Positions 1 to 38,976 of a stretch of 38,976 nucleotides of DNA are shown here, in pieces. The stretch comes from Clostridia bacterium (GTDB taxonomy: Bacteria > Bacillota > Clostridia > Oscillospirales > CAG-272). The notes under the pieces were generated by a model. The model was not told the origin of the DNA, did no database searches, and saw only the letters and a program-made list of their open reading frames with translations. The position numbers and the translations under genes were made by a program. Positions within the stretch are counted from its first letter, which is position 1. Every line of letters starts with the position of its first letter. The stretch is taken from positions 1-38,976 of the forward strand of contig JAGATW010000039.1 of NCBI GenBank assembly GCA_017621085.1, in the 5' to 3' direction.

Positions 1-1560
1 AATGAAGAAAATGGCACTCCCAAAAGAAATGGCGACAACAAAAAGCTATGGACCATACTAATAGCAGTAATAACAGCCTTTGTGGTTTGCGTTTGTGCTA
101 TTGGAATATTGTTAATAAAGTATCTTTTACCGGACAATGAACGAGAAAATCAAGGCAACAGCTCAAGCAGTAGCATTACAAACAGCTCAGACGATAAGGA
201 AGAGCAAAACGGAAGCACAACACAGTCAAGCATGCCAAGTAATGATAAGCCCGACAATGAGGACAACTCAAATGAGCCGGAGGCTGTTTATTACACGGTT
301 AGGTTTGAAACGGAGGGTGGCACTCAAATCCCAAACATAAGGGTAAAAAAGGGCGACCTTATTCCAAATAATATACATACCACATACGAGGGCCATACCT
401 TTCTTGGCTGGGTAAATCTTGACACCTTTATGGAATGGGATTTGCAAAATGACAGGGTTTATAGTGATATAACTCTTTGCGCCTTTTGGATGACTGAAAG
501 CTTAGTGCCTGTAACCTACCATAAAAATGACGGAAGCGGAGAGGCAGTTACGGTTTATGAGGACGCAAGTGAGCTTGTTCTTTTATGTGATGTTTTCTTT
601 GACGAGGAAAAAACACTTATAGGCTGGAGCACAACACCAAAGGGTGCGTTAATGTATCATGTTGACGAAATGATATACATAAGTCAGCCCTTTACCCTGT
701 ATGCTATATGGGAAACGGAGGACTGTTATGAGTTTTTGGAAAATAATGACGGTAGCTTAACACTTATAAATTATACGGGAACTGATGAATATGTGGAAAT
801 TCCCGAATATTATGACGGAAGGATTGTAACGTGTATAGGTCCGTATGCCTTTGCGGATAACGAATATGTAAAAACAGTAGCTATACCAAGCACGGTTGTA
901 AAAATATTAAACAACGCCTTTAATAGCTCTTATGTGGAAACAATTAGCATACCAAATAGCGTATATAGCATAGATGTAACATCATTTAACGGTTGCTACA
1001 CCTTACAATATATTTATGTGGACGCAAGGAACGGTTATTTTGCATCAGTTGACGGAGTACTATATAACAAGGAAAAAACAAGACTTGTAAAATACCCTAT
1101 TGGCAGAGAGGACAGCACTTACTTTTTACCGGAGGGAACGCACTATGTTAATGACTATGCCTTTTATGAGTGTAATTGGCTAATAGATGTAGTAATCCCA
1201 AATGGCTGTGGTGGAATAGGTATATCTACCTTTGAGGGATGCTCTGTTTTAAGAAGCATTGAGGTAGGAGATAGAATAGACTATGTTGGTGGAAGAGCCT
1301 TTTATAATTGCCATAACTTAGAGAGTATTGAATTTGAATATGACCTATATTCAATAGGCAAGGAGGCATTCTTTAATTGCTATGCTCTTGAAACAGTGGT
1401 TATTAACGGAAATGTGGGCGTAATAAGCTATCATACCTTTGGTAATTGTACATCCCTTACAACAGTTATAGTAGGTGGGGAAATTAAGGATGAGTTAAGT
1501 GAATACGCCTTTGAGGGAAGCGACTTATTTACAGGAATTACTTATCTTTCACAAAATTAG
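1..1560 (+). CDS. Membrane-anchored surface protein with InlB-type and BspA-like leucine-rich repeats (5' end outside window)
   Basis: The reading frame is open from base 1, so the true start lies upstream; 519 residues are visible. Visible residues 1-15 are polar and lysine-rich, residues 16-41 form one hydrophobic membrane segment, and a Ser/Asn/Asp/Glu-rich linker runs to about residue 95. Two repeats of the Listeria-Bacteroides (InlB B / Flg_new) type follow, each ending in an aromatic motif (CAFWM and YAIWE). The rest, from about residue 245, is a series of BspA-like LRR_5 repeats (IPSTV, IPNSV and similar, each with an AF..C pattern). This is a type II anchored protein with an extracellular repeat region. 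Such proteins usually bind host or microbial surface ligands, but no ligand can be inferred here. The first ATG-like codon inside the window (GTG at 82) lies within the membrane segment and is not the start. Confidence 0.85.
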   Translation, partial: NEENGTPKRNGDNKKLWTILIAVITAFVVCVCAIGILLIKYLLPDNERENQGNSSSSSITNSSDDKEEQNGSTTQSSMPSNDKPDNEDNSNEPEAVYYTVRFETEGGTQIPNIRVKKGDLIPNNIHTTYEGHTFLGWVNLDTFMEWDLQNDRVYSDITLCAFWMTESLVPVTYHKNDGSGEAVTVYEDASELVLLCDVFFDEEKTLIGWSTTPKGALMYHVDEMIYISQPFTLYAIWETEDCYEFLENNDGSLTLINYTGTDEYVEIPEYYDGRIVTCIGPYAFADNEYVKTVAIPSTVVKILNNAFNSSYVETISIPNSVYSIDVTSFNGCYTLQYIYVDARNGYFASVDGVLYNKEKTRLVKYPIGREDSTYFLPEGTHYVNDYAFYECNWLIDVVIPNGCGGIGISTFEGCSVLRSIEVGDRIDYVGGRAFYNCHNLESIEFEYDLYSIGKEAFFNCYALETVVINGNVGVISYHTFGNCTSLTTVIVGGEIKDELSEYAFEGSDLFTGITYLSQN

Positions 1561-1585
1561 CAAAATTGAATTTTTTGTGAAGATA

Positions 1586-1614
1586 TTGACAGATAATTAA
1601 ATATCAATTATAAT
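1586..1614 (+). promoter_or_regulatory. Sigma-A promoter for the lipoprotein gene
   Basis: TTGACA at 1586-1591 and TATAAT at 1609-1614 are separated by exactly 17 bases. This is a consensus housekeeping promoter about 45 bases upstream of the AAAGGAG ribosome binding site near 1646. Confidence 0.85.
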
Positions 1615-1660
1615 ATAATTAAGGTAGAAATATCTAATTTATAACAAAGGAGAAAAGACT

Positions 1661-3532
1661 ATGAAGAAATTTTTACTGATTTTATTGGCTATCTTACTTG
1701 CATTTTCTATCATCGCTTGTGATGATGAAAATAGAGATAACCAAAACCCAACCACAAGCTCAAGCGGTGAGCAAACAGAGGACAAGGACCCAAATGATAA
1801 TGTAAACGAGGACGAAAATAATACCACAGGCAGTAGCCAAAACGGAAACGACGATGGTGGTGACGAGGAGGTTCCGGGGGATAACGAAAAGCCGGGACTA
1901 CAAGAAACAACAGGCATTATTTTAACAAATGCGGTTATGTCCCAGCTTGAAGAGGCTGCATCCTTAAAGTTAGAAATTACTCTTGATTTAGCAATAAATG
2001 CTAATGTGTGGGAAGAAATGGATGATGGCACATATGAAAACGTTGAACAAGACGCAAGCGGTATTGCGTATCTTGTGCTAACCGTTGCAAAGAGCGATAA
2101 TGGCTATGATGTTAAGGTTGATTCACAGGTTAAATCAAAGCTTAGCGCTGATAGCGATTACACAACTGTTTTTGACGGCACAATTTATTATGTAGTAGAT
2201 GGCGTCGTATATGAGTATTCAGAGGCGTTTGATGCTTACTTAATTTCCTATGCTGAATCAATTGATACAGAAGAGCTACAAGCTATGCTTGCTATGATAA
2301 TTGAGGAAATTGGTCTTACCGAGGAGCAAATTAACGAGGCTCTTAACGCAATAGGCACAATGTTTATAGAGGCATTCCAAATTTCCAACAATAAGGGCTC
2401 ATCCTATGTTGACTTTAAGCCATATGCAAATGCATTGCTTTCCTACCTACAAGGAATTGACCCTGAAACAAAAACAATAAGAAATGTTTTGGATGACATT
2501 CTTTCACTTGTGGGCGAGGGCGTAACAGTTGACGTTCTTTTACAGGGTACAGAGGCGCTTTACCAAATGACCCTTGAGGAGCTTATAGCTTATCTTGACG
2601 CAGGTATGCAGGAATCAAGCGGAATGACACTACAAGAAGCCTACGAGTATGTTGTAAATGACGAAAATGTACAAATGCTTCTTCTTTCCTTAGTATATGA
2701 AATGGTAGGCGAGGACGCAACCGAGGAAGATATCAATGCTATGCTTGATATGATTATGAGCTTTAACATTGCAAACGATATTCCGGCTGAATTTAAGTCT
2801 ATGACTATGTATGAAATAATGGTAGGACTTATGTACAGTGGCAATGACACCGAGGAAGAGGTAGTGCCACCTACAATGGAAGAAACAATGGCAATGGTTA
2901 ATGCTATGCTTGATACAACTCTTGCAGAGCTTGAGGAGCAATTTGCCTTGCCAATTACACAAATTATTGACCTTGCAAATAGCATTGAAATTAACGAGCT
3001 AAGCTCCAAGCTTGACCTAAGCTTTAAGGGCATTTTTGAAATTGAGTCCATCATTTCAGAAAACAAATTCAGCATAACAGTAACAATGCCGTCTGACATG
3101 GAAAACGAAAATGATGTAATTACAATAGGCTTAAATGCTACATTTAAGCTTTCATCTATTTCCACAACCGTTATTAAGATTGACGAGCCAACAGATAAGG
3201 ACTATATTGAAAACATTTTCGACGTTGAATGTCAAATCTTTGACGAAGACGCAACAGTAGAGGTAACCTATGACGATTACGGAGCAATTACAGTTACCAT
3301 AAAGGGTGGCGAAAGAGAAGAAACATACCAAATCACCCTTGATAACATTATTGATGGCAATACTATTGTAATTGGCGACAATATGATAGTTCTTTACCCT
3401 GAAATGGAATATGCTGAAATCTTATCCCCTGACGACATTTGCGAACACGTTTACGGCCCTTGGCAAGAGGACGAGTGGGGCGATATGTACAGAGTTTGCG
3501 TTGCCTGTGGCGAATACGAATTTAACTTTTAA
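1661..3532 (+). CDS. Large secreted lipoprotein of unknown function with a C-terminal Cys motif
   Basis: 623 residues. A basic start (MKK), a hydrophobic core and the lipobox SIIAC place the lipidated cysteine at residue 20. An acidic, Asn/Glu/Gly-rich linker (about 21-80) follows, then a long region of predicted mixed helix and strand with no family I recognise; it reads like the clostridial lipoproteins whose function is unknown. The last 30 residues hold a CEH...C..CGEYE pattern like half of a zinc-ribbon repeat, related to the Cys motifs in the secreted proteins at 10.4, 29.1 and 31.4 kb. The start is set by AAAGGAG about 8 bases before the ATG. The gene has its own consensus promoter and terminator, so it is monocistronic. 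Aspartates right after the lipid cysteine have no sorting meaning in a Gram-positive cell. Confidence 0.8.
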   Translation: MKKFLLILLAILLAFSIIACDDENRDNQNPTTSSSGEQTEDKDPNDNVNEDENNTTGSSQNGNDDGGDEEVPGDNEKPGLQETTGIILTNAVMSQLEEAASLKLEITLDLAINANVWEEMDDGTYENVEQDASGIAYLVLTVAKSDNGYDVKVDSQVKSKLSADSDYTTVFDGTIYYVVDGVVYEYSEAFDAYLISYAESIDTEELQAMLAMIIEEIGLTEEQINEALNAIGTMFIEAFQISNNKGSSYVDFKPYANALLSYLQGIDPETKTIRNVLDDILSLVGEGVTVDVLLQGTEALYQMTLEELIAYLDAGMQESSGMTLQEAYEYVVNDENVQMLLLSLVYEMVGEDATEEDINAMLDMIMSFNIANDIPAEFKSMTMYEIMVGLMYSGNDTEEEVVPPTMEETMAMVNAMLDTTLAELEEQFALPITQIIDLANSIEINELSSKLDLSFKGIFEIESIISENKFSITVTMPSDMENENDVITIGLNATFKLSSISTTVIKIDEPTDKDYIENIFDVECQIFDEDATVEVTYDDYGAITVTIKGGEREETYQITLDNIIDGNTIVIGDNMIVLYPEMEYAEILSPDDICEHVYGPWQEDEWGDMYRVCVACGEYEFNF

Positions 3533-3548
3533 TCATTAAAATAAAAAT

Positions 3549-3577
3549 GCTCTCTCCTTTTGGAGAGGGCGTTTTTG
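3549..3577. terminator. Bidirectional intrinsic terminator
   Basis: A 9-bp stem (GCTCTCTCC with GGAGAGGGC, one G-T wobble) with a TTTT loop is flanked by a T run on the right and an A run on the left. It serves the lipoprotein gene on the plus strand and the HD gene converging on the minus strand. Confidence 0.85.
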
Positions 3578-4237
3578 TTATATAAGCTCTTGTCCGTTTA
3601 CCATTAGCTTAAATTCAAGGCTAAGGGCTTTGGCTGCCTTTTTGCACATTAACATACGGGTAAGGAAAATTTCAAAGTAGTCAATAACAGGGCTTATTAA
3701 GGTATCTATTGTCAAGCTTAAAACTATTTTTGTTTTATCTTTATCAATTGTAAGGCTTGTGTTTATTACGGAGTAATTTACACGGTCGTGTATATCAAAG
3801 GACGGAACATCTCTGTTTCTTACACGGCTACGACGCACGTCGCTTTTGTCAGCAATTATAAGGGCTGCCGCAACTGCATTTACAGCCTCGCCCGTGCCCT
3901 CGTCGTGATTGCCTATGGCTGTTATAATTGTGGCAATATCCTGGGGTGGCATTTCCAGCTTATCAAGAATACGAAAAGCCATAATAGCTCCGCTTTGTGA
4001 ATGCTCCTTGCGATTAATTACATTGCCAATATCGTGTAGATAGGCTGCAATTTTTACAAGGTCGATTTGGTGGCTGTCATACCCAAGGGTTTTTAAAATA
4101 TACTCTGCACGGGTGGACACCATACCAACGTGAGCAAAGCTATGCTCAGTAAAGCCAAGAGCCTTTAAGCTTTCGTCAGCCTTTTTAATGTAAGTATTTA
4201 TAGCCTCGTTATTTTTTATGTCATTATATGTTATCAT
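3578..4237 (-). CDS. HD-domain metal-dependent phosphohydrolase
   Basis: 219 residues. An HD-superfamily core is visible: His37 (FAHV), the His68-Asp69 doublet (YLHDIGN), a further NHDEG at 110-114 and Asp130 (IIADKSD). This H...HD...D order is the metal-binding set of the family. HD proteins hydrolyse phosphate esters such as nucleotides, (p)ppGpp or cyclic dinucleotides. The substrate cannot be read from the sequence. The C-terminal 75 residues are beta-rich and not recognised. The start ATG follows AAGGAG by 5 bases on the minus strand. The gene stands alone, with a promoter at 4265-4293 and a shared bidirectional terminator. Confidence 0.8.
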   Translation of the reverse strand: MITYNDIKNNEAINTYIKKADESLKALGFTEHSFAHVGMVSTRAEYILKTLGYDSHQIDLVKIAAYLHDIGNVINRKEHSQSGAIMAFRILDKLEMPPQDIATIITAIGNHDEGTGEAVNAVAAALIIADKSDVRRSRVRNRDVPSFDIHDRVNYSVINTSLTIDKDKTKIVLSLTIDTLISPVIDYFEIFLTRMLMCKKAAKALSLEFKLMVNGQELI

Positions 4238-4264
4238 AAATGCTCCTTAAGTAGTATTTATTAT

Positions 4265-4293
4265 ATTGTAGCACAAATTAATTTAACTTTCAA
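4265..4293 (-). promoter_or_regulatory. Promoter for the HD-domain gene
   Basis: On the minus strand TTGAAA is followed after 17 bases by TACAAT, about 20 bases upstream of the AAGGAG ribosome binding site. Confidence 0.65.
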
Positions 4294-4380
4294 TATATTT
4301 AGTTTACTCAATATTGTTTAGCAATTTGCACAAAAATATTAAAAAATCCATAAAAATATAAACAAATTGCACAAAAACTA

Positions 4381-4410
4381 TTGAAAGTTGCATATAAAGT
4401 GTGGTAGAAT
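4381..4410 (+). promoter_or_regulatory. Promoter for the EF-G-like gene
   Basis: TTGAAA at 4381-4386 and TAGAAT at 4405-4410 are separated by 18 bases. The gene starts at 4476 after a leader of about 60 bases. Confidence 0.65.
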
Positions 4411-4475
4411 AGTTATGTTGAACATTAGCTTTCAGATAATGAGAGTAATTTATATAAAAAGCGAGGATTTTAACC

Positions 4476-6521
4476 ATGGCGAAATTTGCTACAAACAATG
4501 TAAGAAACGTGTGTATCATCGGACATAGTGGAAGCGGTAAAACTGCTACTATTGAGTCCATGCTCTTTAAGGCAGGAGCAACTGACAGACTTGGAAGAAT
4601 TTGTGACGGAAACACAGTTTCTGACTATGATAGTGAGGAAATTAAGAGAGGTATTTCAATAGGTCTTTCTGTTGTTAACCTTGAATGGAATAATGTAAAA
4701 ATTAACTTGCTGGACTGCCCGGGCTTTTTAGGCTTTGCAGGTGAGGTTGCAAGTGCATTAAGAGTTAGTGATGCTGCTCTTATTAATATTGACGCAAAAT
4801 CAGGCTTAGAGGTAGGTGCTGAAATAGCTTGGTATAACGCACTTGAGGCGGGCTTGCCAAGAGCATTCTTTGTAAATAAGTGTGACGACCCTGATGCTGA
4901 TTTTGATAGCGTATTCAATCAACTAAGGGATGAATTTGGTAATGCACTTTGTCCTGTATTTATTCCTGTTAAAGAGCCAAACGGAACTATGATGATTGAC
5001 CTAATGACAATGAAGTGCTTCCGTTACTTGCCAAACGGTGAAAGACAAGAGGAGGATATGACCCCGTCCCGTCGTGCGATTGCAGAAAAGTACGAGGAAG
5101 TATTTATGGAAGCAGTTGCTCAGACTAATGAGGAAATGCTTGAAAAGTTCTTTGCAGGCGAAAGATTTTCACAAGAGGAATGCGCCCTTGCACTTCACGA
5201 GGGTATGATTTCAGGTGCTATCGTTCCTGTATGGTGTGGCTCCTCTGAAAATATGAGAGGTATTTACTCCATTTTAACAGCAATTGCAGAGTCCTTCCCA
5301 AGACACACAGCTAAAAAGGTTGAGCGTGATATTAACGGTAATGACGTTGCCATTGAAAAAGAGGGCGAATGTCGCTTAATGGTATTTAAGACAATTGCTG
5401 ACCCATTTGTAGGTCGTGTTTCCTTCTTCAAGGTTATGAACGGTGAATTAAAGAAGGATATGGTATTAAAGAATACCACAACGGGACAAACAGAAAAATT
5501 TGCTAAGATATTTACAATCTGCGGTAAAAAGCAGACTGAAGTTGACTCCTTGGCTTGTGGTGATATCGGTGTTATTTCCAAGCTTACAAATACAAACACA
5601 AACGATACCCTTTGTGAAAGCTCCGATATGCAGTACAAGAAGATTGAATTCCCTGAGCCTAATATGACAATGGCAATTAAGACTGACTCTAAGGACGAGG
5701 ACAAGGTTGCTACATCTATTGCTAAAATTCTTGACGAGGATAAGACCGTTAAGTACGAAAACTTTGTTGAAACAGGCGAATTACTGCTTAAGGGTATAGG
5801 AGATGTTCACCTTGATACAGTTGTATCTAAGCTAAAGAACAGATATGGCGTAAGCATTAAGCTTGAAACACCAAAGATTGCATATAGAGAAACCATTAAA
5901 AAGCGTATATCCGTTGAGGGTAAGCACAAAAAGCAATCAGGTGGTGCCGGTCAGTATGGCCACGTTAAAATTACATTCTCCCCCGGTGAAGAGGACGGCT
6001 TAACCTTTACACAAAGCGTTGTTGGCGGCGAAGTTCCAAAGGGCTACTACCCGGCAGTTGAAAAGGGTCTTAAGGAGGCTATGAAGGAGGGTGTTCTTCT
6101 TGGCTACCCAATGGTTGGCTTAGCAGCAGACTTAACAGGTGGCTCATACCACGATGTTGACTCCAATGAAATTTCCTTCGTTTTAGCTGCACGTCTTGCA
6201 TACAAGGAGCTTGTAAATGCAAGTCCTGTACTACTTGAGCCTGTTGGAGTATTGAAGGTTAGCGTACCTGAAACTATGGTGGGCGACGTTATGGGTGACC
6301 TTAACAAGCGCCGTGGCAGAGTAATGGGTATGGAGCCAAATCCACGCCGTCCTAAGTACACGATAGTTGAGGCAGAGGTGCCAAAGGCTGAAATGGTTGA
6401 CTACGTAATTTCCTTACGTGCAATGACACAGGGTCGAGGCGACTTTACATTCCACTTTGTAAGATACGAGGAGGTTCCCTCACAGCTTGCATCTAAGGTA
6501 CAAAGGTGTGAAAAGAAATAA
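4476..6521 (+). CDS. Elongation factor G-like GTPase (EF-G2 type)
   Basis: 681 residues, close to the length of EF-G, with the full domain order. G1 is GHSGSGKT (16-23), G2 is RGISIG (58-63), G3 is DCPGF (80-84) and G4 is NKCD (134-137). A domain IV loop KKQSGGAGQYGH and a domain V block (PETMVGDVMGDLNKRRG) are also clear. The G3 motif lacks the catalytic histidine of canonical EF-G (DTPGH) and has Phe, a departure typical of the EF-G2 side branch, whose members are paralogues of the translocase with an unsettled role. I therefore do not call it fusA. It has its own promoter and a strong terminator, and no rps or tuf genes are adjacent, unlike the usual str operon. GAGGA lies 8 bases before the ATG. 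Confidence 0.88.
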   Translation: MAKFATNNVRNVCIIGHSGSGKTATIESMLFKAGATDRLGRICDGNTVSDYDSEEIKRGISIGLSVVNLEWNNVKINLLDCPGFLGFAGEVASALRVSDAALINIDAKSGLEVGAEIAWYNALEAGLPRAFFVNKCDDPDADFDSVFNQLRDEFGNALCPVFIPVKEPNGTMMIDLMTMKCFRYLPNGERQEEDMTPSRRAIAEKYEEVFMEAVAQTNEEMLEKFFAGERFSQEECALALHEGMISGAIVPVWCGSSENMRGIYSILTAIAESFPRHTAKKVERDINGNDVAIEKEGECRLMVFKTIADPFVGRVSFFKVMNGELKKDMVLKNTTTGQTEKFAKIFTICGKKQTEVDSLACGDIGVISKLTNTNTNDTLCESSDMQYKKIEFPEPNMTMAIKTDSKDEDKVATSIAKILDEDKTVKYENFVETGELLLKGIGDVHLDTVVSKLKNRYGVSIKLETPKIAYRETIKKRISVEGKHKKQSGGAGQYGHVKITFSPGEEDGLTFTQSVVGGEVPKGYYPAVEKGLKEAMKEGVLLGYPMVGLAADLTGGSYHDVDSNEISFVLAARLAYKELVNASPVLLEPVGVLKVSVPETMVGDVMGDLNKRRGRVMGMEPNPRRPKYTIVEAEVPKAEMVDYVISLRAMTQGRGDFTFHFVRYEEVPSQLASKVQRCEKK

Positions 6522-6534
6522 TTAAATGAAAAAA

Positions 6535-6564
6535 GAGCATTTTGGTTTTTTCCAAAATGCTCTT
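6535..6564. terminator. Bidirectional intrinsic terminator
   Basis: A perfect 11-bp stem (GAGCATTTTGG with its complement) has a T6 loop. It is flanked by A and T runs and lies between converging genes. Confidence 0.88.
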
Positions 6565-6583
6565 TGCTTTGTGTAAAGCTAAA

Positions 6584-7399
6584 TTAAATTTTCTTTTTAG
6601 TTAATTTTGCGTAAAGCTTAGTAATTCCTATGTATATAAAGTAAGCTACAAAGAATAGAATTATAACAACAACGCTTAATAATACCAATCTCCACCAAAC
6701 ATTTGGCGCAATTTTAACAATTGTGTCCATAACAGAGCCACCACCGTCTGTTGTTCCTGTTGCTAAGTATAGGTAATTTGCTTCTTCAATATTAAAGTTG
6801 CAAATCATAGCAAAGGTGGTAAGCACAGCCATAAAGCCTGTTGCTAAGCAAATTCCCTTTAGCCTTGGACGATAGCCGTGAACAAAGGTCATATATAGAA
6901 TAGCAACCATTGGTAGTAAATGCTCTAACCAAAATTGATAATATCTATAAAAGGTTGGACCTGTTGTTGTAATAACGGATGGGGTAAGGAGAGGGAATAC
7001 GCCAAGAGTAAAGCTTATAAAAAAGCATAATTGATAAAGCACCTTGCTCCTTTTCATCAACATAAAGGATGCAAAAATGCAGGTCCACTCACATACCTGT
7101 AACGGTAGCTTATCTAAAAGGTCAATAACTCTGTCAGGCTCACTGCTACCAACGTATAACAAGCGCCAGAAATAAGACATTTCCACCATTAGCATAACAA
7201 ATGCAAATATAAAACGGAAATTTTCCTCGTGCTTCCAATTCTTTAGCTTTTCTCTAAAACGGAAGATAAGAAAAATAACTACGCCAAATAAAATTAACGG
7301 AATAAAATGAGCAAGGGACCAATATTTAAAATCGCCCTTTTCACTAAAGCCAAAAAAGCCGTCCTTGTAAAAAAGAACCTTAGTTACAGCATTTTCCAT
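6584..7399 (-). CDS. TIGR02206/YwaF-family integral membrane protein
   Basis: 271 residues from the ATG at 7399, chosen because CAGGAG lies about 6 bases upstream; an in-frame TTG 33 bases further upstream has no such site. About six or seven hydrophobic segments span the protein. Motifs typical of the YwaF/TIGR02206 (TMEM164-like) family are visible: LPLQVCEW in the middle and FYRYYQFWLEHLLP after it. The function of the bacterial family is not established. The protein ends in a basic cytoplasmic tail (KLTKKKI). It is monocistronic, with an extended -10 promoter at 7436-7464 and the terminator shared with the EF-G-like gene. Confidence 0.8.
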   Translation of the reverse strand: MENAVTKVLFYKDGFFGFSEKGDFKYWSLAHFIPLILFGVVIFLIFRFREKLKNWKHEENFRFIFAFVMLMVEMSYFWRLLYVGSSEPDRVIDLLDKLPLQVCEWTCIFASFMLMKRSKVLYQLCFFISFTLGVFPLLTPSVITTTGPTFYRYYQFWLEHLLPMVAILYMTFVHGYRPRLKGICLATGFMAVLTTFAMICNFNIEEANYLYLATGTTDGGGSVMDTIVKIAPNVWWRLVLLSVVVIILFFVAYFIYIGITKLYAKLTKKKI

Positions 7400-7435
7400 A
7401 AAGCTCTCCTGAAGTAATTTGAATAATTTCAACTA

Positions 7436-7464
7436 ATTATATCATATATATTCTAAAATTTCAA
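7436..7464 (-). promoter_or_regulatory. Promoter for the YwaF-like gene
   Basis: On the minus strand TTGAAA, a 17-base spacer, then TATAAT with an upstream TGA that makes an extended -10. Confidence 0.75.
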
Positions 7465-7614
7465 TGCTTGTTCACATTTTTGTAACTTTATACAAATATA
7501 GGTGATTTATTCAATAAATATAGGCAAAATATTATTAAAATGACAAAAAATTCGTATTTTTTGGTAGGATTTTTATGCAAAATAAAAAAATTCAAAAAAA
7601 TCTCAAAAACCTAC

Positions 7615-7643
7615 TTGACAAACTGTGTCAATTAAGCTAAAAT
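7615..7643 (+). promoter_or_regulatory. Promoter of the feo operon
   Basis: TTGACA at 7615-7620, a 17-base spacer and TAAAAT at 7638-7643. The -35 box is also the left arm of an inverted repeat (TTGACA, 5 bases, TGTCAA; 7615-7631). Confidence 0.85.
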
Positions 7644-7646
7644 ATA

Positions 7647-7666
7647 CTCGGTTAGACAAACCTAAC
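7647..7666 (+). promoter_or_regulatory. Putative DtxR/IdeR-type iron operator upstream of feoA
   Basis: The core is GTTAG, 6 bases, CTAAC (7651-7666), starting 8 bases after the -10 box, so a bound protein would block initiation. Aligned by eye over 19 bases (7647-7665) to the DtxR/IdeR consensus (TTAGGTTAG, S, CTAACCTAA), 15 positions agree. The same core with the same 6-base spacing recurs at 7934-7949. Binding by the DtxR-family protein encoded at 15295 is an inference. Confidence 0.65.
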
Positions 7667-7688
7667 TCGCTTTTGAAGGGAGAACAGT

Positions 7689-7901
7689 ATGACTTTACAT
7701 AACGCCGAAGAGGGCAAGGAGTATATAATCAAGGCAATCAATACTGATGATGAGGATTTGAATGCGTTTTTGTTTTCGCTTGGCTGTTACAGTGGAGAGC
7801 CTATTACGGTTGTAGCACATCGTAAAAGTGGCAGTACAGTTTCCATTAAGGATAGCAGATATAATTTTGATAAAAATTTATGCGAGGCTATTGAAATTTA
7901 A
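7689..7901 (+). CDS. feoA: FeoA, small SH3-like ferrous iron transport protein
   Basis: 70 residues, the usual FeoA length, with the small beta-barrel pattern (LGCYSGEPITVVAHRKSGS, then a closing strand KNLCEAIEI). FeoA is a cytoplasmic partner that supports FeoB-mediated Fe(II) uptake. Identity rests on this pattern and on feoB directly downstream. The ATG is preceded by GAAGGGAGA. It is the first gene of the operon behind the promoter at 7615 and the putative iron operator. Confidence 0.88.
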   Translation: MTLHNAEEGKEYIIKAINTDDEDLNAFLFSLGCYSGEPITVVAHRKSGSTVSIKDSRYNFDKNLCEAIEI

Positions 7902-7925
7902 AAATAATCTTATGATTATTTTTTT
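7901..7925 (+). terminator. Weak AT-rich hairpin between feoA and feoB
   Basis: A 9-bp stem (AAAATAATC with its complement, loop TTAT) runs straight into a T tract and begins at the feoA stop codon. It could attenuate transcription or mark the feoA mRNA end, giving unequal feoA and feoB expression. The stem is A/T-dominated, so its strength is doubtful. Confidence 0.45.
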
Positions 7926-7932
7926 CAAGCTG

Positions 7933-7950
7933 AGTTAGTTAAAACTAACT
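7933..7950 (+). promoter_or_regulatory. Second putative iron operator, upstream of feoB
   Basis: A perfect palindrome: AGTTAGTT, AA, AACTAACT. It contains GTTAG, 6 bases, CTAAC, the same core and spacing as the site before feoA. A weak promoter-like pair (TTGAAA at 7891-7896, 17 bases, GATTAT at 7914-7919) lies just upstream, so feoB may also have its own regulated promoter. Confidence 0.6.
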
Positions 7951-7985
7951 GCCGATTGCCAAGGACAATTAGAAGGAGAGAAAAA

Positions 7986-10049
7986 ATGATAATTGCATTA
8001 GCAGGTAACCCTAATAGTGGTAAAACTACTATGTATAATGCTCTTACAGGCTCAAGTGAAAGAGTAGGTAACTGGGCAGGCGTTACAGTGGATAAAAAGG
8101 TGCATCCAATTAAAAAAGCACTCTGTGGCAATGAAGAAAATGTTTTGGCAGTTGACCTGCCGGGCGCTTATTCTATGTCACCGTTTACATCTGAGGAGAG
8201 CATAACAAGTGCATATGTAAGAGAGGAAAATCCCGATGCTATAATTAACATTGTGGATGCAACAAATCTAAGCCGCAGCTTGTTCTTTACAACACAGCTT
8301 TTAGAGCTTGGTATTCCTGTGGTAGTAGCCCTTAATAAGGCTGACATAAATAAAAAGAAGGAAACAAAAATAGATTCCGCAAAGCTATCAGCCTTGCTTG
8401 GTTGCCCTGTTGTTGATACAATTTCAACATCATCAAAGGGTCTTGAGGAAGTAGTTAAAAAGGCTATTGAGTCCTGTGGCAAAACCCAAAAAGCGCCATA
8501 TATACAGGCTGACATTGACCTAAGTGATAAAAAACAGGTTGAACAGGCAGACAGAGAACGCTTTAAATTTGTTAATAGAATTGTTAAGCAGGTTGAAAGT
8601 CGTAAGGTTAAAACAAACGAAAAGAATAAGCAGGACAAGGTAGATGATATTCTTACTAACAAGTGGCTTGGTATTCCGATTTTTGCTCTTGTTATGTTTG
8701 TTGTTTTCTGGATTTCACAGTCGGGTCCGGGTGTATGGCTTGCAGAGGGCTATACCTTTAATGCAGGAAAAGAAAATGAGCTTCATATATGGGGACTTGT
8801 AAACGTAATTGATTGGTTTGGCGAGGTTGTAGGCGGTTGGCTTTCAAACGCACCTGAATTTCTTTCCTCTTTAATAGTTGACGGTATTATTGGCGGTGTT
8901 GGCGCAGTTGTAGGCTTCTTACCTCTTGTTATGGTAATGTATTTCTTAATTGCATTACTTGAGGACTGTGGCTATATGGCGCGTGTTTCCGTTGTTTTAG
9001 ACCCAATTTTCAAAAAAGTTGGTCTATCGGGTAAATCAGTAATTCCATTTGTAATCGGTATCGGTTGCGCAATCCCCGGTGTTATGGCATCTCGTACAAT
9101 TCGTAACGAAAGAGAGCGCAGAGCAACAGCTATGTTAGCTCCATTTATGCCATGTGGCGCAAAGCTACCTGTTATTGCATTATTCTCACGCTTCTTTGTT
9201 AATGACTGGTGGGTAGCACCTTTAATGTACTTTATGGGTATTGTCATTATATTCTTAGGCGCTTTACTTGTAAACCTTTTAACAGGCTACAGGAACAAAA
9301 AGTCATACTTTGTAATGGAGCTTCCCGAATATAAGGCTCCAAGCGTAGTTGGCGCACTTAAGTCAATGTGCTTGCGTGGTTGGTCCTACATAGTAAAGGC
9401 CGGTACTATTATTCTTGTATGTAACGCAGTAGTACATTTAATGTCCTCATTTACTTGGAGCTTTACTCCTGCAAGCGAAAACGCATCTGACTCAATCTTA
9501 GCAACAATTGCAACTCCCTTTGGCTACTTCCTTGCACCTGTTTTTGGCGTAATTGCAGTTGAGTATTTATGGAAGCTTGCAGCAGCATCAATTACAGGCT
9601 TTATCGCAAAGGAAAATGTAGTAGCAACGCTTTCTGTATGCTTTGCATTTGCAATTAATGATGATTTGGAATTAATGGGTGGCTTAGGTGAGCTTTCCGT
9701 TATTCCTAAGGTTTTGGCAATATCTTACCTTATGTTCAATCTCTTTACTCCACCTTGCTTTGCAGCAATCGGAGCTATGAACTCCGAAATTAAGAGCAAA
9801 AAGTGGCTCTTTGCAGGCATTGGCTTACAGTTTAGCGTAGGCTTTACAATAAGCTTCTTAGTAACCTTCTTTGGCACGGTATTTAATCCTTATGTTTCCT
9901 ATGCTTCCGTTTGGATGCCGATTTTAGGTTGGGTAATTGAGGCAATTATCGTTTCCGTTATCGTTTACTTAATAATTAAGAGAAACAAAACCTTAAAGGC
10001 AGAGTATTCCTTAAAGAACGAAAAAAAGGCTGAAAGGGTAGAGGCATAA
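7986..10049 (+). CDS. feoB: FeoB ferrous iron transporter
   Basis: 687 residues from the ATG at 7986, set by AAGGAG seven bases upstream; the TTG further upstream is not needed. The N-terminal G domain has G1 GNPNSGKTT (7-15), a GVTVDKK switch, G3 DLPGAYS and G4 NKAD. The membrane part carries two Gate regions typical of FeoB (GIGCAIPGVMASRTIRNERE with PFMPCGAKLPV, and FTPPCFAAIGA), with roughly eight to ten membrane segments. It imports Fe(II) across the cytoplasmic membrane, driven or gated by GTP hydrolysis. It lies between feoA and a Cys-rich FeoB partner, 2 bases ahead of the latter. Confidence 0.96.
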   Translation: MIIALAGNPNSGKTTMYNALTGSSERVGNWAGVTVDKKVHPIKKALCGNEENVLAVDLPGAYSMSPFTSEESITSAYVREENPDAIINIVDATNLSRSLFFTTQLLELGIPVVVALNKADINKKKETKIDSAKLSALLGCPVVDTISTSSKGLEEVVKKAIESCGKTQKAPYIQADIDLSDKKQVEQADRERFKFVNRIVKQVESRKVKTNEKNKQDKVDDILTNKWLGIPIFALVMFVVFWISQSGPGVWLAEGYTFNAGKENELHIWGLVNVIDWFGEVVGGWLSNAPEFLSSLIVDGIIGGVGAVVGFLPLVMVMYFLIALLEDCGYMARVSVVLDPIFKKVGLSGKSVIPFVIGIGCAIPGVMASRTIRNERERRATAMLAPFMPCGAKLPVIALFSRFFVNDWWVAPLMYFMGIVIIFLGALLVNLLTGYRNKKSYFVMELPEYKAPSVVGALKSMCLRGWSYIVKAGTIILVCNAVVHLMSSFTWSFTPASENASDSILATIATPFGYFLAPVFGVIAVEYLWKLAAASITGFIAKENVVATLSVCFAFAINDDLELMGGLGELSVIPKVLAISYLMFNLFTPPCFAAIGAMNSEIKSKKWLFAGIGLQFSVGFTISFLVTFFGTVFNPYVSYASVWMPILGWVIEAIIVSVIVYLIIKRNKTLKAEYSLKNEKKAERVEA

Positions 10050-10051
10050 AT

Positions 10052-10234
10052 ATGGGACCTATACTATCAACCGTAGTTGCTGTAATTATTGTAGTAGCCA
10101 TAGTGGGTGGAGCATTAGCCTACATAATCCACGCAAAGAAAAGCGGTAAAAAATGTATCGGCTGTCCCGATGGAAACACCTGCTCCGGCAAGTGCGACAA
10201 ATGTAATTGTGGCTGTCAAGATAAGAACAAATAA
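10052..10234 (+). CDS. FeoB-associated Cys-rich membrane protein
   Basis: 60 residues. One N-terminal membrane segment (about 4-27) is followed by a basic stretch and a cluster of seven cysteines (CIGCP, CSGKCDKCNCGC). This matches the small FeoB-associated Cys-rich family common in Clostridia. It begins 2 bases after the feoB stop, so it is translationally coupled. The cysteines probably bind iron or another metal at the cytoplasmic face, but the role is not proven. Confidence 0.9.
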   Translation: MGPILSTVVAVIIVVAIVGGALAYIIHAKKSGKKCIGCPDGNTCSGKCDKCNCGCQDKNK

Positions 10235-10297
10235 CGCAAAAAAAGCTGTTGCGATTATCTGATTAAAAATCAGTTAAGAGTAGCAGCTTTTTGCGTT
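10233..10297 (+). terminator. Long hairpin ending the feo operon
   Basis: The arms around 10233-10250 and 10282-10297 pair (AACGCAAAAA...GCTG with GCAGCTTTTTGCGTT, two bulged A), and a small inner hairpin (CTGAT, 5 bases, ATCAG) sits between them. The T tract is inside the right arm. Confidence 0.65.
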
Positions 10298-10356
10298 ACA
10301 AAAGAAAAGCTGTGTTTTTCAACAAAATACGATTTTAGCATTTATATATCAAAGAA

Positions 10357-10399
10357 AACAACCACTCTATACCTTTTTGGTAAAGAGTGGTTGTTTTTT
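10357..10399. terminator. Bidirectional intrinsic terminator
   Basis: A 12-bp perfect stem (AACAACCACTCT at 10357-10368 with 10384-10395), extended by inner pairs ATACC/GGTA, is followed by T4. It lies directly at the 3' end of the minus-strand Cys-repeat gene and also backs up the feo terminator. Confidence 0.85.
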
Positions 10400-10401
10400 A
10401 A

Positions 10402-11706
10402 TCACTTGTTTACTGCATCCGCAAACACAGCTCTTAAGGTTAAATTTTTTATACTATATGTGCTGGCAACAAGTATTAGTGGAGTGTCTACTACTAAATA
10501 CATTTTTCCTTGTTGAAGCAGTTTTGTATTTATAGTAAACTGTTTTTCAAATTTAATATATTTGTTTTTGTCTAGTGCTGCTTTTCCGTCTATAATGGTG
10601 AACTTTTCTCCGCCTGTTTTTAAATTAGTTAAATAGGTATCTTTTAAGCTCCATCCTTCGTTGTGTGTGGCATAAAAACTAATGGTTACTATCAATTCAC
10701 TGTCAGGGTTTCTAATTATTGCATTTTGAAATTCATCGTTGAACTCAAACGAAAACATAATATTTCCCGAATCCCAAGAATAAGGATTTTCTTCACGTAT
10801 TGTTACAGTAGATATTTCGCTAGCCGATAATCTATACTGACACCTTGAGCATCCACCAATATCGTAATCAAATTCATGGCCAAGTGCAGGAACAGTCTGA
10901 GGCTCTATCATATATGTTTTGCACATTGAGCACTGAGTTCCAGCTGTGCTACCAGTGGTGGTGCAAGTAGGTGATGAAGCAGAAACATCCACTATGTTAT
11001 GTTCTGTTTTAGGTATAACCTCTTGCTTTGTTTGAACAAGGCGACATACTGAGCAATGAACTCCTCGAGTCAAGCCCTCGCGCATACAGGTTGCAGGCAC
11101 GGCAGCATCGGTAACCCAAGTGTGACCAACAAGAGGGAGCTCTGTTTGCTTTTGAAAAATGGTATTACAATCTGGGCAGTAGCTTCCACTGGATAATCCT
11201 GTGCTTACGCACGTCGCAGGGATTTTGCTTTGGTGTACAGTATTGGGGTGCTTAGGTATAACCTCGCTGTCGAGCTCTTGCATACAATTTATGCATGTCT
11301 TTTTGCGCAAGCCATCGGATGTACAGCTTGCTGCTATAGAGATTTCCCACCCGTTGCTAATGTGGTTTGCCATAGCTACTTCTTCAGTTGATATGACTTC
11401 ACTGCAAATGGTACAGCTGGCTTTGCGTTCGCCAACTGATGTACAGGTGGGAGCAACCGTAATATACCATTCGCCCGCTGTGTGACCCAATGCTGGTATA
11501 GCTGTATTCGACATTTCTTCATCACAAAGCCTACACTTTTTAACTGAGGTGCCTTCTAGCGTGCAGGTGGGGGCAACTGTGGTTTCCCATTCTCCCTCTA
11601 GATGTTTATGTGGTATTTTACCTTCGTAAATTGCAAATGCAATTATTGCAACTATTACGATTAAAAACAACACAAACAAAAACTTACTTAAACTATTTCG
11701 TTTCAT
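10402..11706 (-). CDS. Membrane-anchored protein with six tandem double-Cys repeats
   Basis: 434 residues from the ATG at 11706, chosen because AAGGAGAG lies just upstream; an in-frame start 45 bases earlier lacks this. Residues 1-8 are basic, and one hydrophobic segment (about 9-28) acts as signal anchor. Six tandem repeats of about 40 residues follow, each with the pattern PTC(T)..G......C..C and often ending in PALGH or a similar GH/NH. A seventh half repeat (GCSRCQ) closes the array. The last 140 residues are a beta-rich domain without cysteines. The repeats probably form small zinc-ribbon-like or disulphide units outside the cell. No function is known to me. The start lies about 100 bases downstream of the best promoter, giving a long leader. 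Confidence 0.8.
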   Translation of the reverse strand: MKRNSLSKFLFVLFLIVIVAIIAFAIYEGKIPHKHLEGEWETTVAPTCTLEGTSVKKCRLCDEEMSNTAIPALGHTAGEWYITVAPTCTSVGERKASCTICSEVISTEEVAMANHISNGWEISIAASCTSDGLRKKTCINCMQELDSEVIPKHPNTVHQSKIPATCVSTGLSSGSYCPDCNTIFQKQTELPLVGHTWVTDAAVPATCMREGLTRGVHCSVCRLVQTKQEVIPKTEHNIVDVSASSPTCTTTGSTAGTQCSMCKTYMIEPQTVPALGHEFDYDIGGCSRCQYRLSASEISTVTIREENPYSWDSGNIMFSFEFNDEFQNAIIRNPDSELIVTISFYATHNEGWSLKDTYLTNLKTGGEKFTIIDGKAALDKNKYIKFEKQFTINTKLLQQGKMYLVVDTPLILVASTYSIKNLTLRAVFADAVNK

Positions 11707-11814
11707 AAAGTCTCTCCTTTTATTTTTACATATTAAGAATTGTTTTAACAAACAATTATAAACATAAAACCTTTTCAGTCTTTTTAAAATGCATAAATTC
11801 TTATCTTTAACACA

Positions 11815-11843
11815 ATTATAACACTGAAATGTGCTAAAGTCAA
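11815..11843 (-). promoter_or_regulatory. Promoter for the Cys-repeat gene
   Basis: On the minus strand TTGACT (11838-11843), 17 bases, TATAAT (11815-11820). A second TATAAT at 11755-11760 has no good -35 partner. The site is only about 30 bases from the divergent XRE gene start. Confidence 0.6.
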
Positions 11844-11870
11844 GAAAAAATTAAGTGCTTGGAGAAAAAT

Positions 11871-12116
11871 ATGAAAATCTACGATTTTGATGGAAAAAAG
11901 AATATTTGTGGCGAACGCGTTAAATTAGCTCGTAGGAGGGCAAGACTAACTCAAATTGATTTGGCGGCAAAATTGCAGCTATCGGGCGTTATAATAGAAC
12001 GTGATAGTGTAAGTAGAATAGAGATAGGCACTCGCTTTGTGACAGATTATGAAATAGTAGTTTTATCAAAGGTTTTAAGCGTTTCTCCTCTTTGGCTTTT
12101 GGGCTTGATGGACTAA
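11871..12116 (+). CDS. XRE-family helix-turn-helix regulator
   Basis: 81 residues from the ATG at 11871, with GGAG six bases upstream. The helix-turn-helix core is clear: RVKLARRRARLTQIDLAAKL, then DSVSRIEIGTRFVTDYEIVVLSKVL and a closing SPLWLLG. It has no sensor domain, so it is a compact DNA-binding protein like those in many clostridial genomes. It is transcribed divergently from the Cys-repeat gene, and the promoter of that gene lies in the short shared region, so mutual control is possible but not shown. No promoter of its own stands out. Confidence 0.85.
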   Translation: MKIYDFDGKKNICGERVKLARRRARLTQIDLAAKLQLSGVIIERDSVSRIEIGTRFVTDYEIVVLSKVLSVSPLWLLGLMD

Positions 12117-12414
12117 CACCTGCTAAACAATATTGGCTCTTGAAAATATAACCAATAAAAGAACTATATGTTAACATCCGTTCTGCTGTTATTAACGTCA
12201 TAAAATATATTATGTCTTTATAAAGCCAAATGTCCTTTGCGTGAAGTAAAGCGCACTGGATATTTGGCTTAAATTATTTATGCTTGAGAATAAGCTACTT
12301 TTTGTACAGCTCTATTTTTGTTAGCCCCACAAGCTTGTCAAGACTAGCTTGTGGGCTTATCATAGATTGCTTTAAATGTCAATATCTTTTAAAAAATGCT
12401 TGTGCTTTTTTAGG
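12117..12414. other. Gene-free stretch with two stable hairpins
   Basis: No coding region is supported. Two inverted repeats are visible. The first has a 13-bp stem (AAGCCAAATGTCC at 12223-12235 with 12258-12270, one wobble) and an inner TGCG/CGCA stem. The second has a 12-bp stem around 12323-12335 and 12346-12357 (AGCCC, a bulged C, CACAAGCT). Neither ends in a T run long enough for a classical terminator on the plus strand. They may be mRNA ends of the XRE gene or decayed repeat elements. Confidence 0.55.
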
Positions 12415-12443
12415 TTGACAAATATCCAAATTTGATTTATAAT
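12415..12443 (+). promoter_or_regulatory. Promoter of the csoR-copA operon
   Basis: Perfect consensus: TTGACA at 12415-12420, 17 bases, TATAAT at 12438-12443. Confidence 0.9.
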
Positions 12444-12445
12444 AA

Positions 12446-12466
12446 ATATACCCTGTGGGGGTATAT
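12446..12466 (+). promoter_or_regulatory. CsoR copper operator
   Basis: ATATACCC, 5 bases (TGTGG), GGGTATAT forms a perfect palindrome of the known CsoR type (TACCC...GGGTA). It begins 2 bases after the -10 box, so apo-CsoR bound here would block transcription and Cu(I) would release it. Confidence 0.85.
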
Positions 12467-12487
12467 TGCAAAATCGAGGTGAATATA

Positions 12488-12796
12488 TTGAGTAACCATT
12501 GTCAAGGCTGTGCTGAAAGAAAAAAGCATAGAGATAATGACGAATACAAGTCCTTAATGAATAGATTAAACAGAATAGAGGGACAAATACGTGGAATTAA
12601 GGGAATGGTGGAAAGGGACGCATATTGCCCTGATATTATAATGCAAGTGTCTGCCATTACAGCAGCCCTTAACTCCTTTAACAAGGAATTACTTGCAAGT
12701 CACATAAAAACCTGTGTAAAAACAGATATTAAAAACGGAAATGATGATGCGATAAATGAGCTTGTTACCATTTTACAAAGGCTTATGAGAGGTTAA
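12488..12796 (+). CDS. csoR: CsoR, copper-sensing repressor
   Basis: 102 residues using a TTG start at 12488, chosen because GAGGTGA lies 6 bases upstream; an in-frame GTG at 12455 lies inside the operator and cannot be used. The all-helical DUF156 fold is recognisable from RLNRIEGQIRGIKGMVE. The Cu(I) ligand set Cys-His-Cys is present: Cys in YCPDI and His/Cys in SHIKTC. CsoR binds its operator without copper and dissociates when Cu(I) is bound. It is first in an operon with copA, 3 bases apart, behind a consensus operator, so autoregulation is expected. Confidence 0.93.
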   Translation: MSNHCQGCAERKKHRDNDEYKSLMNRLNRIEGQIRGIKGMVERDAYCPDIIMQVSAITAALNSFNKELLASHIKTCVKTDIKNGNDDAINELVTILQRLMRG

Positions 12797-12799
12797 TAA

Positions 12800-15229
12800 A
12801 TGGAAAAATATAATGTTACGGGAATGAGCTGTGCTGCCTGTGTTTCAAGGGTGGAAAAGGCTGTTTTAGGTGTGCCTGATGTAACAAAATGCGCAGTAAA
12901 CCTTTTAACTAACTCAATGAGTGTGGAAGGAGAGGCAAAAAGCGAGGACATAATTAAGGCAGTTGCAGATGCCGGCTATGGCGCATCTCTTGTGGGAGAA
13001 AAATCAAAAAAGCAAGAAAGCACAGAGCTTGAAGACAAGGAAACACCAAAATTAAGAAAAAGGCTGATTTGCTCCATTGTCTTTTTAATAGCACTTATGT
13101 ATGTATCAATGGGACATACAATGTGGGGCTTTCCTTTGCCTGAATTTTTTGAAAATAACCAAATAGCCATTGGACTTTTGCAAATGCTGCTAAGTGGCAT
13201 TTTGCTGATAATCAACCAAAAATTCTTTATAAACGGCTTTAAGGGATTAATTAAGCTTTCTCCCAATATGGACACATTAGTAGCCCTTGGCTCAGGTATT
13301 TCCTATTTATATAGCGTGGTGTGTCTGTTTTTAATGACTAAGGGGGAGCATCTTTTACACGATTTATACTTTGAGTCAGCAGGAATGATACTTGTATTAA
13401 TTACTGTTGGCAAAATGTTAGAAGCTTATTCCAAGGGAAAGACAACAAATGCCCTAAAGGAATTAATGTCACTTCAGCCAAGAACAGCAACAGTAATAGT
13501 TAATGGCAAGGAAAAGGAAATTGACGCTGCCGAGATAAAAAAGGGAGATATTTTTATTGTTAAGTCAGGCTTTGTAATTCCTGTGGACGCAACTATAATT
13601 GAGGGTCAAGGAGCAATTGACGAGTCCGCCTTAACAGGAGAGAGCATACCCTGTGATAAATCAGAGGGGGACAAGGTTTATGCAGGTACAATATTTAAGT
13701 CAGGCTTTATAAAATGCGTGGCAGATACCTCAAGCGAGGAAACTGTTTTAAGTGAAATTATAAGAACAGTTAGCGACTCTGCCTCATCAAAGGCGCCAAT
13801 TGCAAGAGTGGCAGATAAGGTAAGCGGAGTTTTTGTGCCGATTGTTATTACAATTAGTATAATTACAACTATAATTTGGCTCTTAACCGACCATACCTTT
13901 GGCTATGCCTTAGCACGTGGAATATCTGTTCTTGTTATTAGCTGTCCCTGTGCCTTAGGTCTTGCTACCCCTGTTGCCATAATGGTTGGTAACGGTGTGG
14001 GTGCGCGTAAGGGCATTCTTTTCAAAAACGCAACAGCGCTTGAAAACACAGGCAAGGCAAAAACAGTTATTCTTGATAAAACAGGCACAATAACAAAGGG
14101 TGAGCCTGTGGTAAGTGATATAATTCCTTATGGTATAGACCAAAATCAATTGCTCTCTTACGCATATTCACTTGAAAAAAGAAGTGAGCATCCTTTAGCC
14201 AAGGCTATTGTAGCAAAAGGGGAGGAGATGGGAATAAAAGCACTTGAGGTAGATAATTTTAATGTGCTTTTAGGTAACGGAGTTAGCTGTACTATTGATG
14301 GTGATAAAATAGTAGGTGGAAGCTATAAGCATATTTCCACAACAGTCCCACTTGATAAGAGTGAGTTTGAAAAGCTGTCCAAGGAGGGCAAAACCCCACT
14401 TTATTTTGTAAAAAACAATGAGCCGCTTGGCGTAATTGCAGTAAGGGACGAAATTAAAGAGGACAGTAAGAAAGCCATTTGCGAGCTTAAGAAAATGGGC
14501 GCGCACGTGGTTATGCTAACGGGAGACAACGAAAATAGCGCAAATGCAATTGGCGCTTGGGTAGGAGTAGATGAGGTTATTCCAAACGTAATGCCAATGG
14601 ACAAGGAAAAGGTAGTCAAGGGCTTCAAGGAAAAGGGCAGCGTAATTATGGTAGGCGACGGAATAAATGATGCTCCCGCCCTTACAAGCGCAGACATTGG
14701 AATTGCCATAGGTCAAGGCACGCAAATTGCCATTGAGTCAGCGCAAATTGTATTAATGAACAGTAGCTTAATGGACGTTGTCAAGGCCATAAAATTAAGT
14801 CGCGCAACCTTAAGAAATATTTACCAAAATCTATTTTGGGCATTTATATATAACATTATTGGTATTCCACTTGCAGCCGGAGCATTTATAGCACTTTTAG
14901 GCTGGGAATTAAACCCTATGTTTGGAGCTTTAGCTATGAGTCTTTCAAGCTTTTGCGTAGTTACCAATGCTTTAAGATTAAATTTGATTAAATTAGAAAA
15001 GGAGAATAAAAAAATGCTATTTAAGAAAAAGGAAGCAGGAATTGTTTTAAATGTTGAGGGTATGATGTGCCCACATTGTGAGGCTCGTGTTAAAAAGGCA
15101 GTGGAGGAAGTAGAGGGCGTTGAGCGCGCAGAGCCTAACCACAAGAAAAACACGGTTACGGTGTTTGGAGAGTGCGATATTGAAAAGGTAAAGGCTGTAA
15201 TTACAGAGCAGGGCTATAAAGTAAAATAA
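12800..15229 (+). CDS. copA: Copper-exporting P1B-type ATPase with N- and C-terminal HMA domains
   Basis: 809 residues. The N-terminal metal-binding domain has GMSCAAC (Cys11, Cys14). The ATPase core follows: actuator TGES, the membrane Cu(I) site CPC (382-384), phosphorylation motif DKTGT (Asp426) and hinge GDGINDAP. These are the hallmarks of Cu(I) efflux ATPases acting in the cytoplasmic membrane. A second HMA domain (GMMCPHC, Cys757 and Cys760) is fused at the C-terminus after a lysine-rich linker, whereas most CopA proteins carry HMA domains only at the N-terminus. That fused domain has its own ribosome binding site and ATG (see 15014). The gene starts 3 bases after csoR and is controlled with it. 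Confidence 0.95.
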   Translation: MEKYNVTGMSCAACVSRVEKAVLGVPDVTKCAVNLLTNSMSVEGEAKSEDIIKAVADAGYGASLVGEKSKKQESTELEDKETPKLRKRLICSIVFLIALMYVSMGHTMWGFPLPEFFENNQIAIGLLQMLLSGILLIINQKFFINGFKGLIKLSPNMDTLVALGSGISYLYSVVCLFLMTKGEHLLHDLYFESAGMILVLITVGKMLEAYSKGKTTNALKELMSLQPRTATVIVNGKEKEIDAAEIKKGDIFIVKSGFVIPVDATIIEGQGAIDESALTGESIPCDKSEGDKVYAGTIFKSGFIKCVADTSSEETVLSEIIRTVSDSASSKAPIARVADKVSGVFVPIVITISIITTIIWLLTDHTFGYALARGISVLVISCPCALGLATPVAIMVGNGVGARKGILFKNATALENTGKAKTVILDKTGTITKGEPVVSDIIPYGIDQNQLLSYAYSLEKRSEHPLAKAIVAKGEEMGIKALEVDNFNVLLGNGVSCTIDGDKIVGGSYKHISTTVPLDKSEFEKLSKEGKTPLYFVKNNEPLGVIAVRDEIKEDSKKAICELKKMGAHVVMLTGDNENSANAIGAWVGVDEVIPNVMPMDKEKVVKGFKEKGSVIMVGDGINDAPALTSADIGIAIGQGTQIAIESAQIVLMNSSLMDVVKAIKLSRATLRNIYQNLFWAFIYNIIGIPLAAGAFIALLGWELNPMFGALAMSLSSFCVVTNALRLNLIKLEKENKKMLFKKKEAGIVLNVEGMMCPHCEARVKKAVEEVEGVERAEPNHKKNTVTVFGECDIEKVKAVITEQGYKVK
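15014..15229 (+). CDS. Possible free CopZ-like copper chaperone from an internal start in copA
   Basis: In-frame ATG at 15014 (Met739 of copA) is preceded by AAAAGGAG with a 9-base gap, as good a site as those of many genes here. Translation from it would give 71 residues: MLFKKKEAG, then a complete HMA domain with MxCxxC (GMMCPHC). This is the normal length and make-up of CopZ, and no separate copZ gene lies in the operon. Low-complexity Lys/Glu codons can create AAGGAG by chance, so this is a hypothesis supported by the placement exactly at the domain boundary. Confidence 0.45.
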   Translation: MLFKKKEAGIVLNVEGMMCPHCEARVKKAVEEVEGVERAEPNHKKNTVTVFGECDIEKVKAVITEQGYKVK

Positions 15230-15235
15230 TAGCAT

Positions 15236-15264
15236 TTGACAAAGCCTTAAAAGTGTGCTAAAAT
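15236..15264 (+). promoter_or_regulatory. Promoter for the DtxR-family gene
   Basis: TTGACA at 15236-15241, 17 bases, TAAAAT at 15259-15264. It begins 6 bases after the copA stop, with no terminator between. Confidence 0.85.
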
Positions 15265-15294
15265 ATATGTAACAAATTTTTACGGAGGTTAGCT

Positions 15295-15663
15295 ATGATA
15301 ATTAAGGAATCTGCTGAAAACTATCTTGAGGCGATTTTGTCAATAAAAAAAGCAAAGGGTAGTGTAAGAAGCATAGATGTTGCAACTGACTTAGGCGTTT
15401 CTAAGCCAAGCGTTAGCGTAGCTATGAAAAACTTCCGTGAGGAGGGCTATGTAACCGTTGACAAAAATGGCTATCTTGACCTGACCGAAAAGGGCTTGGC
15501 AATTGCCAATAAGGTTTACGAAAGGCACTTAATAATCGCAAAGGCATTAATGGCTCTTGGCGTAAACAAGGAAACAGCCTATGAGGACAGCTGTCGCATA
15601 GAGCATTGCATCAGCGAGGAGAGCTTTGAAAGGCTTAAGGCGTTCTTAGATAAGAAAGGCTGA
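15295..15663 (+). CDS. DtxR/MntR-family metalloregulator
   Basis: 122 residues, the two-domain short form without the C-terminal SH3-like domain. The winged helix is clear (VRSIDVATDLGVSKPSVSVAMKNFREEGYV). The dimer/metal domain keeps the ligand block DSCRIEHCIS with Cys, Glu and His, like the DtxR primary site, where MntR has Glu in place of the Cys. It also has the YERH histidine of the ancillary site; near the N-terminus ENYLE has Asn where MntR has Asp. This mix suggests iron rather than manganese, but only weakly. It is a good candidate to bind the two palindromes in the feo operon. It has GGAGG before the ATG and its own promoter. Confidence 0.88.
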   Translation: MIIKESAENYLEAILSIKKAKGSVRSIDVATDLGVSKPSVSVAMKNFREEGYVTVDKNGYLDLTEKGLAIANKVYERHLIIAKALMALGVNKETAYEDSCRIEHCISEESFERLKAFLDKKG

Positions 15664-15695
15664 CACCTTGCAGCAAAAACAGAATAAACAAAAAT

Positions 15696-15730
15696 ATAGG
15701 TGTACTGACAACGGTGAGTACACCTATTTA
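15696..15730 (+). terminator. Terminator after the DtxR-family gene
   Basis: An 11-bp perfect stem (ATAGGTGTACT at 15696-15706 with 15717-15727), a 10-base loop, then TTTA. Confidence 0.7.
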
Positions 15731-15796
15731 ATTTATGGGCAATGGCAAAACTATATTTTAGCCTTCTTTGGTGTGGCATAGTTTATAAAGTATCTA

Positions 15797-15825
15797 TTGA
15801 CATATACGCGAAAAAATAGTAAAAT
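15797..15825 (+). promoter_or_regulatory. Promoter for the ABC transporter pair
   Basis: TTGACA at 15797-15802, 17 bases, TAAAAT at 15820-15825. Confidence 0.85.
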
Positions 15826-15879
15826 AGTATTGTAGAAATCAACTAATTTGATTTTAATAACAACCATAGGAGGTATCAA

Positions 15880-16596
15880 ATGGCAGAATATATTGTAGAG
15901 GCAAATGACCTACTTAAGCGATACAATAGCAGCTCTGTTGCATTAGACGGGCTTAATATTAGGCTTGAAAAGGGCAAAATTATAGGCTTGTTAGGACCAA
16001 ACGGTAGTGGTAAAACTACATTTATTAAAATTCTTGCAGGCTTGCTTACCCCAACAGGTGGTGAGGTGTTTATAGATGGAAACAGACCGGGAGTTGAAAC
16101 AAAAGCCATAGTTTCATATCTTCCCGAAAGACCATACTTTAACTCTTGGATGAAGGTTAGCCAATGCCTTGATTTCTTTGAGGACTTTTATGATAATTTT
16201 GACAGAAGCGTAGCCGAGGCTATGCTAAACGACTTAGGCGTTCCTCTTGACGCACTGTTAAAAACTCTTTCAAAGGGTACAAAGGAAAAGGTACAGCTTG
16301 TTCTTGTAATGTCAAGAAAAGCAAAGCTTTACCTGCTTGACGAGCCTATTGCAGGTGTTGACCCTGCTGCAAGAGAATACATTCTCAATACTATTATAGG
16401 CAACTATAACAGAGAGGCAACAATCTTGATTTCCACTCACCTAATTACCGATGTTGAGGATACCCTTGACCAATTTTTGTTCATTAACGGTGGCAAGGTG
16501 TTGTACGGTGGAGATGTAAAGACAATTAAGGAAACACAGGGAATGAGCCTTGATGCTTACTTTAGGGAGGTGTTCAGATGTTCAAGAAGCTATTAA
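15880..16596 (+). CDS. ABC transporter ATP-binding protein
   Basis: 238 residues with a complete nucleotide-binding domain: Walker A GPNGSGKT (39-46), signature LSKGTKEK (130-137), Walker B LYLLDEP (150-156), D-loop and switch His187 (STHL). The signature is LSKGT rather than LSGGQ, as seen in the YtrB/EcsA/YxlF-like group of Firmicutes exporters, which move peptides, lipids or antibiotics, or act in stress responses. AGGAGG lies 6 bases before the ATG. It overlaps the permease gene by 19 bases, so the two are translated together. No GntR regulator of the YtrA type is adjacent, and the substrate is unknown. Confidence 0.92.
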   Translation: MAEYIVEANDLLKRYNSSSVALDGLNIRLEKGKIIGLLGPNGSGKTTFIKILAGLLTPTGGEVFIDGNRPGVETKAIVSYLPERPYFNSWMKVSQCLDFFEDFYDNFDRSVAEAMLNDLGVPLDALLKTLSKGTKEKVQLVLVMSRKAKLYLLDEPIAGVDPAAREYILNTIIGNYNREATILISTHLITDVEDTLDQFLFINGGKVLYGGDVKTIKETQGMSLDAYFREVFRCSRSY

Positions 16597-17390
16597 AGTA
16601 TGATTTTCAAAGCTTAAAGCGCATAGGACTTCCTGTGCTGATAATGATTTTGGCATCAACCGTTGTTATAAGCGTTTTCGCAGGCGTTATGGTAAGTAAC
16701 GATGGCTATGGAGAGGTGTTTGGCATCCTTGAAATAATGGCAACTGTTTTTGTAGCGTTTGCCGGTATTGCTATTATGTGCTCCCCACTTATTATTCAAA
16801 TAATGGTGTATGAAAACTTTTACAGGACCTTAACAACAGATGAGGGCTATTTAACCTTTACCCTTCCTGTAAAGGCAAAGGACATTATTTTTGCAAAGCT
16901 AACAAACGGAACAATATGGACACTTATTTCAGGTGTGGCTGTTGGCTTGTCTGCTTTTATAGTAGCTCTTACAGTGGTAATAGCAAAGGGTGGTGGAGGA
17001 GGCTCATCTGAGCCTGTTCCCGTTGACCCAATTAGTGGAATGGCTGTTGCATGTATAATTTTAGGCATACTATTTGCTATTGTTTCCTATTTTGCAACAC
17101 AGATTGCCTACTTTATTATCATTTTCTGGGGTTCAACTATATTTAAAATCAAGAAATCATCAAACATAATTTGGCTTTTGATAATAGGTAACTTTATCAT
17201 AAGCGCAATAACAAGTACATTCTCATCGATTATAAGCTCTGTGGGAACAATAATAACAAAAGCCACAGGAAATTATGAGCTTGGAATGCTAATAACCCTA
17301 ATTGTGTTAGTGCTATTTGCAGGTGGATTAATGGTAGGCGCATTTTTCCTACTAAAGCACTTAATGGAGAAAAAAGTTAATTTACCATAA
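16578..17390 (+). CDS. ABC transporter permease
   Basis: 270 residues with about six hydrophobic segments and the start MFKKLLKYDFQSLKR, typical of ABC-2-like permeases. A Gly/Pro-rich loop (GGGGGSSEPVPVDP) separates the third and fourth segments. It overlaps the ATPase gene by 19 bases and must be its membrane partner. The substrate cannot be inferred. The gene ends about 20 bases before the tRNA promoter with no clear terminator. Confidence 0.85.
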   Translation: MFKKLLKYDFQSLKRIGLPVLIMILASTVVISVFAGVMVSNDGYGEVFGILEIMATVFVAFAGIAIMCSPLIIQIMVYENFYRTLTTDEGYLTFTLPVKAKDIIFAKLTNGTIWTLISGVAVGLSAFIVALTVVIAKGGGGGSSEPVPVDPISGMAVACIILGILFAIVSYFATQIAYFIIIFWGSTIFKIKKSSNIIWLLIIGNFIISAITSTFSSIISSVGTIITKATGNYELGMLITLIVLVLFAGGLMVGAFFLLKHLMEKKVNLP

Positions 17391-17408
17391 AATTTTTTAA
17401 AAAAAGTA

Positions 17409-17437
17409 TTGACAAACTAAAATTAATGTGATAGAAT
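17409..17437 (+). promoter_or_regulatory. Promoter of the tRNA pair
   Basis: TTGACA at 17409-17414, 17 bases, TAGAAT at 17432-17437, about 20 bases before the first tRNA. Confidence 0.85.
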
Positions 17438-17458
17438 ATCACCGTTGCAAGATAATAT

Positions 17459-17533
17459 GCTGGCGTGGCTCAATGGCAGAGCAGCTGATTTGTAATCAGC
17501 AGGTTGATGGTTCGACTCCGTTCGCCAGCTCCA
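17459..17533 (+). tRNA. tRNA-Thr (anticodon TGT)
   Basis: A full cloverleaf: acceptor GCTGGCG with CGCCAGC, anticodon stem CTGAT/ATCAG around TTTGTAA (anticodon TGT), T-arm with GGTTCGACTCC, discriminator T and an encoded CCA end. It reads ACA codons. Confidence 0.96.
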
Positions 17534-17548
17534 ATCTTGCAACGATAA

Positions 17549-17633
17549 GGGGGATTTCCCGAGCGGCCAAAGGGGGCAGACTGTAAATCTGTTGTCACTG
17601 ACTTCGGTGGTCCGAATCCACCATCCCCCACCA
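17549..17633 (+). tRNA. tRNA-Tyr (anticodon GTA)
   Basis: 85 bases with acceptor GGGGGAT/ATCCCCC, anticodon stem CAGA/TCTG with loop CTGTAAA (anticodon GTA), a long class II variable arm, discriminator A and an encoded CCA. It is 15 bases downstream of tRNA-Thr in the same transcript. Confidence 0.96.
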
Positions 17634-17670
17634 AGCAAAAAAGGCATCCAATAGGGTGCCTTTTTTGCTT
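17633..17670 (+). terminator. Terminator of the tRNA operon
   Basis: A stem of about 17-19 bp begins within the encoded CCA of tRNA-Tyr (CCAAGCAAAAAAGGCATCC with its partner, one wobble), around the loop AATA; T6 lies in the right arm. The right arm continues as GGTGGGGATG, which also mirrors the tRNA 3' acceptor strand CATCCCCCACC. Confidence 0.85.
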
Positions 17671-17803
17671 GGTGGGGATGAGTCTTCGGACACCATTTTT
17701 GTCCCTTGGGGACAAAAATGTGGTTCGCTCTTTCCCGAGCAAGCGTTGTCAGCTTGCTAGCATAAGCTGTTAGGGAAAGCCTCAGCTCTGCTGAGAATCC
17801 ACC
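17643..17803 (+). repeat. Structured tandem repeat, unit 1
   Basis: The unit starts with the terminator hairpin GGCATCC/GGGTGCC plus T6. It continues GCTTGGTGGGGATGAGTC, then TTCGGACACCA, a TTTTTGTCCC/GGGACAAAAA hairpin, GTGGTTCGCTC, a stem CTTTCCC/GGGAAAG enclosing GCTTGCTAGCATAAG, and a CTCAGC/GCTGAG hairpin. It ends in GAATCCACC. Most of it recurs in unit 2 at 17834-18035. The final GAATCCACC also matches the T-arm side of the tRNA-Tyr just upstream. Confidence 0.8.
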
Positions 17804-17833
17804 CTCGGATATGTTCGCACGAATAGTCTTGGG

Positions 17834-18035
17834 GGACACCAATCGGTGTCCTTTTTTGTTTGGTGGGGATGAGTCTTCGGACACCATTTTTGTCCCTTGA
17901 GGACAAAAATGTGGTTCGCTCTTTTGCCCAAAGTCGTTGTTAGGGGTCCTCAAAACGAAGAATGAGTTTTGGGGTTCTCGTGGGCTTGTTAGCATAAGAC
18001 GTGGGCAAAAGCCTCAGCTCTGCTGAGAATCCACC
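17834..18035 (+). repeat. Structured tandem repeat, unit 2
   Basis: The same order as unit 1: terminator hairpin GGACACC/GGTGTCC with T6, GTTTGGTGGGGATGAGTC, the TTTTTGTCC/GGACAAAAA hairpin, then a variable stem CTTTTGCCC/GGGCAAAAG enclosing GCTTGTTAGCATAAG, the CTCAGC/GCTGAG hairpin and GAATCCACC. The leading stem and the variable stem differ from unit 1 on both arms yet stay paired. Unit 2 has about 40 extra bases that form another hairpin (CCTCAAAAC with GTTTTGGGG). Confidence 0.8.
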
Positions 18036-18050
18036 CTTGGCAATGTTTAT

Positions 18051-18177
18051 CCAATCCGAAGGATTGGTATGTAATCACGACGTAGTCGTGTATCTCCCTT
18101 CGGATTGATTCCATACATCACTTCGTGATGATTCCATACCGCAACAAGTTGCGAATTCCATACAAGGCTGCGCCTTG
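18051..18177 (+). repeat. Palindrome array (five short hairpins with a shared spacer)
   Basis: Successive hairpins are CCAATCC/GGATTGG (18051-18067), CACGAC/GTCGTG (18076-18090), CATCAC/GTGATG (18116-18130), CGCAAC/GTTGCG (18140-18153) and CAAGGC/GCCTTG (18163-18177). The last three are separated by ATTCCATAC. An 11-bp outer pairing (CAATCCGAAGG at 18052 with 18097-18107) encloses the second hairpin. No coding potential is apparent. Confidence 0.85.
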
Positions 18178-18203
18178 ATTTGTTTGTGAATGTGTGATAT
18201 AAT
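18175..18203 (+). promoter_or_regulatory. Promoter at the end of the first palindrome array
   Basis: TTGATT at 18175-18180, whose first bases are the tail of the last hairpin, then 17 bases and TATAAT at 18198-18203 with an extended TGA. The same layout ends the second array at 18998-19026. It would drive the membrane protein gene at 18271 with a leader of about 60 bases. Confidence 0.7.
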
Positions 18204-18270
18204 TAAGCAAAGGATACAAATACCGAAAATTGTTGTAATATGTTAAAGATTTTTAAGGGGGGGTATTACC

Positions 18271-18729
18271 GTGAAAAATAGAAAGCACACGATGTTTTTA
18301 ATGATAAGTCTTGCAGTGTTTGTGGCTTCGGTAATCGCAGTTATCCTCTATTATTGTGAAGCCATAGCAGAGCTGAGTCACATTCTTTCTGAAGTTACGG
18401 ATACACAAGAGAGAGTAGGGTTAGAAGAAGGGGTGTTTTGGAGTTCCTTCTTTACAGTCGCCGTTTTGGGAGCAGAGCTTTCTTTTGTCAGAAGTGTTTA
18501 TAAAATGCTGAAGCATAAACCGAAGAAATGGATCGGAATATGCTATCTTGTCTCGGCTGTTTTGGCATTTCTTTCCATTGCTTTTTATTGTCTTGTTGTT
18601 TTGAAAGTATTTAATTTTGCAAGTGCGAGCGGACGTGACTATACCGGAGATGTATATCTGCTTACTTTTTGGCCATCTTTTTTAGTATCTTTTGCCTTAG
18701 GAAGTGTACCTGTAAAACAGAATGATTGA
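18271..18729 (+). CDS. Small four-segment membrane protein, unknown function
   Basis: 152 residues from a GTG start, preceded by AAGGGGGGG at about 7 bases. Four hydrophobic segments lie at about 8-28, 56-75, 88-112 and 128-147; a short acidic stretch (EVTDTQERVGLEEG) lies between the first and second. I do not recognise a family. By eye the codon use is less A-rich than in the neighbours and the gene is flanked on both sides by repeat arrays, which suggests it was acquired as an accessory gene. Its promoter is supplied by the upstream array. Confidence 0.7.
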   Translation: MKNRKHTMFLMISLAVFVASVIAVILYYCEAIAELSHILSEVTDTQERVGLEEGVFWSSFFTVAVLGAELSFVRSVYKMLKHKPKKWIGICYLVSAVLAFLSIAFYCLVVLKVFNFASASGRDYTGDVYLLTFWPSFLVSFALGSVPVKQND

Positions 18730-18900
18730 ACTACTTTTGGTCGTTCTTACCTCACTCACGCACCGTACTGTTTTTGAAATTAACAAAAACTTGTTGTTAA
18801 CAAGCAATTGACCGATTTCATGTCCATAATAGTCAAAAAACAGACACCTTTTGTTTGTTTTTACCTATGTTCAGACACCTTTTCACCCGTTTAAGGCAAC
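18730..18900. other. Non-coding spacer in the repeat island
   Basis: No gene is supported. CAGACACCTTTT occurs twice (around 18841 and 18873), and AAACTTGTTGTTAACAAG gives a small inverted repeat near 18787. These may be remnants of an insertion. Confidence 0.4.
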
Positions 18901-18940
18901 AAAAAACGCACTTTTGTCTTGTGACAAAGGTGCGTTTTTT
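18901..18940 (+). terminator. Strong hairpin terminator opening the second array
   Basis: An 18-bp stem (AAAAAACGCAC... at 18901-18918 with 18923-18940, one wobble), loop TTGT, and T6 at the end of the right arm. It ends transcription from the small membrane protein gene. Confidence 0.85.
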
Positions 18941-18948
18941 GAATGTTG

Positions 18949-18997
18949 TTTGCCTTCGGCAAATGATGTTGGCTTTGCCAATGATGACGGCTACGCC
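18949..18997 (+). repeat. Second palindrome array
   Basis: Hairpins TTTGCC/GGCAAA (18949-18963), TTGGC/GCCAA (18969-18981) and GGC/GCC (18989-18997) are separated by ATGATG-type spacers. The last hairpin and the following bases share a 38-base module with the first array: GGCTNCGCCTTGATTTG, nine variable bases, GTGTGATATAAT. Confidence 0.8.
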
Positions 18998-19026
18998 TTG
19001 ATTTGCACGCAAGAGTGTGATATAAT
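18998..19026 (+). promoter_or_regulatory. Promoter at the end of the second palindrome array
   Basis: TTGATT at 18998-19003, 17 bases, TATAAT at 19021-19026 with an extended TGA. It is identical in plan to the promoter at 18175 and lies 42 bases before the gene at 19068. Confidence 0.75.
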
Positions 19027-19067
19027 AATTACAGAAAGCATATCTTTAAAATAAAGGAGCTTAAAAT

Positions 19068-19487
19068 ATGATTTACGTAAAAGGACAAACGCGGCTGCCA
19101 CCTGATGATGAAAAAAAGCTACTTGATGAATTGGAAAAATATCGTCTTGTGCGAAGCAGGACCGTTTATTGGGAAAGGCTTGATGAATGTCGCGAGGGCG
19201 AGGACACCTATGAGGACGAGTATTCCTTGATAGATACTGAAAATTGTCCCTTTGGAATTTTAATTAATATAAGTGACAAGGATTATAGCTTTGTTGGAAT
19301 AGACGTTGTACACAAATCAACAGAAAGCTGGAATGCAGGGCTTAACAAGGAAGAAACACATCTAATGTGTACTCTTTATGCCGACGGCACTAAAACAGGC
19401 TCATATTCATCAAGGTCCACATACGATAGCCCTAACAACTATGACGATGTAAAAATATCCTACTCCCTTCGTCGCATAGGCTGTTGA
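19068..19487 (+). CDS. Hypothetical soluble protein
   Basis: 139 residues; AAAGGAG lies 8 bases before the ATG. It has no signal peptide or membrane segment. It is rich in charged residues, with an acidic stretch in the first half (REGEDTYEDEYSLIDTE), then a predicted beta region (GILINISDKDYSFVGIDVVH) and a Ser/Tyr/Asp-rich end. I recognise no family. It is single, driven by the array-borne promoter and closed by the terminator at 19527. Confidence 0.7.
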   Translation: MIYVKGQTRLPPDDEKKLLDELEKYRLVRSRTVYWERLDECREGEDTYEDEYSLIDTENCPFGILINISDKDYSFVGIDVVHKSTESWNAGLNKEETHLMCTLYADGTKTGSYSSRSTYDSPNNYDDVKISYSLRRIGC

Positions 19488-19526
19488 TTTTGCTTGGAAA
19501 AGTCAAAAAACTATTTTTAAGAAAAA

Positions 19527-19564
19527 CCCTTACAAGACTTTATTGCCTTGTAAGGGGTATTTTT
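19527..19564 (+). terminator. Terminator after the hypothetical gene
   Basis: A stem of at least 9 bp (CCTTACAAG at 19528-19536 with 19547-19555, extended by one C-G pair), then GTATTTTTA. Confidence 0.75.
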
Positions 19565-19570
19565 ATTCAA

Positions 19571-19711
19571 TGCAGTAGATTTGCTCCTTTAAAATATCAA
19601 CAGCTTGCAGACCTTTTGTCAGTTGATAGAAGCGTTATGTCAAAGGAGCTTTGCAAAATGAGGAATGAGGGGCTTTTAGAGTTTAACAAAAGCAAATTCA
19701 AGCTGTTTTAA
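19571..19711 (+). pseudogene. C-terminal fragment of a Crp/Fnr-family regulator
   Basis: The translated fragment FAPLKYQQLADLLSVDRS, then VMSKELCKMRNEGLLEF and NKSKFKLF, matches the winged-helix end of clostridial Crp/Fnr regulators (the usual form is PFNRQQLADFLSVDRSA...SELSKMRNEGLI). The whole cyclic-nucleotide-binding domain is missing, and a terminator lies immediately upstream, so it is a decayed remnant and probably not expressed. The reading frame stays open back to 19484, but that part has no Crp similarity and no ribosome binding site. Confidence 0.75.
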
Positions 19712-19720
19712 TCAAAGCCT

Positions 19721-19750
19721 TTTATATGATATTTGAAAAGTCATATAAAA
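19721..19750 (+). terminator. AT-rich hairpin
   Basis: TTTATATGA at 19721-19729 pairs with TCATATAAA at 19741-19749. No T run follows, so its role as a terminator is uncertain. It lies between the Crp remnant and the tubulin-like operon promoter. Confidence 0.35.
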
Positions 19751-19784
19751 ACAATATCCCTCAGACGTTTTTTATACATGATTA

Positions 19785-19813
19785 TTGACTTAATATACAA
19801 TATAATGTATAAT
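19785..19813 (+). promoter_or_regulatory. Promoter of the tubulin-like operon
   Basis: TTGACT at 19785-19790, 17 bases, TATAAT at 19808-19813. The leader to the first ATG is about 90 bases and contains no obvious structure. Confidence 0.8.
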
Positions 19814-19908
19814 TATTATAAATAAACTGTGAATTTTTGAAGATGATTGCACTATAAGATTATCAAACGCTTCAAATAGGTTGATTTTTCTAATTTTGGA
19901 GGAATGAA

Positions 19909-22677
19909 ATGGCAAAAGCATTATTATTGGGACTTGGTGGAATGGGAGGACGTATAGTTAATAACGTCATGACTGAGTTAAGGGAGGATAATATTGAAAT
20001 TGATGATAGCAAGTTTTGTTGCGCCGTTTTTGATACTAACACAGAGGATATGGATTTATTAGACGCAGCAGGAAATGGAATTCATATTATACCTACAAGC
20101 AAGGATAAGAACATAGGCTCGTACCTTAAGGCTTATGAAAAGGATAATATCAAGGCTTGGATGCCCACATCTACATTGCTGCGCCACGAGGAAATGCGTT
20201 GGGGCACATCTCAAATGAGAACAATGTCACGTCTTGCATTTTACGATGTAATTCAAAATAGGGATATATTAGATCTTGAAAGAGAAATAGAAAAGCTTTT
20301 AAATGGTCATGAGGAAAACTATATCAATGTTACAATTATATCATCCTTAGCGGGAGGCACCGGCTCAGGAATGCTTATACAGACTGCTCTTTGGGTAAGA
20401 GATCTTCTCGAGGATAGAAATTGCACTGTAACCATAAGAGGAATATTAGTACTTCCCGAAGCGCTTATTAAATGTGTTCGTCAGGTTGGTAATGACGAAA
20501 GAATGCGTGATAAAATTCGTGCTAACGCATATGCCACAATACGTGAATTGAATGCCATAACTAAAATAAGAACAGGTGTTTATAAGCCACAAAAAAGAGT
20601 ATGGCTTGACGGCTTTGCTGACAGCGAGCGCAAATATGAGTGTGAGGATGCATCCGTATTCGACTACGCATTTTTTGTGGATTGCGATATGGATGAAAAT
20701 AACAGAGATAGCATAGAGGATTATGAAAAATCCGTTGCACGACTTACATATATGCACATGTTAGCCCCTGCCAGCGATGGCGCATACACAAAGGAGGACA
20801 GCGCATACAGACAGCATCAATTAAGTAAGGAGCCGCTATATGGCTTGTGTGATACTGCCAAGGCGATTTATCCAACGGAATCAATTTTAGAGTATTGTAC
20901 CTTAAGAGCGATTAAGGATTCTTTAGTTAATAGCTGGAGAGCAATTGACCAAAGAATAGAAAATCAAGATGACAAGCAGTTAAGATACATTGAAAAATTT
21001 AACGAGTTATCTCAAAAGCAAGATTCAGACAACAAGCTTTTCCAAAAAATAAGAGCTGATATAATGAACTCACAAATGGAGCTTGGCAAGGAGATTTTAA
21101 CAAATAAAATAGATGATTTTTTAACATCTATTGGCACAAAAATATGGAGCTCAATAAAAAAGTTCAATATAGGTGAGCTGAACAAAATAAAAATCAGCAA
21201 GAAAAGGCAGGATTGGGTTGAAGATAAGGATGAGATAAAAAGCATTGAAAAAGCCAAAAATCTTGTCTGCGAAAAAAGAGAGCAAATTGCGTTTTTTGAA
21301 AAAACAGTTAGAACTCAAAGTGAATATATTGTAAAAGCATTAATAGAGGACATATGCCCCATTGATATGGGTAGGGTTGATATAAGCGATACATCTTCTG
21401 TTATGGGCTTATTTACAAAGAGAGACAATGAGGGACAATTATATTTCATTCACCCTATTGCTATGAGATATTTGATATACAAGCTTTTAAATGAGCTTGA
21501 TATGAAAATGCAAGAATTTACACAGCTTGAAGAAATAAAGGACAGGCTGCTTGATAACAAGCACGAGGCGGAGATGTTTGACAAAGATGCCTTGCTTTAT
21601 CTTGATAAAAAGCCTTTCTTAATGTCCACATCTGCATTTATTAAGAAATTTAAGGAGATATACTACGAGTTTAATCACGAACAGCATAAGCTTTGTTGTC
21701 AATATGTAGAAAAGATTATTATTTGCGAGCTGTCAAGAGAGCTTACGCACAGATTAGAGGTATTGTCTAAGGTTATAGAAAGCTTCTTTAATGGCCTTGA
21801 CAGGGTTTACAATAAAATAGAGGATGGGCTTTCTATCAACATAGATATGACAGAAAATTGTAGCCGAAACACCATATACATTTGTGGCTCAAGAAGGGAA
21901 AAGGAGGACTTTTATAAGTCACTTCATTTGAATGTAAGCAAGGGTAACAGGGAAATAAATAAGGCGATTGCCGATGCCTTGTACGGTCAGTTCTGCACAC
22001 TGAAAAATCCTAATGAGAACAATAACGCACCATATATGAATCGCAGTGCTATTGATATATACTACAAGGAATCTCTAAAGGTGTATAGAAATATCATAAT
22101 CAAGGATTATAGTGAGGAAATAGACCTTGATATTTATTCTGCTGTATGCAAGAGCGTTGACTTGGATTGCGAAAAAAAGTTTGAAAAGAATCTGGATGAC
22201 TTATCCGATTATGAAAACGTAAGCATAATGCATCGCTATCATTTAGATGCAATGAAGGATTTGGTTAACCGACTTAAAACTATTGGCATCCCGATTATTA
22301 CTAAGGATAATGAAAAGACAAATAATACCGGATATGGAGTTACCTTCTGGGGCTTTAGTCCAAAGTTAGTTGAAAGGTGTGATAAATTGGGTGAGATACT
22401 TGGAATAAATGTGTTATCTCAGCAAAACAACGCGTATTCCAAAAACGAGCTTAATTGCTATTGCTCCGTATATGGCTTTAAAGCAGATGGAGTTGACAAG
22501 CTTAATGAGCTTAAGGAGCACGAGCCGGATAACTATTATGCCGGCTACAAAAGAATAATAGACAGAATAAACAGCGACCTTGAATGCGGCAACAAGGACG
22601 CCTTAGTTCAAACCCCGCATCTTGACAAAACATGGCACGAAATTCTTCCATATATTTCATCAAAAAAGAAGGATTAA
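19909..22677 (+). CDS. Tubulin-like GTPase-family protein, copy 1
   Basis: 922 residues. The N-terminus has a Rossmann-like tubulin/FtsZ nucleotide fold: T1 loop GLGGMGGRIVN (8-18), a strand ending AVFDTNTEDM, T4-like GGTGSG (149-154) and the helix block RANAYATIRELNAI. The size and these motifs fit the bacterial tubulin-like family (Pfam Tubulin_2), not FtsZ or TubZ, which are half as long. The rest is helical and charged, with blocks kept in all three copies: GLFTK.D..G..YF.HPIA.RY, YLDKKPF and TPHLDKTWH (from 902). It stops 12 residues after that last motif. GGAGGA lies 5 bases before the ATG. It is the first gene of a three-gene operon with 21- and 27-base gaps. A cytoplasmic GTP-binding or filament-forming role is inferred from the fold only. 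Confidence 0.78.
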   Translation: MAKALLLGLGGMGGRIVNNVMTELREDNIEIDDSKFCCAVFDTNTEDMDLLDAAGNGIHIIPTSKDKNIGSYLKAYEKDNIKAWMPTSTLLRHEEMRWGTSQMRTMSRLAFYDVIQNRDILDLEREIEKLLNGHEENYINVTIISSLAGGTGSGMLIQTALWVRDLLEDRNCTVTIRGILVLPEALIKCVRQVGNDERMRDKIRANAYATIRELNAITKIRTGVYKPQKRVWLDGFADSERKYECEDASVFDYAFFVDCDMDENNRDSIEDYEKSVARLTYMHMLAPASDGAYTKEDSAYRQHQLSKEPLYGLCDTAKAIYPTESILEYCTLRAIKDSLVNSWRAIDQRIENQDDKQLRYIEKFNELSQKQDSDNKLFQKIRADIMNSQMELGKEILTNKIDDFLTSIGTKIWSSIKKFNIGELNKIKISKKRQDWVEDKDEIKSIEKAKNLVCEKREQIAFFEKTVRTQSEYIVKALIEDICPIDMGRVDISDTSSVMGLFTKRDNEGQLYFIHPIAMRYLIYKLLNELDMKMQEFTQLEEIKDRLLDNKHEAEMFDKDALLYLDKKPFLMSTSAFIKKFKEIYYEFNHEQHKLCCQYVEKIIICELSRELTHRLEVLSKVIESFFNGLDRVYNKIEDGLSINIDMTENCSRNTIYICGSRREKEDFYKSLHLNVSKGNREINKAIADALYGQFCTLKNPNENNNAPYMNRSAIDIYYKESLKVYRNIIIKDYSEEIDLDIYSAVCKSVDLDCEKKFEKNLDDLSDYENVSIMHRYHLDAMKDLVNRLKTIGIPIITKDNEKTNNTGYGVTFWGFSPKLVERCDKLGEILGINVLSQQNNAYSKNELNCYCSVYGFKADGVDKLNELKEHEPDNYYAGYKRIIDRINSDLECGNKDALVQTPHLDKTWHEILPYISSKKKD

Positions 22678-22698
22678 TTACAACAAAGGAGACGTAAA

Positions 22699-25600
22699 AT
22701 GGCAAAAAATCTATTAATTGGCTTGGGCGGAATGGGTGGACGTATTATTAATTGCGTATCGCACTATGTAAAAAAGAGCAATATAGACAACGACAATATG
22801 TATATAGCACTTGATAGATGTGCTCACGAATTGAGGCAATTAAATCAAGATAACAAAAGCATTATGATTTTTAATCCATGCAAGGACATACGCATTGGTG
22901 TGTACATAAGAGAATACGAAACAGATGGCGTTAATGAATGGATGCCAATAAACCCAATGCTCAAAGCTATGAATATGCTTGATGGATCCTCACAGGCAAG
23001 GATAAGGGCGCGACTTGCATTTTATGCTGCCAGTAAAAGTACCATGATATTAGAGCTTGAGGATAAGCTCAAAGGACTACTTGACGAAACAGACGAAGAA
23101 ATAAACGTTTATATTGTATCGTCCTTAGCAGGTGACTTTGGTGCAGGCACTCTTATTCCGTTGGCACTGTGGGTAAGACAGTATTTTGAGCGTCATAATG
23201 TTCCTGTACAAATAAAGGGCATGCTTATTACACCTGATGTTTTTATTAGAACCATTGCTCAAATCGGACGTGACGAAAGAGAATGTAAAATATTGCGAGC
23301 CAACGCTTATGCTACTATAAGAGAGCTAAATGCAATTACAAAAATAAAAACAAATGTCTTTAAGCCAAGCTTTCCTGTAAAAATTGATGAGGTAGGCTTT
23401 GACAGTAGCGAAAAGCAGGATGGCAAATGTGTATTTGATAGGGCGTACTTAATTGGGGATGTAACATCAAGTGGCTTGGCTCTTAATAGCATTTATGCTT
23501 ATGAAAAGGCAGTTGCGCAAATTGTATATGCGCAAATGTTTGCTCTTATTAAAAATGATTGGTACTATGAAGATGACGGATGGTTTAGATTTAAGGAGCC
23601 AAATGATGAGCCGCTTTACGGCTCTTGTGGCATAGCTAAAGCAATGTATCCCGTTGACTCTGTTTATGACTACTGTTCATTAAAGGCTGCATATGATTTC
23701 TTAAATACAGGCTGGAGAACAATTGATAAATATGTCGATTTAAGATTGGAGATAGAAAAGCAACGCGAATATGATGGAATGGTTATTACCAATCCACGCA
23801 AGGAGTATGTAAGACTGTTTGAAGAATTTTCAAATAGAAGCGAAGGAGCAAACAAGCTTTTTTACACAATTCGAAATGATGTAAATAACGAATTGCTTTT
23901 AAATGAAAATGACAGATGCGAAATAAGATTTTCTGATAAAATAGACGACTTCTTTGGTTCATTTGAGCAACGCATTGAGAGCTTTATGGAAAACGAGGCT
24001 CCCAATGAGCTATTTGAGATTAAGATTAAAGCTGATGAAGAAGAATGGGTTAATGATAAATATAATCTGTATTGCATAGAGGACGCAAAATGCTTTGTTA
24101 CAGATAAAAGAAACACTGTTAAAAAATTTATTCAAGCAATGGACACAAGCATCGACCGTATGGCAACAGATTTAGCAAACAGCATATGTCCGGTTGATAT
24201 GGGAAATACCGGTGAGGATAATGACGGTACTGTTTTAGGCTTGCTTACTAAAAAGGACGAAAACGGTCAAAGGTATTTCATTCATCCCATAGCTGTAAGA
24301 TACTTGCTATACAGGCTTATAGATATGCTTGAGGAGCAAAAGAAAATCGGAGGTATGCTTGAGAGTCTTCGCAATTCCGTTTCCTTTGACGAAGCTACTC
24401 AAAGATACAGGTCTGAAATTTATATGTTCGATAAAGCCAAGACATATGAGGAAGAGGATGCACTAACCTATCTTGACAAAAAGCCTTTGCTTATGTCCGA
24501 GGGCAGGTTTATTAAAAAGTACAAGGAATTGTATTATGAATTTAATGCGGATCAATATAAGTCATGCTGTTGCTACGCAGAAAAGTACTTAACCTACAAG
24601 ACATCTGTTATACTTTGCGAAAGATTAGAAATGCTTATTAAAATTGTTGAAAGCTTTTTTAATAGCATCGACAAGATATGCGATAAAATAGATGATAGAA
24701 TTTCTGAAAACATTAGAGAAACCGAAAATGGAGAGGGAACAGTTTACTACGTCTGTTCATCAGCACAAGATAAGGAATACTTATATAACACCCTTGAGCT
24801 TAGACTGGATGATAGCCACAAGGAATTAAACAAAGCTGTTGCCAAAGCCTTTTACGAACAGCTTTGCGTAAGAGAAAATCCTGACGCTGAGAACAATAAA
24901 CAATACATAGGCAAGAACATTCTTGGAATATTTACAAGTGAGCTTATCAATATCTATGAAAAAAGCATTTACAACAATTATAGCGAAAAAATAGACCTTG
25001 ACCTTTATTCAGCAGTTTGCAAAAGCTCCGATATGGAATTTGCAAGAGAAAATCCGGGGGATTGTGAAAATGAGGATACAAAGCACGAGCGTCATGTAGA
25101 TGCGATGAGGGCATGGGCTGCAAAGCTAAAGAAAAACAGTGCACCATTCTTGAATTACTTTGAAGATGATGAAAGAGACACCGATATATTTATAAGATTT
25201 TGGGGCTTCAATTCTGCACTTGCAGAAAGCTGTAGTGAGCTTGGCGAAATTCTTGGTGTACTAACAGAAAAACAAGCATCAAACGCTTACGACAAGCATG
25301 AGCTTGTCTGCTATCAGGCAAACTATGGTGTTATGGCAGAGAATATTGATGTGTTCGGAGAACAGCGTGAACATCAAAATAACAACTACTACAAAAGCTA
25401 CAAGGAAATTATTGATAAAATAAACAAGAACGTTTCCGAAGGTAATGAGGAAGCATTAGTGCGTACCCCACACATTGACAAAACCTGGCATCAAATCCTT
25501 CCATATATATCAAAAGCAACGCAAGAAAAAATGGATATGGAATTTTATCGTGCTTTTTGGTTAGCTCTTGCCTATGGTAAAATTTTAATAGACAAAAATG

Positions 25601-26127
25601 GTAATTATCAAATCAAAGTAAATCGTATAAACGCAATAGGTACAACATACCTCGAAATTGAAAATTTAGAGTATATGGGCAACCCCATTGCACACTACGA
25701 GGTTGACAAGCTTTTAAAGGCACTTAAGGTAAACTACCATTTTATTAGCTGTATGGAGGAGTGTACTCAAAAATTTGAAGACGAATGCAAAGCTAAATCT
25801 ATATTAAACCAAGTTGAGCTTTTGAATGGCAAAGCCGATTCAAAGGGCGAAGCTGTTGCGGGTGGAATTGCATCTGATAGTGATTATAATGCTCTTACGA
25901 TTTTGGTGAAGTACGTTAATTCTTCGGGATATGATGTAAAAGATGCTTTAATGCTCGTTAAATCACTGGAAAAAATTTGTAAAGAATTTATTGGAAGCAC
26001 TTTTAAAGACGCATCCCCAACCGATAAGGAAGAATGCGTTAATGACATTTTCTTTAAAATTTACAATGCTTGCTCTATGAGTAACAAGGACATTAAAGAA
26101 ATCGAGCATTGGAAAAAACTATGGTGA
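22699..26127 (+). CDS. Tubulin-like protein, copy 2, with degenerate nucleotide loop and C-terminal extension
   Basis: 1142 residues. It aligns along its length with copies 1 and 3: T1 loop GLGGMGGRIIN, RANAYATIRELNAI, GLLTKKDENG, YLDKKPL and TPHIDKTWH (from 923). Two nucleotide-site elements are altered. The T4-like loop reads GDFGAG (145-150) in place of GGTGSG, and the DTN after the second strand is replaced by DRC. After the TPHIDKTWH motif it continues for about 200 residues (starting KATQEKMDMEFYRAFWLAL) that copies 1 and 3 lack. It may be a non-hydrolysing partner of the other two. AAAGGAG lies 7 bases before the ATG. The middle position, intact frame and kept core motifs argue against a pseudogene. 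Confidence 0.75.
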   Translation: MAKNLLIGLGGMGGRIINCVSHYVKKSNIDNDNMYIALDRCAHELRQLNQDNKSIMIFNPCKDIRIGVYIREYETDGVNEWMPINPMLKAMNMLDGSSQARIRARLAFYAASKSTMILELEDKLKGLLDETDEEINVYIVSSLAGDFGAGTLIPLALWVRQYFERHNVPVQIKGMLITPDVFIRTIAQIGRDERECKILRANAYATIRELNAITKIKTNVFKPSFPVKIDEVGFDSSEKQDGKCVFDRAYLIGDVTSSGLALNSIYAYEKAVAQIVYAQMFALIKNDWYYEDDGWFRFKEPNDEPLYGSCGIAKAMYPVDSVYDYCSLKAAYDFLNTGWRTIDKYVDLRLEIEKQREYDGMVITNPRKEYVRLFEEFSNRSEGANKLFYTIRNDVNNELLLNENDRCEIRFSDKIDDFFGSFEQRIESFMENEAPNELFEIKIKADEEEWVNDKYNLYCIEDAKCFVTDKRNTVKKFIQAMDTSIDRMATDLANSICPVDMGNTGEDNDGTVLGLLTKKDENGQRYFIHPIAVRYLLYRLIDMLEEQKKIGGMLESLRNSVSFDEATQRYRSEIYMFDKAKTYEEEDALTYLDKKPLLMSEGRFIKKYKELYYEFNADQYKSCCCYAEKYLTYKTSVILCERLEMLIKIVESFFNSIDKICDKIDDRISENIRETENGEGTVYYVCSSAQDKEYLYNTLELRLDDSHKELNKAVAKAFYEQLCVRENPDAENNKQYIGKNILGIFTSELINIYEKSIYNNYSEKIDLDLYSAVCKSSDMEFARENPGDCENEDTKHERHVDAMRAWAAKLKKNSAPFLNYFEDDERDTDIFIRFWGFNSALAESCSELGEILGVLTEKQASNAYDKHELVCYQANYGVMAENIDVFGEQREHQNNNYYKSYKEIIDKINKNVSEGNEEALVRTPHIDKTWHQILPYISKATQEKMDMEFYRAFWLALAYGKILIDKNGNYQIKVNRINAIGTTYLEIENLEYMGNPIAHYEVDKLLKALKVNYHFISCMEECTQKFEDECKAKSILNQVELLNGKADSKGEAVAGGIASDSDYNALTILVKYVNSSGYDVKDALMLVKSLEKICKEFIGSTFKDASPTDKEECVNDIFFKIYNACSMSNKDIKEIEHWKKLW

Positions 26128-26154
26128 TTAAAAAACGAAAGGGAGAAATTTAAA

Positions 26155-28989
26155 ATGTCAAAGGAATTAATTATTGGCTTAGGTGGTACAGGCATACGAA
26201 TTGTTAATCTTGTGTCCGGAAAAATAGCAAAAAAAGAAAAAAATGCAAAGGAAAAGAAGCATTATTTTGCCGCTGTTGATACATCAAGCGGCGATATAGA
26301 GCGCTTTGAAAATGCAAATGACGATTCTGCATGTCTTGAGGTTTTTAAAGGTAAAAGTGTTAAAGAGTGTATAAACAAGTATAAAGAGGACGGCATAGAC
26401 GAATGGCTTCCTAATCCTTCTACCCTTACTGATGTAAAAATGTATGAGTTTGGTGGACAAGCAAGACTTGTTTCACGCCTTGCACTTTATGATTGCATTA
26501 AGGACGAGGCAATGGATGATTTAAGCAGACAGTTAGATAAGATAATTTACAGTCTTGAAAGCAAGCGTGTAAACGTTACAATTGTATCATCCATAGCAGG
26601 TGGTGCAGGGTCCGGAATGCTTATTCAAATAGCTATGTGGGTAAGAAAGTATTTTGAAAAAGAGGGCGTTAGCAGCTCTATAACCGGTATGCTAATTCTA
26701 CCTGAGTTATATATTCAAGCAATTAAGCTAATCGGTTGTGATGAAATACAGCGAAGAACGTTGCGCGCAAATGCTTACGCAACTATGAAAGAGCTAAATG
26801 CAATTAACAAGGTAACAATGAATTGCTATAAGCCATCTAAACCAATAAAGCTTGATGAGGTAGGATATAATAGCGATAGCGATGATAAAGCACCTTTGTT
26901 TGATAATACCTTTATCATGGATTATACATTAGGAAACAGAGCTAAGGACACAAGCATTGTAGATTATGAAGAAATGGTAGCTCGTGCTGTTTGCAACAGA
27001 GTATATGGCACTATGGCTGACGATATAAAATCAGAAGAAGACAATTTGCTTAGATTATTTAGCCAAAGCAAAGAGCCATTATATAACTCCTGTGGCACAT
27101 CAAAGGCAGTATATCCATATGAGTCTGTATTAGAATATTGTACATTAAAGGCATCAAAGGAAAGCCTGTTAAGTGGCTGGAGCTTAATAGACAAGCATAT
27201 AGCTAAGCTTGAAAAATCAGGTGAAAAAACAGACTATGGCTATATAGAAGCCTTTGACGAGCTTAGCAAAACCAAAAATCCTCAAAGCAATCTTCTTTAC
27301 AATATTAGAAACGATATAATGAACGAAAGCGTGATGCTTGACGGAGAAAAGGAAATTCTTTATCGTTCAGATAAAATAGATAATTTTATAAGGGCGCTTA
27401 ATTATATATTAAGGAAAGATATAGAGAAAAAGAATATTGGAAATTTATCCGACATTAAAATTAGAGAAGATGCTAATGAGTGGATAAAAGAAACAAAAGA
27501 CTTAAGCACAATATGGGATTTAAAGAAATTTGTTCTCTATAAAAGAGGAATGGTTGAAGCTTTTGTTGGTGATCTTGAAAGAGTAGCTCCTTCACTTGCA
27601 TTAGCCATTGCAGATAGAGTATGTCCTGTTAATATGGGCGAGCTTGATGAAGAAAACGAGCTTTCCATACTTGGCTTGTTCACCAAGAAGGATGAAGACG
27701 GTAAAAAATATTTTGTTCACCCCATAGCCATAAGATACTTGCTTTACAAGCTATTAAATAAGCTTAATGAAATGACTGAGAGTGAACAATGGCTTGAACA
27801 TATAAAGCGAAAAATTACATGCAATCCCAAAACCCAAAAATACGAAGAGGAAATCAGAACCTTTGACAAGCTGGAAACCTTTGACGAAGAGGAGGACGCT
27901 TACACATATCTTGATAAAAAGCCTTTCTTTAAGACAGAGGCGAAGTTTATAAAGGAATATAAGCTTGTTTACTATGAATACAATGAGCAATTAGCACACA
28001 ATTGTGAAAAATATGCAAATGAATTTTTATCAAACGAAATTGCAAAAATTCTTATTGACAGAGTAAAAACACTAATTAAGGTGGTTGAAGGACTTTTTGC
28101 AAAGCTTGATGTGATGTGTGGACTTTTTGATTATGGAATTGAAGATAACATAAAGAAGTGCAAAAGCACAGACTCTGTTATCAATGTTTATGCATCAAGT
28201 GAGGAAAAGGAGCATATATATAGCTCTCTTGGCTTAAAGGTAGATAATACCGATATAGCCTTTAATGAAAAAATTGTAAAAGCCTTGTATGGAAGCTTTT
28301 GCGCAAATGAAAATCCGGATGCGTTTGAAAACAGGTCATACATAGGCTTAAATGTAACATCAATTTTCAAAGAAGAGCTTGTTAAGTCCTATGGTGAAAT
28401 AATATCTTCTGATTATAATGATGAAATAGACCTTGATATTTACGAGGCACTTTGCCAAAGCCTTAAATTTAAGAAAAGTAAAGACGCTCAAGGAGAAGAA
28501 ACAGACGATATATTTGATTTTGAGCGAAGAAATGAAATTCGCATTGAGCAAGAAAAAGCATTTAAGGACTTGATTAAAGAGCTAATAAAGGACGGTGCGC
28601 CAAGCATATCTCTTAATGACGATGAAAATGATGATATGATAAATATGACATTGTGGGGCTTTAATCCTAAGCTTGCAAAGTCTTGTCAGTCACTTGGCGA
28701 TATTCTTAGGGTGAATGTAGAAACATGCCAAGACAAGACTTGCCCGAAAAATGAAATTATTTGTTATCAATTGGTTTATGGAATACCTGCTTATGAAATA
28801 AGTGCCTTTGACGAAACAAATGAAGAAGTCGGCGAAAGCTATTATCAAAGCTACAAATCAGTAGTTGACAAAATGATAGAGCGTGTTAATGCTGTAGGAG
28901 AGGATGCGCTTATTCAAACTCCGCACCTTGACAAAACCTGGCACAAAATTCTTCCATTCATTTCACCAAAAATGAATAAACCTGAATAA
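26155..28989 (+). CDS. Tubulin-like GTPase-family protein, copy 3
   Basis: 944 residues. T1 loop GLGGTGIRIVN, the strand AAVDTSSGDI and the T4-like loop GGAGSG (149-154) are intact or nearly so. The helix block RANAYATMKELNAI, the GLFTKKDEDG block, YLDKKPF and TPHLDKTWH (from 922) are shared with the other copies. Like copy 1 it ends soon after the last motif (23 residues from the T). Its central region is helical and highly charged. GGGAG lies about 8 bases before the ATG, and an intrinsic terminator follows at once, so this is the last gene of the operon. The same family call and limits apply as for copy 1: GTP binding is likely, function unknown. Confidence 0.78.
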   Translation: MSKELIIGLGGTGIRIVNLVSGKIAKKEKNAKEKKHYFAAVDTSSGDIERFENANDDSACLEVFKGKSVKECINKYKEDGIDEWLPNPSTLTDVKMYEFGGQARLVSRLALYDCIKDEAMDDLSRQLDKIIYSLESKRVNVTIVSSIAGGAGSGMLIQIAMWVRKYFEKEGVSSSITGMLILPELYIQAIKLIGCDEIQRRTLRANAYATMKELNAINKVTMNCYKPSKPIKLDEVGYNSDSDDKAPLFDNTFIMDYTLGNRAKDTSIVDYEEMVARAVCNRVYGTMADDIKSEEDNLLRLFSQSKEPLYNSCGTSKAVYPYESVLEYCTLKASKESLLSGWSLIDKHIAKLEKSGEKTDYGYIEAFDELSKTKNPQSNLLYNIRNDIMNESVMLDGEKEILYRSDKIDNFIRALNYILRKDIEKKNIGNLSDIKIREDANEWIKETKDLSTIWDLKKFVLYKRGMVEAFVGDLERVAPSLALAIADRVCPVNMGELDEENELSILGLFTKKDEDGKKYFVHPIAIRYLLYKLLNKLNEMTESEQWLEHIKRKITCNPKTQKYEEEIRTFDKLETFDEEEDAYTYLDKKPFFKTEAKFIKEYKLVYYEYNEQLAHNCEKYANEFLSNEIAKILIDRVKTLIKVVEGLFAKLDVMCGLFDYGIEDNIKKCKSTDSVINVYASSEEKEHIYSSLGLKVDNTDIAFNEKIVKALYGSFCANENPDAFENRSYIGLNVTSIFKEELVKSYGEIISSDYNDEIDLDIYEALCQSLKFKKSKDAQGEETDDIFDFERRNEIRIEQEKAFKDLIKELIKDGAPSISLNDDENDDMINMTLWGFNPKLAKSCQSLGDILRVNVETCQDKTCPKNEIICYQLVYGIPAYEISAFDETNEEVGESYYQSYKSVVDKMIERVNAVGEDALIQTPHLDKTWHKILPFISPKMNKPE

Positions 28990-28993
28990 AAAC

Positions 28994-29025
28994 AAAAAAA
29001 TAGAGGGCTTGTCCCTCTATTTTTT
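28994..29025 (+). terminator. Terminator of the tubulin-like operon
   Basis: AAAAAATAGAGGG, loop CTTGT, CCCTCTATTTTTT: a stem of 7 G/C-containing pairs extended by A-T pairs, ending in T6. Confidence 0.88.
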
Positions 29026-29028
29026 GTG

Positions 29029-29056
29029 AAAAAAGGCAGACCCCTTGGGGTCTGCC
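29029..29056 (-). terminator. Terminator of the minus-strand secreted protein gene
   Basis: A perfect 10-bp stem (GGCAGACCCC with its complement, 2-base loop), followed on the minus strand by U6. It lies 6 bases after the stop codon. Confidence 0.88.
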
Positions 29057-29062
29057 AAAATT

Positions 29063-31120
29063 TTATTTGTATGAAACAGTATCTTCACCTACATATTCAA
29101 TAGCTGTGCCATCAAAGATGTAGCCACGAAGAATAAACGGCGATTCATAGTGGCTTTGTGGTATTCCTGTAATTGAATACTCAACGTAGCCATAATCCTT
29201 GGCTTCAAGAGGCTTAAATAAAACCTTGTTGTTAACAGCTGAAACAACACCGTCGTTAACTACTAATGGGCTTCCTTCAACGTTTGCCTTTGCAACTGCA
29301 AAAACGCCAAAGCTAAAGGTAATTTCCTTTGCCTCACCATAGCTCTTAATTAATTCACGGTTAATACCAAGCTTAAATACTATGCTGCCTGTTGTTTCTG
29401 AGAAGGAGTAGCCATAATCTACAACTAAGGATGGTGCGATTGTTGGGTCAGCATTGTAGTCACACTGTGGACAGTAGCTATCTATTCTACCCTCGCTTGC
29501 ATAACCGTTTTCATATGAGTAGGTATCCTGCCATTGGTGACCGCCAAGGCTTGGAGTATAAACATATACTTCCTTTGCACAAACGTAGCAATACTTGGAG
29601 TAAACACCGCTTGTTTCACAGGATGGCTTAATTTCATCATATCTTGTAAGGTCCTTTTCGCACTGATGCTCGTGAGCTGTAATAACAAATTCCTGGAAGT
29701 CAAGACAGTTACCGGTATTACCCTTTGCGCTGAGAACTGTTATTTTTATTGACTTAACAAGCTTGTCAACGCAATCAACAGCAATAGAGCTTCCGTCTGT
29801 TACTGTAATGTCACCCTTTTGAAAAGTAACTACGTTTTCACCCTTTTCGTTAAAGAATTCGATTTTTGCCGCATTGTAGTTGGACCAAGCATAGAATTTA
29901 ACACCTAAAACGTAAAATTCTTCATTAAATGTAATTGTAATAGAGCTGCCAGAGGGCGCCCACCAGCCGCCGGGGTTTTCCTGTGACCAGCTTGCGTTAA
30001 CTGTGTTTCCGTCAAAAAGCTTTTTCCAGTCGCGCTTGTCGGAAGGAGTGCCCTTTAAATCCTCAACAACTGAATATATCTGGTCAAGACCAATGATAAA
30101 CTTGTTATCTACCATTGTTGCCAAGGGAAGCTCCTCTGTGTATGTATCGGAGCATCTTGAACAGGTAAATGTCTTTTCACCCGGAGTTACAACGGATGAA
30201 TGCTTTGTTATAACACCCTCGTCATATTCGTGACCTAATGGGTCAACCTCTTCATCCTTGTAGGTCTTATCACAGTCCTTGTCTGTACAAGTATAGAGTA
30301 TATAACCACTCTCTGTACAGGTTGGCTCAACTAATTTTCCATCATCCCAGTTGTGACCAACAGCAGGAAGCTTTTCTTCCTTTGTGCCGCCGCATACGCT
30401 ACAAGTGTAGGTCTTAATACCGGAGGATTCTTCGCTTGGCTCAAGAGTTACGCTACCCTCGTCCCAGGAGTGATTGCCTGTTGCAGGAATAATATCGGTT
30501 TTTTCCTTGCCACAGAATGTACACATATATTTACCTTCACCGTCCTTACCGCAGGTAGCACCTGTTACGGTGTCGGTTAACTCATATGTGCAGTCGTGTA
30601 CTGTGCTACCGTAGGTTTCAACCTCCCAGATAGCAAGCTGGTTGTTCCAACCGCAGTTAACTGTTATGGCAATTGAAATAATTGGCGCTTCAGGAGCAAT
30701 AACTACCTCAATTTCGCCGTTTGTGTTGTGAGCCTGCTCGTAAATTGTTGTGCCTGCGGCGTCGGACATTTTTACTGTGATTTTAAAATTGTTCTTTGTA
30801 ACCTCATCCCATGAGCCTACGAGTGAGCCTGCGGTTGTTGAGCCTTTACCGTTAACAACAATGATAACCTTATCAATCTGCATGTTTTCCTCGTATCTTA
30901 AGGTTACGGTATAGCTGCCTTCTTTGTGAGATGAGGCGTTACCCTTTTCACGGTTACCGTCGGTCAAGGCACTAAGTGAGCCTGTAACTGTCCAACAGCT
31001 TGAGTTTGTTGTAAGCTCAGCCTTGTTTGCAATGTTTTGTTGAGCTGCCATTATACTAAATGCAAGGGTTGAGCATAAAACCAATGCAAATACTATGGCA
31101 AGCATTATCTTCTTTTTCAT
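29063..31120 (-). CDS. Large secreted protein with two discoidin-like regions and Cys-motif repeats
   Basis: 685 residues. A signal peptide (about 1-25, ending SIMA) has no anchor or sorting motif after it, so the protein is probably released or held by non-covalent binding. Order: a jelly-roll/F5-F8-like beta region (about 30-170, SALTDGNREKG then LAIWEVETYG); four Cys-motif repeats (about 175-335, each with C..C and a GH/NH before the next); a second discoidin-like region (about 350-480, KLFDGNTVNASWSQ); another Cys-motif block (PSC..SG...KYCYVC); and a C-terminal beta domain starting DYGYSFSET. This last domain is clearly related to the end of the protein at 31356. AAGGAG precedes the ATG. 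Carbohydrate or surface binding is plausible from the discoidin-like parts but is an inference. Confidence 0.78.
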   Translation of the reverse strand: MKKKIMLAIVFALVLCSTLAFSIMAAQQNIANKAELTTNSSCWTVTGSLSALTDGNREKGNASSHKEGSYTVTLRYEENMQIDKVIIVVNGKGSTTAGSLVGSWDEVTKNNFKITVKMSDAAGTTIYEQAHNTNGEIEVVIAPEAPIISIAITVNCGWNNQLAIWEVETYGSTVHDCTYELTDTVTGATCGKDGEGKYMCTFCGKEKTDIIPATGNHSWDEGSVTLEPSEESSGIKTYTCSVCGGTKEEKLPAVGHNWDDGKLVEPTCTESGYILYTCTDKDCDKTYKDEEVDPLGHEYDEGVITKHSSVVTPGEKTFTCSRCSDTYTEELPLATMVDNKFIIGLDQIYSVVEDLKGTPSDKRDWKKLFDGNTVNASWSQENPGGWWAPSGSSITITFNEEFYVLGVKFYAWSNYNAAKIEFFNEKGENVVTFQKGDITVTDGSSIAVDCVDKLVKSIKITVLSAKGNTGNCLDFQEFVITAHEHQCEKDLTRYDEIKPSCETSGVYSKYCYVCAKEVYVYTPSLGGHQWQDTYSYENGYASEGRIDSYCPQCDYNADPTIAPSLVVDYGYSFSETTGSIVFKLGINRELIKSYGEAKEITFSFGVFAVAKANVEGSPLVVNDGVVSAVNNKVLFKPLEAKDYGYVEYSITGIPQSHYESPFILRGYIFDGTAIEYVGEDTVSYK

Positions 31121-31322
31121 ATTATCTCCTTTCAGATGTGAGAAAAATTTTGCTAATTAAAGTTTACCATATATTATATATTTTAGCAAGTCCAAACAAA
31201 AAGAAAACTTGCGGTTAACACTAAATTCGTTATTTTGCACAAAATTTCAAGCATTAATTAACAAAACGCAACAAAGCTTTTGCACAAAAGCACTATTATC
31301 AAGTTAATATTTTTTATAAAAT

Positions 31323-31350
31323 AAAAAGGCATCGCTTAATGCGACGCCCT
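31323..31350 (-). terminator. Terminator of the second secreted protein gene
   Basis: On the minus strand, AGGGCGTCGC, loop ATTAA, GCGATGCCT (one G-U pair), then U5. It lies 6 bases after the stop codon. Confidence 0.8.
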
Positions 31351-31355
31351 TTAAA

Positions 31356-32531
31356 TTAGTTATTTGAAATGTCATTATAAGACTTAGTTATAGCATCAAA
31401 GGTAGTATCCTCGCCTATGTAATAAATTTCGTTTCCGTCAAATACATACAAGGAAAGGAAGAATTGTGTATCAACGTGATTTTCACCAAAGCCCTTTATT
31501 TTGTAATTCACTAAGTAATGGCTCTTGTCAGCTAAGCTCTTGCAAATAACAGAGCTTGAAGCACCCTCAATTCCGTTTTCGCCAAGGACTAAAGGATTGC
31601 CCTCGGGATATGCAAGCTTAGATGCTGCAACTGTACCAAAATCAATAGGGTATTCAGCTAAGCTGTTGTATAGCTCAATAGCCTCATAATTAATCAATAC
31701 ACCTAATTGAATACTGTAACCGCTATAGGTTGAGGATGAGTAGCCAAGAGATGTAAACAAAGGACCAATATCAGTAATTGGACTGTCCTGTGTATCACAG
31801 GTTTGGCAAATGCTACCATAGTAGCCCGGATTTGTAAATCCGTTTCTGAATACAACTTTTTCCGTCATTGTGTGGTTGCCACTTGGAGGAACAGGAATTT
31901 CAGAGCCCTCACCACAAATGCAAAGCATTCTGACTAAGCCCTCGATTGCGCAGGTTGGTGGATAAATCAGACCGTCATTAATGGAAAAATCGTGATTGTG
32001 GTCGTGGAAAATTTCAAGCTCGGAATACTTATGAGTTCTTTGATTGCCATTCCACTTTAATTCTGTTACAGTAATTACAAGAGTTCTAACAAGCTTTTCC
32101 TCTCCCGGCAAAACCTCAAAAACTTTTACAGGCTCCGGCACCTCTGTTTGACCTACATTGCCATCAAAGGTTGTTTGAGCAGAGAGGGTTGCATTACCCT
32201 GACTGTCATAGCCAACAATGGAGCTTATGGTCCAGTTACCTGCACCATAGGCAAGCATTTTTGAAACCAAAATATCATATTTAAACTCAATTGTCACAGT
32301 ATCACCTTGAGCGCCAAACCAGTCCTTACCGTCGCTGTAAATACCGGCAGTTTCCAAATTGCCGTCAAACAAATTCCAAACAAAATCCTTACGAATGTTT
32401 GTTTCATTTGCGTAAATATTTTCAATATCGTCCTGAGTTATTTGCACAACCTCGGCACAAATGCTAAATGTAAACATTAGTAATGCTACTAAGGTTAGCA
32501 CAAGTGTAAGCATTAGTTTACGTGATTTCAT
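31356..32531 (-). CDS. Secreted protein related to the adjacent 685-residue protein
   Basis: 391 residues from the ATG at 32531, selected because GGGGTG lies about 8 bases upstream; an in-frame GTG 9 bases before it overlaps that site. A signal peptide (about 1-26, ending SICA) is followed by a discoidin-like region (about 30-180, NLFDGNLETAGIYSDG), one Cys-motif block (PPTCAIEGLVRMLCICG and SICQTC) and a C-terminal beta domain. The beta domain shares a layout with the neighbour: LGYS...SG, then GV/GI.IN.E.I..Y, FG..A..K, G.PLV, and YVFDG..I.YIGEDT. It has its own promoter and terminator, so the two paralogues are separately expressed. Function unknown. Confidence 0.78.
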   Translation of the reverse strand: MKSRKLMLTLVLTLVALLMFTFSICAEVVQITQDDIENIYANETNIRKDFVWNLFDGNLETAGIYSDGKDWFGAQGDTVTIEFKYDILVSKMLAYGAGNWTISSIVGYDSQGNATLSAQTTFDGNVGQTEVPEPVKVFEVLPGEEKLVRTLVITVTELKWNGNQRTHKYSELEIFHDHNHDFSINDGLIYPPTCAIEGLVRMLCICGEGSEIPVPPSGNHTMTEKVVFRNGFTNPGYYGSICQTCDTQDSPITDIGPLFTSLGYSSSTYSGYSIQLGVLINYEAIELYNSLAEYPIDFGTVAASKLAYPEGNPLVLGENGIEGASSSVICKSLADKSHYLVNYKIKGFGENHVDTQFFLSLYVFDGNEIYYIGEDTTFDAITKSYNDISNN

Positions 32532-32564
32532 ATATTTCACCCCAAAAAATATTTTAACATATTA

Positions 32565-32593
32565 ATTCTAACATAAAATAACAAAATATTCAA
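32565..32593 (-). promoter_or_regulatory. Promoter for the 391-residue secreted protein
   Basis: On the minus strand TTGAAT, 17 bases, TAGAAT. Confidence 0.6.
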
Positions 32594-32655
32594 TAGCTTT
32601 TAGAATATTATTTAACCTTGTCAAACGTGCCTTACTTGAAATTTTGTAAAAAGAC

Positions 32656-32684
32656 TTGAAATTGTTCCACTTTTATTATATTAT
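32656..32684 (+). promoter_or_regulatory. Promoter of the pncB operon
   Basis: TTGAAA at 32656-32661, 17 bases, TATTAT at 32679-32684. Transcription would begin near 32691, which makes the ATG at 32699 almost leaderless and favours the GTG at 32723. Confidence 0.65.
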
Positions 32685-32722
32685 ATAGTCATAGAGTAAT
32701 GTATCAAGGGGGATATAATTTT

Positions 32723-34171
32723 GTGAAAATCAGTGAAAGACACTTGACAATGCTTTTTGACTTTTATGAGCTTACAATGGGCAGAGGTTACTTTAATTCT
32801 GAAATAAAAAATAAGATTGCTTATTTTGACGTATTCTTCAGAAAGGTGCCTGATGGTGGTGGCTATGCCATTTGCGCAGGACTTGAGCAAATTATAGAGT
32901 ATATCAAATCAATTAAGTTTGAAAAGGAGGACATTGACTACCTTCGCTCAAAGGGGATTTTTGACGAGGAGTTTTTAAATTACCTTTCAACCTTTAAATT
33001 TACAGGTGATATTTGGGCAGTGCCTGAGGGAACAGTTGTTTTTCCAAACGAGCCAATTATGACCGTACGCGCGCCTGCCATTGAAGCACAGTTTATTGAA
33101 ACCTTTGTTCTTCTTATATTCAACCACCAATGCTTAGTTGCAACCAAGGCATCAAGAATTGTACGTGCTGCACAGGGACGTGCTGTGTCCGAATTTGGCT
33201 CACGTCGTGCTCACGGACCTGACGCTGCCATATATGGCGCACGTGCTTCATATATAGGTGGCTGTAATTCAACTGCTTGTACACTTTCCGATATTATGTT
33301 TGGTGTTCCCGCAGGTGGCACTATGGCACACTCCTGGGTACAAATGTTTGATACTGAATATGAGGCATTTAAAACCTACTGTCAGCTTTATCCTAAGAGC
33401 CCAACACTTTTAATTGATACCTACAATGTTTTAGAAAGCGGACTACCTAATGCTATTAAGGCATTTACCGAGGTTTTAAGTGAAGAGGAAAGAAAGAATT
33501 GTGCCGTTCGTCTTGACTCGGGTGATATTACCTATCTTACTAAAAAGATAAGAAAAAGACTTGATAACGCAGGACTTACAGGATGCAGAATAACTGTTTC
33601 CAATTCCCTTGATGAGTACATTATAAGAGACATTATAATGCAGGGCGCTTGTGTTGACGCATTTGGTGTAGGCGAAAGAATGATTACATCAAAGAGTGAG
33701 CCTGTTTTTGGCTGCGTTTACAAGCTTGCCGCAGTTGAAAATGATGAGGGAAAAATTACACCTAAAATCAAAATCAGCGAAAACATTGTTAAAATCACAA
33801 CCCCTGATTTTAAAAAGCTGTATCGCTTTTACTCAAAGGACACAGGCAAGGCAGAGGCGGACCTTTTAACAATTCACGATGAGGTTATTAATAAGGACGA
33901 GCCTTATGAGCTGTTTGACCCTGTTCACGTATGGAAGCGCAAGACTATGGAAAATTATGAGCTCCGTGAGCTTCTTGTACCTATTTTTGTAAAGGGTGAG
34001 TGCGTTTATAATTCTCCTTCCGTTAAGGAAATAAGAGATAACTGTAAGCGTGAGCTTGAATCTATGTGGGACGAGGTATTAAGATTTGAAAACCCACATA
34101 ACTATTACGTTGACCTTTCACAAAGGCTTTGGGACGAAAAGCACGAGCTGTTAAAAAAGAGAAATAGATAG
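32723..34171 (+). CDS. pncB: Nicotinate phosphoribosyltransferase
   Basis: 482 residues from the GTG at 32723, chosen because AAGGGGG lies about 10 bases upstream; the ATG at 32699 precedes that site and sits only about 8 bases from the predicted transcript start. Family hallmarks are visible: FDFYELTMGRGYF at the N-terminus, FGSRRAHGPDAA, IGGCNSTA, the GGTMAHSW histidine region and VRLDSGD in the phosphate-binding barrel. The enzyme joins nicotinate to PRPP, giving nicotinate mononucleotide for NAD salvage. It is first in a tight five-gene run with ymdB, galK, a YycJ homologue and rsmG. Confidence 0.92.
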   Translation: MKISERHLTMLFDFYELTMGRGYFNSEIKNKIAYFDVFFRKVPDGGGYAICAGLEQIIEYIKSIKFEKEDIDYLRSKGIFDEEFLNYLSTFKFTGDIWAVPEGTVVFPNEPIMTVRAPAIEAQFIETFVLLIFNHQCLVATKASRIVRAAQGRAVSEFGSRRAHGPDAAIYGARASYIGGCNSTACTLSDIMFGVPAGGTMAHSWVQMFDTEYEAFKTYCQLYPKSPTLLIDTYNVLESGLPNAIKAFTEVLSEEERKNCAVRLDSGDITYLTKKIRKRLDNAGLTGCRITVSNSLDEYIIRDIIMQGACVDAFGVGERMITSKSEPVFGCVYKLAAVENDEGKITPKIKISENIVKITTPDFKKLYRFYSKDTGKAEADLLTIHDEVINKDEPYELFDPVHVWKRKTMENYELRELLVPIFVKGECVYNSPSVKEIRDNCKRELESMWDEVLRFENPHNYYVDLSQRLWDEKHELLKKRNR

Positions 34172-34180
34172 GAATTTAAT

Positions 34181-34978
34181 TTGAAAAATTTAAGAATACT
34201 TGCTCTTGGCGACATAGTTGGGCCAAGAAGTGTAGAATATTTACGCAAAAGCCTTTGGAAAATAAGAGCCAAGCATAAAATCGATTTTGTAGTTGCAAAC
34301 GGTGAAAACGCAAGTGAGCCAAACGGAATTGATAAGCAAACAGCCCAAGTGCTGTTTGACAGTGGCGTTGATGTTATTACAACAGGCAATCACATTTGGC
34401 GCAAATCGGTAGTATTTAGCTATCTTGATGATGAGGAATTGATTTTGCGTCCCTTAAATTACCCAAGCGAAAACCCGGGGCACGGAGATGTAATAGCTAA
34501 GGTAAACGGATATTCCGTCCTTGTTATGAACGTAATGGGTCAGGCTTATATGGATGTAGCCGCATCCCCCTTTGAAGCGGTTAGGTCTTGCCTTGAAAGA
34601 AATAAAGGAAAATACGATTTTGCAATCCTTGATATTCACGCAGAGGCAACAGGAGAAAAAAAGGCTATTGCATATGATTTTTGCCATGACATATCAATTA
34701 TTTATGGTACACATACCCACGTTCAAACAAACGATGCTCAAATTTTAGAAAACCATTGCGGTTATATTACCGACCTTGGTATGTGTGGAGATAATGACAG
34801 CATACTTGGCGTTGACAAGGTGGCGGTTATACACAAAATGAAAACAAAAATGCTTTCAAAATTCGACTTTGCAAAAAACGGAGAAATAGAATGCGACGGT
34901 GGAATTTTTGAAATTAACACAAGCACCTTTAAGTGCGAAAATTGTGAAATTATTAAATTTACAGGAGAAATAGTATGA
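34181..34978 (+). CDS. ymdB: YmdB-family metallophosphodiesterase
   Basis: 265 residues from a TTG start, with AGGAA a few bases upstream. The TIGR00282/YmdB fold is evident: GDIVG (Asp11), NGENAS (Glu42, Asn43), TGNHIW (Asn70), DIHAEATGEK and GTHTHVQTND, which together hold two metal ions. Bacillus YmdB hydrolyses 2',3'-cyclic nucleotides and affects biofilm and sporulation decisions; the same activity is likely here. It starts 9 bases after pncB ends and overlaps galK by 4 bases, so it is translationally coupled to its neighbours. Confidence 0.9.
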   Translation: MKNLRILALGDIVGPRSVEYLRKSLWKIRAKHKIDFVVANGENASEPNGIDKQTAQVLFDSGVDVITTGNHIWRKSVVFSYLDDEELILRPLNYPSENPGHGDVIAKVNGYSVLVMNVMGQAYMDVAASPFEAVRSCLERNKGKYDFAILDIHAEATGEKKAIAYDFCHDISIIYGTHTHVQTNDAQILENHCGYITDLGMCGDNDSILGVDKVAVIHKMKTKMLSKFDFAKNGEIECDGGIFEINTSTFKCENCEIIKFTGEIV

Positions 34979-36255
34979 TTACAAGTAAGCTTTTAGCATA
35001 TGTAAAGGAAGGACAGCTTAACGAAACATTATCAAGCCTTTACGGAAGCGAAAATGTTGATAGCCAAAGAGAAAGATATGTTGAGGCAATTAGCGACTTT
35101 TTAAATATTTATGGGGAAAGAGAGGTTGCACTTTTCTCAGTTCCCGGCAGAAGTGAAATTTCAGGCAACCACACCGACCATAACCACGGAAAGGTTCTTG
35201 CAGGCTCAATTAACCTTGACATTATTGCAGTTGCATCAAAGACTGATGACGGCATTATAAAAATCAAGAGTAAGGGCTTTGATGAGGACAGTGTTGACAC
35301 AAATTCATACACGTCCCCCGTTGAAAGCGACTATTTTAAGTCAAATGCACTTATTGCAGGTATGGCAAAAGCATTTACAAATGCAGGCTTTAATAAGGGT
35401 GGCTATGTAGCATATACAACCTCAAATGTATTTAAGGGCTCAGGACTTTCATCCTCTGCTGCCTTTGAGGTAATGGTAGGTAACATTCTTAACTATTTCT
35501 ATAACGATGGCAAGGTAGAAAACACCGAAATTGCAAAAATGGCGCAATACTCCGAAAACGTATTCTTTGGTAAGCCTTGTGGACTTATGGACCAAATGGC
35601 TTGCGCCGTTGGTGGCTTTGTTTACATAGATTTTGAGGACACAAAGAACCCTGTAATTGAAAAAATTCCATTTGACCTAAGCGCAAAGGGCTATGCACTT
35701 TGTATAGTTAACACAGGTGGCAACCACGCAGACTTAAATGATGATTACGCATCTGTGCCTTCAGAAATGAAGAGCGTTGCTAAGTACTTTGGTAAGGAAT
35801 ATCTAAGACAAATTACTAAGGAAGATGTGCTTTCTAACGTAATTTCATTAAGAGATGAGGTAGGGGACAGAGCAATTTTACGTTCAATCCACTTCTTTAA
35901 CGAAAATGCAAGAGTAGAAAAGCAGGCATCAGCTTTAAATAATGAGGACATTAATACATTTTTCGATATTGTAAAATGCTCTGGCAGGTCAAGCTTTATG
36001 TACCTACAAAACGTATTTACAACAAAGAATGTACAGGAGCAGGGTCTTTCCTTGGCTCTTGCAATAACCGACTCTGTTATGAGTGGCAAGGACGGAGCTT
36101 TCAGAGTTCACGGCGGTGGCTTTGCAGGTACAATTCAAGCCTTTGTTCCCTTTGATTTAGTTGAGGAATACAGAAGCGTAATTGACGCATCCTTTGGTAA
36201 GGGCGCTTGTCACGTATTAAGAATACGTCCATACGGAGCTATAAAGGTTATTTAA
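34975..36255 (+). CDS. galK: Galactokinase-type GHMP kinase
   Basis: 426 residues, slightly longer than typical GalK because of a helical N-terminal region. The galactokinase signature PGRSEISGNHTDHNHG is present in the form used by Clostridia, followed by the GHMP ATP loop GSGLSSSAAFEV, the catalytic Asp region CGLMDQ and the C-terminal GGGFAGTIQAF. It phosphorylates galactose, or possibly a related hexose, at C1 using ATP. It overlaps ymdB by ATGA, and its stop overlaps the next start (TAATG). No galT or galE is in the operon, so exact sugar specificity is uncertain. Confidence 0.85.
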   Translation: MITSKLLAYVKEGQLNETLSSLYGSENVDSQRERYVEAISDFLNIYGEREVALFSVPGRSEISGNHTDHNHGKVLAGSINLDIIAVASKTDDGIIKIKSKGFDEDSVDTNSYTSPVESDYFKSNALIAGMAKAFTNAGFNKGGYVAYTTSNVFKGSGLSSSAAFEVMVGNILNYFYNDGKVENTEIAKMAQYSENVFFGKPCGLMDQMACAVGGFVYIDFEDTKNPVIEKIPFDLSAKGYALCIVNTGGNHADLNDDYASVPSEMKSVAKYFGKEYLRQITKEDVLSNVISLRDEVGDRAILRSIHFFNENARVEKQASALNNEDINTFFDIVKCSGRSSFMYLQNVFTTKNVQEQGLSLALAITDSVMSGKDGAFRVHGGGFAGTIQAFVPFDLVEEYRSVIDASFGKGACHVLRIRPYGAIKVI

Positions 36256-37070
36256 TGATAGACGTATATACCTTATTTTCAGGCTCAAGCGGAAACTGTG
36301 TATATGTAAAAAATGATGATACAGAAATTCTAATTGATGCAGGCAGGAGCTGTGGCGCTATTGAAAAGTCACTTAGCGCACTTGGCACAAGCCTTAGAAG
36401 AATTAAAGCAATTTTTGTAACTCACGAGCATTCCGACCACACCCAAGGGCTTGAAGTAATTTCAAAAAAATTCCAAATTCCCGTATATATGACCTCCCCT
36501 TCCTACCACAACTATGTTAGGGGAGGGTCTTATCTTCAAAGGATGGCAATTTCCTGTGAGATAGAAAAGGAAAAGGATATAGGCAGCTTAAATATCAAAT
36601 CCTTTCCCATCCCACATGATAGCGCCCAAAATGTTGGCTATGTAATTTCATCAAGGGACGATACCTTTGGTATTGCCACAGATATAGGACATCCAACAGA
36701 GATAATAGCTGATAATTTATCAAAATGCAAGAGAATAATTATAGAGTCCAACCACGATATAGAAATGGTGGAAAAAGGACCGTACCCAAGGTTTTTAAAG
36801 GACAGAATTTTGTCCCAAAGCGGACATTTGTCAAATGACAAGTGCGCTCAGCTTTGCGCATATCTTTGCGACAAGGGCGTTTGTGGCATTACTCTTGCTC
36901 ACTTAAGTCAGGAAAACAATTTGCCAAAGCTTGCCTACGGACAGGTAAGAGAGCACTTAAATGCTTGTGGCTTTGAAAATGTACCCTTAAAGGTAGCCTT
37001 TGCAGACATTACTGTTAATGTAACAAACGAGTATAGCTACCCATATCCTATGCTACATATTGGCAAGTGA
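36255..37070 (+). CDS. YycJ/WalJ-like metallo-beta-lactamase-fold hydrolase
   Basis: 271 residues from the ATG at 36255, which shares a base with the galK stop codon. The metal-binding motif THEHSDH (56-62) is complete, with later ligands in PHDSAQNVGY, ATDIGH and LAHLSQENN. The N-terminus (SGSSGNCVYV) is typical of the YycJ/WalJ group, which in other Firmicutes is tied to cell-wall control and DNA repair. It is probably a cytoplasmic nuclease or phosphodiesterase; the substrate is unknown. It is translationally coupled to galK. Confidence 0.88.
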   Translation: MIDVYTLFSGSSGNCVYVKNDDTEILIDAGRSCGAIEKSLSALGTSLRRIKAIFVTHEHSDHTQGLEVISKKFQIPVYMTSPSYHNYVRGGSYLQRMAISCEIEKEKDIGSLNIKSFPIPHDSAQNVGYVISSRDDTFGIATDIGHPTEIIADNLSKCKRIIIESNHDIEMVEKGPYPRFLKDRILSQSGHLSNDKCAQLCAYLCDKGVCGITLAHLSQENNLPKLAYGQVREHLNACGFENVPLKVAFADITVNVTNEYSYPYPMLHIGK

Positions 37071-37113
37071 GCTTTTGAAGATAGGCAAAATAATAACTAA
37101 TAAGGAATAAAAA

Positions 37114-37842
37114 ATGACTGATTTTCAACAAAAGCTACTAAATGTAGCCTCAATTAATGAAGCAACCAAAGGCTTAATAAACGAGGATGCCTTACAAAAA
37201 TCAGAGCTGCTATGCAGTCATATGCTTGAGGTAAACAAAACCCTTAACCTGACTGCAATTAAGGACGAGGACGGAGTTATACTAAAGCACATAGTGGATT
37301 CAAGCGCTTGCGTACCATATATTCCTTTCGGTGCTAAGGTGTGTGACATTGGCTGTGGTGGTGGCTTTCCTACCCTTGTAATTGGCATTTTAAGGGGGGA
37401 CGTGTCTGTTTTAGGCATTGACAGCGTTACCAAAAAGGTTAATTATGTAAAGGAAACAGCCAAGCTTTTAGGACTTGATAATATATGCGTTTCTAACTCT
37501 CGTGCCGAGGAATTAGGTCAAGGTCCTGATTATAGAGAAAGCTTTGATGTAGCCTGCGCCCGTGCAGTTGGTAGGCTTAATTTAATTTGCGAATTGTGCT
37601 TACCTCTTGTAAAGGTGGGTGGATGCTTTTTAGCTATGAAGTCACTAAGCACAAACGAGGAATTAGATGAGGCAAAGAGAGCAATCGAGCTTTTAGGTGG
37701 CGAGGTAGAAAGAGTTTGTGAGTACACCTTAACCGACGGAAAAGAAACAATTGAAAGAACTATCATAATCATAAGAAAAGTTAAAAAAACCCCGACCCGG
37801 TATCCAAGAAACAACTCTCAAATAGCGAAAAAGCCACTTTAA
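37114..37842 (+). CDS. rsmG: 16S rRNA (guanine527-N7)-methyltransferase RsmG
   Basis: 242 residues. SAM-binding motif I is VCDIGCGGGFPTLV, preceded by NLTAI and HIVDS and followed by ARAVGRL and a basic tail (KKTPTRYPRNN), all typical of RsmG (GidB). It methylates N7 of G527 in 16S rRNA; loss gives low-level streptomycin resistance in other bacteria. TAAGGA precedes the ATG, 43 bases after the previous stop. The family is often near parA/parB or mnmG; here it ends a mixed operon. Confidence 0.94.
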   Translation: MTDFQQKLLNVASINEATKGLINEDALQKSELLCSHMLEVNKTLNLTAIKDEDGVILKHIVDSSACVPYIPFGAKVCDIGCGGGFPTLVIGILRGDVSVLGIDSVTKKVNYVKETAKLLGLDNICVSNSRAEELGQGPDYRESFDVACARAVGRLNLICELCLPLVKVGGCFLAMKSLSTNEELDEAKRAIELLGGEVERVCEYTLTDGKETIERTIIIIRKVKKTPTRYPRNNSQIAKKPL

Positions 37843-37957
37843 CCCATAAATTACAATATCGTTAACACATTGTTCATAATATTATGGTAAAATGGTATAT
37901 ATTTTTTATCGCTTTAAAGCGCTAAAGTAAATTATCCTCTTGAAAGGAATAATATTA

Positions 37958-38976
37958 ATGGCAACAGTAAAAAAAGAATTAACAAAACTGACCCCTCAGT
38001 TAATGTCATATGTAGAAAAATGCTCAATGAATACAACCATTGACCCGGAGCTATACACTAAGTATAATGTAAAAAGAGGCTTGCGTGACGTTGACGGTAA
38101 GGGCGTTGTAGCGGGACTTACGGAAATTTCCGAAATCAATGCGTTTTTAAACTGTGGAGAGAGCAAAATCCCTTGTGAGGGTGAGCTTTACTATCGTGGT
38201 GTAAACATTCAAAGCCTTGTAGATGGCTTTTTAAAGGACAATCGCTTTGGCTTTGAGGAAACTATATATCTTCTTTTGTTTGGCTCACTTCCGACTAAAG
38301 AGGAGTTAAGCGACTTTGACAGCCTTTTAAAAAGATACAGAAGCTTACCGAAAAACTTTGTACGTGACGTGCTTATGAAGGCAAGTGGTAAGGATATGAT
38401 GAACATTCTTGCAAGAAGTGTTTTAACCCTTTACGCTTATGATGACAAAGCAGACGACACCTCTATTCCGAATGTGCTTCGTCAGTCCTTACAGCTAATT
38501 TCCGAGCTACCCTTACTTGCAGTTTATGGCTATAAGAGCTATGAATACTACGAAAAGAAAAAGTCACTTGTTATTCGTCGTCCAAAGCCTGAGCTTTCAA
38601 TTGCTGAAAATATACTCTATATGCTAAGAAACGACGGAAAATACACTCCACTTGAAGCACAAATTCTTGATATTGCCTTAGTTTTACACGCAGAGCACGG
38701 TGGTGGTAATAACTCCACCTTTACAACTCACGTAGTTACCTCATCAGGCACAGATACATATTCCGTAGTTGCCGCATCCTTAGGCTCTCTTAAGGGTCCA
38801 CGTCACGGTGGTGCTAATGCTAAGGTTGTGGAAATGATTGACAACATTAAGAAAAATGTTAAGGACTACACAGACGAGGAGGAGGTCAAGAGCTATCTTA
38901 CCAAAATCCTTAATAAAGAGGTGTTTGACGGTAAGGGTCTTATTTACGGTATGGGACACGCAGTTTACTCCCTTTC
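37958..38976 (+). CDS. gltA: Citrate synthase (3' end outside window)
   Basis: About 339 residues are visible and the frame runs off the right edge. The start ATG follows GAAAGGA by several bases. Recognisable blocks are the N-terminal RGLRDVDGKGVVAG and ELYYRGVNIQSLVDG, the active-site region LVLHAEHGGGNNSTF, GPRHGGANAK and GMGHAVY at the window end. It condenses acetyl-CoA and oxaloacetate to citrate in the cytosol. The family member here is the type with an N-terminal helical extension common in Clostridia. No convincing promoter is seen upstream; palindromes CATAATATTATG (37875) and GCTTTAAAGC (37911) lie in the gap. Confidence 0.93.
   Translation, partial: MATVKKELTKLTPQLMSYVEKCSMNTTIDPELYTKYNVKRGLRDVDGKGVVAGLTEISEINAFLNCGESKIPCEGELYYRGVNIQSLVDGFLKDNRFGFEETIYLLLFGSLPTKEELSDFDSLLKRYRSLPKNFVRDVLMKASGKDMMNILARSVLTLYAYDDKADDTSIPNVLRQSLQLISELPLLAVYGYKSYEYYEKKKSLVIRRPKPELSIAENILYMLRNDGKYTPLEAQILDIALVLHAEHGGGNNSTFTTHVVTSSGTDTYSVVAASLGSLKGPRHGGANAKVVEMIDNIKKNVKDYTDEEEVKSYLTKILNKEVFDGKGLIYGMGHAVYSL

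Follow-up and report, generated by a model that had tools for sequence, protein, structure and literature searches.

The tubulin-like gene array and its surroundings

The window analysed here, 38,976 nucleotides long, is a complete contig of a 1.91-Mb metagenome-assembled genome (MAG), 65% complete, of a gut bacterium. Three adjacent large genes lie on its + strand, as the initial annotation had described: gene A (19909-22677; 922 aa), gene B (22699-26127; 1142 aa) and gene C (26155-28989; 944 aa). The A-B and B-C gaps measure 21 bp and 27 bp, contain no gene, and each carries a GGAG or GGGAG motif resembling a ribosome-binding site. All three proteins scored far above the cut-off of 27 bits against the Pfam family Tubulin_2 (PF13809), with 146 bits for A, 119 for B and 171 for C over residues of about 5-337, which bears out the earlier assignment to a tubulin/FtsZ-type fold family. 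Tubulin/FtsZ (PF00091) gave sub-threshold matches to A (E 3.1e-5) and C (E 1.4e-5); the Pfam scan gave none in B. Pairwise BLASTP comparisons of A, B and C showed 38-41% identity over nearly the full length (E 0.0), so that their likeness is not due to chance.

Tubulin_2 corresponds to FtsZl1, a known but little-studied bacterial family (Makarova and Koonin, 2010; PMC2875224), and A, B and C are near-full-length paralogues of this family. According to the available portions of that paper, most but not all FtsZl1 operons include a gene with a von Willebrand A (vWA) domain, a membrane-remodelling role is predicted, and the T6-H7 region is unidentifiable, from which a novel type of filament formation or, less likely, none was suggested; a 2023 paper, as far as its accessible text goes, set FtsZl1/Tubulin_2 apart as scattered and divergent (PMC9871819). 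Members of the family are large, with a coiled coil in the middle and a largely helical C-terminal part. The array resembles FtsZl1 in its N-terminal Tubulin_2 domain, its T1 loop, its T4 loop to a degree that differs between the copies, and its size, 922-1142 aa being close to the large FtsZl1 type of about 1000 aa, and a vWA cluster lies elsewhere in the genome of the window. Unlike the FtsZl1 genes in the available parts of PMC2875224, where no such tandem arrays are described, it consists of three tandem copies without partner genes, in long and short forms and with one degenerate T4 loop. No paper among the open-licence literature matches listed deals with FtsZl1 arrays or long/short pairs. 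The family is already described and the array is an apparently unreported variant of it; the recurrence of long and short forms had not been claimed in the initial annotation.

The likeness to FtsZ is one of superfamily, with T1 and T4 loops in common. A profile of the array matched FtsZ weakly (E 0.055) and locally, with T1 and T4 placed together by the local alignment; a global profile comparison gave no useful alignment, and a sequence-profile search of the PDB returned 0 hits. A separate FtsZ is encoded in the same genome (G000, contig C125), hence the array need not replace it.

The best match of a promoter scan (11/12), TTGACT-17-TATAAT, lies some 96 bp upstream of A, at 19785-19813 (+). 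A related array, L023, described below, has the same promoter type at a similar distance (6734-6762) from its first gene. After C, a hairpin with A and T runs at 28995-29025 (+) is a probable bidirectional terminator; the scan listed it on the - strand only, and the letters show that a T run ends the + strand as well. Since promoter and terminator counts in the window were no higher than in shuffled sequences, both elements are argued from position and conservation alone. The single promoter-like site, the hairpin and the lack of intervening genes agree with the arrangement first proposed, and the three co-directional genes probably form a co-transcribed operon. Just upstream of the promoter, the gap that precedes A also contains an open frame (19487-19708, +) that resembles the DNA-binding end of a Crp/Fnr-type regulator and is probably a gene remnant.

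The locus is marked by tRNA-Thr and tRNA-Tyr genes (17459-17633, +), which lie outside the system. Two short sequences after tRNA-Tyr, at about 17940-17981 and 18097-18180, match many places in genomes of the same genus, above all G176. The scanned flanks encode FeoB, a heavy-metal P-type ATPase, a metal-sensitive repressor, an iron-dependent repressor, an ABC transporter ATPase, NAPRTase, a YmdB-like protein, a galactokinase-like protein, a metallo-beta-lactamase-fold protein, GidB, citrate synthase and two secreted-looking proteins. The latter follow the array on the - strand at 29063-31120 and 31356-32540, the first with a match to F5/8 type C below the cut-off. A functional link of the array to its flanking genes was considered, and none was seen among the scanned neighbours. 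The two ORFs on each side of the array gave nothing over the Pfam cut-off; none of the 22 scanned window proteins other than A-C had a listed vWA match, and no integrase was seen among the window proteins scanned. In a PADLOC search of A, B, C and the two preceding ORFs, 0 families matched at E up to 1.

A fourth copy, partner genes and the locus in other genomes

A fourth, full-length copy, D (winD; 1173 aa), is encoded on contig C12 of the same genome and matches B over nearly its full length at 43% identity. It adjoins a 789-aa protein with two transmembrane (TM)-like segments, and two ORFs of C12 have matches to the C-terminal portion of a vWA protein from a related locus, L024. Contig C86 ends within a vWA gene, and because the ends of C86 and C12 overlap by exactly 141 bp, this gene very probably continues into C12. 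Its N-terminus carries a hydrophobic segment and the motif DDSYS, which fits the DxSxS metal-site motif named in the available text of the FtsZl1 paper (PMC2875224). Contig C116 encodes a 1735-aa protein, 55% identical to the L024 protein with a Transglut_core domain (E 8.6e-8). No vWA gene was seen beside the array; D has one.

Within the D cluster, the ORFs at 6121-6690 and 6714-7403 (-) of L005 are each 33% identical to the L024 vWA protein, and a 189-aa protein is an apparent duplicate of only the TM and C-terminal part of the vWA protein. The first 310 bp of C12 (L005 1-310) are 87% identical, and so not identical, to a stretch of C116 (in the region L087 6127-11514); parts of the operon therefore seem to be duplicated, and the genome probably holds a second copy of the two-TM and transglutaminase-like genes, as judged from these sequences.

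Detailed examination covered 19 loci and the G stretches named in this text. An order of vWA-sized gene (871-975 aa), tubulin, 737-806-aa protein and 1328-1773-aa protein was found in 11 of the 19 fetched loci, a count made on size and order; contig ends interrupt several of the other loci. Domain tests covered L024 alone, and tests for TM segments L024 and L025. The gene expanded in the array is probably the tubulin of this vWA, tubulin, two-TM and transglutaminase-like envelope operon.

The closest parallel to the array is locus L023, from a roe deer colon MAG (RGIG4287), where the ABC gene (95% identity), its neighbour (73%), tRNA-Thr and tRNA-Tyr are followed, about 340 bp after the tRNA pair, by a tandem array of at least four copies. 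The first three measure 935, 1037 and 1133 aa, and the fourth, truncated where the contig stops, at least 217 aa. That genome has four Tubulin_2 matches, all within the array; no copy outside it and no vWA or transglutaminase-like partner were detected in this MAG, which has no stated completeness.

These observations bear on the reading of the array as a stand-alone cytoplasmic tubulin-like filament system that departed from the vWA operon and relies on no proteins but its own paralogues. The initial annotation had concluded as much from the lack of partners nearby, and the lack of a vWA match among the 22 scanned proteins upholds its premise; the conclusion as worded is only partly right, as D, vWA, two-TM and transglutaminase-like partners are encoded elsewhere in the genome. 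The L023 genome, with all four detected copies in the array, argues against dependence on partners, but it is a MAG without stated completeness, and the tubulin belongs to a four-gene cluster in the 11 of 19 loci. On balance we find such independence rather unlikely.

The same-genus genome G089 has the P-type ATPase and repressor genes from upstream of the array, the tRNA pair and, from the downstream side, a homologue of the secreted proteins; neither the array nor the ABC pair lies between them. One homologue of the secreted-looking proteins stands there right after the tRNA pair, and the segment corresponding to 32699-38974 of the window is inverted relative to the pair (L069), a local rearrangement beside the array. 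No match to the copy alignment was obtained in G027, G089 or G176 of this genus, none to PF13809 in G027 or G089, and both partner proteins were absent from all three at E 0.001. In a weak check, 15 other genomes of the genus yielded nothing to PF00091 beyond at most one FtsZ.

In wider surveys, whose sets overlap, the share of genomes with a PF13809 match over the cut-off was 33 of 394 for the order, 11 of 391 for the class and 11 of 398 for the phylum, the genome of the window being included each time. It was the only surveyed genome with more than two Tubulin_2 matches; the L023 genome has four. Recurrence of multi-copy operons among homologues was borne out in part: L023 has at least four copies and copy pairs exist in three other lineages, while arrays of at least three copies were seen only in the window genome and the related L023.

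A phage or plasmid origin was considered and rejected. None of the 52 viral-contig stretches that matched the pattern was confirmed as a relative. With C alone as the query, tblastn found a 958-codon open frame in one unannotated 'UNVERIFIED' 9.8-kb phage record and one gene of an Azospirillum plasmid, neither of which we read as evidence for mobility of the array.

In the tree, A-D of the window genome and the four L023 copies formed one clade (support 100/100), which indicates a lineage-specific expansion. A paired with L023_1 (100/100), B with L023_3 (99/98) and C with the partial row L023_4p (100/99); L023_2 had no window counterpart. The L041 tubulin, whose frame is open, was omitted from alignments and trees, and L023_4p, L033, L074 and L075 from the second tree. 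A and L023_1 share 84-85% identity (Nei-Gojobori, NG86, dN 0.076, dS 0.674), whereas the B and C pairs share 53% and 51%, with dS values of 1.46 and 1.40 that are near saturation; for two neighbour genes compared between window and L023, dS was 0.93 and 0.79. NG86 dN/dS was 0.11 for A, 0.26 for B and 0.29 for C (217 codons), values that are rough because dS is near saturation. We read A as the true orthologue of L023_1, and its ratio points to purifying selection. Simple orthology of B and C to their L023 counterparts is improbable, given identities of 51-53% and dS above that of A and of the neighbour genes; their divergence probably reflects differential loss from a larger ancestral array or much faster evolution.

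Such a history would also fit an array under birth and death, for example in a biological conflict or variation system where divergent copies are kept as targets or attackers change. The patchy occurrence in the order, the contrast between A (85% identical between the MAGs, dS 0.67) and the far more divergent B and C, the unmatched L023_2 and the array-free site of G089 speak in its favour, but PADLOC had no match, no integrase was seen among the scanned window proteins, 0 of the 52 viral-contig candidates were confirmed, and dN/dS, albeit rough near saturation, was below 0.3 in all three pairs. We regard this explanation as unlikely.

Nucleotide-binding loops and the long and short forms

The FtsZl1 T4 core, GGTG(S/T/A)G, is intact in A (GGTGSG; 20353-20370, +), altered at one place in C (GGAGSG; 26599-26616, +) and absent from B, where the position reads GDFGAG (23131-23148, +). 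The GG-GSG loop earlier ascribed to all three genes therefore holds for A, is modified in C and fails for B, and the predicted B protein has lost the consensus nucleotide-binding T4 loop.

The form GGTG[SA]G is found in A, D, L023_1, L023_2, L023_4p, L036_1 and both copies each of G254 and G271, and departures in B, C, L023_3 (GATGSG) and L036_2 (GAAGSG). Among the 13 copies that share their cluster with a paralogue, 4 thus depart, vs 0 of 19 other relatives, the latter including D and two outgroup rows (Fisher P 0.02), and for the nine copies of window, L023 and L036 only, P is 0.006 vs the other relatives; these values are indicative only, as the rows are related, some closely, and relatedness is uncorrected. 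The pattern is weakened by the mildness of the change in C, by the Azospirillum relative L095, which also reads GATGSG, and by the intact loops of all four G254 and G271 copies. The farther relatives looked up have GGTG[SA]G except L016, where no loop of that type was found.

The copies also differ at the other end. By alignment, B and D retain a C-terminal region of ~200 aa, the one part missing from A and C; in B this region comprises about 199 aa (25528-26124, +) and contains no Pfam domain over the cut-off. A, C and L023_1 stop 5-7 residues past the conserved TPHLDKTWH..LPYIS, and L036_2 nine past it, whereas B, D, L023_2 and L023_3 extend roughly 200 aa further. Three other genomes show the same arrangement. 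L036, from goat cecum, carries copies of 1137 and, next, 945 aa with 52% identity; the 985-aa copy of G254 aligns to a 1142-aa copy over 12-1001 (59%), with one 152-codon ORF between; and in G271 a 1005-aa copy aligns to a 1183-aa copy over 4-1003 (60%), about 16 kb away. Both the G254 and the G271 tubulin clusters have vWA genes. The predicted proteins therefore fall into long and short forms, which occur together in five genomes of four lineages (window, L023, L036, G254 and G271), and what a short copy lacks relative to its long paralogue is in each case only a C-terminal stretch of about 140-220 aa.

Two further pairs were rejected. The adjacent pair of G051 (1272 and 914 aa) is homologous only over the N-terminal ~360 aa, at 24%, and the G1153 pair (496 and 548 aa, 51% identical) was excluded from the long/short counts owing to weak Tubulin_2 matches; it lies in tandem on the - strand of L138, at 1056-2546 and 2688-4334. 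In G271, a transglutaminase-like stretch (L068 3623-3991; 29% over 133 aa) lies just before the short tubulin copy.

A single origin of the short form was rejected: in a tree of 24 rows built without the C-terminal columns, the starred branches require two changes or more. The C-terminal loss in A and C may have been one shared event or two, support for joining them being 25. G254 and G271 are absent from that tree; since each of their short copies matches its own long copy at 59-60%, these short copies probably arose separately.

Lost segments and lost T4 residues would also be expected of ordinary duplicates with no special heteromeric function, kept for dosage or as partly decaying copies of the operon tubulin. 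To the C-terminal loss in A and C may be added L023_2, which has a gap near residue 505 and falls about 100 aa short of L023_3. Decay of this kind nevertheless sits poorly with reading frames of A, B and C that are all open over 922-1142 codons, with dN/dS well under 1 and A conserved at 85%, and with the like C-terminal loss in other lineages, and among the readings weighed here we give it little credence.

A possible heteromeric scaffold

It is well known that alpha- and beta-tubulin, and likewise BtubA and BtubB, are paralogous subunits that co-polymerise, and that the nucleotide sites of tubulin are unequal. For the array, which belongs to a different family and is known here from sequence, they serve as an analogy only. 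The recurrent long/short pairs hint at a scaffold made of different subunits, and we put forward, as a tentative possibility held with less than even confidence, a heteromeric, GTP-regulated filament or scaffold of the cytoplasm that combines GTP-binding with degenerate, and docking with core, subunits. A, B and C would co-assemble in the cytoplasm under the membrane. A, for which hydropathy shows no TM-like segment, would be a GTP-binding core subunit, as perhaps would C, and B, the degenerate subunit, would use its C-terminal region to dock the polymer to partners in the membrane. These partners would be supplied in trans by the D operon of the window genome, and A would be a fixed subunit among other positions that turn over quickly. 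What speaks most strongly against the supply in trans is the L023 genome, in which no partners were detected.

For one relative, the Synechocystis Tubulin_2 protein Sll0445, studied as a gene cluster with Sll0446 and Sll0447, a membrane-linked role is suggested: according to the accessible text of PMC9880817, it occurs in complexes with proteins of the photosystem and of pilus assembly, and phototaxis is impaired when it is interrupted. Unlike the array, Sll0445 has FtsA-like and DivIC-like neighbours and a motility and photosystem phenotype in that account (PMC9880817).

The recurrence of long and short forms also invites a broader, more doubtful reading: FtsZl1 would repeatedly evolve heteromeric polymers, each with a full-length membrane-docking subunit and one or more core subunits that are shortened at the C-terminus and in some cases have a dead nucleotide site. 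By a corollary that we hold no more firmly, the three-copy array of the window and the four-copy array of L023 would be the most elaborate multi-tubulin scaffold of this kind, with fixed and fast-changing positions.

Within the tubulin superfamily, FtsZl1 is a little-studied and very divergent branch, whose polymerisation was left unsettled by the 2010 paper. The recurrent pairing of long and short copies is the part of these findings that deserves the attention of specialists: it amounts to a natural experiment in which about the last 140-220 aa can be lost when a full copy is present, and the pairs are ready-made material for tests of hetero-assembly. If the proposal is true, multi-subunit tubulin-like polymers would have evolved several times in bacteria.
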